From assembly GCF_021290385.1 (NCBI RefSeq), contig NZ_CP089928.1, positions 2,588,501 through 2,652,500 on the forward strand: 64,000 nt of DNA, read 5' to 3'. The position numbers were made by a program, and so were the translations under genes. The number at the start of each line of letters is the position of its first letter. Positions within the stretch are counted from its first letter, which is position 1. Source of the stretch: Microbulbifer sp. YPW16. GTDB taxonomy: Bacteria > Pseudomonadota > Gammaproteobacteria > Pseudomonadales > Cellvibrionaceae. Shown here piece after piece: positions 1-64,000 of this stretch. The notes under the pieces are model-generated. The model worked only from the letters and a program-made list of their open reading frames with translations, was not told the DNA's origin and searched no databases.

Positions 1-2
1 AC

Positions 3-440
3 AAGATCCCGGCCATCTGGCAACCGGTGATGGAGGTGCATGCGCGCCTGTACTATGTGGCTGACGCCATGGGTGTGCTGGACAAGATGCACCAGCCGAT
101 TTTCAATGCCATCAACAACCAGCGCCAGATGTTCGCCAACCGCGATGGCCGCGAGTGGAATCCCGACATGGACGCCATCGAGGAGCTGTTCAATGAGCAC
201 GGCGCCGACGGTGCCAAGGCGGTCAAGCTGATGAACTCCTTCGCCATCAACAGCAAGGTCAAGCAGGGCATGGCCAACCAGCGGGCCTACCAGCTGAGCG
301 GCACCCCGGAAGTTGTGGTCGCGGGCAAGTACCGCATCAGCTCCTCCCTGCCGGGTTTCAAGGGCAAGAGCAATGGCCAGCAGCTGATGCTGGAAGTAGC
401 GGATTACCTGATCGAGAAAGAGCGCGCCAATCGCGGCTGA
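3..440 (+). CDS. dsbA: Thiol:disulfide interchange protein DsbA, C-terminal part (5' end outside window)
   Basis: Periplasmic oxidase that introduces disulfide bonds into exported proteins. The open frame runs in from the left edge, so the signal peptide and the CxxC active site are not visible. What is seen is the helical insert and the C-terminal thioredoxin half, including the cis-proline loop (LSGTPEVVV) that contacts the CxxC motif, and the final helix. The GTG at 27 is an internal codon and not a start, because the same frame continues upstream with DsbA-like residues (KIPAIWQPV). A strong terminator follows at 457-486. The identity is by fold pattern and cis-Pro motif; a DsbA-family paralogue cannot be excluded without the active site. 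Confidence 0.85.
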   Translation, partial: KIPAIWQPVMEVHARLYYVADAMGVLDKMHQPIFNAINNQRQMFANRDGREWNPDMDAIEELFNEHGADGAKAVKLMNSFAINSKVKQGMANQRAYQLSGTPEVVVAGKYRISSSLPGFKGKSNGQQLMLEVADYLIEKERANRG

Positions 441-456
441 TCGAAGACAATCGCTG

Positions 457-486
457 AAAAACCCCGCCAAGTGCGGGGTTTTTTTT
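457..486 (+). terminator. Rho-independent terminator of dsbA
   Basis: GC-rich stem ACCCCGC/GCGGGGT with a 5-nt loop (461-479), preceded by A residues and followed by a run of T. It lies 17 nt after the dsbA stop. Confidence 0.9.
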
Positions 487-787
487 ATGGGTTCCCCCCC
501 GTCCACTCCCTGTCGCCTCCCGCGCCACTCCCCCCAGTTGCCCCACACCCGACCTGTCGGGTGGACTACAGCGAGCACCGCTGGTGGCGGTGAAATGAAT
601 ATTTTTGATGCTTCCCCTGCCACTGTTGGTTTTTACGTCTAGCCTTGAGTGAAAGGGACGTGAAAAAGCGCGCAGATGCACTTTTTCATGCCGGCGGAAC
701 CAACACCAGCGCCGGCCAGGAAAACCGGCAGCTGGCGGACCCGATTGCCCCACTGCCAGACATTGGTCAGCAGTAGTCGAGTTGCGC
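487..787. other. Intergenic stretch without a recognised gene
   Basis: About 300 bases between dsbA and the first secreted-protein gene. The only structure seen is a palindrome at 546-563 (CACCCGAC-CT-GTCGGGTG), which could be an operator half-site pair but has no other support. The AT-richer stretch near 596-640 is the likely promoter region of the following gene. No open frame here looks coding. Confidence 0.4.
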
Positions 788-1279
788 ATGAAGTTGTTGC
801 GTCACCTTTTGCCCGCGAATCCTCTTTCCCACTTCCTTCCAGCCTGCGCGATGACAATGGCGCTGGCGTTCCTCCTGTCCTTCCCGGCCGTCTCATCCGC
901 GGAGGTCTCCCAGCGCGAGTGGGCCGGTAACTGGCTGGTGGTCGGCGAGGGCGATGCCCAGCTGGTCTGGCAGCTGCACGCCGACGGCTCCGGTTATGCC
1001 TACGGTTTCCAGCCCGGCGGGGAGCTCTCCCATGGCTTCGCCATCAGCTGGACACTCCAGGGCGACCGGGTGCGGGTGCGAACCGGTGCGGCGGTACGCT
1101 GCAGTGGCGGTGTGGTGGATGTGGCCTTTACCGGCTGGAGCCCCGTGACCCTAGACTTCGCAGTACTGGATGGACGCCATTGGCGCCAGCATGGCGGCGG
1201 GTTGCTGAGCTTCCAGCGCCGCCTGCAGGACTGGGAGACCCCCACGGCCGGCAACGAGTGCCCCAGGCTGAATAGCTAG
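788..1279 (+). CDS. Secreted protein of unknown function, paralogue 1
   Basis: 163 residues starting with a long signal peptide (basic start, hydrophobic run ending in VSSAE). The mature part opens with a W-x-G-x-W-L-x-x-x-x-G-x-A pattern followed by alternating polar and hydrophobic stretches typical of a small beta-sandwich or barrel. The next gene has the same pattern (WVGDWLISRDGEARHVWSLQADG), so the two are tandem paralogues. Two cysteines (in AVRCSGG and NECPRL) match cysteines in the neighbour and may form a disulfide. ATG at 788 is preferred to the in-frame TTG at 782. I do not recognise a named family; export to the periplasm is inferred from the signal peptide. Confidence 0.6.
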   Translation: MKLLRHLLPANPLSHFLPACAMTMALAFLLSFPAVSSAEVSQREWAGNWLVVGEGDAQLVWQLHADGSGYAYGFQPGGELSHGFAISWTLQGDRVRVRTGAAVRCSGGVVDVAFTGWSPVTLDFAVLDGRHWRQHGGGLLSFQRRLQDWETPTAGNECPRLNS

Positions 1280-1363
1280 GGGCATCCAGCAGGACCGGTG
1301 CGGCAGAGCCCGCCGGTCCCCTCCTCAGGGATGAGTAAAGCGACTGACTGGAGAACAGCTGTA

Positions 1364-2065
1364 ATGCAGCGGCGCTTTATTCCCGCAGTAGCCCTGGCTC
1401 TCTTGGCCGGGTGGACCGTGTCCGGGGTCGCCCGGGCACAGCCGGAATCAGATGAAGCCCCCGACGGGGACGGCTGGGGCTGGGACGTAGAATCCCGGCT
1501 CGAGGCGGACCAGTGGGTGGGCGACTGGCTGATTTCCCGCGACGGCGAGGCGCGCCATGTATGGAGCCTGCAAGCCGATGGCACGGGTCGCTCCTACGCC
1601 TTTGTCCAGCGCAGCAACGGCGATATGCGGTTCGCCTACGGCTACGACATCCAGTGGTATTTCGACCCGTTCACGCAGATGGCCAACATTCGCACCGAGC
1701 GGCGTATCGTCTGCCGTGGTGGCAAGCTGTATCCCTACTTCCTCACCCTCAAATCCTACGAAAGCGATTACGCGGTGCGCGGCAAGTACGCGTGGCAGAC
1801 CACCTGGACCGAGGCCAGTATCGGCGAAAACAACCTGCACAAATCCCTCATCGTGTTTGTTACCCCGCTGTCGGGCTGGCACAACCCGCGGAAGGACGCG
1901 CCCTGCCCGGACTTTCCCAGCATCGAGCTGGAACAGGATATCGACCGGGCACTGGACCGCTGGGCCAGGGATGCGGAGCGGGCCCGGGTGAGTGCCGAGA
2001 GCGCAGAGGATGTCACGCCATCCGCGGACGAGCCGGATATAGAGGGGGAATCATTCAGCAACTGA
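1364..2065 (+). CDS. Secreted protein of unknown function, paralogue 2
   Basis: 233 residues with a clear cleavable signal peptide (MQRRFIPAVALALLAG...ARAQ). The start at ATG 1364 places the signal peptide at the N-terminus; in-frame upstream codons at 1298 (GTG) and 1331 (ATG) would bury it. The mature domain repeats the motif of the preceding gene (WVGDWLISRDGEARHVWSLQADG), with an extra beta-rich stretch rich in Trp and Tyr. A charged tail follows (DIDRALDRWARDAERARVSAESAEDV), which could be a short helix. It lies 84 nt after paralogue 1, so co-transcription is likely. Function unknown. Confidence 0.6.
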   Translation: MQRRFIPAVALALLAGWTVSGVARAQPESDEAPDGDGWGWDVESRLEADQWVGDWLISRDGEARHVWSLQADGTGRSYAFVQRSNGDMRFAYGYDIQWYFDPFTQMANIRTERRIVCRGGKLYPYFLTLKSYESDYAVRGKYAWQTTWTEASIGENNLHKSLIVFVTPLSGWHNPRKDAPCPDFPSIELEQDIDRALDRWARDAERARVSAESAEDVTPSADEPDIEGESFSN

Positions 2066-2121
2066 TGGCCGCCCCAACGATGGCGGCCGCCATACCAACC
2101 AGACCGGGAGTGACTCGATGT

Positions 2122-2532
2122 ATGAACGCCACCATAGGGCTGGAAAAGCTGCTGCGCAGCTGTGAACCGCAGTTGCACGGCAGCGACTGTGTCTTCTGTA
2201 CCCTGAGCGCGGAGCAGCTGCCCCTGCTGGCCGGCCAGTGCCTGTTACTGGTCAGTGAGCGGGACGGCTACAGCGCGATACTGCCGCGGGAACTCGCCGA
2301 GCGCGAGGGTATCCCGGTGGACGCACCCCTGTGCCAGATCACCCTGCGCCAGCGAGGCGGGCCGGTGTTGCCGGGACTGCTGGCTGCCCTTGCCGGTGAG
2401 CTGGACGGTGCGCGCATCAGCGCCCGTATCACCTCGACACCGCGGGGCCATCACCTGTTTGTCCCGCAGGCGCAGGCCCAGGACACACTCATGCTGTTGC
2501 GGGGAATCGGCAACCGGGCACACTACTGTTAG
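2122..2532 (+). CDS. ACT-domain-containing protein
   Basis: 136 residues resembling the small two-lobed ACT-domain proteins of proteobacteria. ACT modules usually bind amino acids or similar small ligands. The N-terminal lobe runs LEKLLRSCEPQL through FCTLSAEQLP and then a beta strand (CLLLVSERDGYSAILP); the second lobe holds ITLRQ, LLAALAGELDGARIS and RGHHLFVP, the usual beta-alpha-beta-beta layout. ATG 2122 is chosen because GGGAG lies 11 nt upstream; a GTG at 2110 is also in frame. It is followed 25 nt later by the DUF4336-like gene. The specific ligand cannot be told. Confidence 0.6.
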   Translation: MNATIGLEKLLRSCEPQLHGSDCVFCTLSAEQLPLLAGQCLLLVSERDGYSAILPRELAEREGIPVDAPLCQITLRQRGGPVLPGLLAALAGELDGARISARITSTPRGHHLFVPQAQAQDTLMLLRGIGNRAHYC

Positions 2533-2557
2533 CGCTTGCCCGGTTCGCCGGCCGGCT

Positions 2558-3292
2558 ATGCAGATTGACTATCCGCTGGTGCAACCCCACGGCGAAATCC
2601 GCCGGCTGTTACCGGATATTTTTTATATTCCCGGGACGGCCCAGCTGGCGCCCGCCACTGCCGTGAATCGCAACATGGCCATTGTCCGTTGCGGCGATGA
2701 GCTGGTGCTGGTCAACCCGGTGCGCCTGCGCCCCGCGCAGGAGGAAAAACTCGAGGACCTGGGCCATATCCGCCATGCGGTGCGCCTGGGCTATTTCCAC
2801 GGCTGTGACGACCTCTACTATCGCGACCGTTTCAACCTGACCTTCTGGTGCCAGCCGCACTCGGACTACTATCCCGCACCCGCCGCAGACGCGCTGGTGG
2901 AGGAGGGTGGCGAGTGCCCGGTGCCGGGTGGGCAGTTCTTCGAGTTTACCCGCGGCCGCCATCCCGAGGCGGCGTTGCTGGTACCGGGCTGTGGCGGCCT
3001 GTTGCTGACCTGCGATGCGCTGCAGTACTGGACATCCTGGTGTGGTTGCAACTGGTGCGGCCGCAACCTGCTTCGACTGGCCGGCTTCCGCCAGGGCATG
3101 CAGGTGGCGCCCACCTGGTGCCGCCGCATGGCGCCCGAGGGCATGGATCCGGTGCGCTGGTTGCGGGCGGATTTCGAACGCCTGCTGGAGCTGCCATTCC
3201 TCCACTTTATTGCCGCCCACGGCGATTTCTGTCCCGATAATGCCCACGAGGAGGTGGCCGCTGCAGTGGACAGGCGGTTTGCCCGGCACTGA
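2558..3292 (+). CDS. DUF4336-like protein (metallo-beta-lactamase-fold relative)
   Basis: 244 residues. The opening (LLPDIFYIPGTAQ..., NMAIVRCGDELVLVNPVRL, HIRHAVRLGYFHGCDDLYY) resembles DUF4336 proteins, which are degenerate relatives of the metallo-beta-lactamase fold. The canonical HxHxDH zinc motif is not seen: the corresponding loop reads YFHGCDDLYYRDRF. Late in the protein, HFIAAHGD resembles the final metal-ligand strand of the fold. A cysteine-rich stretch (TSWCGCNWCGRN) near residue 165 is unusual and might bind metal. No signal peptide is seen. Enzyme activity is unknown. Confidence 0.5.
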   Translation: MQIDYPLVQPHGEIRRLLPDIFYIPGTAQLAPATAVNRNMAIVRCGDELVLVNPVRLRPAQEEKLEDLGHIRHAVRLGYFHGCDDLYYRDRFNLTFWCQPHSDYYPAPAADALVEEGGECPVPGGQFFEFTRGRHPEAALLVPGCGGLLLTCDALQYWTSWCGCNWCGRNLLRLAGFRQGMQVAPTWCRRMAPEGMDPVRWLRADFERLLELPFLHFIAAHGDFCPDNAHEEVAAAVDRRFARH

Positions 3293-3485
3293 CCCCGGCG
3301 ACGAGTCGCCGAATTATTTTCCCGGTATGTGCGTCAATACGCTGCGATGACCCGGAACCGGTTGGCAATACCGCCGGAATGGATCGTGGTAACCTTGCTG
3401 GCGTATAAGAACTCATTCCGCCGGTGCCCGGTGCGCCATGGTTACTGCTGGCGGGCACCTTTCAACGCTGGACAAGAACCTGACG

Positions 3486-5108
3486 ATGAGACTCACCAAC
3501 CTGCTCGGTGCCCTGGCTGTGGGCGCCCTTGCTGCCTGCGCCACCACCCCACCACCGCTGCCGCAGGCGGATGTGGAGCATATCCGCCAACAACTGGAAT
3601 ACCTGGCTGCGGATGAGCTGGCCGGGCGCGAGACCGGCACGCCGGGCTATCGCCAGTCGGCGGAATATGTCGCCGGTCAATTCCGCGCCCTCGGGCTGCA
3701 GCCGGCCGGGGGAGAGGACTTCCTGCAGGAGGTGCCGTTCCGCCGGGCCAGCTGGGACGGCCGCGAGCCGACCCTGGTACTGCAGGGCCGCGACGGCGAC
3801 ATCACTTTCAGGTTCGGTGAGGATTTTGTGGCCTCGCCGCCCACGACCGCCGAGAGAACCGCCATCGCTGCCGGGCTGGTGTTCGTGGGCTTTGGTATCG
3901 ACGCACCGGAGTACGGTATCGATGATTACGCCGGCCTGGATGTGAGCGGCAAGATCGTGGTGATCCTGTCCGGCCGCCCCTCCAGCCTGCCCAGCGAAGT
4001 GGGTGCCCACTACGCGTCTTCCCGCACCAAGCGCCAGACCGCCGCGCGCCACGGCGCCGTGGGTTACATGACCCTCAATACGCCACAGCGGGAAAAGCGC
4101 TCACCCTTCGCCCGTGCGGTAGAGCACCGGGAGGATGCCAGCTTTGACTGGATCGGCGCCGATGATATGCCCGGCAATGCCATTCCCGGCCTGCACCCCG
4201 GCGTCTACCTGGATATGCCCGCTGGCCGCCAGCTGTTTATGGGCGCCGAGCGCAGCCTGGATACCGTATTTACTGAGGTTGCCAATGGCCTGGCGCCGCG
4301 TGGCTTCCCATTGCCCTACCGCGCCTCCCTGACCAGTGGCGCGCGCCACGAGCAGGTTCTCAGTCCCAATGTGGTGGCGGTGCTGCCGGGCAGCGATCCC
4401 GAGCTGAAGGACGAGTATGTGGTGTTTTCCGCGCACCTGGATCACTTGGGCAAAGACGCGGAGGGTCGCGTGGTCAACGGCGCACAGGACAATGCCGCCG
4501 GCATCGCCATCATGCTGGAGACGGCGCGACTGTTTGTCGAATCCGGCCGTGCGCCGCGGCGTTCGCTGATGTTTGTGGCGGTGACCGCCGAGGAAAAAGG
4601 CCTGCTGGGTTCCGACTACTTTGCCCAGCACCCGCCGGTGCCGCCGCGCGCCATGGTGGCGAATATCAACCTTGATATGCCGATGCTGCTGTACCCGTTC
4701 CGGGACATCATCGCCTTCGGCGCCGAGCATTCCTCACTGGGCCAGACCACTGCGCGCGCCGCGGCCCGCGCGGGCCTCAGGCTGAGCCCGGACCCGATGC
4801 CGGAACAGGTGATTTTCGTGCGCAGCGATCATTACAGTTTCGTGCGCCAGGGGGTTCCCGCCATCTACCTGATCACCGGGCGCGAGGCACAGGATCCGGC
4901 AGCCGACGGCACTGCAATGCAGAACCGGTTCCTGCGCGAGCGTTACCACAAGCACACCGATGAGGCCGACGCCCAGGTGGATTACGTGGCCGCGCAGCAG
5001 TTCGCCCGGGTCAATTACGCCATTGCCCGCGAGGTGGCCGACGCGGACCGCAAACCGCGCTGGTACGAGGGGGATTTCTTCGGCGAGTTGTTCGCCCCCG
5101 GGGGTTGA
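3486..5108 (+). CDS. M28-family zinc metallopeptidase, lipoprotein
   Basis: 540 residues. A lipoprotein signal peptide ends in the lipobox LAAC, so the enzyme is probably membrane-anchored in the cell envelope. A protease-associated-type insert occupies about residues 120-300 (VFVGFGIDAPEYGIDDYAGLDVSGKIVVIL). The M28 catalytic core shows HLDHLG (first zinc His and following residues), NGAQDNAAG (bridging Asp), TAEEKGLLGS (catalytic Glu pair), NLDM and a late YHKHTDEAD His. The family contains aminopeptidases of the PaqI/Aap type; substrate is not predictable. ATG 3486 is chosen because the signal peptide starts there; an upstream in-frame codon at 3438 only adds a non-signal stretch. Confidence 0.85.
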   Translation: MRLTNLLGALAVGALAACATTPPPLPQADVEHIRQQLEYLAADELAGRETGTPGYRQSAEYVAGQFRALGLQPAGGEDFLQEVPFRRASWDGREPTLVLQGRDGDITFRFGEDFVASPPTTAERTAIAAGLVFVGFGIDAPEYGIDDYAGLDVSGKIVVILSGRPSSLPSEVGAHYASSRTKRQTAARHGAVGYMTLNTPQREKRSPFARAVEHREDASFDWIGADDMPGNAIPGLHPGVYLDMPAGRQLFMGAERSLDTVFTEVANGLAPRGFPLPYRASLTSGARHEQVLSPNVVAVLPGSDPELKDEYVVFSAHLDHLGKDAEGRVVNGAQDNAAGIAIMLETARLFVESGRAPRRSLMFVAVTAEEKGLLGSDYFAQHPPVPPRAMVANINLDMPMLLYPFRDIIAFGAEHSSLGQTTARAAARAGLRLSPDPMPEQVIFVRSDHYSFVRQGVPAIYLITGREAQDPAADGTAMQNRFLRERYHKHTDEADAQVDYVAAQQFARVNYAIAREVADADRKPRWYEGDFFGELFAPGG

Positions 5109-5121
5109 ACCACGCTGCAGA

Positions 5122-6234
5122 TCAACTGCGCACTACCACCGCGGTGCGCAGTCGCTCCCTTCCAAACACGGACATGCGGGCAAAATCCTCGCGGGCAATG
5201 GGCAGGTAACTGCTATCCAGCTGGTCCCAGAGCTCATCACAGTCGGGATCGTGCACGTACAGGCACTGTTCATCCATACCCACCAGCGTTACCCAGTGGG
5301 GCACCTTTTTGCCGTCGAGCCGATAGGTGCTGACCAGCATTAACACCAGTGCACCTGCTTCCAGCCACTGCTGCAGCTGGTCCTGGGTGAATTCCTCCGG
5401 TACCACCTGCATGCCGGCGGCAGTCGCTGCCGCGCGGAAATCCGCATCCACCTGGCTGATCACTTTCTTTTTCCCGGGCGCTCGCACACTGTCGATAAAC
5501 AGCGGACCCTCCCGATTCAGGTACACAGAGGCGTCGAAGCCCCGCGCGCGCAGTGCCAGCCCCAGGCCCACCGGGTGGCAGCCACCGTGGCCGGAGGTCA
5601 TGAAAATGGTGGTGGCCTCCCGCCACAGGGCCAGTTCCTCGCTGACAGAGGGGTCATAGCTGCTGTCCAGGGCTGCCATGGCCATCATGGCGGCAGCCGG
5701 GCCACAGGTGAAATCCGTCGTCTGCCGGTACCAGGGCACTGCCAGCCGATGCAGGTTTTCCGGATGGTAGTGGATGCGTTTCTGCATGCGCAGGGCATGG
5801 CTGTCATCCTGGTAATAGTTGCGGTAGCGGCCGAAGGCGCGGTAACCCAGTGCCTGGTACAGCGCGATCGCGGCCTGGTTATGTTCGGCAACTTCCAGGC
5901 GCATGAAAAAGCGACCACTGTCACTGGCAGCCTTTTCCACCGCTGATACCAGGTGGCTGCCAATACCCTGGCCGCGGGCGCTACTGGCTACTGCCAGCGA
6001 ATAGAGCCGTGCCAGCCGGGTACCGCGACGCAAAATGACCAGCGCGTAGCCGAGCAGAGACGTGTCCCGTTCCGCCAGCAGGAACACACAATTGTCGGCC
6101 ATTACCCAGTGACGCAGGCGTCGCCGGCTGAGTCGGTCGCGGGCAAAGGCGGCCTGCTCGAGGTCGTGCAGGGCCGCCACGTCGGCGGGCATCGCGGGCC
6201 GGATGACAAGGCCGGTTTTTTCCGGGGCGGGCAT
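5122..6234 (-). CDS. GNAT acetyltransferase fused to peptidase C39-like domain
   Basis: About 370 residues. Residues 1-160 are a RimI-like GNAT fold: VIRPAMPADVAALHDLE, LYSLAVASSARGQGIGSHL (acetyl-CoA-binding R/Q-G-x-G) and NQAAIALYQALGYRAFG. After a short linker, the C-terminal 200 residues form a papain-like C39 domain with the active-site TTDFTCGPAAAMMAM (Gln/Cys loop) and PHWVTLVGMDEQCLYVHDPD (catalytic His, then Asp). ATG 6234 is preferred to a TTG at 6252. It is divergent from the RimK-like ligase at 6430. Such GNAT-peptidase and RLAN-ATP-grasp pairs have been described by comparative genomics (Iyer and Aravind, amidoligase survey) as likely peptide-modification systems; the substrate is unknown. 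Confidence 0.85.
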   Translation of the reverse strand: MPAPEKTGLVIRPAMPADVAALHDLEQAAFARDRLSRRRLRHWVMADNCVFLLAERDTSLLGYALVILRRGTRLARLYSLAVASSARGQGIGSHLVSAVEKAASDSGRFFMRLEVAEHNQAAIALYQALGYRAFGRYRNYYQDDSHALRMQKRIHYHPENLHRLAVPWYRQTTDFTCGPAAAMMAMAALDSSYDPSVSEELALWREATTIFMTSGHGGCHPVGLGLALRARGFDASVYLNREGPLFIDSVRAPGKKKVISQVDADFRAAATAAGMQVVPEEFTQDQLQQWLEAGALVLMLVSTYRLDGKKVPHWVTLVGMDEQCLYVHDPDCDELWDQLDSSYLPIAREDFARMSVFGRERLRTAVVVRS

Positions 6235-6429
6235 AGGGGGGCCTGTCGGCAAGAAGCCGTCAATACCGCGACATTGCGGCTGCGCAACAGTAGCAGAAGC
6301 GTCCCGGAAGGGAAGATTCCCCGGTGAAAAAACGCATAAAAAAACCTGTAGGCCGAACTCCGGTTTTCCTCTATCTTTCGCCTGCTGTCCGGCGTCCGCC
6401 GGACCCGATCCTGCGAGGCTTTCCTGCCG

Positions 6430-7929
6430 ATGTCCCGGGTACTTATTGTTATCGACCAGCCCAGTGACTGGGCCCCCTATTATCCCAGCGAGCGCGTCAT
6501 CACTTTTGCCGATTACCTGGCACTAGCTTCCCCCCAGCAGCGGGTTCGGGTGATTAACCTGTGTGGTGACTACCAATACCGCAGTGAGGGCTATTACTGC
6601 TCCCTGCTGGCGGAGGCGCGCAGCCACCACGTGCTGCCCAGCGTGCGCAGTCTCAATGACCTGGCGCTGCCGCAACTCTACAAGCTCCAGCTGGGTAGCA
6701 TCCTGCCGGCGCTGGGCAAGTTGCCGGCACCGGCCGACGGCAGCAGCGAACTGCGGGTCAAGTCGTATTTCGGGCGCTGCCCCGAGCCGGTGTTGCAGCC
6801 GCTGGCACGGTTGCTGTTCGATCGTTTTCCCTGTCCGGTGCTGGAAATCCACCTGGTCCGCAACCAGTCCTGGGAAATTGCCGACCTGCACGTCTGTTCC
6901 CACCGCGACCTGGACGATGCAGAGGAGACGCTTTTTGCCGAGGCACTGGACGGTTTCAGCAACCAGGTGTGGCGGCCGCGGAAAAAGAGTGAAAGCAGCC
7001 GTTACGACCTCGCCATCCTGGTCAACCCGGAGGAATCACTGCCGCCGTCGGATAGCGTTGCCCTGAAGAAATTTGCCAGCGCCGGTCGCGAGCTGGGTTT
7101 TGCCGTGGAGATGATTACACCGGCGGACTACATGCGCCTGCCGGAATTCGATGCGCTATTTATCCGCGAGACCACGGCCATCGACCATCACACCTACCGC
7201 TTCGCCAAGCGGGCCGAAGCTGAGGGCCTGGTGGTACTCGACGATCCCACCAGCATCCTGCGCTGCACCAACAAAATCTACCTGGCGGACCTGTTCCGCA
7301 CCCACAGGGTGCCGGCTCCCCGCACCGCTATCCTGCGCCGGGGCGACGAGGCCGGGTTAATGGCGGCAGTGCAGGAGCTGGGCCTGCCGATGGTGATCAA
7401 GATCCCGGATGGTTCTTTTTCCCGCGGCGTGGTCAAGGTAAAGAGCGAGGAGGAGCTGCGCGACCGGCTGGGTGAGTTGTTTGCCGAGTCCAGCCTGCTG
7501 CTGGCACAGGAGTTCCTGTACACGGAGTTTGACTGGCGTATCGGCGTTCTCAATAACCGGCCGCTGTATGCGTGTCGCTACTATATGGCCAAGAACCACT
7601 GGCAGATCTACAACCACGGCGACAAGAAAAACAGCAGTGGCGGCTTCGCCACCCTGCCGACCTTCGAGGTCCCGAAAGCGGTGCTGCAGGCCGCGCTCCG
7701 GGCCACCCGCCCGATCGGTAATGGTTTTTACGGCGTCGATGTAAAGGAGTCCGCAGGCAAGGGCTATGTGATCGAGGTCAATGACAATCCCTCGATCGAC
7801 AGTGGCGTGGAGGACAAGTACCTGGGCAGGGAGTTGTATCGCCAGATCCTGTCGGAGTTTATCCGGCGACTGGAGGCGCGCCGCGTCGGCAGACAGGAAG
7901 CCCGGGCCGGACAGGGGATGCCGCTGTAA
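6430..7929 (+). CDS. RimK-family ATP-grasp ligase with RLAN-type N-terminal domain
   Basis: 499 residues. The N-terminal half (VLIVIDQPSDWAPYYPSE, VINLCGDYQYRSEGYYCSLLAEAR) is the RimK-like ATP-grasp N-terminal (RLAN) domain. The C-terminal ATP-grasp domain begins with LVVLDDPTSILRCTNKIY, and shows the nucleotide-binding VIKIPDGSFSRGVVKV, QEFLYTEFDWRIGVLN, and the metal-binding YVIEVNDNPSIDSGVEDK. Enzymes of this type form amide bonds between an amino acid and a carboxylate, as RimK adds glutamates to ribosomal protein S6. The substrate here is unknown and the function is inferred from the fold. It shares a short intergenic region with the divergent GNAT-C39 gene, suggesting joint regulation. 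Confidence 0.85.
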   Translation: MSRVLIVIDQPSDWAPYYPSERVITFADYLALASPQQRVRVINLCGDYQYRSEGYYCSLLAEARSHHVLPSVRSLNDLALPQLYKLQLGSILPALGKLPAPADGSSELRVKSYFGRCPEPVLQPLARLLFDRFPCPVLEIHLVRNQSWEIADLHVCSHRDLDDAEETLFAEALDGFSNQVWRPRKKSESSRYDLAILVNPEESLPPSDSVALKKFASAGRELGFAVEMITPADYMRLPEFDALFIRETTAIDHHTYRFAKRAEAEGLVVLDDPTSILRCTNKIYLADLFRTHRVPAPRTAILRRGDEAGLMAAVQELGLPMVIKIPDGSFSRGVVKVKSEEELRDRLGELFAESSLLLAQEFLYTEFDWRIGVLNNRPLYACRYYMAKNHWQIYNHGDKKNSSGGFATLPTFEVPKAVLQAALRATRPIGNGFYGVDVKESAGKGYVIEVNDNPSIDSGVEDKYLGRELYRQILSEFIRRLEARRVGRQEARAGQGMPL

Positions 7930-8031
7930 TAAGCTGTAATCCTGTACCAATGAAGCCCATGTTAATCTCCGTGCCGGCTGGCGCTTGTATCAACCAGCCG
8001 ACCGATAAAAAAATACGCTAAAGGACGAAAC

Positions 8032-8526
8032 ATGATTAAGAAAATTGCCTTGGGGGCCTCAATCGCTGCACTGACCCTGGCTACTGGCTGTGCCAGCATT
8101 CTCAGCGACAGCAAATACCCGGTAACCATCAGCAGCACGCCCACCGGTGCCAACTTCTCTGTGATCAATGAGGCGGGCCTCGATGTGCATTCCGGTGTAA
8201 CCCCGGACACCATCACGCTGGACGCTTCTGACGGTTTCTTCTCGTCCGCCAACTACACCGTCAGGTACCAGATGGCCGGTTACAATGAGCAGACCTTCCA
8301 GATCAAGGCTGGCATGGACGGCTGGTATATCGGCAACATCCTGCTGGGCGGCCTGATCGGCATGCTGATCGTGGATCCGGCCACCGGTGCCATGTGGAAG
8401 CTGCCGGAAACGGCCAATGCCACCCTGCAGCCGCAGACTGCCGCTGCCTCCTCCGAGGACCTGACCATTGCCTCTATCGACCAGGTGCCGGAAGAACTGA
8501 AATCCCAGCTGGTACGGGTGAAGTAA
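8032..8526 (+). CDS. Small outer-envelope lipoprotein of unknown function
   Basis: 164 residues. Signal peptide MIKKIALGASIAALTLATGC ends in the lipobox LATGC. The mature part starts with a PEGA-like pattern (VTISSTPTGANFSVINEAGLDVHSGVTPDTITLDASDGFF), usual in envelope proteins that bind or extend from peptidoglycan. A glycine-rich hydrophobic stretch follows (WYIGNILLGGLIGMLIVDPATGAMWKL), which may be a membrane-associated segment. A good ribosome site (AAGGACGAAAC) precedes the ATG. It is followed by its own terminator at 8563-8588. Confidence 0.7.
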   Translation: MIKKIALGASIAALTLATGCASILSDSKYPVTISSTPTGANFSVINEAGLDVHSGVTPDTITLDASDGFFSSANYTVRYQMAGYNEQTFQIKAGMDGWYIGNILLGGLIGMLIVDPATGAMWKLPETANATLQPQTAAASSEDLTIASIDQVPEELKSQLVRVK

Positions 8527-8562
8527 TCCCGTTACTGCCCGCAGGGGTGGGAACAGTTAGCG

Positions 8563-8588
8563 AAGCCACCCTCCGGGTGGCTTTTTTA
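8563..8588 (+). terminator. Rho-independent terminator
   Basis: Stem GCCACC(C)/(G)GGTGGC with loop, followed by a T run (CTTTTTTATT). It lies 37 nt past the small lipoprotein stop, and 9 nt before the end of the convergent LysR gene. Confidence 0.85.
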
Positions 8589-8596
8589 TTGGCGGG

Positions 8597-9478
8597 TTAC
8601 GCGGCCTGCCGGCACAGCTCCAGCCAGCGCTCGATCCCCGTGCTGCGGTATTTCTGCCGGTGCAGGGCGAAATAGAACTCGCGGCGGAAATCCCGCTGGG
8701 GTACCGGCAGCTCAACCAGCGAGCCGCGTTTCAGGGCATCGGTAAGGGATACCCGGGACAGGCAGCTAATCCCCAGTCCCGCTTCAACCGCACGCTTGAT
8801 GGCTTCGGTGTGCTGTAATTCCAGCAGGATATGCAGCTGGGGAAGCAGCCCCGCCAGCGCACGCTCGAAAGTCTGCCGGGTGCCGGAACCCGGCTCGCGC
8901 AGTATCCAGGTGGCGCTGCACAGGTCGGCGTCGCCGAGGGCCTGATGGCCTGCCAGTGGATGGTCCGGCGCGCAGAAGACCACCAGCTCGTCGTCGCGCC
9001 AGGGCATCATTTCCAGGTCCGGGTGGTTGAGTTCCCCCTCGATCAGCCCCAGGTCCAGTTCAAAGTTCAGCACGCGCTCGGCGATGGCGGCGGTGTTGGC
9101 CACGTCCAGCTCCACCCGGGTACCCGGCTGCTCGGCCATGTAGCGCGCCATGATGCCCGCCGCCAGGTAGTTGCCGATGGTGAGGGTGGCGCCGATCTTG
9201 AGCCGCCCAAGGTCGCCGTGGGCGGCCAGCGACTGTTCCAGTTCCCGCGCCCGCTCCAGCAGCTCTTCGGCCCGCGGCCACAGCTGGCGTCCCAGCTCGT
9301 TGAGGCGTAGCCGCTTGCCGGTGCGCTCGAACAGGCGCAGCTCGAACTGCTGTTCGAGTTCCTTCAGCGCCGTGGAGGCGGCGGACTGGGACATATTCAG
9401 GCTGGCGGCGGCGCGGCTGACATTCTCGTGGTGGGCGCAGGCGAGGAAGACTTCCAGCTGGCGCAGGGAGTAGCGCAA
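8597..9478 (-). CDS. finR: LysR-type regulator, FinR-like, divergent from fpr
   Basis: 293 residues with a standard LysR layout: N-terminal winged helix (LRQLEVFLACAHHENVSRAAASLNMSQSAAS) and two co-inducer subdomains (LKIGATLTIGNYLAAGIMARYM... GLIEGELNHPDLEMMPWRDDELVVF). It starts at TTG 9478: GGAGG sits six bases upstream (9486-9490), whereas the nearby ATG at 9483 is out of frame and too close. It is divergent from a ferredoxin-NADP reductase, the arrangement of finR-fpr in Pseudomonas, where FinR induces fpr under superoxide stress. The FinR name is inferred from this context. Confidence 0.7.
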   Translation of the reverse strand: MRYSLRQLEVFLACAHHENVSRAAASLNMSQSAASTALKELEQQFELRLFERTGKRLRLNELGRQLWPRAEELLERARELEQSLAAHGDLGRLKIGATLTIGNYLAAGIMARYMAEQPGTRVELDVANTAAIAERVLNFELDLGLIEGELNHPDLEMMPWRDDELVVFCAPDHPLAGHQALGDADLCSATWILREPGSGTRQTFERALAGLLPQLHILLELQHTEAIKRAVEAGLGISCLSRVSLTDALKRGSLVELPVPQRDFRREFYFALHRQKYRSTGIERWLELCRQAA

Positions 9479-9504
9479 GGCATACCTCCGGGTCGGGATT
9501 TCAG

Positions 9505-9523
9505 TTATCTATTAAATAGATAA
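9505..9523. promoter_or_regulatory. Perfect palindrome between finR and fpr, likely LysR operator
   Basis: TTATCTATTAAATAGATAA is a perfect inverted repeat of 9 bases with one central base, in the AT-rich 135-bp region between the two divergent genes. LysR regulators bind such interrupted palindromes (T-N11-A cores). The nearest gene start is finR at 9478. Binding by the adjacent regulator is inferred. Confidence 0.65.
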
Positions 9524-9613
9524 GGATTATCGAAATATCCCATTTTGCCAATAGGTATTCCGCAGCTAGAATTCAGGCATTAAGAGAATTGAGGAATAAC
9601 TGGTTCTAATCTT

Positions 9614-10390
9614 ATGTCAAATTTGAATATTGAAAAGGTGCTGGATGTCCATCACTGGAACGACACCCTGTTCAGCTTCAAGACCAGTCGCGACCCGTCA
9701 TTCCGCTTCGAGAACGGCCACTTTACCATGATCGGCCTGCAGCAGGAGAACGGCCGCCCGCTGCTGCGCGCCTATTCCATCGCCAGTGCCAACTATGAGG
9801 ATGAGCTGGAGTTCTTCAGCATCAAGGTGCCGGACGGCCCCCTTACCTCCAAGCTGCAGAAGATCCAGCCGGGTGACGAGATCTATGTCAGCCGCAAGCC
9901 CACCGGCACCCTGGTGGCGGATCACCTGCTGCCGGGCAAGCGCCTGTGGCTGCTGTCCACCGGCACCGGCCTGGCGCCGTTCCTCAGCATCATCAAGGAC
10001 CCGGATGTCTACGAGCGCTTCGACCAGGTGATCCTGACCCACGGTGTGCGCTACAAGTCGGAACTCGCCTACCAGGACTTTATCCAGCGGGAACTGCCGG
10101 AGCACGAGTACTTCGGTGAGATGATCCGCGAGCAGCTGCTCTACTACCCCACAGTGACCCGCGAGCCCTACGAGAACAATGGCCGCCTGACTGACCTGAT
10201 GCTGTCCGGCAAGCTGTTCGACGACCTGGGCACGCCGAAACCCAACGTGGAAGAGGACCGCTTTATGCTCTGCGGCAGCCCGGGGATGCTCAAGGACCTG
10301 ACCAGCATCCTGGATGACTGGGGTTTCCGCGAGACCCGCGCCGGTGTCCCGCACGAATACGTCATTGAACGCGCCTTTGTGGAAAAGTAA
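9614..10390 (+). CDS. fpr: Ferredoxin--NADP(+) reductase
   Basis: 258 residues, the size and order of bacterial FNR. The FAD domain holds LLRAYSIAS (RxYS flavin motif), the nucleotide half has LSTGTGLAPFLSIIKDP (NADP-binding G-T-G-x-A-P) and FMLCGSPGMLKDL, and the chain ends in AFVEK like gamma-proteobacterial Fpr enzymes. It transfers electrons between NADPH and ferredoxin or flavodoxin, supporting Fe-S repair and oxidative stress defence in the cytosol. Divergent from the LysR gene with a shared palindrome at 9505-9523; the terminator at 10413-10436 ends the unit. Confidence 0.95.
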   Translation: MSNLNIEKVLDVHHWNDTLFSFKTSRDPSFRFENGHFTMIGLQQENGRPLLRAYSIASANYEDELEFFSIKVPDGPLTSKLQKIQPGDEIYVSRKPTGTLVADHLLPGKRLWLLSTGTGLAPFLSIIKDPDVYERFDQVILTHGVRYKSELAYQDFIQRELPEHEYFGEMIREQLLYYPTVTREPYENNGRLTDLMLSGKLFDDLGTPKPNVEEDRFMLCGSPGMLKDLTSILDDWGFRETRAGVPHEYVIERAFVEK

Positions 10391-10412
10391 TTACCACCCG
10401 CTTCGACTGTCT

Positions 10413-10436
10413 GGCCACCCTCGGGTGGCTTTTTTA
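10413..10436 (+). terminator. Rho-independent terminator of fpr
   Basis: GGCCACCC-TC-GGGTGGC stem followed by TTTTTT, 22 nt past the fpr stop. Confidence 0.9.
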
Positions 10437-10558
10437 TTTCCGGAACCGGCATTAATGTAATCCCGGCGGCTGCGTCAGGCGTATTGGGCAGTGACATCCG
10501 GCTACCCTATAAATAGCCGGTGATGGATTTCCGCTAATGGCTGCTGAGAGGCGCTACC

Positions 10559-11086
10559 TTGCGAAAACTTTTGCTGCTGTGTTTTGCATTCCTCTGGGGT
10601 TGTACCGGGGTGCCGGAGAATGTGCAGCCGGTTACCGGCTTCGATCTCGACCGCTACCTGGGCCGGTGGTACGAGGTGGCCCGCCTGGACCACTCCTTCG
10701 AGCGCGGGCTGAGCCATGTCACCGCCGAGTACAGCCTCAACGACGACGGTACCGTGAAAGTGGTGAATCGCGGTTATTCCCGTGAGAAAGGTGAGTGGCA
10801 GGAAGCCGTGGGCCGCGCCAGGTTTGCCGGTGACCCGGATACCGGCCACCTGGAGGTTTCTTTCTTCGGGCCCTTCTACGCCTCCTACGTGGTGGTGGCA
10901 CTGGACGCGGACTACCGCCACGCGATGGTGACCGGCTACAACCGGGAATACCTGTGGCTGCTGTCCCGTGAACCGGAAATTCCCAAAGCCGAACTGGAGC
11001 AGCTGCTGCAGCAGGCGCGGGACCTGGGCTACAACACCGACAACCTGATCTTCGTCGACCACAGCGGTGAGCCCCCCGGCCAGTAG
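10559..11086 (+). CDS. blc: Outer-membrane lipocalin (Blc-like) with TTG start
   Basis: 175 residues. A lipoprotein signal (MRKLLLLCFAFLWGC) gives the lipobox LWGC. The lipocalin signature is present: FDLDRYLGRWYEVARLDHSFERG (first strand G-x-W), TVKVVNRGY and a second conserved YNREYLWLLSREP (Y-x-W-x-x-S-R). Bacterial lipocalins of this kind bind fatty acids or lysophospholipids at the outer membrane. The start is TTG at 10559: no in-frame ATG gives a signal peptide, and GAGAGG lies 8 nt upstream of it. A TTG start is unusual. Confidence 0.85.
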   Translation: MRKLLLLCFAFLWGCTGVPENVQPVTGFDLDRYLGRWYEVARLDHSFERGLSHVTAEYSLNDDGTVKVVNRGYSREKGEWQEAVGRARFAGDPDTGHLEVSFFGPFYASYVVVALDADYRHAMVTGYNREYLWLLSREPEIPKAELEQLLQQARDLGYNTDNLIFVDHSGEPPGQ

Positions 11087-11132
11087 GCCCTGGCGCAGCT
11101 CCGGCTGGTTTGCGCCAGGGCTGGAAGTGCCT

Positions 11133-12884
11133 TCAGCGTTTCAGTTTCCGCTCTCCCCACCAGCTGATTGCCAGCAGGCCCAGTAGCAGCAACGCCAGCC
11201 AGTGTCGCGGTAGGGGCCGGTGCGGCGCCGGGGCTTCCCTACCGGGGCCCAGCCTGGCGGTGGCCATCTGCCCGGTGGACTGTGCTTTTAACGTGCGTTG
11301 CCAGGCGGGCCAGGCATCGGCGGCGAACACATACAGGCTGAACGGAGCCACCGCCGCTTCCGCCGTGGCTTCCAGTTCATACCAGCCGTGCTCGCGGGGC
11401 CAGAAGGTATAACAGCCGTCAGTGGACTGCGTTCCCGCCAGGCGCTGCTCGCCGGCAACGGCCGACAGTAGCGGTGCCGCACCGGTGAAGCCGCCGCTGC
11501 ACAGGGTTACCCGGTGGCCCGCCCGCGGCAGCGCCTGGCGCACCGCCACCGGTGCGCCACTGCCCCGGTAGGCCAGTTGCGGTTCCAGCACCGCCTGCCA
11601 CAACCGCGCGTACGCCTGGCCATAGCCGGCGGTGATCCAGCGGTAGCTGTTGCGAAAAAACACAAACCCCAGTGCCCCGTCCGCAGTCGCGCGACCCCAG
11701 TAGAGCGCGATATCCCTGCCGTCGACTGGACCCGCGGGAGCCCCCCGCAGCACCCGGTCGCCGGCCTGCATCGCCGCGGGCCGGAACCCGGTCGTGCCCA
11801 GGGCCGGGGTTTCGCGGTCGCCGAAGGGCGCCTGCAGTTCAGCGGACCTGTCGCGCTCCAGGCCCATGCCGTTGGCACGGGCGTAGTCGATAAAGCCCGC
11901 CGGCGCCTCGTCACCCACCAGCCACAGCACCGATGCCTGTCGCCGCAGCTGCTGTCGCTGGCGCCGGTCCAGCTGCGGCCACAGCTGGCTGTCGAGGATC
12001 AGCAGGTCGAAGCCATTGGCGGGGTCCAGCGGTGCGCGATTGCCGCCGTCAAAACCGTTCAGGTTGCGGCTGCGCTCGATACCCGGTGCCAGCCGGGTAA
12101 CGACCCTGGTCGGTACGCCGGACTCCCGCAGCCAGCGGGACAGCGCGGCGGACTCGAAGCCCGGCTGCGCCAGCCACAGCAATACCTGTGGGCGTTCGCC
12201 CCGGTTTACCTGTACCGGCACGGCTTCGCGCCTCGCCGATGGTCCCTCGCCAATCTGCAACTGGTATTCCCAGCGCCCGGCCAGCCGCGGTGTATCCGCC
12301 AGGGTCACCTTGCCGGGGGGGGTGGAGGCGGGGATGGTTGTTTCCGCAACCGCCGTACCGAAGGGATCCAGCAGTTTCACCGGCGTTTCTGCGGGCAGTG
12401 TCGCGGGCAACTGCAGCTGCAGGGCAAGCTCCTGCCCCAGGCCCAGCTGGCGCGGCCAGCGCGGCTGCCAGCCATCCGCTGCTGCCGTAGCGGGGGCAGC
12501 GTGTTCGTGGCTGGCGCCTGTCACCCGCAGCCGTACCGGCGGCAGGGCGAGCAGGTCCTCCCGGTACAGGCCGGGGCCGCTGACCGCGAGAGCCGGCAGC
12601 GCGTCCAGTTCACGGCTTGTAAGCGCCGGTGTTATTGCCTGGCGCGGCCCCGTCGCTGTATGGGCCAGGCCATCGCCGTCTTGCAGGCGTTCGCTATCCA
12701 GCAGCGCAGCATCGGGGGCGGGCAGCAGTTGCGGCGGCTGGGACAGGAGCCACGCGGCCAGCCAGATTGCCAGCTGCAGCACTCCGGCAGTGACGCGTCG
12801 CTGCGCCGGGGCATGGCGCCGGGCCACCAGTAACAGTGACACCAGCGCACCGGCGATACAGGTCGCCGTTATCCACAGGCTCAT
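11133..12884 (-). CDS. Membrane protein of MoxR/DUF58 operon, last gene
   Basis: 583 residues. Two transmembrane segments are near the start (ITATCIAGALVSLLLVARR and LQLAIWLAAWLLSQPP) and one is near the end (LALLLLGLLAISWWGERKLKR). The middle is a large beta-rich, probably periplasmic region and includes glutamine-amidotransferase-like stretches (NGFDLLILDSQLWPQLDRRQRQQL), as in BatA-related proteins. Its start overlaps the end of the DUF4175 gene by 4 bases, so they are translationally coupled. Its role in the operon is unknown; the family is related to the C-terminal half of aerotolerance proteins. Confidence 0.6.
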   Translation of the reverse strand: MSLWITATCIAGALVSLLLVARRHAPAQRRVTAGVLQLAIWLAAWLLSQPPQLLPAPDAALLDSERLQDGDGLAHTATGPRQAITPALTSRELDALPALAVSGPGLYREDLLALPPVRLRVTGASHEHAAPATAAADGWQPRWPRQLGLGQELALQLQLPATLPAETPVKLLDPFGTAVAETTIPASTPPGKVTLADTPRLAGRWEYQLQIGEGPSARREAVPVQVNRGERPQVLLWLAQPGFESAALSRWLRESGVPTRVVTRLAPGIERSRNLNGFDGGNRAPLDPANGFDLLILDSQLWPQLDRRQRQQLRRQASVLWLVGDEAPAGFIDYARANGMGLERDRSAELQAPFGDRETPALGTTGFRPAAMQAGDRVLRGAPAGPVDGRDIALYWGRATADGALGFVFFRNSYRWITAGYGQAYARLWQAVLEPQLAYRGSGAPVAVRQALPRAGHRVTLCSGGFTGAAPLLSAVAGEQRLAGTQSTDGCYTFWPREHGWYELEATAEAAVAPFSLYVFAADAWPAWQRTLKAQSTGQMATARLGPGREAPAPHRPLPRHWLALLLLGLLAISWWGERKLKR

Positions 12885-15160
12885 GGCATTCCCCCGCTCG
12901 GCACCGTCTGTTTACCGTGGGGATTGGCGGCGCGGATCCAGTCGGCGTAGCTGCCCTGGTTAGCACCACTGGCCGGCAGTGCGGGTGCCGCCTGCGGCGG
13001 CGCCAGCAGCTGATACAGCTGTGCCTGCAGTTCCCGCCGACACTGGCTGCACGCCGTGTCCTGGCGGAAACGGCGCAGGGCCTTGCTGACTTCCAGTCGT
13101 TTCCCCTGTTGAAGCCCGGATTGCCCGCTGGCAGACATAAGCCCCGGCAGCGCGGCGAGCTCGTCTTCCGTTGGTGTTTCCCCGCTGAGCAGGCTGCGCA
13201 GGATGGACTCCAGCCTGGCGCGATCGGGGTCATCGAAGGCGGTGGTAACTTCCGGTGGGGCCACTTCGTCGCGCTCGCCGGTCAGGCGGCGCTCCTCGTC
13301 GATGGGCGGGGGCTCGAAGCCCACCCGCTGCAGGTAAATGCGCGAGGCCTGTTGTACCTCCTTGATATAACGCAGTGCGCGATGCTGGTGTGGGAGCGAC
13401 GCCTGCGGTTCCACGACCGACAGCTCGCGCCAGGAGCTCCACATGGCATTGAGGGCGCTGCGCAGTAGTTCTTTCGTCTGCGGGTCGAACAGGGTCGCGT
13501 GCTCGGAGTTGTCGTGCTGGTGGCCCACTGCGGCGACGATGCCGGCGGCGTTGCCAAATTGCGTGGTTTCCCGCTGAACCTCGCCGGCACTTCCGGCCTG
13601 TTCCCCCGCGCTTTCCCCGCCATGTTCCCCGGCATGTTCGTCCCGGTGCTGGCCGCCATCGCCATGTTCCCCGCTGTGTCCGGGTCCATCATCGTGCTGT
13701 TCCATGGCCGAGTCCTCCTCGCCCAGGAATTTGCCGTAGCGCATGCGCAGCAGGTTCTGTTCGTAGGCCAGGGATTCGGCGCGGCGGCGGAATTCGCCGG
13801 GGGGAATTTCCGGTTGGTCCGCCAGTAACGCCTCGGTATCGATAATCAGCTGCCGCTGGCTGCGGAAATATTCCGGCATCACCTTGATCGCCATGCCCTC
13901 GGCATCGCTCAGGCCAAAGATCTCCTCCTGCTGCCAGCGCAGGATAAAGTGCTGGCTGCTGGCCACATTGGGCGCGGGCGCACGGTTGTCGCGGGCCTCC
14001 AGGAACCAGTAGAGCTCGTCGCCGGGTTCGATGGTGAACCGGTCCACCGGCACCTGGAACTCAAAGCGCTGGCGCTGCCCGTCGGCGGCAGCCGGTTGCA
14101 GGGGAATGCGCTCGTTGCGAAAGCGCACATTCTCACCATTGCCGCTGGCCAGGGTCACCACCAGGGCGGTGTCCTCGATACGGAAGTCGTCTTCCACCGT
14201 CACCAGTACCCGCAGTGCCGCGTCGCCGGAGGCCAGCGCGGCACCGACCACCATAAGGCTGTCGCGGGGCAGGCTGAACTGGAATTGCGGTGCCCGGTCC
14301 GGGATCACCTCGATATTGTGGATTTCCGGCAACAGGGTCTCACGGCCGTCGCGGGTCAGTGCCAGCTGGTAGAAGTCACTCTCCGCCAGCCGGCGCTGCA
14401 GGGTCCAGCGGCTGGCCGGCAATTCCCCCCGGGGCTGGAATTCGAAATCGGCCTCCGCCGCTTGCATCCGCAGCCTCTCCACCGGGGCAGACAAGCTCAC
14501 AGACCACTCGGCGCGGGCATTTTCCGGCGCACGGACCTGCAGCGCCTGTTGTTGCTCCGGGAGTCCGGTATAGGCCGGCGGCATGACCCGGACCTGTGCG
14601 CTGTCGACCTGGATCATTCCCGGCCCGTCAGCTTCCGCCGACCCGAAAGAATTGGCCGCGATGCCGTGTGCAGGCTCCGGGCTGCCGGGCCACAGGGTGG
14701 TCACCGGGGCCAGCAGTGCTGCCAGGCATAACACCAGGGTAACGCCAATGGCGGGCCGCCAGCGGCGTGGCCTGAAGTGCAGCAGTGCCCCGCCGGCTAC
14801 CAGTTGCTCCAGCGCGCTGCGCGTGCGCTGTTGCTGCAGGCGCACCAGCGGCGGCAGGGTTTCCGGCGCCTCCAGCAGCAGGGCACTGCTGTCCTGCAGT
14901 GCCGGGAAGCGGTGGTCCAGCAATTGGCACAGGTCCCGGTGGCCGGGGCGCCAGCGCTTATCCAGTAATGCGCCCAGCCCGGCGACTAACGTGGCGGCGA
15001 TACCGCTCCACAGCGGCCAGCCCAGCAGGCCGTGGCTCACCTGGCCCAGCAACAGTGAAAGCAGTGCCAGCGCGATATACGGCGCGAGGCCCCATGCGCG
15101 CCAGTGGCGCCGGGCGATCCGCAGCGGAGAAGAGAGGCGGTGAGGCCGGTGCTTATCCAT
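12881..15160 (-). CDS. DUF4175-type membrane protein
   Basis: 759 residues. Two hydrophobic segments open it (LAPYIALALLSLLLGQVS and LLGWPLWSGIAATLVAGLGA), a third (VTLVLCLAALLAPVTTLW) sits near residue 155, and a large soluble beta-rich part follows (VMPPAYTGLPEQQQALQVRAPENA, the DUF4175 hallmark). A His/Gly/Glu-rich segment (HDDGPGHSGEHGDGGQHRDE) near residue 495 is low-complexity. The end contains a CSQCRRELQAQL cysteine pair. It lies between a BatA-like and another membrane gene with overlaps of 8 and 4 bases. Function unknown; DUF4175 genes commonly follow MoxR-DUF58-BatA. Confidence 0.7.
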   Translation of the reverse strand: MDKHRPHRLSSPLRIARRHWRAWGLAPYIALALLSLLLGQVSHGLLGWPLWSGIAATLVAGLGALLDKRWRPGHRDLCQLLDHRFPALQDSSALLLEAPETLPPLVRLQQQRTRSALEQLVAGGALLHFRPRRWRPAIGVTLVLCLAALLAPVTTLWPGSPEPAHGIAANSFGSAEADGPGMIQVDSAQVRVMPPAYTGLPEQQQALQVRAPENARAEWSVSLSAPVERLRMQAAEADFEFQPRGELPASRWTLQRRLAESDFYQLALTRDGRETLLPEIHNIEVIPDRAPQFQFSLPRDSLMVVGAALASGDAALRVLVTVEDDFRIEDTALVVTLASGNGENVRFRNERIPLQPAAADGQRQRFEFQVPVDRFTIEPGDELYWFLEARDNRAPAPNVASSQHFILRWQQEEIFGLSDAEGMAIKVMPEYFRSQRQLIIDTEALLADQPEIPPGEFRRRAESLAYEQNLLRMRYGKFLGEEDSAMEQHDDGPGHSGEHGDGGQHRDEHAGEHGGESAGEQAGSAGEVQRETTQFGNAAGIVAAVGHQHDNSEHATLFDPQTKELLRSALNAMWSSWRELSVVEPQASLPHQHRALRYIKEVQQASRIYLQRVGFEPPPIDEERRLTGERDEVAPPEVTTAFDDPDRARLESILRSLLSGETPTEDELAALPGLMSASGQSGLQQGKRLEVSKALRRFRQDTACSQCRRELQAQLYQLLAPPQAAPALPASGANQGSYADWIRAANPHGKQTVPSGGMP

Positions 15161-16310
15161 GGACCTGCCTCCGTGACAGAGTGAGTGCCCGCTCCGCCAG
15201 CAACACCAGTAACAATGCCAGCAGCAGCGGCTGCTGCAACGGTTCCCGGGCCGCGGCTGCCACCTCGCTGTCCGCTACCGGGATGCCCGGTGGTTTGCCC
15301 GCCGGCCAGTGTGGCTGCAATTGTGCCTGCAGCGGCCAGTCCTGTTGTGACCACTGCTGCCACAGCAGCACCGGCAGGTCGGTACGGTGATAGAAAGCCT
15401 CGTCCTGCCAGTTGCCCCGGTAGCGCAGCCAGCTGCCGCGCTCCAGCGCGGCCGCTTCGCGAGCGGGCCCGCCGTCACCCCCCAGCGGCACAAAATCCAG
15501 TGTCCCGGCAGGGGTGACTGAACTGTCGCTGACCAGCAGCCCGCCGGCGCGCACGAATGCCTGCACCGCTTCCGGCAGGGGGCCGGGACGGTTATAGAGC
15601 AGCCACTGGAATTGCTGCGGGTCCAGTTGGCCCGGATCCGCCAGTGCCTGTGGCTCCAGCTGTGCGGTACCGGTTTCCGCCAGCTCCTGCAGGGCAGGGC
15701 CCAGCCAGGGTGGGGCTTCGCCCATGATGGCCATGGGTGGCGCCGGCGGGGCCGCTGGTGTGTTCTCGCCGGTGTGGTGCCACTGCCAGTGTGGGCTGTA
15801 GCGCAGCGCCCGGTAACCGGCAGCGTTGGCACCGGTGTCGAGCAGGATATGGGCATGGCGGTAGCGGGGCTCTGCCGCCAGTGCTAACAGGCTGTTCCAG
15901 CTGTCGCGACTCTCGGGGGAGCTGCTGGCCACCGGCTGTGGTCGCGGCTGCAGCCACAGGACCCGGGCGAATGGTCCCTGTGCCTCGCTAAAAGCGGCAA
16001 GCTCAGCGGGTTCCACCGCCGGGTCCACCAGCAGCAGCGCACCCGTGTTTTCCCGTTGCTGCAGCAAAGGTATCGCCAGCAGGGCCGCCAGCAGGGCCAG
16101 CAGCAGGAGCCGCAGGCACAGCAACCCGGTGTCGCGCAGCTGCAGGCGTTTCCAGCTCTGTGGCTGGCGCTGTTGCAGCCAGTGGGCCGCGGCGAAGGTA
16201 ATTTCCCGCGGCGCGCTGCGCTGCAACAGGTGGATCAGCAGCGGGATCAGTAAAGCCAGCAGCAGCCACAGCCACTGCGGGGATTGCCAGCTCCAGGGTA
16301 ACCACGACAT
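15153..16310 (-). CDS. BatA-like membrane protein
   Basis: 385 residues. The N-terminus (SPQWLWLLLALLIPLLIHLLQRSAPREITFAA) is the two-helix BatA N-terminal domain found in aerotolerance operons. A second transmembrane stretch (LLCLRLLLLALLAALLAIPLLQQ) completes the pair. The soluble part may be a degraded VWA-like domain; no DxSxS motif is seen. A third C-terminal helix (LLLALLLVLLAERALTLSRRQ) is present. It overlaps the DUF4175 gene by 8 bases and follows DUF58 by 18 bases. Role inferred from the operon only. Confidence 0.7.
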   Translation of the reverse strand: MSWLPWSWQSPQWLWLLLALLIPLLIHLLQRSAPREITFAAAHWLQQRQPQSWKRLQLRDTGLLCLRLLLLALLAALLAIPLLQQRENTGALLLVDPAVEPAELAAFSEAQGPFARVLWLQPRPQPVASSSPESRDSWNSLLALAAEPRYRHAHILLDTGANAAGYRALRYSPHWQWHHTGENTPAAPPAPPMAIMGEAPPWLGPALQELAETGTAQLEPQALADPGQLDPQQFQWLLYNRPGPLPEAVQAFVRAGGLLVSDSSVTPAGTLDFVPLGGDGGPAREAAALERGSWLRYRGNWQDEAFYHRTDLPVLLWQQWSQQDWPLQAQLQPHWPAGKPPGIPVADSEVAAAAREPLQQPLLLALLLVLLAERALTLSRRQVHG

Positions 16311-16328
16311 CTCAGCTGTCCCCCCGCA

Positions 16329-17231
16329 TCAGGCAATCCGCGAATGCAGTTGGACGAAACGCTGTACCGCATCCGCCAGCGGCCGCTCGATCTTGACGCT
16401 GGTCAGCGGGCTCTCGCGGCCGGCGAAGCCTGCGGCCAGGGACTGCTGTGCGCGGGCAAATGCCTCCAAGTACTGCGCCCGCTGGCTGCGTGCGTCCATT
16501 TCCCGCACGGGTGAACTGCCGAAACCGGCCTCCGGGTCGCGCACGCGCAGTTCGCCCTTGAACGGGAAAGTCTCTTCCGCCTCCACCAGCAGTTGCAGGG
16601 GCAGGCAGGGACGGCCGGCGGCATGCAGCCGCGCGGCAAAATCACTGATTTCCTGCCCACGCTCGAAAAAGTCGCTGACCAGCACTACCTGGCAGTTGCT
16701 GTCGAACTGCGACCAGAGCGGCTGCAGCTGGGTGCCATCCGGCCAGTGACCGGTGGCACGGCTGCGCTGCAGTTCCAGTGCAATGCGGTGGTGGTGGGCT
16801 TCGCCCTGGCCGGCGGGGACGCGGCGCAGGTCCGCGTCGTTCAGCACCAGCAGGGAGCAGCGGTCGCCCTGTGCCTGCAGCAGCCAGCACAGGGCGGCGA
16901 TCCAGCATTTGCCGAACTGCAGCTTGGTGAGTTCCGGCACGGCAAAGCTGGGCTGGGCCATGGAGGCGCTGGCATCGAGCACAAAGCAGACGTGCATCTG
17001 GCTCTCCTGTTCCGCCTCGCGCACGTAGTAGCGGTCGGAGCGGGCGAAGAGTTTCCAGTCGATATGGTTGATGGCGTCGCCCGGCTGGTAGCTGCGGTAC
17101 TGCTGGAATTCCAGCCCGGCACCGCGGCGCCGGCTGTGTTGCGCGCCCAGCATTACGCCCGCGGCAATATGCCGCGACAACCATGCCAGGTCGCGGGTGC
17201 GGGCCAGTGTCAGCGGGTCCAGCAAGTCCAC
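16329..17231 (-). CDS. DUF58 domain protein (VWA-like)
   Basis: About 300 residues. DUF58 signature: GLEFQQYRSYQPGDAINHIDW followed by a VWA-like Rossmann core with a MIDAS-type DASAS (LDASASM) for a divalent metal. GTG 17231 is preferred: AGGA lies eight bases upstream, just past the MoxR stop. The alternative ATG 17276 has no Shine-Dalgarno sequence and overlaps MoxR by 41 bases. Partner of MoxR AAA ATPases in the family; probably binds and presents a client protein. Function inferred. Confidence 0.8.
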   Translation of the reverse strand: MDLLDPLTLARTRDLAWLSRHIAAGVMLGAQHSRRRGAGLEFQQYRSYQPGDAINHIDWKLFARSDRYYVREAEQESQMHVCFVLDASASMAQPSFAVPELTKLQFGKCWIAALCWLLQAQGDRCSLLVLNDADLRRVPAGQGEAHHHRIALELQRSRATGHWPDGTQLQPLWSQFDSNCQVVLVSDFFERGQEISDFAARLHAAGRPCLPLQLLVEAEETFPFKGELRVRDPEAGFGSSPVREMDARSQRAQYLEAFARAQQSLAAGFAGRESPLTSVKIERPLADAVQRFVQLHSRIA

Positions 17232-17235
17232 CGGG

Positions 17236-18258
<1,023 letters not shown>

Positions 18259-18264
18259 GTTGTT

Positions 18265-18972
18265 TCACGTGGTTAATGCGTAGATAACGATATTGACGGC
18301 GAACTTTGTATTGTCGATCGCCAGCCAGCGTTTGTTGCGGTAGTCGTAATCCCACTCGCAACCGAAATCCTTGTTGCTGTAGAGCACCGCGATACGGCCG
18401 TCCACGACGATGGCCTTGAGGTAATCGTGTACCAGGTCATCGCCCCAGCCATTCAGCTCAAAGCTGGTCACCGGGAGCTCGTCGAACTGGAAGAAGCACC
18501 GGTAGATTTCGTGATCGGCTGGCAGCTTCTGCAGGCAGTCCTCGCCGAAGAGCTCCACCATCTGCGCCTCGAAGGATTTGGCGAACAGGCCGTCGATATC
18601 GTGGTTGCAGTCATCCACGAATACGAAGCCGCCGCGATTGACATAGTCGCGGAAATTGCGCTTCTCGGCCGGGGTAAACTCCACCAGCTTGTGCCCGGCC
18701 AGGTAGCAGAAGGGCGCCAGCAGCATGGCCGGGTCCGCCAGCGGCACAATGCGTTCCTTCGGGTCGACCTTGAGATTCGTATATTCGACCAGGGAATTCA
18801 GCACATTCGATGGCATGCGCTGGTCCACGTCCCAGTCGCCGGATTCGTACATCAGGCGGGTAAAGTAGAAATCGTAATACTCCCCGGGTTGCGCACGCAG
18901 GCCTGCCGGCAGCGCGAGAGCGCCGCTGGTGAGCAACAGGTGGCTTAGGAAATGCCTGCGGGAGAGGGACAC
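18265..18972 (-). CDS. DUF4159 domain protein with Tat-type signal
   Basis: 235 residues. The N-terminus SRRHFLSHLLLTSGALALPAG has the twin-arginine motif (SRRHFL) and a hydrophobic core, so it is probably exported folded. The body matches DUF4159 (YYDFYFTRLMYESGDWDVD, GGFVFVDDCNHD), related to glutamine amidotransferase-like domains. First gene of the operon that continues into moxR. Biochemical role unknown; conserved presence upstream of MoxR-DUF58 suggests an assembly function. Confidence 0.7.
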   Translation of the reverse strand: MSLSRRHFLSHLLLTSGALALPAGLRAQPGEYYDFYFTRLMYESGDWDVDQRMPSNVLNSLVEYTNLKVDPKERIVPLADPAMLLAPFCYLAGHKLVEFTPAEKRNFRDYVNRGGFVFVDDCNHDIDGLFAKSFEAQMVELFGEDCLQKLPADHEIYRCFFQFDELPVTSFELNGWGDDLVHDYLKAIVVDGRIAVLYSNKDFGCEWDYDYRNKRWLAIDNTKFAVNIVIYALTT

Positions 18973-19042
18973 GGTTACTGCTCTGTGATCGACTGAAAAT
19001 CGTGCTTGTAGTTACGCAGTGCCGGTAATGCACTACTGCCCT

Positions 19043-19155
19043 GCCATCCATGGCGCAACCAAAGGCGTTTATCCAAGCTTCAGCCCCGCCATCCATGGCG
19101 CAACCAAAGGCGTTTATCCAAGCTTCAGCCCCGCCATCCATGGCGGGGCTGAAGC
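19043..19155. repeat. 45-bp tandem repeat with terminal hairpin
   Basis: Two full copies of a 45-bp unit (starting 19043 and 19088) and a third partial copy at 19133. The third copy is followed by its reverse complement, giving a 14-bp perfect stem (19122-19135 with 19142-19155) around a 6-base loop (ATCCAT). It lies 22 bases beyond the end of the minus-strand tldD gene, so it may act as its terminator. The unit carries GCCATCCATGGC, itself partly palindromic. No spacer separates copies, so it is not CRISPR. It may be a member of a dispersed intergenic repeat family, which can be checked by search. Confidence 0.7.
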
Positions 19156-19177
19156 CGGGCGCAAAGCATCGCCCGGC

Positions 19178-20809
19178 TTAGCCCAACTTGCGCTTGGTGT
19201 TGATCACATTGACCCCGTCGAAGCGCGCCGTGGAGCTGCCGTGGGACACGGTGCTGATCTGGCTCGGTTGGCCCTTGCCGTCGAAGAAGGAGCCGCCCAG
19301 GCGGTAGTCGCGCTTGTCGCAGATCTGCGAGCAGGAATTCCAGAATTCCTGGGTGTTGGACTGGTAGGCCACATCCTCCACCATGCCGGTGATCTTGCCG
19401 TCCTCGATCTCGTAAAACAGCTGGCCACCGAACTGGAAGTTATAGCGCTGCTGGTCGATGGAGAAAGAGCCGGCACCGACGATGTAGATGCCCTTTTCCA
19501 CGTCCTTGATCATGTCGTCCAGGCCCAGTTCATCCTGGCCTGGCAGCAGTGACACGTTCGGCATGCGCTGGAACTGCACGCTGGACCAGTCGTCGGCGTA
19601 GGAACAGCCGTGGGACTTCTCCTGGCCGAGCATGTGCACCTGGTCGCGGGTGGCCTGGTAGTTCACCAGGATGCCATCCTTCACCAGGTCCCACTTGCCG
19701 GTCTCCACGCCCTCATCGTCATAGCCCACCGCGCCCAGCGAGCCGGGCTGTACCTTGTCGGCGAACAGGTTCACCTTGTCACTGCCGTACTGGAATTTGC
19801 CGCTGCGCCACTTGTCGAGGGTGGCAAAGGAAGTACCGGCGTAGTTGGCCTCGTAACCCAGTACGCGGTCCAGTTCCAGCGGGTGGCCGACCGACTCGTG
19901 GATGGTGAGCCACAGGTGGCTGGGGTCGAGCACCAGGTCGTACTTGCCGGGCTTGACGGACTTCGCCGTGAGTTTCTCTTTTGCCTGCTGCGCCGCCAGC
20001 CGGGCGTCCTCGACCATGTCGTAGGAATCGCGATACAGAACGGTCTGCGACTGCACCTTGTCCTCGGCGCGGCCATCCAGGTACTCGAAGCCGCGCCCTA
20101 CCGGCTGGCTCAGGCCGTTGCGGGTGCGAAAGCCGCCGGTCTTCTTGTCTACGGCGGTCACCTGCATCGGCGCCCACAGGCGATGTACGTCCTGGTCGAT
20201 ATAGGAGCCATCGGTAGAGGCAAAGTACTTCTGCTCGTTCACCACGTAGAGGCTGGAGTTGATAAAGCTGGCCCCGGCGCCGAGGGCGGCCTCGTTGACT
20301 GCCATCAACAGGTCGACTTTTTCCGCCAGCGGGATCTGCATGGCGTTTTTCTGGATCGGTGTCTTCCAGCTTACCTCGCCGTAGCCTTTCTGCTCGGCCA
20401 GCTGCACCGGCTCGCTCTGGTACCTGGAGTTGGCCTTGGCGGTGGCCACGGCCTTGCGGGTAGCCCTGGCGATCCCGTCGCTGGTCATATCGTTGGTGGC
20501 GGCGAAGCCCCAGGTGCCGTTGGCGATCACGCGCACGCCCATACCGATGGACTCGGTATTGACTACGTTCTGCAGCTGCATTTCACGGGTGATCACATAC
20601 TGGTTCAGGTAGCGGCCGATGCGCACGTCGGCATAGGTGGCCCCCAGCTTGGTGGCGGTATTCAGGGCGGCGTCGGCCAGCTCCTTCTTGACGGAGAGGT
20701 CGATACCGCTGGTGGTCAGCTTGCTCTCGGCCACCAGGTTGCCGGACAGCGGCAACATGGAAACGCCCATGCCGGCGCCGGTCAGCTGTAAAAATTTTCT
20801 TCTGTCCAT
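19178..20809 (-). CDS. TldD-family metallopeptidase homologue with Tat signal (copy 1)
   Basis: 543 residues. The start MDRRKFLQLTGAGMGVSMLP is a Tat signal (RRKFLQ followed by a hydrophobic stretch), so the enzyme is probably periplasmic, unlike cytosolic TldD. The fold is TldD/PmbA: TYADVRIGRYLNQYV, NGTWGFAATNDMTSDGI and the HExxxH motif at residues 304-309 (HESVGH), which binds metal, followed by LELDRVLGYEANYAG. A likely third ligand cysteine lies in KSHGCSYADDW. TldD family members process peptides such as microcin B17 precursor. Very similar to the gene at 22259. Substrate unknown. Confidence 0.8.
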   Translation of the reverse strand: MDRRKFLQLTGAGMGVSMLPLSGNLVAESKLTTSGIDLSVKKELADAALNTATKLGATYADVRIGRYLNQYVITREMQLQNVVNTESIGMGVRVIANGTWGFAATNDMTSDGIARATRKAVATAKANSRYQSEPVQLAEQKGYGEVSWKTPIQKNAMQIPLAEKVDLLMAVNEAALGAGASFINSSLYVVNEQKYFASTDGSYIDQDVHRLWAPMQVTAVDKKTGGFRTRNGLSQPVGRGFEYLDGRAEDKVQSQTVLYRDSYDMVEDARLAAQQAKEKLTAKSVKPGKYDLVLDPSHLWLTIHESVGHPLELDRVLGYEANYAGTSFATLDKWRSGKFQYGSDKVNLFADKVQPGSLGAVGYDDEGVETGKWDLVKDGILVNYQATRDQVHMLGQEKSHGCSYADDWSSVQFQRMPNVSLLPGQDELGLDDMIKDVEKGIYIVGAGSFSIDQQRYNFQFGGQLFYEIEDGKITGMVEDVAYQSNTQEFWNSCSQICDKRDYRLGGSFFDGKGQPSQISTVSHGSSTARFDGVNVINTKRKLG

Positions 20810-20836
20810 GTCAGGTCCTCGTTTTGGCTGCCGGGC

Positions 20837-22168
20837 TTAAACCGCGTCGGAAAGGCTGCTGAAGGTGAAGTCGCGCACTTTCAGTGCGGGGACCATAGCG
20901 GGGAAGCCCATCATGTTGACGCGCTTGGCCTGTCCCATTTCCTCGATGTTGTTCAGCATGATCACCGGGCTCTCGTTGAAGCGGAAGTTCTTTACCGGGT
21001 ACTTGATCTTGCCGTTCTCGATATAGAAAGTGCCGTCGCGGGTCAGGCCGGTCAGCAGCAGTGACTGCGGGTCCACCATGCGGATGTACCAGGTGCGGGT
21101 CACCAGGATGCCGCGGCGGGTGTTCTTGATCAGTTCCTCGGTGGACTTGTCGCCGCCGATCATGATCAGGTTGCCCGGTGTCGGTACCGCTTCCTCTTCA
21201 GTCTTTTCGGCCCAGTAGCGGCTGCGGAACATATTCTGTGCGACACCGCCCTTGACCCAGTCGATGCGCTGCAGGGGCATGTGGTCGTCCTCGGCCCAGG
21301 GAGTCGCAGGTACCTGCGGGTCGGTGGGGTCGGAGTAGATGTGCACGCGCTTGTCGAACATCTTCTCGCCCAGGCGGTTGCCGCCGCCCTTCTTGCTCAT
21401 GAAGCTGCGGCCTTCGTCGGCGTTGCGCGCATCGTAGCTGTACATCATGTAGCCCAGCAGGCCGGAGACGGCATTGGGCTCGAGGATCACGGTGTACTTG
21501 CCCGGCTCCAGCGCGCGGGCCTCCTGGGACTGTACCGCCTTGTCGATGGCAATGCCCGAGGTGGCGGCTGTGCTCATGTTGTCAAAGTCGGTCACGTCGC
21601 TCTCGGCCCAGCCCGAGCCCAGGCCATTTTCGGTGCGCATGGTCACGGTGAAATTGGCCGAGGTGGAGACGTGGTAGCCGAACAGTCCCCTGGTGTTGGC
21701 CACGGCGGCGAAGGAGCGCGCGTCCTCCAGGTAGCCGGCAGCCACGACCTTGTTTTTCTTGGCTGCCATGATGGAGTCTGCGGCGGCCTTGGCGCGCTGC
21801 TCCGGGGTGATGTTGGCGGTGGCCTTGGCGAAACCGTTTACGTCCAGGTATTTCTGCGGGCCCAGCAGCGGCATGGCCTCGGGATTGTCCGGGGAGAGTT
21901 TTGCCAGCTCCTCGGCGCGGCGCATGACTTTCTCCAGCGCCGCGTCGCTGAACTCATTGATGGTGGCCACGCCGGACTTCTTGCCGAAACGTGCCTCGAC
22001 CGCCAGCGAGATATCGTCGACGATACCGCTGGTGGAAACACTGTTGCGCGCGTAGCGGATGTTGCCGGTCTCGGCACCGGTCAGCTGTGCGCTGGCTCCA
22101 TCGGCACGGCTGTATTCCAGCACCTTGTCGAGAATGCGCTTTGCTTCACTTCTGGTCAGGATTGCCAT
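20837..22168 (-). CDS. TldE/PmbA-family protein
   Basis: 443 residues. It has the PmbA/TldE layout: an N-terminal domain (IRYARNSVSTSGIVDDISLAVEARFGKKSGVA), then DARSFAAVANTRGLFGYHVSTSANF, and the C-terminal beta-rich part (LLLTGLTRDGTFYIENGKIKYPVKNFRFNES). Like other PmbA/TldE proteins, no HExxxH is present, so it is probably the non-catalytic partner of TldD. It has no obvious signal peptide, which is odd beside two Tat-signalled TldD homologues. Same strand between them, 27 and 90 bases away. A complex with one or both TldD-like neighbours is inferred from the family. Confidence 0.8.
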   Translation of the reverse strand: MAILTRSEAKRILDKVLEYSRADGASAQLTGAETGNIRYARNSVSTSGIVDDISLAVEARFGKKSGVATINEFSDAALEKVMRRAEELAKLSPDNPEAMPLLGPQKYLDVNGFAKATANITPEQRAKAAADSIMAAKKNKVVAAGYLEDARSFAAVANTRGLFGYHVSTSANFTVTMRTENGLGSGWAESDVTDFDNMSTAATSGIAIDKAVQSQEARALEPGKYTVILEPNAVSGLLGYMMYSYDARNADEGRSFMSKKGGGNRLGEKMFDKRVHIYSDPTDPQVPATPWAEDDHMPLQRIDWVKGGVAQNMFRSRYWAEKTEEEAVPTPGNLIMIGGDKSTEELIKNTRRGILVTRTWYIRMVDPQSLLLTGLTRDGTFYIENGKIKYPVKNFRFNESPVIMLNNIEEMGQAKRVNMMGFPAMVPALKVRDFTFSSLSDAV

Positions 22169-22198
22169 TATTTTTTCTCCGGTTACTTATTCTTGTGT

Positions 22199-22223
22199 CG
22201 GCACCGCCCTGGGGGCGGTGCCG
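22199..22223 (-). other. Hairpin between tldD copy 2 and the tldE gene
   Basis: Inverted repeat CGGCACCGCCC / GGGCGGTGCCG with a 3-base loop (11-bp perfect stem) in the 90-bp gap. No T run follows on the minus strand, so it is not a classical terminator; it may be a processing or attenuation hairpin. Confidence 0.45.
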
Positions 22224-22258
22224 CGCTGTCAGTACGGGGCAGTTGCCCCAGCAGTGTC

Positions 22259-23890
22259 TTACGAAATCTTGCGCTTGGTATTGATTACATTGATCTTGTC
22301 GAAGCGGGTGGTGGAACAACCGTGGGACACCGCGCTCACCTGGCTGGGCTGGCCCTTGCCATCGAAGAAGGTGCCGCCCAGGCGGTAATCGCTCTCGTCA
22401 CAGATGGCCGAGCAGGAATTCCAGAATTCCTGGGTGTTCGACTGGTAGGCGACATCTTCGACCTGGCCGACAATCTCGCCGTCCCTGATTTCGTAGAACA
22501 GCTGGCCGCCAAACTGGAAGTTGTAGCGCTGCTGGTCGATGGAATAGGAGCCGCGGCCGAGGATATAGATACCCTTCTCCACGTCCCGGATCATGTCCTT
22601 CACGGAGTACTTTTCCTTGCCCGGCGCCAGTGACACGTTCGGCATGCGCTGGAATTGCACACTGTCCCAGCTGTCGGCATAGGAGCAGCCGTGCGATTCG
22701 TCCTGGTCGATCATGTGCACCTGGTCGCGGGTGGCCTGGTAGTTCACCAGGATGCCGTCCTTTACCAGGTCCCAGCGCCTGGCCTTCACGCCTTCGTCGT
22801 CATAGCCGACGGCGCCGAGGGAGCCGGGCTGGGTGCGGTCGGCAAAGAAGTTGACCTTGTCGCTGCCGTACTGGAATTTCCCGCTGCGCCACTTGTCCAG
22901 CGTGGCAAAGGAGGTGCCGGCGTAGTTGGCCTCGTATCCCAGCACGCGGTCCAGTTCCAGCGGGTGGCCGACGGACTCGTGGATGGTCAGGCGCAGGTGC
23001 AGGGGCTCCAGCACCAGGTCGTACTTGCCCGGGTCGATGGACTTGGCCGACAGCTTGGCCTTCGCCTGCTCGGTAGCGAGGATCGCGTCCTCGGCCATAT
23101 CGTAGGAATCCCCGTAGAGGGTGGTGTGGCCGTGGATCTTGTCCTCCTCGCGGCCGTCCAGGTACTCGTAGCCGAGCCCCACCGGGGTGCTGAGGCCGTC
23201 GCGGGTCTTGAACACACCGGTGTCCTTGTCCACGGCGGTCACCTGCATGGGCGCCCACAGGCGGTGGATGTCCTGGTCGATATAGGAGCCGTCGCTGGAG
23301 GCGAAGTACTTCTGCTCGTTGACCAGGTAGAGGGAGGAGTTGATGAAGCTGGCCCCGGCCTTCAGTGCGCTGTTATTGACCTCCATCAGGTAGTCCACCT
23401 TCTCGCTGATGGGCACCTCGAAGGCATTCTTCTGGATGGGGGTCTGCCAGGACACCTCGCCCACGCCCTTGACCGGCGCCAGCTGTACCGGCTCGACCTG
23501 GTACCTGGAATTCGCCCTGGCGATGGCCACCGCACGGCGCGCGGCATTCGCGATGCCGTCGTCGGTCAGGTCATTGGTGGCGGCGAAGCCCCAGGTGCCG
23601 TTGGCGATCACGCGGATGCCGGCACCGAAGGACTCGGTGTTGATGATGTTCTCGACGCGGGTCTCGCGGGTGACCAGGAACTGGTTCAGGTAGCGGCCGA
23701 TGCGCACATCGGTATAGCTGGCGCCGGCCTTGCGGGTGGTGTTCAGCACTATGTCCGCCAGCGCTTTCTTGCGCCGCACGTCCATACCATTTTGGGTCAG
23801 TTCCGCGGCGCTGACGCGGGTGCCGTAGACCGGCAGCAGGATACCGCCAGCCCCGACACCGGCCATCTTCAGGAATTCTCGTCTCTGCAT
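22259..23890 (-). CDS. TldD-family metallopeptidase homologue with Tat signal (copy 2)
   Basis: 543 residues, the same length as copy 1 and nearly the same sequence in long stretches (GYEANYAGTSFATLDKWRSG identical in both). Tat signal RREFLK then a hydrophobic core. HExxxH (HESVGH) is conserved. ATG 23890 is chosen because the Tat motif is immediately downstream; the longer upstream open frame to 24049 has no sensible signal. The two copies have diverged mostly in the N-terminal signal and in surface stretches, so they arose by duplication and may have different partners. Confidence 0.8.
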   Translation of the reverse strand: MQRREFLKMAGVGAGGILLPVYGTRVSAAELTQNGMDVRRKKALADIVLNTTRKAGASYTDVRIGRYLNQFLVTRETRVENIINTESFGAGIRVIANGTWGFAATNDLTDDGIANAARRAVAIARANSRYQVEPVQLAPVKGVGEVSWQTPIQKNAFEVPISEKVDYLMEVNNSALKAGASFINSSLYLVNEQKYFASSDGSYIDQDIHRLWAPMQVTAVDKDTGVFKTRDGLSTPVGLGYEYLDGREEDKIHGHTTLYGDSYDMAEDAILATEQAKAKLSAKSIDPGKYDLVLEPLHLRLTIHESVGHPLELDRVLGYEANYAGTSFATLDKWRSGKFQYGSDKVNFFADRTQPGSLGAVGYDDEGVKARRWDLVKDGILVNYQATRDQVHMIDQDESHGCSYADSWDSVQFQRMPNVSLAPGKEKYSVKDMIRDVEKGIYILGRGSYSIDQQRYNFQFGGQLFYEIRDGEIVGQVEDVAYQSNTQEFWNSCSAICDESDYRLGGTFFDGKGQPSQVSAVSHGCSTTRFDKINVINTKRKIS

Positions 23891-24214
23891 GGTCCTCCCC
23901 AGCCCGGTACACCGCAGGGCGGTAGCGCCGGGAGTATTGGTTATTGTTCTCTGGTCGCAGGGCCCGGTGTCCCGGCTGACCGGTGTATCCAACCTATCAC
24001 AATGGTGATGGCCGGTCAGGACATCCCGCGGCAGGTGCCCGGAATGCAAAAAAATTGACCAATGATCAGGATCTTCCGGTCGCGGGGGGCTTGTAAAGCG
24101 GCGGTCGTTAAACGGAAGGCAGGGGCGGATGAATTGAAGCGGGCTCGGGGAGGTGGTGCGCCCCGGGGCGCCCAGCGGATCGACAGTGAACCGTTCGCCG
24201 GTTGTGGGCGATAG
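23891..24214. other. Intergenic stretch upstream of tldD copy 2
   Basis: 324 bases between nadV (minus) and the second tldD. No coding pattern on either strand stands out. It would hold the tldD promoter (minus strand). Nothing else is seen. Confidence 0.4.
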
Positions 24215-25597
24215 TCAGATCTCGGCCCGGCGGCGCACCTCCGCGAAGGTAGTCTCGCGCAGCAGCCGGCCATCGCGGAACACCGGTCGCAGCAGGTTGG
24301 TGCGCTCGCCCAGTTCCTCCAGGCGCACTGTCTGCATTTCCCCGGCATCGTCCCGCACCAGCGCCAGCCGGCCGCGCATGGACTTCTTCTCGGGGCCCGT
24401 GACCGGGTCCTTCCAGACATCCTGCCACTCGCCGTCGATACAGATGGCACTGGCCTTCATGGCAAAGCTCATCAGGTCGCGGTCGAGTTTCTGCAGCAGG
24501 GCGCCGCCCATGCCGAAGGTCAGGTTATCGGCGGACAGGCCCCGGTCCTGCATCGCCTGCAGTATCTCGGGGATGGAGTGGCGGTCGACGCCATCCCCCT
24601 GGATCACGCGGATGAAATCCGGCAGGACCCGGTAGCCCTTGCTGTTGGTGGTGGAACCGAAGATGCGCATCAGGCGCTCCAGGCTCTCGCACACGATCTC
24701 CACCGGGTCGCCGGAATCCGGCCGCACAACTAAAGTGCCGCCACTGTTGATTACCCGCTCCTTCAGCTCCCCGCCCCAGATATTCTCGATCGCGTGCCAG
24801 AGGTCCCAGCTGTCGCTGACCACGGCCACGATCTTGCCGGGGCCGGCGAACTGGTCGAGCATATTGGCGTAGGCATCCGCCTCGCGCTCACGGCCCCAGG
24901 CGGTCATGGTGCTGTGCTCGGCGGCGGGAATGGATACCCCGGCCATGGGCTCGTCATAGTAGCGCCGGGCCCCCACCAGCCCGGACACGGTATCGGTGCC
25001 GTGGAAGTTCACCAGGTGCGACATGCCGCCCAGCATGGCGCTCTCCAGGCTGCTGGCGCCGCGGCCGCCGAAGTCGTGCAGCTTGAGCGGCAGCCCGTCC
25101 AGGGAATCCGCCGTCTCGCGCAGGTAGCCGGCGATGATTTTCTTGATCAGGCGGCTCTGGGTGGACACGGTCACCGGGTACCAGATGGCGCGCACCAGCC
25201 CGGTCTCGATATAGCTGGTGAGCCAGAAACAGGCCGGGCAGGTATTGACCACCTGCAGCATCACATTGTGCAGCGGCACCAGCGTGCCCTCCGGTACCGC
25301 CGAGATCTCCAGTGGCAGCAGCCCGCCGTGCTCCTCCAGGATGTGCTCCCAGCCGGCGCGGTGGAACGGCAGGCCATGGCTGTGGAGCATTTCCTCGGCC
25401 TCATCGATATCGCCCATATGAATGGGGGTGAGCAGGTACTCGCGGATGTACGCCTGCAGGCCGAAGAACACCGCCTCGGGGAAGTCGCCGCCACGGCACT
25501 CGATGTAACTGCTCACATACTCCGCCCCCGGCGGGTACTGCAGGTAGTGGCTGGCCTTGTAGCTGTCGACGTTGAGGATCAGGTTATGTGCAGTCAT
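24215..25597 (-). CDS. nadV: Nicotinamide phosphoribosyltransferase
   Basis: 460 residues, typical of bacterial NadV and like animal NAMPT. Diagnostic stretches: LHDFGGRGASSLESAML, SIPAAEHSTMTAWGRERE (catalytic His), VVSDSWDLWHAIENIWG, VVRPDSGDPVEIV and FGMGGALLQKLDRDL. It makes nicotinamide mononucleotide from nicotinamide and PRPP, for NAD salvage in the cytosol. ATG 25597 (MTAHNLIL) is chosen over the more upstream codon. No nadM or ADP-ribose genes are adjacent, so it looks like an isolated salvage gene here. Confidence 0.92.
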   Translation of the reverse strand: MTAHNLILNVDSYKASHYLQYPPGAEYVSSYIECRGGDFPEAVFFGLQAYIREYLLTPIHMGDIDEAEEMLHSHGLPFHRAGWEHILEEHGGLLPLEISAVPEGTLVPLHNVMLQVVNTCPACFWLTSYIETGLVRAIWYPVTVSTQSRLIKKIIAGYLRETADSLDGLPLKLHDFGGRGASSLESAMLGGMSHLVNFHGTDTVSGLVGARRYYDEPMAGVSIPAAEHSTMTAWGREREADAYANMLDQFAGPGKIVAVVSDSWDLWHAIENIWGGELKERVINSGGTLVVRPDSGDPVEIVCESLERLMRIFGSTTNSKGYRVLPDFIRVIQGDGVDRHSIPEILQAMQDRGLSADNLTFGMGGALLQKLDRDLMSFAMKASAICIDGEWQDVWKDPVTGPEKKSMRGRLALVRDDAGEMQTVRLEELGERTNLLRPVFRDGRLLRETTFAEVRRRAEI

Positions 25598-25725
25598 AGG
25601 TGGCTGGGCAGCGCGCAATCAGGGTTTTATTTCAATAACGTGCCATGGAACTTTACCTATCTCCATCGCTGTAAAGCCGATGTATTGATTTGGGGGCAGT
25701 GTAATTAAAGCAGGCAGGGCCCAGG

Positions 25726-26004
25726 CTACAGATTGCTCATCAGTTCTTTGAGGGACAGGGTCGGTTGTATCCGGATTTCTGCATCGAGGGCCGCAAAAAG
25801 TACCTCATTGTATTCCATGAGTTTGGCCTGGTTTGTTTCCTCGAAAACAAAAACCGCGTCACGCTTGCCTTCCCATAGGTGGAAATAGGCCGCTTCCGGG
25901 TTGGCAGACTCAATGAAGGCTTTTAATACCTCAGCCATCGACCCATCCGCTTTACTGTCGTTGCCCTTCTCCACAGGAATACGCACTTCCATGAATAGCC
26001 GCAC
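25726..26004 (-). CDS. Small protein of an uncharacterised family (often mislabelled panthothenate synthetase)
   Basis: 92 residues with the pattern (L/M)EVRIPVEKGN...PEAAYFHLWEGKRDAVFVFE... of small proteins that databases often call panthothenate synthetase or DUF3303, and which are likely ferredoxin-like dimeric alpha/beta barrels. Start GTG 26004 is supported by a perfect AGGAGG five bases upstream; the ATG at 25992 is 17 bases from it. Helix and strand lengths suit a dimeric barrel. The function is unknown and the mislabel should not be trusted. Confidence 0.55.
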   Translation of the reverse strand: MRLFMEVRIPVEKGNDSKADGSMAEVLKAFIESANPEAAYFHLWEGKRDAVFVFEETNQAKLMEYNEVLFAALDAEIRIQPTLSLKELMSNL

Positions 26005-26305
26005 AGCTACCTCCTGATCACTAAAGTTATGTAACGGGATTGTCCGTCTCCGATTAACAATAGAGTGACCATGAGCGTCCATGAGGCAACAGGGGCCAAA
26101 TACGGCGCACGGCCGGGATTTCTTTCTATGATTGCTAGCGAGGCGACTCGTATCGGACGCAAACGATACTCGGCGGGACGTAGTGCTGGCTAAAGGTGTT
26201 TGTTGCCTGATAAGGGAAGCCTGATCGCAGTCGCCCACCGCTCAATAGCGCAATTGTTCGCGCATGATTGCCAGGGTTTCCCGGGCTCGGAGTAAATGAA
26301 GCGAC
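26005..26305. other. Divergent promoter region of the small gene and cbpA
   Basis: About 300 bases. Contains the ribosome site of the small gene (AGGAGG on the minus strand) and near 26039-26065 AT-richer sequence. A near-palindrome around CGTATCGGACGCAAACGATACTCG (26149-26172) contains the inverted pair CGTATC/GATACG. No coding pattern is seen. Confidence 0.4.
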
Positions 26306-27259
26306 ATGGAGTACAGGGACTACTACCAGATCCTGGGCCTGGAGCGGGATGCCAGCCAGGACGAGATCAAGCGTGCCTATCGCAAACTGGCACGCAAATA
26401 CCATCCGGATATCAGCAAGGAGGCCGATGCCGAGGACCGCTTCAAGGAGGTGGGCGAGGCCTATGAAGTACTGAAAGACCCGGAAAAGCGCGCAGCCTAT
26501 GACCAGGTCGGCAGTGGTTATCACGCGGGCCAGGACTTCCGCCCGCCGCCCAACTGGGATGAGGGTTTTGAGTTCCACGGCGGCGGTTACACCGAAGCGG
26601 ATGCGGGCGCCTTCAGTGACTTCTTCGAGAGCCTGTTCGGGCGCGGTGGCTTCAGCCACGGCTATGGCGGGGCGCGCCAGCAGCAGTTTCACGCCCGGGG
26701 CGAAAATACCTATGCCAAGATCGCCATCGACCTGGAGGACAGCTATCAGGGCGGTAGTCGGCAGATAGCGCTCAAGCACTCCGAGCTGGGGCCCGACGGG
26801 CGGCCGCACCTCAAGGAGCGCAAGCTCAACGTCAAGATCCCCAGGGGAGTGACCGAGGGGCAACAGATCCGCCTCGCCGGACAGGGCGAGCCCGGCTTCG
26901 GCGAGGGCAAGCCCGGTGATCTTTACCTGGAAATCAGCTTCAACCCCCATCCCCTGTACTCGGTGGAGGGCAAGACCGTGTACCTGGACCTGCCGGTGGC
27001 GCCCTGGGAGGCGGCTCTGGGCGCGAAGGTGAAGGTACCGACCCCGGCGGGGGAGATCCAGCTGACCGTCCCCCCCAACAGTCGCGGCGGTAGCAAACTG
27101 CGGCTCAAGGGGCGCGGTATACCGGCCGCTGAACCCGGTGACCTGTATGTGGTGCTGCAGGTAGTGACCCCACCGGCCAGCAGTGAGGCAGAGAAGGAGG
27201 CGTACAGCGAGTTCAGTCGCGCCTTCAGTTTCGACCCGCGCAGTAACCTGGGCAGCTGA
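26306..27259 (+). CDS. cbpA: DnaJ-class co-chaperone CbpA
   Basis: 317 residues. J domain with HPD at [11 protein letters not shown], a Gly/Phe-rich linker ([20 protein letters not shown]) and two C-terminal substrate-binding domains ([57 protein letters not shown]). No zinc finger, as in CbpA. It assists DnaK in stress. cbpM follows 13 bases later, which is the classical operon. Starting ATG 26306 fits the J domain. Confidence 0.92.
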
Positions 27260-27272
27260 AAGGAGAGGGCCA

Positions 27273-27599
27273 ATGCAAGGTGATAATCACAGGGAAATCA
27301 GCGGCGCGCTGCTCGATGAAGAGAGTGAGCTGACCCTGGGTGAGCTGTGCCGAGCCTGCGGTATTCCCGCGGAGGCAGTGCTGGCGCTGGTGGAGGAGGG
27401 GGTAATCGAGCCCCGCGGACGCGGGCGCACCCGCTGGCGCTTCAGTGGGATCTGTGTCCGTCGCGTGCGCCGGGTTTATAGTATTGAGCGCGACCTGGGG
27501 GTGAACCTGGCCGGGGCCGCGCTGGCGATCGACTTGCTGGAGGAGATCGAGCGGCTGCAGGCGCGGCTGGCGCGCCTGGAACACGGAAAGAATAAGTAG
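27273..27599 (+). CDS. cbpM: Chaperone modulator CbpM
   Basis: 108 residues. MerR-like: LTLGELCRACGIPAEAVLALVEEGVIEPRG is the helix-turn-helix-like start, then VRRVRRVYSIERDLGVNLAGAALAIDLL and a coiled-coil end (EEIERLQARLARLEHGK). CbpM binds the J domain of CbpA and inhibits it. ATG 27273 follows GGAGAGG; upstream in-frame codons lie inside cbpA. Confidence high from context. Confidence 0.88.
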   Translation: MQGDNHREISGALLDEESELTLGELCRACGIPAEAVLALVEEGVIEPRGRGRTRWRFSGICVRRVRRVYSIERDLGVNLAGAALAIDLLEEIERLQARLARLEHGKNK

Positions 27600-27609
27600 T
27601 GGGAGTTGT

Positions 27610-28596
27610 TTAAGCTCCCGCAACCCGGGTAATGGTCATTACCAGGTAGGCGTTATAGACCACATAGGCCAGCAGCAGGGCAGCACCCTCGAAGCGGTTG
27701 ATGCGGCCCTGGCGACCACGGAAACCGTAGCCGAACACGAACAGCGCAACGGTCAGGCCCACCACCATCGGCCAGTCCCGGGACAGCACCTCCGCCGGAA
27801 CGCTCGACATGGGCGCAATGACGCCGGCGATCCCCACCACCGCCAGCAGGTTGAACATATTGGAGCCCACCACGTTACCGATGGCGATATCGTGTTCGCC
27901 CTTGCGGGCGGCGACCACGGTGGCGGCCAGTTCCGGCAGCGAGGTGCCCAGGGCAACAATGGTAAGGCCGATGATCAGGTCGCTGACACCCAGTGACTCG
28001 GCGATGGTGACCGCGCCCCAGACCAGGATGCGGGAACTGATGATCAGCAGTGCCAGGCCGGCCACCACCCAGAAAATCGCCCGGCCCAGTGGCATGGCGT
28101 GTTCCTCCAGCTCCTGCGCGATCTCACCCTCGACCGCATCTCCCTTGCCAGTCAATGCGGTGAAGATGGACCAGCCGATCAGGCCGAAGAATCCCGCCAG
28201 CAGTACACCGGCCTCCCAGCGCTCCAGGTTGCCGTTCCACAGGAAGGCGCCGGTCAGGCAGCTGATGGCCAGCAGCAGCGGCAATTCCTTGCGCACGATC
28301 TTGGAGTGCACCGCCAGGGGGATCATGATCGCGGTCAGGCCCAGGATCAGGCCCGTATTGGCGATGTTGGAGCCATAGGCATTACCCAGGGCCAGGCCCG
28401 GGCTGCCATCCAGCGCCGCCATGGCGGATACCACCATTTCCGGGGCCGAGGTGCCGAAGCCGACGATGACCATACCGATCAGCAGGGGCGGCATACCGGC
28501 GTGCTGGGCGGTCGCGGCGGCGCCCTCGACAAAGCGATCGGCACTCCAGACCAGCAGGGCAAAACCGGCAATGATGGCGAGGGCGGCGAGAATCAT
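27610..28596 (-). CDS. Calcium/sodium antiporter (CaCA family, YrbG-like)
   Basis: 328 residues with 10 to 11 predicted membrane helices in two inverted halves. The alpha-repeats carry GFGTSAPEMVVSAMAALDG (repeat 1) and ALGTSLPELAATVVAARKG (repeat 2), the ion-binding G-T-S-x-P-E motif. It moves calcium out against sodium or proton at the inner membrane. It is convergent with cbpM and separated by 10 bases. Confidence 0.85.
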   Translation of the reverse strand: MILAALAIIAGFALLVWSADRFVEGAAATAQHAGMPPLLIGMVIVGFGTSAPEMVVSAMAALDGSPGLALGNAYGSNIANTGLILGLTAIMIPLAVHSKIVRKELPLLLAISCLTGAFLWNGNLERWEAGVLLAGFFGLIGWSIFTALTGKGDAVEGEIAQELEEHAMPLGRAIFWVVAGLALLIISSRILVWGAVTIAESLGVSDLIIGLTIVALGTSLPELAATVVAARKGEHDIAIGNVVGSNMFNLLAVVGIAGVIAPMSSVPAEVLSRDWPMVVGLTVALFVFGYGFRGRQGRINRFEGAALLLAYVVYNAYLVMTITRVAGA

Positions 28597-28883
28597 AGGT
28601 CGTCCTTCGTGAATAGTTTCAGGCTAGCAGTCCGTCCGGCGCGGTGGAATCGGTTTAACCGGTAACGATGTTGCCAGTAGGGGCTGTGCCCGGGGCCGGG
28701 GTACCAGGCGCCGGCCCGGCGGGGGGCCGATTGTACCGGCTCCGCAGAATTGGGAAAGGGCAGGCTGGAATCAAGGCCTTGCTATTGCCCTGGACTCGAT
28801 GGTCACGGGCGCTCTGCAGATGGGGGTTCCTGTCGGTTCTCATTAAAGTGCTGTTGTACTGGACAGACTTAGCGGGGGCTTCC

Positions 28884-29765
28884 ATGAACAGGAAACTCTT
28901 ACTGGGCGCCCTGGTGGGTGCCGGCATCTCGATGTTGAACAAGAAACGACGCCAGGCGCCCCAGACCCGGGCGCCAAACATCCCCCCGCCCGACTTCTCC
29001 CGGGTACCCCCGCCCACCGGCGGCAGCCTGAACAGGCCCCAGGACAGCGGCCTGGATGACATCTTTGGCCGCCACACCGGCCGGGGCAGTGAGGGCACGG
29101 TGCCAGGTGGGGCCCGACGCGGCGGCGACGTATTTGGTGGCTCCACAGCCGGGGCAGGTGCGGCCGGGGCCGGCGGGGCCACGGTATTAATGGATATCGC
29201 CCGCCGCATTTTCCAGGAGATGCAGCAGCGCGGGGGCAGCCAGGCAGCGCCCCGCGGCGGCAACCTGACCGATCTGCTGGGGCAGATCTTCGGGCGTACG
29301 AATGGCAAGTTCGGCCAGCAGGGCCCACTGGGTCCTGCGGGTGATTCCCGTGCCTGGCAGGGCGCCGGCCAGGGCGAGCTGTTTGGTTTTGCCGCGAATG
29401 ACAGTGGCGCCGAGGGTGAGGAACAGGCCGAGCTGATGCTGCATGCCATGGTGGCAGCGGCCCAGGCCGATGGGCGTATCGACGAACATGAACAGCGCAA
29501 TATCCTCAGTTCCCTGGAAGGTCAGCTGGATCAGGATGACCTGACGGAGTTGCGAGAGTTAATGACCACACCGGTGAATATTGATCGCCTGGTAGACAGG
29601 GTCAATGACCCCGCCACGGCATTTGATATGTACCTTGTTTCCGCGATGACCATCAACGAGGACAACCCGCGCGAACATGAATACATGGATCGACTGGCAG
29701 AAAAGCTCGGTATTTCTGAGCAGGCTGCGCAGATGATTGAGCAACAGGTGCCGAAGGCTGCCTGA
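28884..29765 (+). CDS. DUF533 (TerB-like) protein with long Gly/Pro linker
   Basis: 293 residues. The start MNRKLLLGALVGAGISMLNKKRR is like YebE. Residues 30-150 are Gly/Pro-rich and disordered (IPPPDFSRVPPPTGGS...GRGSEGTVPGGARRGG). The C-terminal ~120 residues form the TerB-like helical DUF533 domain (LMLHAMVAAAQADGRIDEHEQRNIL with acidic D-x-R-I-D-E). DUF533 proteins are conserved but poorly known. ATG 28884 fits an N-terminal anchor; the earlier open frame is not coding-like. Confidence 0.75.
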   Translation: MNRKLLLGALVGAGISMLNKKRRQAPQTRAPNIPPPDFSRVPPPTGGSLNRPQDSGLDDIFGRHTGRGSEGTVPGGARRGGDVFGGSTAGAGAAGAGGATVLMDIARRIFQEMQQRGGSQAAPRGGNLTDLLGQIFGRTNGKFGQQGPLGPAGDSRAWQGAGQGELFGFAANDSGAEGEEQAELMLHAMVAAAQADGRIDEHEQRNILSSLEGQLDQDDLTELRELMTTPVNIDRLVDRVNDPATAFDMYLVSAMTINEDNPREHEYMDRLAEKLGISEQAAQMIEQQVPKAA

Positions 29766-29858
29766 ATCCGCTCCAGGCTCGATAAACCGATTCAACCCGA
29801 GTCGCGGCAGGTTGCCGCGACGACATTTTGCTGGGACGAAATTGTGGGAGGTGTGCCG

Positions 29859-30119
29859 ATGCAGTCTTTGCAAATGATGGTAAGGGTGCTGCTATTGTCG
29901 CTGTTGGCGCTCGCGCTCGCCGGGTGCGGCCCGAAACGCGACGGGCAGGAGAATCCCGGGGACGGGGTGAGCGGCCAGGTGGGCTGCTGCCAGGAGGGCC
30001 CGGATGCCTGTTCGGCCCCGGCAACAGAGTCGGCATGCCTCGAGACAGATGGCACTTTCCACCGGGGCAAAGCGTGCGATATTGATAGCGGTAAATGCGA
30101 GGACGGCCCCGGGCCCTGA
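29859..30119 (+). CDS. Small cysteine-rich lipoprotein
   Basis: 86 residues. MQSLQMMVRVLLLSLLALALAGC ends in the lipobox LALAGC, so it is a lipoprotein. The mature part holds seven cysteines after the anchor Cys, in CC, C, C, C and C spacings (GCCQEGPDACSAPATESACL, GKACDIDSGKCE), suggesting disulfides. ATG 29859 has GGGAGG 7 nt upstream. No family recognised; may be an envelope stress or metal-binding protein. Codon use matches the rest of the genome. Confidence 0.65.
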   Translation: MQSLQMMVRVLLLSLLALALAGCGPKRDGQENPGDGVSGQVGCCQEGPDACSAPATESACLETDGTFHRGKACDIDSGKCEDGPGP

Positions 30120-31007
30120 TCGACTACCCACACTGTTCACCTCGCCACGTTACGGATGCCGGACAACAGCACAGTGGCGCCCCGTCGGAGGGGTAGGGTT
30201 TTGCCGGCCAGTTCAGGTGCACCATTACAGTGCTGGTGGCCAGCGGGCTCATCCAGCATGACGGCGGCACGTGCTTCATCATGTTGTGGGCAGAGTGATG
30301 AGACTACTGAAATCGCCTTTCCGTGATCGCGCATTCCCAACCTGTGTCCCGGGAAGAAACGCTCTGGCCAACGATGCCTAAATTCCGGGGAGGCACTTAA
30401 TACCTAAGAACTAATTGACTCCACTTATTGGCTGTTTTGTACCACTTGAAGCCCTGTATTTATACGTAAGCTAAAAACTCGAGCGCACCATTTACACTGA
30501 AAAAAAATTTATCAATAATCTGTCCCTACTATTTTCGCAGTAACCCGCTGTCGCGGTCACAGGCAGCTGAAGGGGAGCGTGGCTGAGCGATATCCTGGCC
30601 AGGATAGAGCCTTTACGTATTCCCTGGTCGCCCCGGCGGCGCATGGAAACTGCTTCGTCGGCAGGGCCGGCGAAAAATTAAGGGATGCGGCTTACCTACC
30701 AGGGTCGCGATATATGCGCAGGGAGCGCGACAAGATGATTACCTCTCAAATTGCCGATGGGCCACGGTCGTGGCCCAGCGCTGGCTGTTTTCCTTTTGTG
30801 CCCGGCTGTGCGGGTCGAGAAGAAGCTTCCCTCCTGAATACTCTGTCATCGCGATCGGGCACGTGCTGTCAAAAGGCTGCGTAATCACCAGTCGGTATAG
30901 ATATTGCGTGGCTTGAATACGGTCAAGCATAACCATGAGCCCGGACACCCGGGCGCTTAACTGAATCATATGGCCCGCCTGGCCAGTAATTAAGCTGAAA
31001 CAGAAAA
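30120..31007. other. 888-bp intergenic region upstream of the exopolysaccharide locus
   Basis: No convincing gene. The region becomes AT-rich at 30395-30560 (a run with TTATACGT and an A8 tract at 30502), which suggests the promoter area. A 101-codon open frame at 30579-30884 has atypical composition and no start context, so I leave it out. Nothing with tRNA or hairpin-terminator structure is evident. The lengths and AT content suggest regulation of the polysaccharide genes that start at 31008. Confidence 0.4.
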
Positions 31008-31835
31008 ATGAAAGAGTTTACTTACCAGGACTACCTTCCCAATGAGCAGCTGAAGACGCTGGTGCGGGAGAGCGCAGAGGACTATCGTAGTGCGCTGCCG
31101 TTTGCCCATGGGGTATACGATGATGTGTTTTCACCCGAGGTCCTGAATGCGGTACTGGAAGAATTCGAGCGTGGTCAGAAATACTGGCGTGAATTCAATT
31201 CAAAGTATGAGAAAAAATTCCAGATGAGTTCGGACCTGAGCATGGGCCCGGTAACCCGGACTTTTATCCATACGCTAAATTCGGCGCCATTCCTTGAATT
31301 TCTCGAGCAGCTGACAGGCATCCAGGGACTGATTCCCGATCCCTACCTCCATGGCGCCGGCCTGCACAAAATACCGGCCGGTGGAAAGTTGGGGGTGCAT
31401 GTGGACTTCAACGGGCATCGCCGTATGAATGTCTACCGCCGTATCAACGTGCTGATTTACCTGAACAAGGACTGGCTGGAAGAGTGGGGGGGAAACTTTG
31501 AGCTGTGGTGCGCACGGGAGAAGGTTTGCAAGAAATCCATAGCCCCGATCTTCAACCGTATGGCGATTTTCTCCACCACCGCCAAGAGCTTTCATGGCCA
31601 TCCACACCCGCTGAGCTGCCCGGAGGATCGCCACCGTGTTTCCCTGGCGCTGTATTACTACACTGCCGGTGAACGGGGCGAGCAGAAAAAGGACCTTCAC
31701 AGCACAATTTTCCTGCGCGCCGATGGCAAGCAGGAGGAATTATCACGACAGCCAAAGGGCCTGGTCGCGAGGATCCGACGGGCATTGGTGAACAGGCTGG
31801 TCAGTAACAACGAGCAGGCCAAGCATGCCGGCTGA
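31008..31835 (+). CDS. 2-oxoglutarate/Fe(II)-dependent oxygenase in the polysaccharide locus
   Basis: 275 residues. Double-stranded beta-helix oxygenase with the iron-binding HxD at 131-133 (GVHVDFNGH), a distal His at about 196 (KSFHGHPHPL) and an Arg for 2-oxoglutarate at about 210 (DRHRVSLALYYY). This resembles the 2OG-Fe(II) oxygenase superfamily (prolyl-hydroxylase-like) found in polysaccharide loci. Its substrate might be a sugar or an amino acid substituent. First gene of a tightly packed block; its stop overlaps the next start by 11 bases. Confidence 0.8.
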   Translation: MKEFTYQDYLPNEQLKTLVRESAEDYRSALPFAHGVYDDVFSPEVLNAVLEEFERGQKYWREFNSKYEKKFQMSSDLSMGPVTRTFIHTLNSAPFLEFLEQLTGIQGLIPDPYLHGAGLHKIPAGGKLGVHVDFNGHRRMNVYRRINVLIYLNKDWLEEWGGNFELWCAREKVCKKSIAPIFNRMAIFSTTAKSFHGHPHPLSCPEDRHRVSLALYYYTAGERGEQKKDLHSTIFLRADGKQEELSRQPKGLVARIRRALVNRLVSNNEQAKHAG

Positions 31836-32835
31836 GAGGGCACCGGGAAAACTCGGCATTGTGGTTATCGGCCGCAATGAGGGGGAGCGCCTGAAGGCCT
31901 GCCTCGACTCCCTGGCGGCGAGTGCATACCCCATTGTCTATGTGGACTCGGGCTCGACCGATGGCAGTGCCGCGCAGGCCGCCGACATGGTCGAATCCGT
32001 CGTGCGGCTCGATCCCGCCCGGCCATTTACCGCGGCAAGGGCCCGTAACGAGGGTGCGGCACGCCTGCTCGAACGCTTTCCCGGGCTCACCCTGATCCAG
32101 TTTGTGGATGGTGACTGTGTGTTGGACCCGACCTGGCTTGGCCGCGGGATCATGGTGCTCGAGCAGAGTCCGGGCACAGCTGTGGTCTGCGGCCGCCGCC
32201 GGGAGCTCCATCCCGATGCTTCCATCTACAACCGACTCTGTGACATGGAGTGGGATACCCCCACTGGTGAGGCCGACTCCAGCGGCGGCGACTTTTTAGT
32301 GAGAGTGGCGGCATTCCGGGCAGTAGATGGGTTCAACAGCGACATGATCGCGGGAGAGGAGCCGGAGCTGTGTTACCGGCTTCGTAGTGCGGGCTGGAGG
32401 ATCCAGCGAATCCCACATGAAATGACCCTGCATGACGCTGATATCAGCCGCTTCTCCCAGTTCTGGCTCCGCGCCAAGCGGGCGGGGCACGCATATGCAC
32501 AGGGCGCCTACCTGCATTCCGGTGACGGACGCGGTTTTCGCTGGCGGGAAGTCCGCAGCATTATCTTTTACAGTGCATTGCTACCGCTTGCACTACTGTT
32601 TTTGAGCCTGTTGCTGGGCCCGTTGTTACTGGCATTACTACCAGTCACTTACCTGGCCCTGGCTGTGCGTGTCTATCTTGGGCGGCGGGTGCGCAAGGAA
32701 AGCGAGACCAGGGCTTCAGCAGCTATCTATGCGACCTCCGTAGTCGTGGGGAAGTTTGCACAACTGCTCGGCGTGCTGGAATTTTTCACCAGCCAGTGGG
32801 TGAAGAAACCACGTGAATTGATCGAATATAAATAG
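31825..32835 (+). CDS. Glycosyltransferase family 2, membrane-bound
   Basis: 336 residues. GT-A fold: LGIVVIGRNEGERLKACLDSL, VDSGSTDGSA, FVDGDCVLDP (DxD-like), AGEEPELCYRLR. Two C-terminal membrane helices (IIFYSALLPLALLFLSLLLGPLLLALLPVTYLAL). It adds a sugar to a lipid-linked repeating unit at the inner membrane face. It overlaps the 2OG oxygenase by 11 bases and precedes the WecG-type gene by 26 bases. Donor and acceptor unknown. Confidence 0.85.
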   Translation: MPAERAPGKLGIVVIGRNEGERLKACLDSLAASAYPIVYVDSGSTDGSAAQAADMVESVVRLDPARPFTAARARNEGAARLLERFPGLTLIQFVDGDCVLDPTWLGRGIMVLEQSPGTAVVCGRRRELHPDASIYNRLCDMEWDTPTGEADSSGGDFLVRVAAFRAVDGFNSDMIAGEEPELCYRLRSAGWRIQRIPHEMTLHDADISRFSQFWLRAKRAGHAYAQGAYLHSGDGRGFRWREVRSIIFYSALLPLALLFLSLLLGPLLLALLPVTYLALAVRVYLGRRVRKESETRASAAIYATSVVVGKFAQLLGVLEFFTSQWVKKPRELIEYK

Positions 32836-32861
32836 CGTATCGCGGGAAAGGAGTTCCCTGC

Positions 32862-33638
32862 ATGATCCATCACCAGCGCACAATCGGTGCCTGTCATATC
32901 GACCGGATGACCATGGCGTCGGCGCTCGAGAAAATCGTGTCAATGAGTCGGCAGGATACCAATCAATTTGTAGTAACGCCGAATATCGATCACATGCAGC
33001 GCCTGGTGACCGGGGAGAAATGCGACCGGCTCCAGGCTGCCTATGATAGCGCCGGGCTTTCACTCTGTGACAGCCGTATCCTCGCCCATATGCTGCGCTT
33101 GAAGGGCATCGTGGTGCCCGAGGTAGTCCCCGGCAGCACGCTGACCAAAGCACTGTTTAAGGGAAAGCTAACATCCCGGGATCGTGTCCTGCTGATCGGC
33201 GGGGATGAATCAGTCTTTTCCAGAATCAGGTCTCGTTTTCCACACCTCAATCTGGCGCACTACAACCCGAGCATGGGTTTTATCCACAGGGAAGAGGAGG
33301 TGAAAACCCTGGTGCAGTTTATCCTGCGACAAAAAGCAGATTATATCTTCCTTGCGTTGGGATCCCCGCAACAGGAATTACTGGCTTACCTGTTCGCACA
33401 GGAGCCGGAATCACGAGGAGTGACTCTCTGCGTGGGCGCGTCCCTGCTTTTCCTGTCCGGCCAGCAGCAACGGGCGCCTCGCTGGCTGCAGAAACTGTCA
33501 CTGGAATGGGTGCACAGGATGCTATCGAATCCGCGTCGGCTTGCGCCCCGCTACTTCAGGAATTTACTTGCGCTCCCGGCAATCTACCGCAGCATCAGGC
33601 GAGATCAACGCCAGCCTGTGGTAACGACGGAAAACTAG
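32862..33638 (+). CDS. WecG/TagA/CpsF-family glycosyltransferase
   Basis: 258 residues. Family signatures: QFVVTPNIDHMQRL, LCDSRILAHMLRLKG, LLIGGDE, LALGSPQQELL, VGASLLFLSGQQQRAPRWLQKLSLEWVHRML. Enzymes of this family transfer N-acetylmannosaminyl or similar residues to polyprenyl-linked sugars. GSPQQE replaces the usual GSPKQE. It has a good AAGGAG ribosome site. Located in the same cluster as other transferases. Confidence 0.85.
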   Translation: MIHHQRTIGACHIDRMTMASALEKIVSMSRQDTNQFVVTPNIDHMQRLVTGEKCDRLQAAYDSAGLSLCDSRILAHMLRLKGIVVPEVVPGSTLTKALFKGKLTSRDRVLLIGGDESVFSRIRSRFPHLNLAHYNPSMGFIHREEEVKTLVQFILRQKADYIFLALGSPQQELLAYLFAQEPESRGVTLCVGASLLFLSGQQQRAPRWLQKLSLEWVHRMLSNPRRLAPRYFRNLLALPAIYRSIRRDQRQPVVTTEN

Positions 33639-33649
33639 GCTTGTTACCC

Positions 33650-34627
33650 ATGTTGGCAATCAAAGAAAAACCGTATGTCATCATCTCTCCCTGTCGGGAT
33701 GAAGAGGAGTATCTCGAGAACACCCTACACAGCGTAATAAACCAGACTGTTCCACCTACGCTGTGGCTGATCGTCGATGATGGTTCGACAGATAGAACAC
33801 CAGAAATTCTTGAGCGCTACCGGGAGAAATACGACTTTATCCGTGTCCTCCGCCGTGATAACCGGGGCTTTCGTAACGTTGGCCCCGGAGTAGTCGATGC
33901 ATTTTATGCCGGCCTGGAAGAAGTGCAGTTGGATCGATTTGATTTCATATGCAAGCTGGACCTGGATGTTGAGTTGCCAAGCCGCTATTTCGAAACACTA
34001 TTGCAGAAAATGACAGCCGACCCGCGACTCGGCTGTGCCAGTGGTAAGCCCTATAATATGCGCGATGGCCGGCTGGTAAGTGAGCGGCGTGGCGATGAAA
34101 TGTCAGTCGGGATGACCAAGTTTTACCGAACCCAGTGCTTCAGGGAAATTGGCGGGATTGTCCGCGAGGTAATGTGGGATGCCATTGACTGCCATCGTGC
34201 GAGGATGCTTGGCTGGCGCGCCCGCAGCTGGGATGAGCCGGATCTCCGTTTTATTCACTTGCGGATCATGGGGTCGAGCCAGCGGGGGATACTTACCGGC
34301 AAGATGCGCCACGGTTACGGCCAGTATTTTATGGGCACTGGGTTCCTGTACCTCGCCGCTACGGCTGTCTTCAGAATCGCTGACTACCCCTTTATGGTTG
34401 GCAGCATGGCCGTACTCTGGGGTTACCTGCGGAGCTGGCTGTCGCGTAAACCCCGGTTCCCCGACCGTGAATTTATTAATTACCTGCGTGCATTCCAGCT
34501 TTATTCACTGGTGGCTGGTAAGCGGCGGGCGATCGAAAAGTATGAGGCTGCAGGGCTTGAGCGCTGGAAGTCGGCGCGACGGGATAATAACGTCCAGGTT
34601 TCCGGCGGGGCACCTGCCAATGCCTGA
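33650..34627 (+). CDS. Glycosyltransferase family 2
   Basis: 325 residues. GT2 motifs YVIISPCRDEEEYLENTLHSVINQ, IVDDGSTDRT, CKLDLDVELP (DxD), and a late W(D)AIDCHRARMLGW acceptor-binding region. One membrane-associated hydrophobic stretch (PFMVGSMAVLWGYLRSWLS) near the end. ATG 33650 was chosen because the N-terminal residues before it (starting 33506) are not GT2-like and overlap wecG-type gene. Its stop overlaps the following GT4 gene's start by 8 bases. Confidence 0.85.
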   Translation: MLAIKEKPYVIISPCRDEEEYLENTLHSVINQTVPPTLWLIVDDGSTDRTPEILERYREKYDFIRVLRRDNRGFRNVGPGVVDAFYAGLEEVQLDRFDFICKLDLDVELPSRYFETLLQKMTADPRLGCASGKPYNMRDGRLVSERRGDEMSVGMTKFYRTQCFREIGGIVREVMWDAIDCHRARMLGWRARSWDEPDLRFIHLRIMGSSQRGILTGKMRHGYGQYFMGTGFLYLAATAVFRIADYPFMVGSMAVLWGYLRSWLSRKPRFPDREFINYLRAFQLYSLVAGKRRAIEKYEAAGLERWKSARRDNNVQVSGGAPANA

Positions 34628-35894
34628 TCCTGTACTTGCCTACATCGCACCGGAAATTCCCGGCTTTTCCAGTACTTTTGTTTACAAGGAAATCTATATC
34701 CTTGAAGACCTTGGATTGAAAGTCGAACCATTTTCCATTCATGCCCCGATGGCGACTACGGGAGATAGCCGGCAGGAGGCGTTGGCGAGACGTACAACCA
34801 GGGTCTATGGCCAGGGAAAAGCGAAGCTTTTCCGTAGCCACCTGCATTTTTGTTTCAGGAATCCGCTCAGGTACTGGCGTCTGGCTACGACTGTGGTCAC
34901 AGATGCAATATCGGTGTTGCCTGACCTGAAAACAGCTATCGGCCTTTGTTACAGGGGAGTCATCGCCCCCTGCCTTGCGCGAGAGCTGTCAAGGCGAAAG
35001 GTCGATCACTGTCACGTACATTTTGCACACGTGAGCACCGATGTTGCGATGTACTCAAGCCTACTGTCCGGTATCCCATTCTCTGTAACCGCCCATGCCA
35101 ATGACCTGTTCCAGCGTGGCTACCTGCTGCCCCGGAAGGCCAGGCGTGCTGCGTTCATAAGTACCATTTCCCGGTTTAACATTGGCTGGCTACAGGACAA
35201 AGGAATACCCGCTGATAAGCTACGGCTGGTTCGTTGTGGCGTGGACAGCCGGGAGTTCAGCGCACGGCAGTACCGGCGTCAGCACGAAGTATTCCGCTTC
35301 GGTTTTCTTGCTCGCCTGGTGGAGAAGAAGGGTCTCAATATATTACTGGACGCCTGCCTGTTGCTTAAGCAGCGTGGGATAAAGTTCAAGCTGGAAGTGG
35401 CGGGCGATGGGCCACTGTGGGACAAACTGCAGAGCCAGGTATCTACGTTGGGTCTGCAAGCGGAAGTCAGCTTCCTGGGGGCAATCGCCAACACAGAGGT
35501 CAGGGCATGGTTGGAGCAGATTGATTGTTTCGTGCTGCCATGCTGTCGCGACAGTGCCGGGGATATGGATGGCATCCCGGTGGCACTGATGGAAGCCATG
35601 CTCACTGGTATACCGGTGATATCCACGTCTGTATCGGGAATCCCCGAGTTGGTCATCGACGGTGAGACAGGCCAGGTGGCGGATCCAACCCCGGACTCTA
35701 TGGCCAAATGTATGCATTCGTTGATTGGGGTGGAGCCGGAAGAACTCGTGGCGCGGGTAGCCAGGGCCCAAAAGCTGGTGGCCGGCGAATTTGATATCCA
35801 CCGAAATACCCTGCACCTGCTTGAAGAAATCAAACAATGCCTGGCAGATAAGGCCTCTGGCAACACCGCGCGAGCCGGCCTGAAGGCAACCTGA
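34620..35894 (+). CDS. Glycosyltransferase family 4
   Basis: 424 residues with a GT-B fold. N-domain: LAYIAPEIPGFSSTFVYKEIYIL; C-domain: FGFLARLVEKKGLNILLDAC, LEVAGDGPLWDKLQSQV, FVLPCCRDSAGDMDGIPVALMEAMLTGIPVISTSVSGIPELVIDGETG (the donor-binding E-x7-E region). Start ATG 34620 overlaps the previous stop. It likely adds a hexose in the repeat unit. Downstream overlaps the polymerase gene by one base (TGATG). Confidence 0.88.
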   Translation: MPDPVLAYIAPEIPGFSSTFVYKEIYILEDLGLKVEPFSIHAPMATTGDSRQEALARRTTRVYGQGKAKLFRSHLHFCFRNPLRYWRLATTVVTDAISVLPDLKTAIGLCYRGVIAPCLARELSRRKVDHCHVHFAHVSTDVAMYSSLLSGIPFSVTAHANDLFQRGYLLPRKARRAAFISTISRFNIGWLQDKGIPADKLRLVRCGVDSREFSARQYRRQHEVFRFGFLARLVEKKGLNILLDACLLLKQRGIKFKLEVAGDGPLWDKLQSQVSTLGLQAEVSFLGAIANTEVRAWLEQIDCFVLPCCRDSAGDMDGIPVALMEAMLTGIPVISTSVSGIPELVIDGETGQVADPTPDSMAKCMHSLIGVEPEELVARVARAQKLVAGEFDIHRNTLHLLEEIKQCLADKASGNTARAGLKAT

Positions 35895-37291
35895 TGATGC
35901 CCAACGCAATAGCACAACTGGCATTACTGTTGTGGCCGGCATTGGCGGCGGTGCTTTATGCGCGCCTCAGTGCGCTGACCGCTACTTTTATCACGATCAT
36001 TGGTGGTTACCTGTTCCTGCCGGTTAAAGTCGAGTTTGACCTGCCGCTGCTTCCACCCCTGGACCAGGAAAGCATCCCGGTAATCTGCGCAGCAATCGGT
36101 TGTCTTGTCGCCCGGGGGACCGGCTTTATCGGTATACCGGTGCGGGGACTGGAACGCATCATTGTAATCGTGCTACTCCTTTCGCCGGTCGCCACGGTAA
36201 TGACCAATGGGGAACCTTATTTTGACGGGGAGATCTTCATTCGGGGGCTGGCTATCAAAGATAGCCTGACGGCGATTGCCGAGACCTACCTGATGCTGTT
36301 GCCGTTTGTCCTGGGCCTGGCATTGGTAAAAACAGACGAAGACCTGATAAAGGTATTCCGTCTGCTGGTTTTCTTTGGATTGGCCTATACACCATTGGTG
36401 CTTTATGAAGCCCGTATGAGTCCGCAATTGCATACCATGGTTTATGGGTTTTTCCCCCACAGTTTTGCCCAGCAGGTACGCTTTGGCGGCTTCAGGCCAG
36501 TCGTTTTTGTCGGTCACGGCCTGTTGTTGGCTCTCTTTTTTACTGTGCCTTTTCTTGCATCGGCAGTCTTGTCCCGGGCCCGCCAGCGGATTACGGCACT
36601 GCCCAACGTGCTGGTGACTCTTTACCTTGCATTGATCCTGGTTGTCTGCAAGTCGGTTGCCGCATGGTTGATCGGTTTTATCGGATTCTGCTCCATAATG
36701 TTGATGCCGCAGTTCCTGACCAGGCTGCTGATCCGATTGATCTGTGTCACTGTCATCGCCTATCCCCTGCTTTGTATTATGGACCTCTTCCCCCATCAGG
36801 AATTCGTCGAGTTCGCCGCACTATTTGGCGAGGGCAGGGCGCAATCGCTTGATTTCCGCTTTTATCACGAGGAGCGGTTGCTGGAGCATGCGCGGGAAAA
36901 GATATTGCTGGGATGGGGCGCTTGGGGACGCAACCGGCTTTCGGACTCCGTTACCGATGGCTTCTGGATTATCCAGCTGGGTTGCTACGGCTTAATCATG
37001 TTCGCCGGGCTTTTTGGCCTGATGTCATGTAGTGTTTTTCGCGCGCTGGGAATAGCCGGAAAGAGCTCGGAGAATGATCGTCGTGCTTTATACACCGGTG
37101 CTGCGCTGGTGGCGGCACTTATGATGATGAACCAGTTGCCCAATAGCTCATTGTACTCCTGGCTCTGGTTCCTGTTCGGTTGTATCGGGGGGGTATCTTA
37201 CAACCGGGTATGGGTGGTTGGTCACCGCGAGCGACAGGTGCCGGGAACTGCGCCTGCTGGCCGTAGCCAGCAGGGAGCCCTCCAGTTGTAG
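35894..37291 (+). CDS. Polysaccharide polymerase / O-antigen ligase-like membrane protein
   Basis: 465 residues with about 11 to 12 hydrophobic segments. A periplasmic loop with GWGAWGRNRLSDSVTDGFWIIQLGCYGLIMFAGLF fits the Wzy/WaaL (Wzy_C) fold. It is last in the packed plus-strand block, after the transferases. Such proteins polymerise the lipid-linked repeat unit in the periplasm. Sequence divergence of the family makes the assignment to Wzy rather than WaaL tentative. Confidence 0.75.
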   Translation: MMPNAIAQLALLLWPALAAVLYARLSALTATFITIIGGYLFLPVKVEFDLPLLPPLDQESIPVICAAIGCLVARGTGFIGIPVRGLERIIVIVLLLSPVATVMTNGEPYFDGEIFIRGLAIKDSLTAIAETYLMLLPFVLGLALVKTDEDLIKVFRLLVFFGLAYTPLVLYEARMSPQLHTMVYGFFPHSFAQQVRFGGFRPVVFVGHGLLLALFFTVPFLASAVLSRARQRITALPNVLVTLYLALILVVCKSVAAWLIGFIGFCSIMLMPQFLTRLLIRLICVTVIAYPLLCIMDLFPHQEFVEFAALFGEGRAQSLDFRFYHEERLLEHAREKILLGWGAWGRNRLSDSVTDGFWIIQLGCYGLIMFAGLFGLMSCSVFRALGIAGKSSENDRRALYTGAALVAALMMMNQLPNSSLYSWLWFLFGCIGGVSYNRVWVVGHRERQVPGTAPAGRSQQGALQL

Positions 37292-37308
37292 GGGGGCAGG
37301 ATGTTTAC

Positions 37309-37335
37309 CCGGGCTGGCAGTTGCTGCCAGCCCGG
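37309..37335. terminator. Hairpin between polymerase gene and convergent lipoprotein gene
   Basis: Perfect 12-bp inverted repeat CCGGGCTGGCAG / CTGCCAGCCCGG with a TTG loop, in the 62-bp gap between convergent genes. No T tract on either side, so bidirectional termination is likely only if Rho or RNA folding suffices. Confidence 0.5.
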
Positions 37336-37353
37336 ATGGGAGATCTATCCAGT

Positions 37354-39591
37354 TCAGTCGGTGCCGGGAGCCAGGGGAATGGGATAGTCTTGCTGGATCG
37401 GTGTCCCGCAGTCAGTAATATCAGTGAAGATGCTGTCATCGTCCTGCAGCGGCGACCCATCCGGGGGGGTGCTATTGAGGCGGCACTCGGCGTTCACCGG
37501 GTTGAATTCGTTGCCGATTGCGACGATGTTGACACCACCGAGGCGTAACTGGGCCTGGTTCTGGTCGACCTGGTCCAGAAGGTACTCGTTATTGAAATAG
37601 CCTGAATAGAAATGACCGCCACTGAACTCCGTAAAGGAAGCTGAATCATGCTCAGGGTCCATTTCGGTATCATTGAAAATGCTGTCAAAGACAAAGTTGA
37701 AGTGCGGCGTGAAGTGATTGGAAAATGACTTGGGCCGAATATAGTTGGCCGGGTCACTGAAGTCTTCGGGGTTCTTGTTGATATCAACCTCATTGCCTGC
37801 GGCAGACTGGCGCAGTGTGAGTCGATGCTTGCCGCCCACGCCACCTATGTGGTTTCCGCGGAACCACACGTTCGATACCACCAGGCCCCAGGCACCCTGG
37901 AACCGCGCATTGTGCTCGATGGCTGTGCGGTTATCCACACCGGCTATACCACCATTGATCATCAGGCAGTTGTTCATACAGCCAATATTCACGTTGGGCA
38001 GGTTGTCCGGGTGCGCACGCTGGATGGAATCGGTGAAGAAGATTCCATAGGAAAGCGGCACCAGGTCGCAATCGAGTTCATCGGGGTTATTAATGCAGTA
38101 ATTGGTTGAATCACCGAAAGCAAACAGGCCGGGAAATTCACCACTGCCAGACCAGTCCAGGTCCAGGTCGTGCATGGTCACCAGCGTGGCAGACGTGCCG
38201 GTGATCGCGCTGCCAACCTTAAGCCCGGTGACGGTGTTGCCATAGGCCCACCCCTGGGTAATATGACCCTGGTCGTTCCTGGTGAGCATTGGGTATTCGC
38301 GGGCCTGGGTTGTACGCGGCACATCCAGGCAGCGATTGACCACACCGACTTGCACCACAGGTACAACAGGGCGTGAACCCTCCCCGTAGCGATCGATAGT
38401 GACATCGCGCTCCTGGTAACCGATGCAGATGTCCCCGAAACGTTCACCGGCGTGTAGCAGCACCCGCTTGCCGCTGTATTCACCCGCCAGCGGCACAGAA
38501 GTCTTCCGTTCAGCGCCCTGTGGACAGCCCGCGAAATCATTCGAGGGTGATACGCAAATCACATCACTGGTCGCGTAGAAGTTTTCCTGCGCGTGAATCT
38601 GGATAGTGACGAAATCGTCTGAGTAGACTCCGTCAGGTGTCTGGACCCTGACTCCCACCCGATACTCGCAGACTCCATCCTGGTATTTGCTGCTCTCTGG
38701 TGTGCAGGCAAATGTATGCAGCGCCCGGGGTGACGGACCGACCTGGCTGTTGCGGCTATTGCCCGTTGTCGCAAAGTTGCCCGAGTCGGGGTCGTCGAAG
38801 CTGAAGTGATATCGAAACCACTGGCCACTGGCACAGGCATCTGCATCGCTTCCACCGCTGAGGTCAGTACAGGCGGTGTCGGTGGAGTCCTGTGCAGAAA
38901 AATAAACTGTTTCCGGGGATATACCCACTGTCCGGGTCAGGGAGCGAAGGCGCGCGGTTACATCATCTGACTGGAGACCACCGTCACCTACCAGGACCGT
39001 GCGTTGGCGGGTAGTCTCGATCCCTGCGGAATCCTTGACCGAGTAGCGGACCCAGTATTCACCTGAAGTACTGGTATCGACATTTGAAGTCTGCGAAAGC
39101 AGGTTGGTAAGATCCCCGTCCTCTTTATCCTCCGCCATGGCACCTTCATCCTGGTAATCGGTGCCTACCGGAACCACGACCCTCTTGCTGCCCTTGAGTG
39201 TTATTGTCGGCGCAGTATTGTCCTCTACCACTACGTCGCGATTTGCCCTGGCAGTGGCGCCGGCGGAGTCCACCACGGTGTAGACCACGGTATAGGTGCC
39301 GGGTGCATACTCATCGATATCGTCGCCTTCGGTGGCGACCTGGTCACTGATGTCTCCGTCTTCTTCATCGACGGCAGAGAACCCCGGCTCCTCATAAGGG
39401 GTCCCATATGCCAGCGTCACCCGTGAACCTCCGGCAAGCGAAATAGTCGGCGGGGAATTACCACTGACGGAATCGGGTGGCGGTGCCACAGTTGTTGGTT
39501 TTTCGGAAGAATCATCCCCGCCCGATCCCCCGCCACCACAAGCACTGATAGAAGTGATCAACAGCAAGAGAATCGAACGCCTGAACATCAT
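37354..39591 (-). CDS. Large lipoprotein with two Ig-like domains and a beta-helix-like region
   Basis: 745 residues. Lipobox ISAC at residue 18 (after MMFRRSILLLLITSISAC), followed by a glycine-rich spacer. Two Ig-like domains follow at about residues 46-125 and 126-204 (PTISLAGGSRVTLAYGT..., PTITLKGSKRVVVPVGT...), each with an acidic D-x-D-G loop (EDGDISD, EDGDLTN) suggesting Ca2+ binding, like HYR/DUF5011 domains. The C-terminal half repeats Asn/Gly-rich short strands (NVNIGCMNNCLMINGGIAGVDNRTAIEHN) that suggest a right-handed parallel beta-helix as in polysaccharide lyases. Possible role: a lyase or surface adhesin acting on the polymer. Catalytic residues are not recognisable. Confidence 0.65.
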   Translation of the reverse strand: MMFRRSILLLLITSISACGGGGSGGDDSSEKPTTVAPPPDSVSGNSPPTISLAGGSRVTLAYGTPYEEPGFSAVDEEDGDISDQVATEGDDIDEYAPGTYTVVYTVVDSAGATARANRDVVVEDNTAPTITLKGSKRVVVPVGTDYQDEGAMAEDKEDGDLTNLLSQTSNVDTSTSGEYWVRYSVKDSAGIETTRQRTVLVGDGGLQSDDVTARLRSLTRTVGISPETVYFSAQDSTDTACTDLSGGSDADACASGQWFRYHFSFDDPDSGNFATTGNSRNSQVGPSPRALHTFACTPESSKYQDGVCEYRVGVRVQTPDGVYSDDFVTIQIHAQENFYATSDVICVSPSNDFAGCPQGAERKTSVPLAGEYSGKRVLLHAGERFGDICIGYQERDVTIDRYGEGSRPVVPVVQVGVVNRCLDVPRTTQAREYPMLTRNDQGHITQGWAYGNTVTGLKVGSAITGTSATLVTMHDLDLDWSGSGEFPGLFAFGDSTNYCINNPDELDCDLVPLSYGIFFTDSIQRAHPDNLPNVNIGCMNNCLMINGGIAGVDNRTAIEHNARFQGAWGLVVSNVWFRGNHIGGVGGKHRLTLRQSAAGNEVDINKNPEDFSDPANYIRPKSFSNHFTPHFNFVFDSIFNDTEMDPEHDSASFTEFSGGHFYSGYFNNEYLLDQVDQNQAQLRLGGVNIVAIGNEFNPVNAECRLNSTPPDGSPLQDDDSIFTDITDCGTPIQQDYPIPLAPGTD

Positions 39592-40764
39592 GAATACCTG
39601 GAGTTTTATGAAATGAAAATTACAGGAGGCCGTTCCGTGGTGTCACCCATCCAGAACATCTCACTGAAAAAGAATCTTAATAAGCACGGGCAGTTTCAAC
39701 CGAACTTTTGACCCTGCACCAAACAAGTTCAAAAACAGCAGCACAGGCCAGATTGAAACATCGTTTTGGGTGTCATTCTGACTTGAAGCTCTCTACTAGT
39801 CGCGGGTTCAAAGTCACCCGGGGAGAACCTATTGAGCCCCAGCCTTGAACAAAGTTTCCTGAGCCAGCCAGTTAGAACCGGCCACTGCTGGATCACCTTA
39901 AGGCCCTGGAACAACGCCAGCAGAAATGAGGGAAATATTATACCCGCCAGGAAAACAATGGTGCGCCCAGAAACCTGACCAAATTCACGAAACGGAAATC
40001 CAAGCCTGTACAAATGATTTAACTTGGTACTAAAGGATCGTCTTGAAGCCAAATGTGGTACGACAGTTCTTTCCATAAAAGTAGATCAAAAATTTATTTT
40101 ATGGGCACAGGAAAGAATTCAATTCTTGGCCTGTCCGCCGATGTTAAGCATGCCGGTTTACAGCGGAGCCTGACGTGCTGCCGTTGGGAGGCCGGCCATT
40201 TGCGCTGGCGGATACAGTCGCGCGGTCACAACGCGTCTCTGGTGTGCGGCTGCGCAGGAATTGTCCTGGATTTGCGCGGTACAGCAGGGACACAGATGCT
40301 CCCGGTGACCAATTACAGTGCGCTGCCAGGCAAGTTGTAATATCATGCATGCTGCGATCTGGGCGTCTCCTGGTTCGTCTGTTCAGTCGCATTTTCGTCT
40401 GTCAGGGAGGCTGCTTGGCAGCTTATATTCTGCCCTGGTGAGCCGCCTGGGATATCGAAGCTGACGGGGATGGGCATGGCAGGGACTGTTCTGTTGCTGC
40501 CCGGTGGATCGGGACGGCCTGTTAAAATTCCCGGGGGGGAGAGCCAGGCGATGGCCGGATTGACACTGGTCATAAACGATTAAGATGGCATGAGTATTGT
40601 ATGCTATCTATGCCCTCCGGCCGCTCCGGTTCCTGCAGAAGCGAACAATACTCAAAGGTTGGATCATAAGTTCTTATAGTTAAGAAAATAGGGAGCTGTA
40701 CCGCGCTCCCGTGATAATAGCGAATACCCGTCAATTGGATGACGTAATAAGCAAAGGGATCATC
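39592..40764. other. 1.17-kb intergenic region, AT-richer, with one doubtful open frame
   Basis: No convincing gene. A minus-strand frame at 39729-40076 encodes a hydrophobic protein (FLAGIIFPSFLLALFQGLKVI) that could be a remnant of a membrane glycosyltransferase; its start is just after an in-frame stop, so it is not a truncated longer gene. Another frame at 40053-40340 (plus) has no coding signature. A short hairpin GGGAGC / GCTCCC with 8-base loop lies at 40691-40710 upstream of the sulfotransferase. Confidence 0.4.
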
Positions 40765-41787
40765 ATGTACGCAAAGGGAGCTGCTGTAGAGACCGCCCAG
40801 GGAACGGATAATTGCAATCTCAAAAAACCTGTCCGCGAAAGACTGCCAGATTTTTTTGTAATCGGTGCCATGAAGTCAGCTTCGACTTCTCTGTATTTCT
40901 ACCTTGAGCAGCATCCGGACGTTTTCCTGCCGGCCCGGAAAGAGCCAGAGTATTTTTCCTTTCGCTACGGATCCAGCACTGATTACGCCTGGTACCTTTC
41001 GTTGTATGAGGGGGCAAAGCCAGGGCAGGTTTGTGGTGATTGTTCGACCGGATACTCCAGGGGGCTGGATGAACACCATGTCCCCGCTCGCATAGCCCGG
41101 CAAGTTCCCCATGCGAAAATAATTTACCTGCTAAGGAATCCGGTAAAACGGGCCTGGTCCCATTACGTCCATCGTATGAATGAGCGTGTTTCAAGCGGAC
41201 AGCCAGTACTGGAATTTGCGGAAGCTGTCCGTGAATACCCGGATATTATCGATGCAGGTCGCTATGCGAAGTGCCTGAGGAAGTACCTTGAATACTTCCC
41301 GCTGCGCCAGATAAAGGTTTTTATCCTCGATGAATTATTGGCCGATCCAGCCGCACATGGCAGGGAATTGGATGAATTCCTAGAGGTTGAACATGTACCT
41401 GAACGGCAGTTTTCCCGCAGTAATGTCGCAGGACAGTGGAACAAGGAAAAAAAGCTGGCTGCCTGGATGGAGCGGCTTGAGGGCAGTACCTTGGGAAAGG
41501 TCATGAAAAAGATCCTGCCCCGGTTTATCCGGTCAAGGATCCGTGGTGGCCTTCGTTCCAGTAAATGGGTCAGGGCTATTGCCGAGAAACGGACAAAGAC
41601 TGTCGAGTTGCCCAAAGAGCCGCCGCTGGAGTTGCAGGACTGGCTCCGGGGTGCCTACAGGGACGAAATGCGGGCATTGGAGCAGTTACTTGGCAGGCCA
41701 ATACCATCCAGCTGGCTGGGTGACAGCGAGCATGAGCAGCCAAGCGGGGGCGTCAACCCCGGGGAACCATTCTTGCGGGCCAGCTGA
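40765..41787 (+). CDS. Sulfotransferase of the PAPS-dependent type
   Basis: 340 residues. The 5'-phosphosulfate loop is IGAMKSASTSLYFYLEQHP, and the 3'-phosphate-binding region reads IIYLLRNPVKRAWSHYVHRM (R-N-P-x-x-R-A-x-S-x-Y), both diagnostic for PAPS sulfotransferases. It would sulfate the polysaccharide or a sugar precursor in the cytosol or at the membrane. The start is ATG 40765 (MYAKGAA), which follows AAAGGGA; GTG 40711 in the same frame is less likely. Convergent with the flippase. Confidence 0.85.
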   Translation: MYAKGAAVETAQGTDNCNLKKPVRERLPDFFVIGAMKSASTSLYFYLEQHPDVFLPARKEPEYFSFRYGSSTDYAWYLSLYEGAKPGQVCGDCSTGYSRGLDEHHVPARIARQVPHAKIIYLLRNPVKRAWSHYVHRMNERVSSGQPVLEFAEAVREYPDIIDAGRYAKCLRKYLEYFPLRQIKVFILDELLADPAAHGRELDEFLEVEHVPERQFSRSNVAGQWNKEKKLAAWMERLEGSTLGKVMKKILPRFIRSRIRGGLRSSKWVRAIAEKRTKTVELPKEPPLELQDWLRGAYRDEMRALEQLLGRPIPSSWLGDSEHEQPSGGVNPGEPFLRAS

Positions 41788-41825
41788 CAGGAGGCCCGGA
41801 TTCCCCTGTCGAAAACAGGTTCGCT

Positions 41826-43193
41826 TTATCCGGACGCGGCCAGTGATAACGATAGCTGGCCGATATAGCCCGGAAGCAGCGTTGCCAGGGGCGTGGTAAA
41901 AAGCAGGCCGTCGATCAACAGGACCTTGCGCGTAAAGTAAGGCATTGCCACTAGTATGGTAAGGATGCCTGCCAGGAGTTGGGCGGCTGCGGTAGCGCCT
42001 ACAACATGAGCACTGTCACCGTACCGGAATGCAAGTAGCATTCCCGCAGCCAGGGTGCCGAACTGTATTAGCCTGACGAGGAAAACTCGCCGAGAATCAG
42101 CGTTACCTTTCAATACTGGAAGGTAGAGTGCGGTGACAATGAGCCCACCTGAACCCAACGCAATAACAGAGAGGAAATCCGCAACGGTTTTAAACTCTGG
42201 CGTGTAAAGTATTTCCACCAGTATTTCAGAACAGTACACCAGCCCAGTGATTACGACGATCGATATCGCAAGGATAGCGGCGCGTATCCTGGCGGACTGG
42301 AGCTCGCTGTCATGGTTGCCCTTGTTTCTGCAGTATACCGGGAACAACCATTTCTCACTGAACTCACGTAAAACCATTGCCAGGACAAGGCCTATATTCG
42401 AGGCAATGGCAAAAAAACCGAGAGCAGTTGGCAGAAGGAAAAAGCTGAGAGCGAGCTTGTAACCATCCCTGATCGCCCAGGTTACGATTGTCGCAGGGAG
42501 CATCCACTTGCCATAATCCAGGATTGTCTTTATTGCGCTTCGCTCAAGGCAAATACGATTAGAGATGCCGGGCAGTACCTGGTGTGTAAGGAGTACAGTC
42601 AGGCACATGGCGATCGCATTCGCCCATAACACTGAGCCCGCATTGGGCCAGAAATAGCACAGCAGGATTGCCACAAGCAATGCGAAGAGTCTCTCCACGA
42701 GCACGATGGCCGCAGGACCCGCGGGTCTTACCAACTTTTCCTGCTGAAACACTTTTGTGGACGTAAACCCGGTCAGGAGCGCGGTCAGTGCACATATCCT
42801 CAGGTAATTATCGATATTCGCAATTCCCGGGTACAGCCGGTGCACGAAAAAAGAAGCTACGAGCAGGGCCATAGCGACCAGCAGGTACTGCGCGATACGT
42901 AGTGTCCAGGCCGTATTGACATACTTTGGATCTGCCATGCCGCGATCATTATTAATGATGCTGCCGCGAAGGCCAATTTCGGAGCAGAGCGTAATCAGGC
43001 CGGTAATGGTGGATACGACCAGTATCTCACCAAAAGCCTCTGGAGCCAGGAGGCGGGTAAATATAATAGTAGAAACCAGGCGCAGGAGTATCGACGCTCC
43101 CTGGGACGCAAGCACTATGCCGGCGCTGCCTGTGAGCAGGGGGATCGACGCCTGGAGATAGGCAATCCGTCCACGAATCGGTTCTGTCAGCAT
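41826..43193 (-). CDS. Polysaccharide flippase, Wzx-like (MATE/MVF superfamily)
   Basis: 455 residues with about 12 to 14 hydrophobic helices in the order of Wzx transporters (GSAGIVLASQGASILLRLVSTIIFTRLLAPEAFGEILVVST is a canonical first segment with RLLAPEAFG). It would flip the undecaprenyl-linked repeat unit to the periplasm. ATG 43193 was chosen; the longer frame to 43568 has no TM start. It follows the acyltransferase by 17 bases on the same strand. Confidence 0.85.
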   Translation of the reverse strand: MLTEPIRGRIAYLQASIPLLTGSAGIVLASQGASILLRLVSTIIFTRLLAPEAFGEILVVSTITGLITLCSEIGLRGSIINNDRGMADPKYVNTAWTLRIAQYLLVAMALLVASFFVHRLYPGIANIDNYLRICALTALLTGFTSTKVFQQEKLVRPAGPAAIVLVERLFALLVAILLCYFWPNAGSVLWANAIAMCLTVLLTHQVLPGISNRICLERSAIKTILDYGKWMLPATIVTWAIRDGYKLALSFFLLPTALGFFAIASNIGLVLAMVLREFSEKWLFPVYCRNKGNHDSELQSARIRAAILAISIVVITGLVYCSEILVEILYTPEFKTVADFLSVIALGSGGLIVTALYLPVLKGNADSRRVFLVRLIQFGTLAAGMLLAFRYGDSAHVVGATAAAQLLAGILTILVAMPYFTRKVLLIDGLLFTTPLATLLPGYIGQLSLSLAASG

Positions 43194-43210
43194 AAGGACC
43201 TGGTAATTCT

Positions 43211-44404
43211 TTATTGCGGGCCGGTGGCCTGGGTGGTTCCCTTGCCGGGAGGCACTGATTTCGAGGTCATCAGTCGGGATACGACGTAGGGCTTGAAAGC
43301 AAGTAACGGTCTCTCGATCAAGTGCCAGGAAACGTAAGCAAGGCTGAAGGCCATTAGATACAGGAGGCCGGTATAGAGCATTGTTTCCCGCTGTAGCTCC
43401 ATGTTTACTTGCAGCAGAAGCCAGGACAATATGTGAGTAGCAAATGCATGATAGATATACAGTCCATAGCTGATTCGTCCTATCAGCCTCAGGTTTCTTG
43501 CGCGTAAAAAGTGACTGCCCCTGCTCGCCCCTGGCAAATTCACCAGCAATATAACCACAGTGGCGCAAATGAGAGCGAGTACACTATCGAACAGTGCCAG
43601 ATAGAGCCGCACAGCGGTATCCTGCCAATACAGGACAAGCAAACCCGATGCCACGATCGCACAGCAAGTGCATGCGGTCCTGATATATTTTTTCATTGGC
43701 TGGCGAACCGGCAGCGAGCCTCGCTGGTAGAGTGCTGCCAATGCGCCAAGGCACAGCGAATCCATCACACCGGGAAGAAGCATCAGGCCGGTATGTGGGT
43801 AACTGGGATCCAGGATAAAGATACAAAATATGCGCCATGCCGGTGCAGCAGCCACCGCGGCGCATAGAACCCAGAAAAGTGTATGCCGGGTCAAAAGTAC
43901 AGCGAGCAATGGATAGAGCAGGTAAAACTGCTCTTCAATTGCCAGCGACCAGAAATGAGCAGTGGATGGATGGCGTAGTATTGTGCCGGCATCCGTTGTG
44001 ATATAGCGAACGCCATCCAGGTTGGAAAGATATGCGAAGTGCCAGCCGGAAACATCCCGGAATCCCTGAAAATCGATCAGGTAGAGAAGTATGATTGTCA
44101 GGTAGTAAATAGGAAAGATGCGCAGGGTGCGGCTGGCGTAGAATTTATAGAATACCTTTGAGGGAGAGATCCCCCAGGTACTGGCTTTATCCAGATCCAG
44201 CAGTAACACGCTGGTGATCAGGAAACCGCTAAGGACAAAAAACAGCCTGACACCAATATGCCCCAGGCCCAGGTGGCTGACAAAATCGAGAGAAGCCGGT
44301 CCCAGGCCAAAATGGCTTACAAGCACAAGCAGTATGGCAACACCGCGGAGGCCTTCCAGCTCCGGCACGAACCCATGGGAATTTGCGGCGGTTGGGTTGT
44401 TCAT
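43211..44404 (-). CDS. Acyltransferase family 3 (OafA/YrhL-like)
   Basis: 397 residues. N-terminal ELEGLRGVAILLVLVSHFGL and FFVLSGFLITSVLL are the acyltransferase-3 signatures, with the H in VSHF as expected catalytic or acceptor residue. Ten or so membrane helices follow, and a late YGLYIYHAF. Such enzymes add acetyl or other acyl groups to sugars. Its start overlaps the stop of the NRPS-like gene by 4 bases (TGA/ATG), so both are translationally coupled. Confidence 0.85.
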   Translation of the reverse strand: MNNPTAANSHGFVPELEGLRGVAILLVLVSHFGLGPASLDFVSHLGLGHIGVRLFFVLSGFLITSVLLLDLDKASTWGISPSKVFYKFYASRTLRIFPIYYLTIILLYLIDFQGFRDVSGWHFAYLSNLDGVRYITTDAGTILRHPSTAHFWSLAIEEQFYLLYPLLAVLLTRHTLFWVLCAAVAAAPAWRIFCIFILDPSYPHTGLMLLPGVMDSLCLGALAALYQRGSLPVRQPMKKYIRTACTCCAIVASGLLVLYWQDTAVRLYLALFDSVLALICATVVILLVNLPGASRGSHFLRARNLRLIGRISYGLYIYHAFATHILSWLLLQVNMELQRETMLYTGLLYLMAFSLAYVSWHLIERPLLAFKPYVVSRLMTSKSVPPGKGTTQATGPQ

Positions 44405-47400
44405 GGGGAAAGGTTGTTCGCTTGTGCGGCTACCTGCCGCGGCGGCGTACCAGACGTAATAGTGGCAGAGTGTCCACGAGCTGGCTCACTTTGAATTACC
44501 CTGGCGATATGCTCCACATTTCCCGCCCGCAGGATGCCAATATGGTTCCCGGGAACGTCATACACACTCACACTCCGGGTGCGGCCGCTCCAGCCCAGGA
44601 AGGTGTCCCCGTGGTAGCCATAAAGTGATTCCCTGTCTGTCGCTTTGAACAGCAGGATATCCAGGTCGAAGTATTCGTCGTGAAAGTGATCCAGTGCACG
44701 CCGGCGAGCCTGCTCACGGGGATCGCTTGTCGCCGGGTCTTTCCGTCGCAGGACATACTTGCGTAAGGCTTGCTTGAATTTCCTGGGCAGGCTTGCGGAA
44801 TCCATGCTTGAGTCAACGCTTCGCGGATACCAGCTATCGAACAATGCAAGCAGGCGTACCTCTTCACCAGCCGCTTGCAGGCGGCGGCCGACCTCAGCGG
44901 CTATCAGCCCACCGAAAGATGCACCGCAGAGATAATAGGGGCCCACAGGCTGGTCCGCAGTGATTTCCTCTATGTACCGTTCGACAATCATGCCGAAATC
45001 GGTGATTGAAGTATTCTCATCTTCCGTGATGCCGGCAGTGATTATGTTGGCTTCCTCTGGCAGGGCGACTCCGCAGACACGCCAGTCGCCACCCAGTGCA
45101 TTGGCAAGGTCACGGTACTGCAGGATGCCGTTACAGCAATACAGAGTCCTTGTTGCCTGGCTATTTCGGGTGAGCTCATTGACTGCACGCCGGTCGTCTG
45201 CGGTTGCGCCACTGTCAATGACGGCGGCCAGCTGCGCAATACTGGGTGACGTCAGCAGGGTGCGCAGTGGCGGGGCGAAGCCATAGGTGCGCGCCACTTC
45301 GCTAAGCATGCGGACAGCTTTCAACGAGTTTCCGCCGAGGTCAAAAAAGCTGTCATTAATACTGAAATCCAGCTCGGGAAAGTAGGTGCACCAGATCCGG
45401 TAAAGGCACTCTTCAGTCGACGAGGTCGGGAGCGCGGCAACAGTGCCCGTATGTAAAGAGTTCGCCCTGGATGGTGAAGGGAGCCTCTTTCTGTCAACCT
45501 TGCCATTAAAGTTGGTGGGCAAGTAATCGAGCGCTACAAAATGTGCCGGAACCATGTAGGCCGGTAGCTGCTTGGCCAATGCCGTTGCCAGCTCTGTCCG
45601 GGAAAGGGATATGCCATCTGCCATAACCAGGTATGCAACCAGCTGCGTGGATTTGTTGTCCCCTGGAGACCAACCCGAGACTACAGCCTGCTGAATACCC
45701 TCGAAAGACTTCAGGAGCAGCTCAACTTCCTGCAGTTCCACTCGATTCCCATCAATCTGGACCTGGAAATCATTACGGCCAAGTAATTCAATATTTCCGT
45801 CAGCGTCAAACCGCCCGATGTCACCGATAGCAAAGAACCTTGCCCCATCGATCATGCGGAATTTATCGCGATCTGTTTCAGGGCGATTGATATATCCGGG
45901 TACTACGCCGGGACCGGAGAAATGCAGTTCGCCGGGAGCGCCCAGAGGTACCGGGTTACCATAGGAATCCAGGATCTTTACACGGGTATTGGGGAATGGC
46001 TTGCCGACCCGTGTCCGTTGCAGTTTTCGGTCCCTGCGCACCTCGTAGGTGCAGCCCAAGCAGCTGATTTCACTGGAGCCGTAACACACGTAAACCTGCG
46101 CCATCGGGAATACAGATTTGGCTCGCTCCAGAAGTTCTGGTGGCACCATATCCCCGCCGCTGATAACAGTCGTTACTCCACGGGTGATTGCTTCGCCATC
46201 CCCGTTGTCTTCCAGCGAGTCCATTATCCTCGCGAGCAATGACGGGACGGCATGAATTGCGCTCGCGCCTCCAATCGAAAGGCATAGTTGCTCGCTGTCG
46301 AGGAAAGCTTCCTTTGAGAGAATCGCTACGCTGCCACCGGCACGGAGGGCGGTTAGCATTTCAAACATGCTGATGCTGAAGGTGCTTCTGGCCATGGAGA
46401 CGAAGTGGTCATCCGCAGAAAAGCCGTAGCGCTCGATTGCTGCTGAGAGGCAATGGTCCAGGTTGCGATGTGTAGCCAGTATCCCCTTGGGTATGCCGGT
46501 AGTCCCGGACGTAAAGAATACGTGGGAATAATCGTTGTAGCTGGCAACAGTTTCCGGGGCCGGGACAGCCTGGCGGGTAGCGAGGTCCTCGATATCGCGG
46601 GTGAGAACCGTATGCCTGACCAGCGAATGTATGCCCGCATCACTTTCATGGCTGGTGATGGCAAACCCCAGGTCCAGCTGATCACATACTGCCTGTAGGC
46701 GCGCAGCGGGGAATTCTGTATCCAGTGGTACATAAATGGCACCCGCCTTGTGGATCCCGAGCAGGCAGGCAACGTTCAGGTGTGAGCGTTCAATATAAAC
46801 ACCAACGTAATCCCCCCTGCCTACACCGGCCTGCGTTAGTACCGATGCAACCGCATTGGCCAGGTTGTCCAGCTCAGCATAGGAAATCTCCCTCGTCCCA
46901 TTCAGAATTGCGGTACTGCAGGGATTGGCTTGGGCATGGTCAGCGACAGCCTCAAAGAGCAACGCGCTATTGTGAGATAAACAACAGGGGCTACCGAAAT
47001 CCGCCTGGATCAGGCGCTCATCCTCACCAACAATGTCCAGCGACTCGTGCAGGAACGAGTCGCCTGAACGATGCCGACGCGCGAATGCCGCCACATACGT
47101 GTCGAGCCGGGTGACTTCCTCGATCTGCCTGTTTCCGCTCTGTACAAGCCAGCAGGCGTCTGGTGCGCGGTCTGATAACCACAGGACCGGTTGGCCCCCC
47201 GCGACAGAGATGAGCTGGCGCAGTGCCGGGGTTTCTGTGCCATAAGGCATCTCCGGGGCGATTATTACGTGTAGCGGCAGCGTTGTTGCTTCACCGGCTG
47301 GTGTAACCGGGCGGCGATCCGTTGCGTGCTGTAACTCGTAGTGAATAAGCTCACAGAGCTTGCGGAAATCCTTGCCTTCGATGTCATCGATAACAATCGA

Positions 47401-47691
47401 GTGGAGCTGGCGCTCAGGTAATAAAGAGCAATGGATAGCCAGCCGGGTGGACCTGTTGAGCCTGAATCCGGCAGCAGCCACAGCTGCCAGTACCATGGCG
47501 ATGCGCTGGGTGGTAGAGTCATATTCACGCAGGAAACTGGCAAAGCTTGCCTCGAGCAGGGTGATGGGATCCGGTATTTCCATGGGCCCCGTCTGCGGCC
47601 GGGAACCGGACCGGGTAGCCGAACCGGCCCCGGACCCTTCTCCGGAAACTGTTTCCGGGAGGTCACCGGTAATTTCAATCGGGTAAGCCAT
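44401..47691 (-). CDS. NRPS-like protein: adenylation - carrier - thioesterase
   Basis: 1096 residues. Residues 1-240 resemble a degenerate C-terminal half of a condensation domain (no HHxxxDG). The adenylation domain (about 245-735) has A3 VFFTSGTTGIPKG (391-403), A5 YGSSE, A7 FAIGDIGRFDADGN and A10 NGKVDRKRLP. The carrier Ser is S789 in FFDLGGNSL. The thioesterase has GASFG (S925) and GNH (H1050). At the position of the Asp that holds the amino group in amino-acid-activating domains (44 residues after S395, as in GrsA), the residue is Ser 439 (FSIS), which suggests an aryl, keto or hydroxy acid substrate. ATG 47691 has AGGA about nine bases upstream. Confidence 0.85.
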   Translation of the reverse strand: MAYPIEITGDLPETVSGEGSGAGSATRSGSRPQTGPMEIPDPITLLEASFASFLREYDSTTQRIAMVLAAVAAAGFRLNRSTRLAIHCSLLPERQLHSIVIDDIEGKDFRKLCELIHYELQHATDRRPVTPAGEATTLPLHVIIAPEMPYGTETPALRQLISVAGGQPVLWLSDRAPDACWLVQSGNRQIEEVTRLDTYVAAFARRHRSGDSFLHESLDIVGEDERLIQADFGSPCCLSHNSALLFEAVADHAQANPCSTAILNGTREISYAELDNLANAVASVLTQAGVGRGDYVGVYIERSHLNVACLLGIHKAGAIYVPLDTEFPAARLQAVCDQLDLGFAITSHESDAGIHSLVRHTVLTRDIEDLATRQAVPAPETVASYNDYSHVFFTSGTTGIPKGILATHRNLDHCLSAAIERYGFSADDHFVSMARSTFSISMFEMLTALRAGGSVAILSKEAFLDSEQLCLSIGGASAIHAVPSLLARIMDSLEDNGDGEAITRGVTTVISGGDMVPPELLERAKSVFPMAQVYVCYGSSEISCLGCTYEVRRDRKLQRTRVGKPFPNTRVKILDSYGNPVPLGAPGELHFSGPGVVPGYINRPETDRDKFRMIDGARFFAIGDIGRFDADGNIELLGRNDFQVQIDGNRVELQEVELLLKSFEGIQQAVVSGWSPGDNKSTQLVAYLVMADGISLSRTELATALAKQLPAYMVPAHFVALDYLPTNFNGKVDRKRLPSPSRANSLHTGTVAALPTSSTEECLYRIWCTYFPELDFSINDSFFDLGGNSLKAVRMLSEVARTYGFAPPLRTLLTSPSIAQLAAVIDSGATADDRRAVNELTRNSQATRTLYCCNGILQYRDLANALGGDWRVCGVALPEEANIITAGITEDENTSITDFGMIVERYIEEITADQPVGPYYLCGASFGGLIAAEVGRRLQAAGEEVRLLALFDSWYPRSVDSSMDSASLPRKFKQALRKYVLRRKDPATSDPREQARRRALDHFHDEYFDLDILLFKATDRESLYGYHGDTFLGWSGRTRSVSVYDVPGNHIGILRAGNVEHIARVIQSEPARGHSATITSGTPPRQVAAQANNLSP

Positions 47692-47922
47692 AAGCCACAT
47701 TCCTGTGAAAATATCCTGGACGTCGTCCCTGTCCATCCAGCGCCCCGGGCTGTGCAGGGTGCTGGAAAAGCCCTGGCCGCAGCCAGTTATTCTAAGCCCC
47801 TGTTCCACGGATGTGGGACGGAGCTGATTACATTTTATTACGGAAAGCCGCCCCCCCGGACCTTATGCCGGGCTGCAACGGGAACCGGCTCAGCCGGGGA
47901 GCTCACGGGGTAGGGGAACCGG

Positions 47923-48612
47923 TCAGGCAGTGGCGAGTGCGTCGGTAGCTGAAGCTTTGGCAGATGTTTTCTGCTCCGCAACTTCCGGCTGCTCGGTGCG
48001 TTTCACCACAGTGGGCTGCCACTGGTCCGGCATCGCGGCAAAATCGGTCAGCGAAGAAACGTCACCGCGGTTGCGGGCATCCTCAATACGCTGGTAAAAA
48101 TTTTTGCCGGTATTCTGGGGGACATCCGTATTCAGTTCGGCACCTTCCTTCCCTCCACGCGGCCGCTCTACATATTCCGGGAACGACATCTGTGATGCCT
48201 TCAGGGGGGCATAGCCCTTGCCGAACAGTTGCTTCAACTTGCCGAAGCCATCGTCGTTGACCAGTTGCCGGCCACGGAAATTAACTCCCTTGGACATGGC
48301 GTGACCGACAAACCCCTCAAGACTGTCGGTATCAAAGGCAATATGCTGGACGCTGTGGTCACCGTGCAGGTCGACAAATTCCGTAACCTGGCTCTTCTTC
48401 TTGCGATCAATGCCTTCAACCAGGACGACCCCAAAACTGTCGAAGTCAATGCACCAGAGTTTCATGCTGCTTTCGGGGTCATCGGGTCGTACATCCGGGA
48501 CGATCTTGGATACGGTCCCGCCCTCGATTTCGGTGTGGTACCAGCCCCATTTCTCAATCATGCCGGTTGATACGGCATAGGTGATGTGGTCTACGCGGTT
48601 GACCTTGGACAT
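47923..48612 (-). CDS. VOC-family protein like the C-terminal half of HPPD
   Basis: 229 residues. The iron-binding triad typical of HPPD is present: H9 (RVDHITYAV), H90 (VQHIAFD) and E146 (FPEYVER, matching FFEFIQR of HPPD). The spacing 9 to 90 is close to the 162 to 241 spacing in the hppD of this window. The N-terminal half of HPPD is missing, so it is a single catalytic module with an Ala-rich tail (EQKTSAKASATDALATA). It is on the same strand 231 bases upstream of the NRPS-like gene. Likely Fe(II)-dependent oxygenase or related lyase with alpha-keto-acid-like substrate; the reaction is not known. Confidence 0.75.
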   Translation of the reverse strand: MSKVNRVDHITYAVSTGMIEKWGWYHTEIEGGTVSKIVPDVRPDDPESSMKLWCIDFDSFGVVLVEGIDRKKKSQVTEFVDLHGDHSVQHIAFDTDSLEGFVGHAMSKGVNFRGRQLVNDDGFGKLKQLFGKGYAPLKASQMSFPEYVERPRGGKEGAELNTDVPQNTGKNFYQRIEDARNRGDVSSLTDFAAMPDQWQPTVVKRTEQPEVAEQKTSAKASATDALATA

Positions 48613-49198
48613 TCCTTGTCCCCCAAATTGTGTAAATTTTTAATATGAAAATTCCGGCAGACCTGCCGGGAGACGAATTAATATCATGAGAACTACCGAT
48701 TAACAATCGATGCTTTCAAAAATTTTAAATCTTGAAAGTGCGATGTAATGGCATAAGGAAAACCATGCCAGCGTGGGTACCGATGTTCCAGATAGTGATA
48801 GCCCGTAATGAAAAAATTGTTTAGCAGTCACAGTTATCTGGCACACTTCCTGCTCGAAAATTACCGTGCATCCCGCCGTTGAAGAGTACCAATTTGGCGC
48901 AATTAAAAGCACTGGCATAGAGCGGTTGGGGTAATTGGTACGAAAGGTAGAGTTCCGCAGATCCGTGCATGATCGTTGGTACCCAAGCTTCATAAAAAGC
49001 CGGGTGAATTTCCACTAATTAAATATTTTTGGCGACTAAATCGTGATTTGCACCAGTTTGTGGATTGAATTGGTACGCAGTTTTGAAGGACGATAGGCGC
49101 CCCCAGGAAATGCAGGCATTGACGCCAGGCTCCCGGGGGGCAAGAAAAACCGGCGCACACAGGAAAGTGCCCGGTTGACCAATCCTCAGGGGGATAAC
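48613..49198. promoter_or_regulatory. AT-rich divergent control region with repeated AATTGGTAC motifs
   Basis: 586 bases between the VOC gene (minus) and the phosphoglycosyltransferase (plus). It contains GTACCAATT at 48886-48894 and its reverse complement AATTGGTAC at 48933-48941 and 49068-49076, plus GTTGGTACC at 48975-48983. These inverted and direct 9-mers are candidate regulator sites. No gene fits the region. Confidence 0.55.
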
Positions 49199-50608
49199 GT
49201 GAACCAGGGATGGATCAGGACGCACCGGCGTGGAATCACCACGCTGTACCGCTTATTCGACCTCTTGCTGGTCCAGGCAAGCCTGCTGCTTGCCTTACAG
49301 GTGCTTGGCATCGCACCCAGCAAGGACTGGCTGATCGTCGCGCTTTTTGCGGTGGTCTGCTTCGCCTTTATCGCCGAGTCGGTGGATCTCTACCGGTCCT
49401 GGCGCTCGGAGAGTTACTTCAAGATCGTCGGCACCACGGCGGCGGCATGGCTGTCAGTCTGTGTGATCCTGTTGTTTGCCGGTTACCTCAGCGGCTATTA
49501 CGCAGATTTTCCACCGCGTGCCGTTATTCTCTGGTTTGGCTTCGGCTTTACCGCCCTCACCCTGTGGCGATACGCATTGCGTCGGGTGCTGTTCCTGCTC
49601 CGGGCCCACGACAGGAATACGCGTTCAGCGGTGATTATCGGGCTATCAGAAGCAGGCCTGCGCCTGTGGCGGGAAATGGACGAAAACCCGCAGCTGGGTA
49701 TTCGCTGCCAGGGTATCTACCGGGTTCCCGGTTCCACGGAGAGTGGGTTCGGGGCGGAGGGTTTTGATGGCCGCGCGATCCTTGGCGATGTGAACGACGC
49801 AATTGCAAGGGCGCGGGCCAACCGTTGCGACCTGGTTTTTATCGCCCTGCCCATGCACGAAGAGAAGAGGATCGCCGATATCCTGGCCGCGCTGGCTGAT
49901 ACCACCGCGACGGTGCATATGATTCCCAACTTCTTTGTCGCCAACATGCTGCATTCGCGGCTGCACAGTATTGGTGACACCAGCCTGCTCAGTATTTACG
50001 ACACGCCTATCCAGGGTATCAATGGCTGGATCAAGCGTCTTGAGGACCTGTTGTTGGCCTCTGCCATCCTGGTGCTGGTTTCCCCGGTTTTGCTGGCTGT
50101 GGCCATTGCCGTAAAGCTCACATCACCGGGTCCGGTAATATTCAGGCAACGCCGCTATGGGCTGGATGGCAGGACAATAATTGTCTGGAAGTTTCGCACC
50201 ATGACAGTCCAGGATGATGGCGCCAGGGTAGTCCAGGCTACCCAGAATGACAGCCGTGTGACACCGGTCGGTCGCTTCCTGCGTCGTACCTCCCTCGATG
50301 AACTGCCCCAGTTCTTCAACGTGCTGCAGGGGCAGATGTCAATTGTCGGCCCGAGACCCCACGCGGTTGCGCACAACGAGCAATATCGTGGCCTGGTCAG
50401 CGGTTACATGTTGCGGCACAAGGTGAAGCCGGGGATTACCGGTTGGGCCCAGGTCAACGGGTGGCGCGGTGAGACCGATACGGTGGACAAGATGAGCAAG
50501 CGTATCGAGCACGACCTGGATTACATCCGCAGGTGGTCGCTGCTGCTGGACCTGCGCATCGTCCTGATGACGATATTCAAGGGCTTCGGCGGCAAGAACG
50601 CCTACTAG
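49199..50608 (+). CDS. Undecaprenyl-phosphate sugar phosphotransferase (WcaJ/EpsB-type)
   Basis: 469 residues. Four to five N-terminal helices precede a Rossmann-like central part, then a helix and the catalytic bacterial sugar transferase domain (KRLEDLLLASAILVLV, SPGPVIFRQRRYGLDGR, VWKFRTM, TSLDELPQFFNVLQGQMSIVGPRP). It starts the lipid-linked repeat unit by attaching the first sugar phosphate. Start GTG 49199 is chosen because AGGGGG lies five bases upstream; TTG 49175 is less likely. Confidence 0.88.
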   Translation: MNQGWIRTHRRGITTLYRLFDLLLVQASLLLALQVLGIAPSKDWLIVALFAVVCFAFIAESVDLYRSWRSESYFKIVGTTAAAWLSVCVILLFAGYLSGYYADFPPRAVILWFGFGFTALTLWRYALRRVLFLLRAHDRNTRSAVIIGLSEAGLRLWREMDENPQLGIRCQGIYRVPGSTESGFGAEGFDGRAILGDVNDAIARARANRCDLVFIALPMHEEKRIADILAALADTTATVHMIPNFFVANMLHSRLHSIGDTSLLSIYDTPIQGINGWIKRLEDLLLASAILVLVSPVLLAVAIAVKLTSPGPVIFRQRRYGLDGRTIIVWKFRTMTVQDDGARVVQATQNDSRVTPVGRFLRRTSLDELPQFFNVLQGQMSIVGPRPHAVAHNEQYRGLVSGYMLRHKVKPGITGWAQVNGWRGETDTVDKMSKRIEHDLDYIRRWSLLLDLRIVLMTIFKGFGGKNAY

Positions 50609-50674
50609 GAATGCACCGGCAAGCTTCCCGGCATCGAATGGAATCACAATGGGCTTGAAAGGAAGACTGTAAAT

Positions 50675-51874
50675 ATGAGCTCGGTGAAAGGAAAAATGGC
50701 GCTGGCACCATTAGCGGTGGCTGTGGCATTGGCAAGTGAGACGGGCTTTGCGGCCATCAACCTGGGTGGCGGCACAACCCTGACTGCCGGTATGCGTGGA
50801 CAGGTGATCTATGACGATAACCAGTTTGGCCTGGCAGAGGACCCGGTGGAAAGTATCCGCACCGTAGGCGCTCCGTACGCACAACTCTCAAGAGAGTCGT
50901 CGGCGCTGGGTTATGGGCTTTTCTATGAAGCGCGTGCGGGTGAGTACGCGACGCCAGATACTGAAGGCTACCTGGACCATGTGGCCTCTGGCGACCTGCA
51001 GTGGCAGCCGGCTTCGATATTCCGTACCTCGATCAGGTTCGATTACAGCGACCTGCACGAGGATCTCGGAATCGATGCCCTGTTCTCGGATGATTTAGAG
51101 CCCGGGGCGGTACCGCTGCTGGAGCCGGGACGCAACCAGCGTGAATCCGTCAGGGGAAGGCTGGAGCTGGGTGGCAATGACCACCGCCTCGGCGCGGCGC
51201 TGGCCCTGGGGGTTGTGGATGAGGATTTTTCCCAGGACCTGAGGGATAGAAAAGGAAAGCGTGCCGGCCTCGAGCTGGGGCTCGCTATTTCAACATCGGC
51301 GCGCCTGGTGGTCGGTGCCGCGCGGACCGAGCAGGAATACGACCTGGTGCCCGAGGCAATTCCCCTGCAAAGCAATCACCAGGACGAGCATGTGGTGGGT
51401 TTGGTTTTCCGGTCCAGCAGGACCTCCCTGGATGTGCGTGTCGGTGAGGTTGAGAAAGACTTCGACGATGTACGGCGCTCTGACTATAGCGGTGACCTCT
51501 GGCGTGCGGGCCTGACCTGGCGGCCCCGGTCCTACAGCACCTTCTCCTACACCACTGCACAGGTGCCGCAGGAAACCCAGGATTTTGCCCGCGCAGATTT
51601 TCTTGAAGTGCGCTCCCATACCCTGTCGTGGGGGCACCAGTGGTCAGATCGATTGAGCAGCTCGCTCGCCTACGGCACCTCTTCACAGGCGCCCCGGGGC
51701 GGCACCGGCAGCGACACGGTGGACAGTCGTCGCTACGGGCTCAGGCTGGACCTGGATGTGAATCGCCATCTGGTTGTCGGCATCGCTGCCAGCAGCGTCC
51801 GGCGACAGCCGGGTAATGGCCTCGAGGGCATCGACAGGAACCAGCTGGCACTCACCTGCACAGTGGAAATCTGA
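50675..51874 (+). CDS. Outer-membrane beta-barrel protein of the export module
   Basis: 399 residues. Signal peptide ending in GFAA. The mature part has repeated amphipathic strands ending in aromatic residues (YGLFYEARAGEYATPDTEG, TSIRFDYSDLHEDLGID, SLDVRVGEVEKDFDDVRR), a polar plug-like segment, and a final strand NQLALTCTVEI, all beta-barrel features. Similar barrels accompany short OPX proteins. Likely the outer-membrane secretion pore for the polymer. Barrel assignment is by pattern only. Confidence 0.75.
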   Translation: MSSVKGKMALAPLAVAVALASETGFAAINLGGGTTLTAGMRGQVIYDDNQFGLAEDPVESIRTVGAPYAQLSRESSALGYGLFYEARAGEYATPDTEGYLDHVASGDLQWQPASIFRTSIRFDYSDLHEDLGIDALFSDDLEPGAVPLLEPGRNQRESVRGRLELGGNDHRLGAALALGVVDEDFSQDLRDRKGKRAGLELGLAISTSARLVVGAARTEQEYDLVPEAIPLQSNHQDEHVVGLVFRSSRTSLDVRVGEVEKDFDDVRRSDYSGDLWRAGLTWRPRSYSTFSYTTAQVPQETQDFARADFLEVRSHTLSWGHQWSDRLSSSLAYGTSSQAPRGGTGSDTVDSRRYGLRLDLDVNRHLVVGIAASSVRRQPGNGLEGIDRNQLALTCTVEI

Positions 51875-51929
51875 TCCCGGTAACAGGAAATGCGGCCTCC
51901 GGGTTTCAAGCGAAAATATGGAAGTGATG

Positions 51930-52490
51930 ATGAGTAGACGTTTGCGGCCATTGGTCGTCGTACTGTGGCTGGCGCTGCTGGCCGGGTGCGCATTGGCCAG
52001 TCAAGCACTGGCGCAGCCCGGGACGGATCCGGACAAGTATCGGCTGGGTCCGGGCGACCGTATCCAGGTTTCCGTTTACGGGGAAAACGACCTGAGTATG
52101 GAGATTCTCCTGAATGACAGCGGGGTAGTGAACTACCCGTTCCTGGGTGAAATCCTTATCGGCGGCCGTTCGGTCAAGGAAGTGGAGAAGATCCTGCTGG
52201 ACGGCCTCAAGGGCGACTACCTGATCAACCCCAGCATCAGCGTCGCCATTGTGGAGTACCGCCCCTTCTATATTTATGGGGAGGTCCAGGTACCCGGCGG
52301 CTACCCCTACCAGCCGGGCCTTACGGTGGGCAAGGCGGCAGCCCTGGCCCAGGGGCTCACCGAGCGCGCCTCGGAACGGAGAATTTATATCGTGCGGGAA
52401 AGCGCGGGCAGTGATCAGCGGATCGAGGCCAGCCTGAACACGCAGTTACGGCCCGGCGATGTGGTTACCGTCGAGCAGGGATTGTTCTGA
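51930..52490 (+). CDS. Short Wza-type polysaccharide export (OPX) lipoprotein
   Basis: 186 residues, about half the size of Wza. Lipobox LLAGC, then the polysaccharide export domain (YRLGPGDRIQVSVYGENDLSMEILLND, NYPFLGEILIGGRSVKEVEKIL) and one SLBB-like domain (IYGEVQVPGGYPYQPGLTVGKAAAL). The C-terminal alpha-helical outer-membrane barrel of E. coli Wza is absent, so it likely needs a separate barrel, the gene next door. ATG 51930 is chosen because GGAAG sits five bases upstream; ATG 51918 and 51927 are in frame. Confidence 0.85.
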   Translation: MSRRLRPLVVVLWLALLAGCALASQALAQPGTDPDKYRLGPGDRIQVSVYGENDLSMEILLNDSGVVNYPFLGEILIGGRSVKEVEKILLDGLKGDYLINPSISVAIVEYRPFYIYGEVQVPGGYPYQPGLTVGKAAALAQGLTERASERRIYIVRESAGSDQRIEASLNTQLRPGDVVTVEQGLF

Positions 52491-52492
52491 AT

Positions 52493-54679
52493 ATGACAGC
52501 AGTCAATATGAACCCGGAATCCGGACAGTCGGGATCAATCGACATCCTCTATTACGTCCTGTTGCTCCTGCGCAGCTGGTGGAAAATTGCCCTGGTGGTG
52601 ATTCCGGTGACCGCGGTGGCCTTCTATTTTGCATGGAAGATGCCGGTGCGCTATGAGGCGACAGCGCGACTCATGTTCGACCCCAACCAGGCTAACCTGG
52701 TCTCAATCCGGGATATTTACGATTTCGGTACCCAGCGCCGGGAGTTTTTCCTGACCCAGGCGGAAATCCTGCGCTCCCGGGGCATCGCCGAGCGGGTTGT
52801 GGAGGATCTCGACCTGGTCAATTACCGGGCATTTACTGACGAGGAAAAGAAGCCGGGTCCACTGCAGCGGCTGCTGCCCGGTTTGTTTGGTGATGAATCG
52901 GCTGATGAGGAGGAGCTGGACCCGGCTGAGCAGCGCAGCAGGCTGGTCCGGGTAGTACAGGCGGGCCTGACCGTTCGCCCGATTCGCAACACCCAGCTGG
53001 TTGAGCTCGGTTACCAGGCGGTTTCACCGCAGCTGGCGGCCGCAGTGCCCAATGCGGTGGCCAATGCCTACGTGGAGCGGCAGATGGAAGCGAAACTGGA
53101 TGTCACCCAGCGTGCTACCAGCTGGCTCAACGAGCGCCTTGCGGGGCTACGGGAAAAACTCGAGGAATCGGAACGCCGGCTGCAGGCATTCCAGCGCCAG
53201 GAAGGCCTGGTAGACGTGCAGGGTGTGCGTGGCCTGGCCGAACAGGAACTCAATGACAACCTGAACCAGCTGCTGGAGGCGCGCCGTGAGGCCAAGCGCC
53301 TGGGCGGTATCTATCGCAATATCCGTGCACACAGCGGGGATTTCGAGGCGCTGAAAAACCTGCCGGAAGTCATGAATCACCCGCTGATCCAGAATGTAAA
53401 AAGCGTGGAGATCTCCGCGGCCCTGGGCGTTTCCGAACTGGCGCAGCGCTATGGCCCCAAGCACCCCCGCATGATCGCCGCGCGGGATGAGCTGGACTCC
53501 GCCCGGGCGCAACTGCGCCAGGAAGTGGCCAACCTGGTGCAGAGCATCGAGGGTGATTACCGCGTGGCGCAGCGCAAGGTGGCAGAACTCGAGAGCGCAC
53601 TGTCTGCAAACAAGGTGGATATCCAGAGTGTTGCCGATAAGGAGATCAAGTACGACGAGCTAAAGCGCGATGTCGAGGTCAACCGGCAGCTTTACAACAC
53701 CTTCCTTACCCGTTTCCGCGAGGCCAGTGAGGCCACCGGCTTCGAATCACCGGCAGCGCAGCTGGTGGAACCGGCGATACCGCCGGAGTACCCGGTAAAA
53801 TCCAAGAAGCGCCTGATCGTGCTGGCGGCGTTTGTCCTGAGTGGCGGTTTTGCTGCCGTCGCGATCCTGGCACTGGACTTCTTCCGCGCGGGAATCCGTT
53901 CCGCGGACGACGTGGAACAGAAACTGGGGCAGACCCTGATCGGCCAGCTGCCGCTGGTAAAACCGCAGGGCAAGGGAGGCCTGCCGCCGAAACTGTTTTT
54001 CGATCCGCAGCAGAGAGAGTACACCGAGGCAGTCCGCACCCTGCGTACGGGCTTGCTGTTGGGGCGGGAATCGCTACCGGCGAAAATTGTCAGTATTACC
54101 TCTTCCGCCCCGGCCGAGGGCAAGAGCACAGTGGCCGAAAACCTGGCCTTTGCCCTGAGCCAGGTGGAGCGCGTGGTGCTGATCGACACCGACCTCCGCT
54201 GCGCATCCCTGTCGGCGCATCTCGGCCTGCCCCCGAGCAAGCCCGGCCTGGCAGACATCCTCAGCGGCAGTTTTTCCCTGGAGGAATGTATCTCCCACGA
54301 TGCGGATACCGGCCTGGATATCATCGGTGCCGGCAAGCTTCCCGGCGACCCACTGCGCATACTGGGTTCCCGCCAGTTCAGTGCCATGCTGGCGGAACTG
54401 GCCAATCGCTATGACCGGGTTATCCTGGATACCCCGCCAGTGATGGCGGTGAGCGACCCGCTGGTGGTTTCAAAGCTCGCGGATTCGCTGCTGTACGTGG
54501 TCAAGGCAGACGCGACCCACGCGCGGGTAGTGCGTCGGGGCCTGGACAAAATGCGCTCACTGGGATTGGTGGTCGACGGTGTAGTGCTCAACCAGGTGGA
54601 TACCCGCAAGCTGGCCGGTTACGACGAGGGATATTACGGCGGCTATTATGGTGCCGCGCAGGGGGCTGCGGCCACATGA
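52493..54679 (+). CDS. Wzc-type chain-length determinant and BY-kinase
   Basis: 728 residues. Two membrane helices (SWWKIALVVIPVTAVAFYFAW and RLIVLAAFVLSGGFAAVAILALDFF) flank a large coiled-coil periplasmic part (ERLAGLREKLEESERRLQAFQ, ARRE). The cytosolic kinase has Walker A SAPAEGKSTVAENLA, Walker A' VVLIDTDLR and Walker B RVILDTPPVMAVSD. The tail ends in a tyrosine cluster (YDEGYYGGYYG) for autophosphorylation. It follows the OPX gene by two bases and overlaps the phosphatase by 4. It controls polymer length. Confidence 0.92.
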   Translation: MTAVNMNPESGQSGSIDILYYVLLLLRSWWKIALVVIPVTAVAFYFAWKMPVRYEATARLMFDPNQANLVSIRDIYDFGTQRREFFLTQAEILRSRGIAERVVEDLDLVNYRAFTDEEKKPGPLQRLLPGLFGDESADEEELDPAEQRSRLVRVVQAGLTVRPIRNTQLVELGYQAVSPQLAAAVPNAVANAYVERQMEAKLDVTQRATSWLNERLAGLREKLEESERRLQAFQRQEGLVDVQGVRGLAEQELNDNLNQLLEARREAKRLGGIYRNIRAHSGDFEALKNLPEVMNHPLIQNVKSVEISAALGVSELAQRYGPKHPRMIAARDELDSARAQLRQEVANLVQSIEGDYRVAQRKVAELESALSANKVDIQSVADKEIKYDELKRDVEVNRQLYNTFLTRFREASEATGFESPAAQLVEPAIPPEYPVKSKKRLIVLAAFVLSGGFAAVAILALDFFRAGIRSADDVEQKLGQTLIGQLPLVKPQGKGGLPPKLFFDPQQREYTEAVRTLRTGLLLGRESLPAKIVSITSSAPAEGKSTVAENLAFALSQVERVVLIDTDLRCASLSAHLGLPPSKPGLADILSGSFSLEECISHDADTGLDIIGAGKLPGDPLRILGSRQFSAMLAELANRYDRVILDTPPVMAVSDPLVVSKLADSLLYVVKADATHARVVRRGLDKMRSLGLVVDGVVLNQVDTRKLAGYDEGYYGGYYGAAQGAAAT

Positions 54680-55470
54680 ATGCGGCGCTGATCGACCTGC
54701 ACTGCCACTTCCTGCCCGGTGTGGATGACGGGGCCAGGACCATGCTCGAGGGGCTCGCGCTGGCCCGGGACGCCGTGGACGACGGTATCGGTTTTGCGAT
54801 GCTGACCCCCCATATTCACCCCGGCCGCTACGACTCTGACATCCACGCACTTACCGCCGTGTTTCGCCGGTTCAGCGCCGCCGTGCGCCATGCCGGCATC
54901 CCGCTGCGGCTGGGCCTGGCGGCGGAGGTACGCCTGACCGATGAACTGCCGGCACAGGTGCGTGCTCGTCAGGTGCCCTACCTGGGCCGCTGGGATGGCG
55001 AACGGGTACTGCTGCTGGAGATGCCCCACAGCCATATTCCCCCGGGAACCACCGCCCTGGTGTATTGGTTGCGCAGCCGCGGCATACGCCCGTTGATTGC
55101 GCACCCGGAGCGGAATCGGGATATTCTCCGCAGCCTGGACAAGCTGGACCCGCTACTCGAGGCCGGATGCCTGCTGCAGGTGACCGCCGGCGCACTGTGT
55201 GGGCGTTTCGGCGATCGCCCCGAGCGCCGCGCCCGCCAGCTGGTAAAGCGGGGGCTGGTCACCGTGCTGGCAACCGATGCGCATCACCGCGTGCGCCGAC
55301 CGCCGCTGCTGCAGGAGGGCAGGGCGGCCGCGGAGAAACTGGTGGGTGCGGAACATGCACGCATGCTGGTGCGCGACAACCCGGCCAGGATCCTCTCCGG
55401 CGGCCTGTCCCAGTCACGGCCCGTACCGCCGGGGCCACTCCCCGGCCAGCCACATCTTGTGACCGCCTGA
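54676..55470 (+). CDS. CpsB/CapC-type PHP tyrosine phosphatase
   Basis: 264 residues. PHP-type metal motifs: DLHCHFLPGVDDGA, TPHIHPG, GLAAEVRL, LIAHPERNRDIL and ATDAHH. This family dephosphorylates the tyrosine tail of the Wzc-type kinase. Its start overlaps the kinase stop by 4 bases (ATGA), as usual for the pair. Positive charge near the tail and a proline-rich end (SRPVPPGPLPGQPH) are unremarkable. Confidence 0.9.
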   Translation: MNAALIDLHCHFLPGVDDGARTMLEGLALARDAVDDGIGFAMLTPHIHPGRYDSDIHALTAVFRRFSAAVRHAGIPLRLGLAAEVRLTDELPAQVRARQVPYLGRWDGERVLLLEMPHSHIPPGTTALVYWLRSRGIRPLIAHPERNRDILRSLDKLDPLLEAGCLLQVTAGALCGRFGDRPERRARQLVKRGLVTVLATDAHHRVRRPPLLQEGRAAAEKLVGAEHARMLVRDNPARILSGGLSQSRPVPPGPLPGQPHLVTA

Positions 55471-55487
55471 GATTCCCGGGCGGGAAA

Positions 55488-56846
55488 TCAGCTGCCCGGC
55501 AGCAAGCGGGCGAAATTCTCGCCGGTGGGATAGCGGCTCGCCGACCAGCCCAGCCGCACCACCACCGTATCGGTGGACGGGGAGATCATCACCCGCTGCC
55601 GGCGGTTGCCCTGCATCAGGAACACGTCTTCCGGCAGTTGCGGGTAGCGCGGTGAGGCGCCGCCGCGGTTGAGCCAGAATTGGTAACCGTAGCGCGGTTC
55701 GTTGTCACTGCCGTTCGGGGTTGCCGCGCGCGCGACCCAATCCTCGCTGAGCAGCCGCTGGCCGTTCAGCTCGCCCCGATTCAGCATCAGCTGGCCCAGG
55801 CGCGCCCAGTCCCTTGCCGAGGCGTAGATATAGGAGCTGCCCACAAACACGCCGCTCGGATCCATTTCGAACACCGTATGTGCCATGCCCAGCGGCTGCA
55901 GGATTTCATTGCGGAAAAAGTCGAGGTTCGCCTGCGCACCGCCGAGCCGGTCGTGCATCCAGCGGGCAATCAGGTTGGTGGTGCCGGAGGAGTAGGAAAA
56001 GTGGCTGCCGGGGTCGAGCGCCGCCGGGCTGGCCAGGGGCAGGTCAGAGGCGCTGTGCGCATTGAACAGCATCTCGGTGGCATCGCTGCCCGGTGCGTAG
56101 GTCTCGTCGAAAGCCAGGCCCGAGCTCATCTGCAACAGATCCTCCATTGTAATCCCGGCCCGTTCGTCGTCCTGCCACTGGCTGAATACCGGCGTCGCAG
56201 TGGTATCCGCCAGCCCCAGGTGCTCCAGCCGGCCCAGCATGATCGCGGTGAGGCTCTTGCCCATGGACCAGCCCAGCAGCGGCGTCTGTGCATCGATGCC
56301 CGGGCCGTAGGCCTCCGCCACCAGCCTGCCGCCCTGGACCACCAGCAATGCGCGCGTCTGCAGCCCGGCCCGGTTGTCCGCTGCCAGCATGGCCTCCACC
56401 CGCTCCTGCAGGACCGGATCGATGGAGGAGACCGAAGAGCCCAGCGGCCATTCCTCGCCATTGGTTTCCACCGGCGTTACCCGCACGCGATCGAGCGGCC
56501 CCGTGTCACCGATATCCAGCGTGCAGCCCAGCCCCTCGCGATAGATGGCGCTGGTGCGTCCCATGCCCAGCAGGGTGGCGCTCACGCGGTCGTCGCCGTA
56601 TTCCAGCTCCAGCAGGCGGTTGGCCGGGGAGTAGGAGGCCAGGTCCTCGACAATCCGCGAGGGCTCGAAACCGGAGATAAACCGGCCCGAGCAGGCCAGC
56701 TTGGCCCCCATGCCCGTGGCGACGCGCACGGCGTCATCCAGCTGCGCGACCGAGAAACCCAGCAGGCGTGGCGCCAGCAGTGCGGCCACCAGCAGCAGGG
56801 CCGCAACACCCCCCAGCAGGATCAGGCTGATTTTTTTCACGTTCAT
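55488..56846 (-). CDS. Serine hydrolase of the beta-lactamase (class C-like) family, membrane-anchored
   Basis: 452 residues. One N-terminal membrane helix (ISLILLGGVAALLLVAALLAP) and a C-terminal beta-lactamase-like domain: S-x-x-K in GWSMGKSLT, a Y-x-N/S loop in FSYSSGTTNLI, and YGYQFWLNRGG before VMISPSTDTVVVRLG. Members include esterases and penicillin-binding-protein-like hydrolases. ATG 56846 is chosen so that the helix starts the protein. It is convergent with the phosphatase gene. Substrate unknown. Confidence 0.8.
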   Translation of the reverse strand: MNVKKISLILLGGVAALLLVAALLAPRLLGFSVAQLDDAVRVATGMGAKLACSGRFISGFEPSRIVEDLASYSPANRLLELEYGDDRVSATLLGMGRTSAIYREGLGCTLDIGDTGPLDRVRVTPVETNGEEWPLGSSVSSIDPVLQERVEAMLAADNRAGLQTRALLVVQGGRLVAEAYGPGIDAQTPLLGWSMGKSLTAIMLGRLEHLGLADTTATPVFSQWQDDERAGITMEDLLQMSSGLAFDETYAPGSDATEMLFNAHSASDLPLASPAALDPGSHFSYSSGTTNLIARWMHDRLGGAQANLDFFRNEILQPLGMAHTVFEMDPSGVFVGSSYIYASARDWARLGQLMLNRGELNGQRLLSEDWVARAATPNGSDNEPRYGYQFWLNRGGASPRYPQLPEDVFLMQGNRRQRVMISPSTDTVVVRLGWSASRYPTGENFARLLPGS

Positions 56847-57305
56847 TATTGTTGTGCTCTCCCGGTCACCACCCGCAGCGGATGGTGGGTTATGACTGAT
56901 TGGGGCGATTCTAGCCGCAACTGCCAACGGGCGCTGGTCAGTTTGGGTCGCGCCGCGCAGGTCGGGCCGCGCAGGTCGCGCCGCGCAGGTCCGGGCCCCC
57001 AGTTCGGGGCAGGCTGTCCCGTACGTCCTGCCGGTGCGCGCCCGGCGACACTAGAAATAGGGCAGCCCGGCAGGAGCGTACGATTGGGCTGCGCGCCCCA
57101 TTTTCTCCGAAAATGTGGGCATAAACGGTGAAGATGCAGGCTATAGCGGGCAATTTGACTGAAGTTCAAGCCCGCGTCGCGACGGCGCAGGGGGCGCCGC
57201 TTGACATTAGTTACACATGCAACTAAGTTCGTTGCACCTGAAACTAATCAGTCCGCCGCCACACCCGCATGGCGGCACATAAAGTGAGAGATAACGGAGG
57301 AACAC
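56847..57305. other. Intergenic region with hppD promoter and a 14-bp repeat array
   Basis: 459 bases. Three near-perfect 14-bp direct repeats of CCGCGCAGGTC plus three bases start at 56953, 56967 and 56981. The hppD promoter elements lie near 57201-57229 and the operator-like palindrome at 57207-57226. A GCCGCC/GGCGGC stem is at 57255-57276. No gene. Confidence 0.5.
57201..57229 (+). promoter_or_regulatory. Probable hppD promoter with overlapping palindromic operator
   Basis: TTGACA at 57201-57206 and TAAGTT at 57224-57229 are 17 bases apart, a plausible -35/-10 pair although the -10 is poor. Between and over them lies TTAGTTACACATGCAACTAA (57207-57226), a near-perfect inverted repeat of TTAGTT..AACTAA. 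A second AGTT..AACTAA pair is at 57226-57247. A MarR-type repressor is a plausible binder. The binding factor is not in the window. Confidence 0.55.
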
Positions 57306-58403
57306 ATGGCCGATTTGTTTGAAAACCCGATGGGCCTCGACGGCTTTGAGTTTGTCGAATTTACCGCGCCGGAGAAAGGCATCCTCGAAACCGTATTTAC
57401 GGCCATGGGCTTCTCCAAGGTGGCCCGCCACCGCACCAAGGACGTCGAGCTGTGGCGCCAGGGTGACATCAACTTTATTACCAACTACGAGCCGGGCAGC
57501 CACGCCGACTACTACGCCCGCGAGCACGGCCCGTCCGCCTGTGGCCTGGCCTTCCGCGTGAAGGACGCCACCTTCGCCTACAACGAGGCGATCAAGAAGG
57601 GCGCCCAGCCGGTGGAAGTGGAAACCGGCCCGATGGAACTGCGCCTGCCGGCCATCAAGGGTATCGGTGGCGCCACCCTGTACCTGATCGACCGTTACAA
57701 GGAAGGCGAGTCCATTTACGACATCGACTTCCACTGGCTGGAAGGCGTCGACAAGCATCCGGAAGGCTGCGGCTTCCATACCCTGGACCACCTGACCCAC
57801 AACGTCTATCGCGGCCGCATGGACTACTGGGCCAAGTACTACGAAGACCTGTTCAACTTCCGCGAGATCCGCTACTTCGACATCAAGGGCGAGTACACCG
57901 GCCTGCTGTCCAAGGCCATGACTGCGCCGGACGGCAAGATCCGCATCCCGCTGAACGAAGAGGCAGCCGGTGGCGGCGGCCAGATCGAAGAGTTCCTGAT
58001 GAAGTACAACGGCGAGGGCATCCAGCATATCGCCTTTGCCTGTGACGACCTGATCAAGTGCTGGGACCGCCTGAAAGAGCAGGGCATGGAATTCATGACC
58101 CCGCCCCCGGAAACCTACTACGACATGCTGGAAGAGCGCCTGCCGGGCCACGGCGAGCCGACCGAAGAGCTGAAGGCCCGCGGCCTGCTGCTGGACGGTA
58201 CCACCGAGGGCGGCCAGCCGCGCCTGCTACTGCAGATCTTCTCCGCCAATATGCTCGGCCCGGTGTTCTTCGAGTTTATCCAGCGCAAGGAAGACGAAGG
58301 CTTCGGCGAGGGCAACTTCAAGGCACTGTTCGAGTCCATCGAGCGCGACCAGCTCAAGCGCGGCGTGATCGGTGACAAGAAAGAAGACAAGCCGGAGGCC
58401 TAA
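57306..58403 (+). CDS. hppD: 4-Hydroxyphenylpyruvate dioxygenase
   Basis: 365 residues. Fe(II) ligands H162 ([14 protein letters not shown]), H241 ([10 protein letters not shown]) and E323 (FFEFIQR) are all present, and the two VOC domains and C-terminal helix fit HPPD. It converts 4-hydroxyphenylpyruvate to homogentisate in tyrosine catabolism. ATG 57306 follows GGAGG by five bases (57296-57300). First gene of an operon with the VOC gene starting immediately after its stop. Confidence 0.96.
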
Positions 58404-58964
58404 ATGGGCATCAAGCGTATTCACCACGTGGCCTACCGCTGTCGCGACGCCAAGGAGACCGTGGAGTTTTACCGCGATCTCCTGGGCATGGACTTCCAGC
58501 TGGCCATCGCCGAAGACAAGGTTCCCTCCACCGGGGAACCTGACCCGTACATGCACATCTTCATGGATGCGGGGCAGGGCAACGTCCTGGCGTTCTTTGA
58601 GCTGCCCAACTCCCCGGATATGGGCCGCGACCAGAACACCCCTATGTGGGTGCAGCATATTGCGCTGGAAGTGGAGAGCATGGACGAGCTGCTGGCCATG
58701 AAGCAGAAGCTCGAGGATGCGGGAATCGATGTGCTCGGGCCCACCGACCACACCATCTTCAAGTCCATTTACTTCTTCGACCCGAACGGGCACCGTATCG
58801 AGCTCGCCGCCAACACCGCCGAGCCGGGCATGCACGAGGAGCTGAAGCGGGTAGCGGAAGACATGCTCGAAGAGTGGTCCCGCACCAAGAAGGCACCGCG
58901 GCACGCCGCCTGGATGCACGGTGAGGGCGAATTCAATCCGAATACAAAAGGGGAGGCACAGTGA
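58404..58964 (+). CDS. VOC-family protein in the tyrosine operon
   Basis: 186 residues, starting directly after the hppD stop. Glyoxalase-fold: HHVAYRCRDAKETVEFYRDLLGMDF, VQHIALEVESMDELLAMKQKLEDAG and FFDPNGHRIELAANT, which carry possible metal ligands His 7 or 8, His near 92 and Glu in GHRIELAA. Its exact reaction is unknown. It sits between hppD and a fumarylacetoacetate hydrolase; the homogentisate dioxygenase and maleylacetoacetate isomerase genes are not seen here, so it could fill one of those steps, or be a glyoxalase. Inference only. Confidence 0.7.
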   Translation: MGIKRIHHVAYRCRDAKETVEFYRDLLGMDFQLAIAEDKVPSTGEPDPYMHIFMDAGQGNVLAFFELPNSPDMGRDQNTPMWVQHIALEVESMDELLAMKQKLEDAGIDVLGPTDHTIFKSIYFFDPNGHRIELAANTAEPGMHEELKRVAEDMLEEWSRTKKAPRHAAWMHGEGEFNPNTKGEAQ

Positions 58965-59968
58965 AGTTAGCCAGCCTTAAATCCGGCCGCGACGGCAAGT
59001 TGGTCGTGGTCTCCGAAGACCTGTCCCGCATGGCGCCGGCCGGTGATATTGCACCGACCCTGCAGGCCGCACTGGACAACTGGGAGCAGGTTTCCGGCAA
59101 GCTGGAAAAACTGCACGCGCAACTGGAAAGCGGCGAAGTGGCCGGCGAGGCCTTCGACCAGGCCCAGTGCCACTCACCGCTGCCGCGCGCCTACCACTGG
59201 GCCGATGGCAGCGCCTACGTCAATCACGTGGAGCTGGTACGCAAGGCCCGCGGTGCGGAAATGCCCGAGAGCTTCTGGACCGACCCGCTGATGTACCAGG
59301 GCGGTTCCGACACTTTCCTGGCTCCCCGTGAGCCGGTGAAAATGCCGCAGAGCGAGGGCTTCGGCATCGACTTCGAGGCCGAGATCGCCGTCATCACCGA
59401 CGACGTGCCCATGGGTGTTTCCCCCGAGGATGCACTCAAGCACATCAAGCTGGTAATGCTGGTGAACGACGTTTCCCTGCGCGGCCTGATCCCGAACGAA
59501 CTGGGCAAGGGTTTCGGCTTCTACCAGTCCAAGCCGTCCAGCGCCTTCTCGCCGGTGTGCGTCACCCCGGACCAGCTGGGTGACAGCTGGAAAGAGGGCA
59601 AGCTGCACCTGCCGCTGGTATCCGAACTGAACGGCAGCAAGTTTGGTGAGCCGAATGCCGGCGTGGACATGACCTTCCACTTCGGCCAGCTGATCGCCCA
59701 CGCCGCCAAGACCCGCCCGCTGGGCGCCGGCACCATCATCGGTTCCGGTACCGTGTCCAACAAGCTGGACGGCGGCCCCGGCAAGCCGGTCAAAGAGGGT
59801 GGTGTTGGCTACAGCTGTATCGCCGAGATCCGCATGATCGAGACGATCCAGGACGGCAAGCCCAGCACCTCCTTTATGGGCTTCGGGGACAGGATTGCCA
59901 TCGAGATGCTGGACGACAAGGGCCAGTCCATCTTCGGTCGCATCGAGCAGACGGTGGAGCAGGTGTAA
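58961..59968 (+). CDS. Fumarylacetoacetate hydrolase family protein
   Basis: 335 residues. FAH-fold motifs: GIDFEAEIAVITDDVPMG (metal Glu), LVNDVSLRGLIP, KPSSAFSPVCV and GAGTIIGSGTVSNKL. It hydrolyses fumarylacetoacetate to fumarate and acetoacetate at the end of tyrosine catabolism. It starts with GTG 58961, overlapping the VOC stop (GTGA) with GGGGAGG upstream. Terminator at 59987-60019 ends the operon. The length is that of the short bacterial type. Confidence 0.88.
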   Translation: MKLASLKSGRDGKLVVVSEDLSRMAPAGDIAPTLQAALDNWEQVSGKLEKLHAQLESGEVAGEAFDQAQCHSPLPRAYHWADGSAYVNHVELVRKARGAEMPESFWTDPLMYQGGSDTFLAPREPVKMPQSEGFGIDFEAEIAVITDDVPMGVSPEDALKHIKLVMLVNDVSLRGLIPNELGKGFGFYQSKPSSAFSPVCVTPDQLGDSWKEGKLHLPLVSELNGSKFGEPNAGVDMTFHFGQLIAHAAKTRPLGAGTIIGSGTVSNKLDGGPGKPVKEGGVGYSCIAEIRMIETIQDGKPSTSFMGFGDRIAIEMLDDKGQSIFGRIEQTVEQV

Positions 59969-59986
59969 CAGCCTCGCTTCACCGGA

Positions 59987-60019
59987 TAAAAAAGGCCACC
60001 CCGCGGGGTGGCCTTTTTT
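59987..60019 (+). terminator. Rho-independent terminator of the tyrosine operon
   Basis: GGCCACCCCGCGGGGTGGCC perfect inverted repeat (59994-60013), flanked by A and T runs. It can act on both strands and lies between the convergent FAH and aldehyde dehydrogenase genes. Confidence 0.93.
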
Positions 60020-60051
60020 GTTTGGCGACGGCTCTATTCTTTGGGGGTAGG

Positions 60052-61512
60052 CTACCGCGTCATTTTGATCATCACATCAAGAATCTTCCGGGCCGTCTTG
60101 CCGTAGGGCGGCATCAGCATCTTCAGCGGATCCAGCGGCCCCTGGTAAAACACCGGGCGCAGTTTGGAGAAGGCGATAAAGCCCTCGTAGCCGTGGTAGT
60201 GCCCCATGCCGCTGTCGCCGACGCCGCCGAACGGGATATCGTGCTGGGCCACATGCAGGATGCAATTATTCACCGTGACGCCGCCGGAAATCACCCGCTC
60301 GACATAGTAGTCTGTCAGCGACCTGTCGTCGGTGAAGGGGTACAGGGCCAGCGGCCGCGGCCGCGCGTTGATGTAGCGCGCCACCTCCTCGCGGTCCCGG
60401 TAAGTCTTGATCGGCAGCAGTGGGCCGAAGATCTCACGCTGCATCACTTCCATATCGTCGGTGACATCCAGCAGCAGGTGCGGCGGAAACTTGCGCAGTG
60501 GATCATCGCGGCGGCCCTGCCCGTTGGAAAGGTCGATGGCCGTTGCCCCTTTTTGCACGGCGTCATCCAGCGTTGCCCAGAGACGGCGGTAGGCGTTGTC
60601 GTCGATGACCGAAGTGTAATCCTCGCTCTGCAGGTCCGGGTACCGTTTCTGCACCAGCAGCCTGGCCTTGTTTACAAAACTGTCGCGCGAATTTTCGGGT
60701 ACAAACAGGTAATCAACCGTGGTGCAGATCTGGCCGGCGTTCAGCAGCTTCCAGAACATGATCCGCTCGGCGGCGGTATTCAGGGAAAAGTCCGGGCCGA
60801 TGATCGCCGGCGACTTGCCGCCCAGTTCCAGGGTTACCGGCGTCAGGTTGTCAGCGGCCGAGCGCATGACCGCGCGACCAGTGGCCGTGGAGCCGGTAAA
60901 CAACAGGTGGTCGAATTTCAGGGTGGAGAAAATAGGGCCCAGGCTGCCGTCATCATCGGCAATGAACGTGAGTTTTTCCGGCGGGAAGTAATCACCGCTG
61001 ATCCGCTCCAACAGCGCCGCCAGTTTGCAGGAGTTGTAAGACATCTTCACCATGGCACGGTTACCCGCGGCAAAGATACTGGTGAGCGGGGCGAAGGCCA
61101 GGTTCACCGGGAAGTTCCACGGCACAATGACACCCACCACGCCCAGCGGCTGCGGGATCACCCGGTTTTTCGACAGCGGGTAATTGAGCATGGGGGTGTG
61201 GCGGCGCTGGGGCTTCATCCACTTCTTCAGGTTCTTGATGGCGTCCTTGATGCCGTCGAGGGCCACGTAAACCTCACAGAAGAGGCTTTCCACACCGGAG
61301 CGATTGCCATAGTCGTCGCTGATGGCCTGCACGATTGCGTCCTGGTGGTCCCGCAGCATCCGCGCCAGGGTCTTCAGGTCGCTGACACGAGAGTCGTAAT
61401 CCGGCGCCGGCTCCTGCAGGTAGGCGTTGCGCTGCTGCTCCAGGAGGGCCTGCAGCATCTCCCGCTGCCGGGTTTCATCTACCTCGGGTAAAGTCAGAGT
61501 GTCCGTATTCAT
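60052..61512 (-). CDS. Coniferyl-aldehyde-dehydrogenase-like enzyme (NAD-dependent aldehyde dehydrogenase)
   Basis: 486 residues. ALDH motifs: VTLELGGKSPAII (catalytic Glu), NAGQICTTVDYLFVP (catalytic Cys), LLFTGSTATGRAVM and FGGVGDSGMGHYHGYEGF. The sequence type is that of coniferyl aldehyde dehydrogenases (CalB), which oxidise aromatic or long aldehydes. ATG 61512 was chosen because the N-terminus (MNTDTLTLPEVDE) starts the ALDH fold; the frame upstream to 61845 is not coding-like. It is divergent from the TonB-dependent receptor gene. Confidence 0.85.
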   Translation of the reverse strand: MNTDTLTLPEVDETRQREMLQALLEQQRNAYLQEPAPDYDSRVSDLKTLARMLRDHQDAIVQAISDDYGNRSGVESLFCEVYVALDGIKDAIKNLKKWMKPQRRHTPMLNYPLSKNRVIPQPLGVVGVIVPWNFPVNLAFAPLTSIFAAGNRAMVKMSYNSCKLAALLERISGDYFPPEKLTFIADDDGSLGPIFSTLKFDHLLFTGSTATGRAVMRSAADNLTPVTLELGGKSPAIIGPDFSLNTAAERIMFWKLLNAGQICTTVDYLFVPENSRDSFVNKARLLVQKRYPDLQSEDYTSVIDDNAYRRLWATLDDAVQKGATAIDLSNGQGRRDDPLRKFPPHLLLDVTDDMEVMQREIFGPLLPIKTYRDREEVARYINARPRPLALYPFTDDRSLTDYYVERVISGGVTVNNCILHVAQHDIPFGGVGDSGMGHYHGYEGFIAFSKLRPVFYQGPLDPLKMLMPPYGKTARKILDVMIKMTR

Positions 61513-62055
61513 GGAAGCTTCCCGGAAAAGGGCCGGCAAACCGGCCTGGTGGAATTTCGCGTGTCCAGTCCCCGTCATCGAATAGCCACAGGGGCAGTGA
61601 GGGATTGTAGGCGCTGTGCATGCGGGAGCCAATGTGGTTCGGCGCGCCATGCCCTGTAAAGGTGCAGTTTTATCACCGTGCCCAGCGCGATGAGCTTTTA
61701 TGGTGCATAGTGGCCGGGCGTGATCAGCCTGCTTTGCCGGAACGATAAGAGTGAAGCCTGATAACAGGCATACTGATCTGGTCACCATCGACTTGCAGGC
61801 AGTTCCCTTGCGATTTTCCAGCCAGTTGGCACGCCGGTTGCTCATTGCACGTCGGTATAAAAATTATGTGAATTCAATCGTGTTTCCTATTTGTGGCCGG
61901 TCACCCTGTGGGGCCCGGCAGCGCGGCTCCCGGCCCGCGCCCACAGCCAGGCTGCCGCAAGAGCAGCGCGGGACACGCTACCCCAACCACGAGAACCCAT
62001 GGCCAGCGGCCGTCCCTACGGGAACGGCCGCTGGCTGCTTCAAGGAAAAAGATAA
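61513..62055. promoter_or_regulatory. Divergent leader region with a hairpin just before the TonB receptor
   Basis: 543 bases with no gene. At 62002-62035 a strong hairpin GCCAGCGGCCGT ... ACGGCCGCTGGC with a CCCTACGGGA loop ends 21 bases before the receptor ATG and covers part of its leader. It could act as a translational or transcriptional control structure, or as an orphan terminator. The upper part near 61730-61870 is AT-richer and may hold promoters. Confidence 0.5.
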
Positions 62056-64000
62056 ATGAGCAGAGTAATTACCCCGACCCTACTCGCGAGTGCCATTGCG
62101 GCCACGGTTCCGGCAGCGTTCGCCCAGGACACTGAAGGCAAGCGCCTGGAAGAGGTCACGGTGACTGCGCAGAAGCGCGCGGAGAGCCTGCAGGACGTGC
62201 CCATCTCCGTGGCGGCGCTGTCCGGGGAGCGTTTCGACAGCATCTTCTCCGCCGGCGACGATATCCTCGCGCTGGCGGCGCGGGTGCCCAACCTGTACGC
62301 GGAATCCTCCAACGGCCGCGCCGCACCGCGCTTCTATATCCGCGGCCTGGGTAACTCCGACTTCGACCTGGCCGCCTCGCAGCCGGTATCCATCATCTTC
62401 GACGAGGTGGTGCAGGAAAACGTGGTGCTGAAGAGCTTCCCCATCTTCGACGTGGAGCAGGTGGAAGTGGTGCGCGGCCCGCAGGGCACCCTGTTCGGGC
62501 GCAACACCACCGCCGGTATCGTCAAGTTCGACAGCCGCAAGCCCACCTGGGAGACCGGGGGATATACGAAGGTAGCCGCCGGTGGGCTGGGTACTGCGAA
62601 TATAGAAGGCGCCGTGGGTGGCAGCCTGGTGGACGACAAGCTGGCGGCACGGGTGTCGTTCCTGCGCCAGGAGCGCGGCGACTGGATCGACAATACCTAT
62701 TCAGGTGGCCCCAGCGGCACCGGCGAGGAGGAGGCCATGGGCGGCTTCACCGAGCTGGCCGGCCGCGCCCAGCTGCTGTGGACCCCCACCGATGATTTCT
62801 CCGCGCTGCTGAATGTGCACCAGCGTGACCTGGACGGCACCGCCAGCATCTTCCGCGCCAATATCCTCGAGCCGGGTGCCGAAGGCAAGCTGAGCGATAA
62901 CTTCGACCGCGATTCCGTCTACTACAACCAGGGCGACAACAACCCGCAGCAATACGAGAGCGCCGGCTCCTCCCTGAAACTGGAGTGGGACCTGGGCGAC
63001 GTGATCCTCACCAGTATCTCCGCCTACGAGGGCGCCGACGGCCTCAGCAAGGGCGATATCGACGGCGGTGTGGCCGGCGACGGCCCCGGCTTTATTCCCT
63101 TCGATGCGGTCACCGAGGACCAGGCCGATGTCTCCCAGCTGACCCAGGAAGTGCGCCTGGCCAGCAATACCGCCAGCCCGCTGCAGTGGCAGGCCGGTGG
63201 CTTCTATTTTGATTCCGAGCTGGACGTCACCAGTATCGATGGTTTCTTCGGGGCCACCACCGTCAGCCACGGCAACGAGTCCTGGTCGCTGTTCGGCCAG
63301 ACCTCCTACGACTTCACCCCGGCACTCACCGGTACCCTGGGCCTGCGCTACACCTACGACGAGAAGACCCTGGTGGTTGGGCAGCAGAACGTGGACGGCT
63401 TCGCCCTGCTGATCGGCGCCGCCGCCGTGCAGGACTACGAGCCTGTCAGTATCGATGACAACCAGCTGAGCTGGGAGAGCAGCCTCAACTACCAGCTGGA
63501 TGACTTCTCCAGCCTGTATGTGCGCCTGGCGGAAGGTTTCCGCGCGCAGTCGATCCAGGCCCGCGACGTGGCCTTCGAGGGCAGCCCCTCGGTGGCGGAC
63601 TCCGAGACCATCACCTCCTTCGAGGTGGGCTACAAGGCCGACCTTCTGGAAAACACCCTGCGCCTGAACAGCTCGGTGTTCTACTACCAGATCGACGACA
63701 TCCAGCTGACCGCCGTCGGTGGTGGTGGCAACTTCAACCGCCTGCTGAACGCCGACAAAGGTGTGGGCCAGGGCTTTGAGGTGGACCTGGAGTGGGTGGC
63801 CACCGACAACCTGCTGGTCACCGCCGGTGCCGGTTTCGCCGATACCGAAATCCAGGATGCCGGGCTTACCACCGCGCCCTGCGGTTCCGGCCAGTGCACT
63901 GTCACCGACCCGCTGACCGCCGACGGCCTGGCGCTGATCGACGGCAACCCGTTCCAGTCCGCGCCGGAAACCATCTACAACTTCACCCTGCGCTACAGCC
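62056..64000 (+). CDS. TonB-dependent receptor (continues past right edge)
   Basis: At least 648 residues are visible; the gene runs off the window. The signal peptide is MSRVITPTLLASAIAATVPAAFAQ. The plug follows: LEEVTVTAQKRAESLQDVPISVAALSGERF, then NGRAAPRFYIRGLGNSDFD and VEVVRGPQGTLFGRNTTAGIV. Barrel strands begin after about residue 160. It uptakes an unknown substrate at the outer membrane by TonB energy. The plug sequence is like Cellvibrionales/sphingomonad receptors. The -10/-35 region is uncertain; see the leader hairpin. Confidence 0.92.
   Translation, partial: MSRVITPTLLASAIAATVPAAFAQDTEGKRLEEVTVTAQKRAESLQDVPISVAALSGERFDSIFSAGDDILALAARVPNLYAESSNGRAAPRFYIRGLGNSDFDLAASQPVSIIFDEVVQENVVLKSFPIFDVEQVEVVRGPQGTLFGRNTTAGIVKFDSRKPTWETGGYTKVAAGGLGTANIEGAVGGSLVDDKLAARVSFLRQERGDWIDNTYSGGPSGTGEEEAMGGFTELAGRAQLLWTPTDDFSALLNVHQRDLDGTASIFRANILEPGAEGKLSDNFDRDSVYYNQGDNNPQQYESAGSSLKLEWDLGDVILTSISAYEGADGLSKGDIDGGVAGDGPGFIPFDAVTEDQADVSQLTQEVRLASNTASPLQWQAGGFYFDSELDVTSIDGFFGATTVSHGNESWSLFGQTSYDFTPALTGTLGLRYTYDEKTLVVGQQNVDGFALLIGAAAVQDYEPVSIDDNQLSWESSLNYQLDDFSSLYVRLAEGFRAQSIQARDVAFEGSPSVADSETITSFEVGYKADLLENTLRLNSSVFYYQIDDIQLTAVGGGGNFNRLLNADKGVGQGFEVDLEWVATDNLLVTAGAGFADTEIQDAGLTTAPCGSGQCTVTDPLTADGLALIDGNPFQSAPETIYNFTLRYS

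Follow-up and report, generated by a model that had tools for sequence, protein, structure and literature searches.

Several enzymes with an adenylation (A), a carrier (T) and a thioesterase (TE) domain, among them RalA, AtrA and the fungal quinone synthetases, join or cyclise aryl pyruvates. The Dlt pathway (DltA, DltC, DltB, DltX and DltD) carries out the D-alanylation of teichoic acids and, to our knowledge, Dlt systems have no TE. In the portions of the literature used here, A domains for alpha-keto acids are described with Val at code position 1 (PMC10316625), FXYXXF is given as an acyl-shuttle motif (PMC12148441), and the AT3 protein OatA is stated to use acetyl-CoA, not a carrier thioester (PMC9558356, PMC12148441). 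The corresponding portions of two papers on fungal A-T-TE enzymes (PMC9047271, PMC12105029) contain no code for bacterial enzymes. Among the matches listed in a search of titles and abstract openings, covering few subscription journals, no description was found of a half-size HPPD combined with an A-T-TE enzyme and an acyltransferase.

This combination is present in a stretch of 64,000 nucleotides from Microbulbifer sp. YPW16, in the following called the window. With a confidence just short of even, we propose that the half-size HPPD (a VOC protein) and the A-T-TE enzyme constitute a two-gene module making and activating an aryl acid, with which, in Microbulbifer, the acyltransferase esterifies the exopolysaccharide. 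The relevant features of the window are:

40711..41787, plus strand: sulfotransferase-family gene (PF13469)
41826..43568, minus strand: Wzx-type flippase gene (PF13440; start codon uncertain)
43211..44404, minus strand: AT3 membrane O-acyltransferase gene (PF01757, 99.4 bits, cut-off 31)
44401..47691, minus strand: A-T-TE NRPS-like gene (reading frame to 47808; Pfam domains; likely ATG 47691)
44491..45123, minus strand: thioesterase domain (Pfam; GASFG nucleophile motif; Asp and His present)
45217..45381, minus strand: carrier (T) domain (Pfam; GGNSL phosphopantetheine site)
45481..46941, minus strand: adenylation domain, pocket SIFSIGCCLK (Pfam and alignment; Ser478 codon 46375-46377)
46954..47691, minus strand: N-terminal extension, probable condensation-domain remnant (MAFFT alignment with cyanobacterial homologues)
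47923..48612, minus strand: half-HPPD (VOC) gene, 229 aa (TIGR01263 match; putative ligands His9, His90, Glu146)
49175..55470, plus strand: exopolysaccharide export block (sugar transferase, beta-barrel porin, Wza-like, Wzc-like, CpsB/CapC-type phosphatase)
57306..58403, plus strand: full-length HPPD gene, distinct from the half-HPPD (400 bits, cut-off 277)

The acyltransferase, flippase and sulfotransferase that a first-pass annotation had recognized in an exopolysaccharide locus all belong to these families according to Pfam. The start of the AT3 gene and the stop of the A-T-TE gene share 4 bases. A promoter and terminator scan gave counts close to those in shuffles.

Architecture of the A-T-TE enzyme

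The open reading frame (44401-47808, minus strand, 1135 codons) opens with GTG. The true start is likely the ATG at 47691, residue 40 of the frame; a close relative in genome G362 begins there too. Pfam matches were AMP-binding (5.2e-72), AMP-binding_C, PP-binding (4.5e-12) and Thioesterase (2.7e-20); the same search detected no condensation domain in the window enzyme, as had been annotated. The N-terminal extension of about 245 residues, itself without a Pfam match, aligns in MAFFT with the condensation remnant of cyanobacterial homologues, where Pfam detects just the end of a Condensation domain. It is missing in 9 of 12 Microbulbifer homologues (898-929 aa) and in Microbulbifer genome G358. 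Regarding the TE, Ser, Asp and His are present in Microbulbifer and the nucleophile is Cys in the cyanobacterial homologues, so that TE function may differ across the A-domain clade.

The adenylation pocket

The first-pass annotation had noted Ser (Ser 439, FSIS) instead of Asp as the residue anchoring the amino group. Alignment with LgrA indeed places FSIS on FDIS, with Ser and not Asp at the place of GrsA Asp235; this is Ser478 of the reading frame or Ser439 counted from the ATG at 47691. As far as sequence can tell, the Asp to Ser exchange also supports the annotated non-amino-acid pocket. All 17 further NRPS A domains that were sampled from Microbulbifer have Asp at this place. The enzyme falls into an A-domain clade of 20 loci (branch support 0.945), in which Ser and ‘SIF’ occur in 20/20 sampled members; among a further 29 A domains sampled, 28 have Asp. 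The analogy to RalA and AtrA was not borne out, as Ser in the whole clade stands against the Val described, in the portion used, for alpha-keto-acid enzymes (PMC10316625). RalA/AtrA-type dimerisation was dropped as the leading reading on this Ser code, RalA and AtrA being compared via the Val rule and their description.

Four loci (L139, L154, L155 and L156) have the pocket SIFSSGICMK in common. The A domain of L139 groups with the cyanobacteria (support 0.941) and those of the other three with G358 (0.928). The pocket thus follows the partner oxygenase, full-HPPD loci of two separate clades sharing SIFSSGICMK.

Searches were then widened, with two candidates scored per genome. Class-wide, 30 of 369 genomes were above threshold (41 matches); among the 40 matches beyond the window, the locus was examined for 11, and the 10 that were aligned all had Asp (L168 was left out, no alignment being obtained). 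Order-wide, 7/390 genomes matched, 3 of them outside Microbulbifer. G944 and G993, both outside this genus, showed the SIF code together with a full HPPD; G1113 had Ser, but its pocket read SILAWGAGLK, and 20 kb of its DNA contained no HPPD gene. On plasmids, no place in 552 records covered 80% of the A-T-TE query, and the 40 best of these records showed 26.8-34.0% identity and were mostly annotated as NRPS.

The half-size HPPD

The VOC protein matches TIGR01263 (4HPPD) at 1.2e-9 and 38 bits (cut-off 277) over profile positions 155-263 of 353, that is about one third of the profile, wholly in its second half. By sequence it consists of one VOC unit and corresponds to the C-terminal half of HPPD, the half that binds iron. 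No Pfam match was obtained at 1e-3 (Glyoxalase only at E 0.03). Upstream of the A-T-TE gene on the same strand, this protein had been annotated with the HPPD iron triad, and the putative ligands His9, His90 and Glu146 are invariant in all 16 aligned sequences, window included. The best PDB matches of the predicted structure are HPPD and hydroxymandelate synthases, for a model with a mean pLDDT of 63 and values below 50 at residues 113-129 and 131-173, the latter including Glu146. The HPPD first half and the Pro/Asn pair of the HPPD pocket are missing. 4-Hydroxymandelate synthase has the HPPD fold without this pocket pair, but the window protein is of half length. Its pocket may resemble that of the synthase more than that of HPPD. 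No match to the VOC was found on plasmids or phages at 1e-5, and among 386 sampled cyanobacterial genomes the single match at 1e-20 was the starting genome itself.

Pairing of the two genes across genomes

An HPPD-family gene lies within 2.5 kb of the A-T-TE gene in 19/20 clade loci; the partner is a half-HPPD in 12 loci of Microbulbifer and 3 of cyanobacteria, and a full HPPD in 4 loci. Half and full HPPD substitute for each other as partner. Seen from the VOC, the A-T-TE gene adjoins it in 12 of 13 Microbulbifer genomes, and the two genes are again paired in 3 of the 4 cyanobacteria. The remaining Microbulbifer (G347) lacks the A-T-TE gene and its VOC is disrupted by in-frame stop codons. 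The annotated association of the two genes is confirmed and is stronger than originally noted. The only Microbulbifer A-T-TE of the SIF kind without a half-HPPD is that of G358, where a full-length HPPD follows directly downstream instead. In two of the three cyanobacterial A-T-TE loci, O-methyltransferase and prephenate-dehydrogenase-like genes stand between VOC and A-T-TE; in the third, a prephenate-dehydrogenase-like gene is beside the VOC. Prephenate dehydrogenase makes 4-hydroxyphenylpyruvate. The same pairing is seen, amid different flanking genes, in cyanobacteria and in gammaproteobacteria of other families. Recurrence in such distant bacteria suggests a pathway making an aromatic acid, perhaps attached to polysaccharide.

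Within the DNA covered, up to 10 kb on each side, no A-T-TE gene was found near the VOC in 8 of 17 loci of species genomes, namely 7/7 outside Microbulbifer and cyanobacteria and 1/4 in cyanobacteria, to which the decayed Microbulbifer copy is added. These absences were rechecked by tblastn, as gene calling had missed the VOC of G342 and L103. The VOC therefore has another role too. In 6 of the 7 loci, three of these six being close relatives, it is divergent from an Lrp/AsnC regulator. A replacement of HPPD by the VOC in tyrosine breakdown via homogentisate was suggested by five genomes with a VOC but no A-T-TE (G420-G424), which have no full HPPD over cut-off. HmgA was not found in them at E <= 1e-3 either, which makes such a replacement doubtful, though it may still apply because four of the five are metagenome assemblies by title.

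As a separate observation and a counterpoint to the pathway below, Microbulbifer already has a full HPPD. Of 14 regions fetched, 12 include this ordinary gene, apart from the module; it is outside the stretch in G369 and 1.2 Mb away in G358.

Membrane acyltransferases beside the module

The next gene called after the A-T-TE gene encodes a membrane O-acyltransferase in 12/12 Microbulbifer loci, in three kinds: eight MBOAT followed by an SGNH-like gene, three AT3 and one AT3-SGNH (assigned by BLAST, with one of each kind confirmed with Pfam). The one MBOAT searched matched DltB at 4.7e-32, and all eight end in FLYFNF, fitting FXYXXF. Of the 48 genus genomes, 8 carry the SGNH-like gene, which is not in the window; they are exactly those with the MBOAT-type locus, and none of the 40 others has this gene. 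Its GSNS and DTEYH motifs are invariant in the 8 relatives. A PDB sequence search returned nothing useful (best E 0.048), and the model (pLDDT 62) gave weak fold matches to SGNH esterases, the top match being a designed scaffold (1.1e-3).

In 12 to 40 kb around the remaining eight clade members (three cyanobacteria, G358, L139, L154, L155 and L156), no homologues of these acyltransferases were found at E <= 1e-3. An acylation step is therefore suggested by context in Microbulbifer only. The first-pass annotation had envisaged a product linked to or co-exported with the polymer; this is narrowed, judging from gene context, to a putative O-acyl linkage made by the membrane acyltransferase.

Proposed pathway and alternatives

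In the proposed pathway, the half-HPPD would oxidatively decarboxylate 4-hydroxyphenylpyruvate to an aryl hydroxy acid. Because the VOC pocket may be more like that of hydroxymandelate synthase, 4-hydroxymandelate would be a first guess for the product; full-HPPD loci would yield homogentisate instead. The absence of the first half of HPPD and of the Pro/Asn residues counts against this catalysis. The Ser-type A domain, with the architecture and pocket described, would then activate the aryl acid and load the carrier domain. In Microbulbifer, the adjacent O-acyltransferase might take over the acyl group and attach it, outside the membrane, to the exopolysaccharide, in a manner resembling that of DltA-DltC-DltB-DltD with D-alanine. 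The TE would either aid this hand-over or clear wrong acids. A TE in cis is expected to release the acid; this counts against a hand-over, as do the TE-free Dlt systems and the use of acetyl-CoA, and not of a carrier thioester, by the AT3 protein OatA.

That release is central to a different explanation, a small aromatic metabolite for which the TE would couple two aryl-acid units or close them into a ring, while the acyltransferases merely acetylate the polysaccharide. We regard this as unlikely, though worth keeping in sight: the architecture is identical to the RalA/AtrA type, the Microbulbifer TE retains Ser, Asp and His, and the eight clade members beyond the Microbulbifer pairs have none of these acyltransferases nearby. 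Opposed to it are Ser in place of the Val of alpha-keto-acid enzymes, the three kinds of O-acyltransferase in the same next position, the restriction of the SGNH-like gene to MBOAT-type loci and the fact that an acetylating enzyme would need no A-T enzyme.

It is improbable that the A domain directly activates 4-hydroxyphenylpyruvate or another acid, with the HPPD-type enzyme as a side gene that detoxifies or trims the tyrosine pool. The divergent Lrp/AsnC regulator beside the lone VOC is what a catabolic gene might have, but the half/full HPPD swap and the partner-linked pocket change fit a producer-consumer pair better, and the A domain does not have the Val known from aryl-pyruvate enzymes. 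Still more doubtful is shared descent, i.e. unrelated genes co-inherited in an exopolysaccharide hot-spot. The recurrence amid different surrounding genes and the stops in the G347 VOC where A-T-TE is gone speak against it; in its favour, the exopolysaccharide sugar transferase is present in 29 of 48 genus genomes (E <= 1e-90), mostly without the module. The ordinary HPPD near the locus in 12/14 regions lends hitch-hiking somewhat more weight, and the best explanation less.

If the proposed module is real, bacteria would decorate exopolysaccharide with phenolic groups by means of an NRPS-like carrier enzyme together with an oxygenase of the tyrosine pathway. Such esters, especially of hydroquinone, could make a biofilm matrix redox-active, enable it to bind metals, cross-link it or protect it from UV. 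The module would, in addition, show one half of HPPD to be functional by itself, extend the A-domain code by a new class of substrate and account for an undescribed gene set common to marine bacteria and cyanobacteria. A wider version is put forward tentatively, with rather less than even confidence: a Dlt-like aromatic decoration of Gram-negative exopolysaccharide by a one-domain HPPD-type oxygenase, a Ser-type A-T-TE and an interchangeable AT3, AT3-SGNH or MBOAT plus SGNH, in which the pocket has evolved jointly with the oxygenase (SIFSSGICMK beside full HPPD, other pockets beside half-HPPD). Such co-evolution, if true, would provide a new A-domain code for homogentisate or 4-hydroxymandelate.

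Comparison with known systems

With HPPD and 4-hydroxymandelate synthase, the half-HPPD shares the fold, the predicted His-His-Glu ligands and the C-terminal half, but it has one VOC unit instead of two and, relative to HPPD, is without the pocket Pro and Asn and stays at 38 bits. The half-size VOCs of L142, L143 and L144 are likewise single HPPD-family units without the Pro/Asn pair; they differ in length (161-178 aa) and form a separate subfamily. They adjoin an FMN or Ldh_2 dehydrogenase and an aminotransferase in NRPS clusters, a context presumably fitting hydroxyphenylglycine supply (HmaS-Hmo-HpgT).

RalA, AtrA, GreA and the fungal quinone and furanone synthetases have in common with the window enzyme an A-T-TE architecture without a working condensation domain and a probable aromatic substrate linked to 4-hydroxyphenylpyruvate. 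Here, by contrast, code position 1 holds Ser instead of Val, the partner belongs to the HPPD family and there is no sign of dimerisation.

In the case of the Dlt pathway, the likeness is in the adenylation and carrier domains and, in the 8 relatives, in their being encoded together with a DltB-like MBOAT and a candidate SGNH-like protein; the MBOAT has at its end an acyl-shuttle motif, as do DltX and further MBOATs. In contrast to Dlt, the A and T domains are here fused with each other and with a TE, and Ser replaces the amino-acid-binding Asp, which on sequence grounds does not fit a D-alanine-type activation. Furthermore, an HPPD-type oxygenase adjoins, the setting is an exopolysaccharide locus of a Gram-negative, and the window has an AT3 and not an MBOAT with FXYXXF.

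Gene order of the locus

The first-pass annotation had put the gene for the VOC protein (229 aa, corresponding to the C-terminal iron-binding half of HPPD) upstream of the adenylation-carrier-thioesterase (A-T-TE) gene on the same strand, and the gene order agrees:

48612-47923, (-): VOC (half-HPPD) gene, first in transcription order
47691-44401 (less likely from 47808), (-): A-T-TE gene, second in transcription order
44404-43211, (-): acyltransferase-3 gene, its start overlapping the A-T-TE stop by four bases
after the acyltransferase-3 gene, (-): flippase gene, fourth in transcription order

Just upstream of VOC, on the other strand, lies an export block of sugar transferase, beta-barrel porin, Wza-like, Wzc-like and CpsB/CapC-type proteins. 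Within the same exopolysaccharide locus, a 2OG-Fe(II) oxygenase-family gene (31008-31835) comes right ahead of the glycosyltransferase genes, and 37354-39591 encodes a large protein carrying a pair of bacterial-surface Ig-like domains; a homologue of the latter is present in the locus of another Microbulbifer genome, G362.

A normal full-length HPPD gene, separate from the half-HPPD, lies 9 kb off on that other strand. It opens a three-gene stretch (57306-59968), with a VOC-family gene next (58404-58964) and a fumarylacetoacetase-like gene last (58961-59968). No HmgA match was obtained in the window genome (one contig, 4.19 Mb) or in four other Microbulbifer genomes searched, and the middle gene may encode an unrecognised homogentisate ring-cleaving enzyme.

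Pairing of A-T-TE with HPPD-family genes

VOC is present in 13 of 48 Microbulbifer genomes and adjoins A-T-TE in 12 of them; in the thirteenth (G347) it is interrupted by in-frame stops, and no A-T-TE was found beside it. A search of the same 48 genomes with A-T-TE gave 13 strong matches, followed by a gap in the scores (3.6e-108 to 2.8e-94), namely the 12 paired genomes and G358. G358 was the only genome among the 48 with an A-T-TE of this kind and no half-HPPD; 40 bases downstream of its A-T-TE begins a full-length HPPD gene (334 bits) instead, with a second HPPD 1.2 Mb away.

Among 390 genomes sampled across the order, G993 and G944 carry an A-T-TE with the same type of pocket (SIF, see below) beside a full HPPD, again in exopolysaccharide loci. 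A second A-T-TE copy of G944 begins 0.8 kb short of a contig end, its upstream side out of view; its downstream neighbour is not HPPD. G327 belongs to another genus of the family; its A-T enzyme ends in a different hydrolase and is separated by 0.9 kb, which includes one hydrolase gene, from a full HPPD gene of opposite strand. The G327 and cyanobacterial loci were found through VOC, testing the pairing in one direction only, while those of Microbulbifer, G358, G944 and G993 were found through A-T-TE as well. Altogether, we regard it as well supported that A-T-TE enzymes of the aryl-acid type pair with an HPPD-type oxygenase. In G944 the gene next after A-T-TE and HPPD (L155:5862-6752) encodes a protein of 296 aa that has no Pfam match and may, by eye, be a GNAT-like acyltransferase.

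A VOC scan of 84,980 species genomes returned 17 loci: six from Microbulbifer, four from cyanobacteria and seven others. A-T-TE was present within the fetched 10 kb in five, three and none of these, respectively, the L101 and L102 stretches being shortened by contig ends. In six of the seven others VOC adjoins a divergent Lrp/AsnC regulator (L096, L098 and L099 are closely related to one another, and gene calling in L103 was poor); in L095 an aminotransferase accompanies it. Neither a full HPPD over the cut-off nor HmgA was found in five searched VOC-bearing genomes without A-T-TE. The VOC family therefore also has a role apart from the module, an aromatic keto acid probably being involved.

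The adenylation pocket

The Ser suggested in place of the amino-group Asp was recovered by alignment, as FSIS of the window A domain aligns with FDIS of LgrA, so that Ser occupies the position of GrsA Asp235; the ten pocket residues are SIFSIGCCLK. All 17 other NRPS A domains sampled from Microbulbifer have Asp. In a tree of 50 sequences (49 from loci and a duplicate of the window domain; L168 was left out for want of an alignment), the 20 SIF-type domains and the window duplicate group together to the exclusion of all other sequences (support 0.945). An HPPD-family gene lies within 2.5 kb of 19 of these 20. Outside the clade, 28 of 29 domains have Asp; the nearest outsider, L157, has Ser in a different pocket, and no HPPD gene was found within 20 kb of it. 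Membership in the alpha-keto-acid A-T-TE family, as defined by its Val code, was rejected (Ser at code position 1). All three cyanobacterial A-T-TE homologues (L093, L094, L097) have Cys as thioesterase nucleophile (GxCxG), the aligned Microbulbifer ones Ser.

The codes beside half-HPPD are SIF[ST]LGNCMK (10 Microbulbifer), SIFSIGCC[LM]K (window and G362) and SIFSFGLSLK (three cyanobacteria). The code that goes with full HPPD, SIFSSGICMK, occurs in four domains (L139, L154, L155, L156) split over two separate clades, with cyanobacteria (0.941) and with G358 (0.928), whose own pocket is SIFGSGLCMK. We read this pattern of code and partner as suggesting that the A domain binds the product of the oxygenase. 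The node uniting the cyanobacterial and Microbulbifer half-HPPD groups lacks support (0.059).

Two of the three cyanobacterial A-T-TE loci have an O-methyltransferase and a prephenate-dehydrogenase-like gene between VOC and A-T-TE, and the third has the latter gene directly after VOC; it would be a source of 4-hydroxyphenylpyruvate. The identity of the activated acid is no firmer than a guess. Directly downstream of one cyanobacterial A-T-TE lies an esterase with PHB-depolymerase-type Pfam matches (L097:3846-4862).

The half-HPPD protein

The window VOC matches the second half of the HPPD profile and no more (38 bits vs a cut-off of 277). His9, His90 and Glu146 are invariant across a 16-sequence alignment (44 to 87% identity to the window copy). 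The AlphaFold model is moderate (pLDDT 63; below 50 over most of residues 113-173); its predicted fold has two beta-alpha-beta-beta-beta repeats and a C-terminal helix, and the top PDB matches of the model are HPPD and hydroxymandelate synthases. Compared with full enzymes, SQ and QH are kept, and the Pro and Asn that HPPD has in its IPLNE motif, presumed pocket residues, are absent. Since these two are likewise absent from the full-length enzyme of L145 (likely a hydroxyphenylglycine cluster, judged by eye) and from three shorter half-enzymes of similar clusters (L142-L144), the sequences favour a hydroxymandelate-type product. The latter proteins (161-178 aa) lie beside aminotransferase, FMN-dependent or Ldh_2 dehydrogenase and NRPS-type genes (Pfam was run on L142 and L144), a context suggestive of hydroxyphenylglycine supply by way of a one-domain hydroxymandelate synthase.

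Acyltransferases and comparison with known systems

Each of the 12 Microbulbifer pairs has a membrane O-acyltransferase as the next called gene, assigned by BLAST with one of each kind confirmed by Pfam: AT3 in the window, G362 and G369, an AT3-SGNH fusion in G376, and, in the other eight, MBOAT with an SGNH-like gene after it. Three kinds replacing one another at a single position would be expected if they shared an acyl-transfer step. The SGNH-like gene occurs in 8 of 48 genomes, exactly the MBOAT-type ones; its protein was assigned by motifs and by fold matches that are weak (none reaching 1e-3; SGNH esterases appear from rank 3 onward, PatB at rank 49). The one MBOAT searched (G338) matches DltB structures (4.7e-32), and all eight end in FLYFNF. 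FXYXXF has been described as the acyl-shuttle motif found in DltX and in MBOATs that partner SGNH proteins, and a carrier-protein thioester as the acyl donor of DltB (PMC12148441); for the AT3 protein OatA the donor is acetyl-CoA (PMC9558356, PMC12148441).

Counting against shared acyl transfer, homologues of these acyltransferases were not found near the other eight SIF-clade members, and a TE domain, present here, plays no part in Dlt. For these reasons, and because OatA uses acetyl-CoA, polymer acylation is our best guess for Microbulbifer only, where we rate exopolysaccharide esterification as an even chance. Identity with the Dlt system proper was rejected, though the module may work like one.
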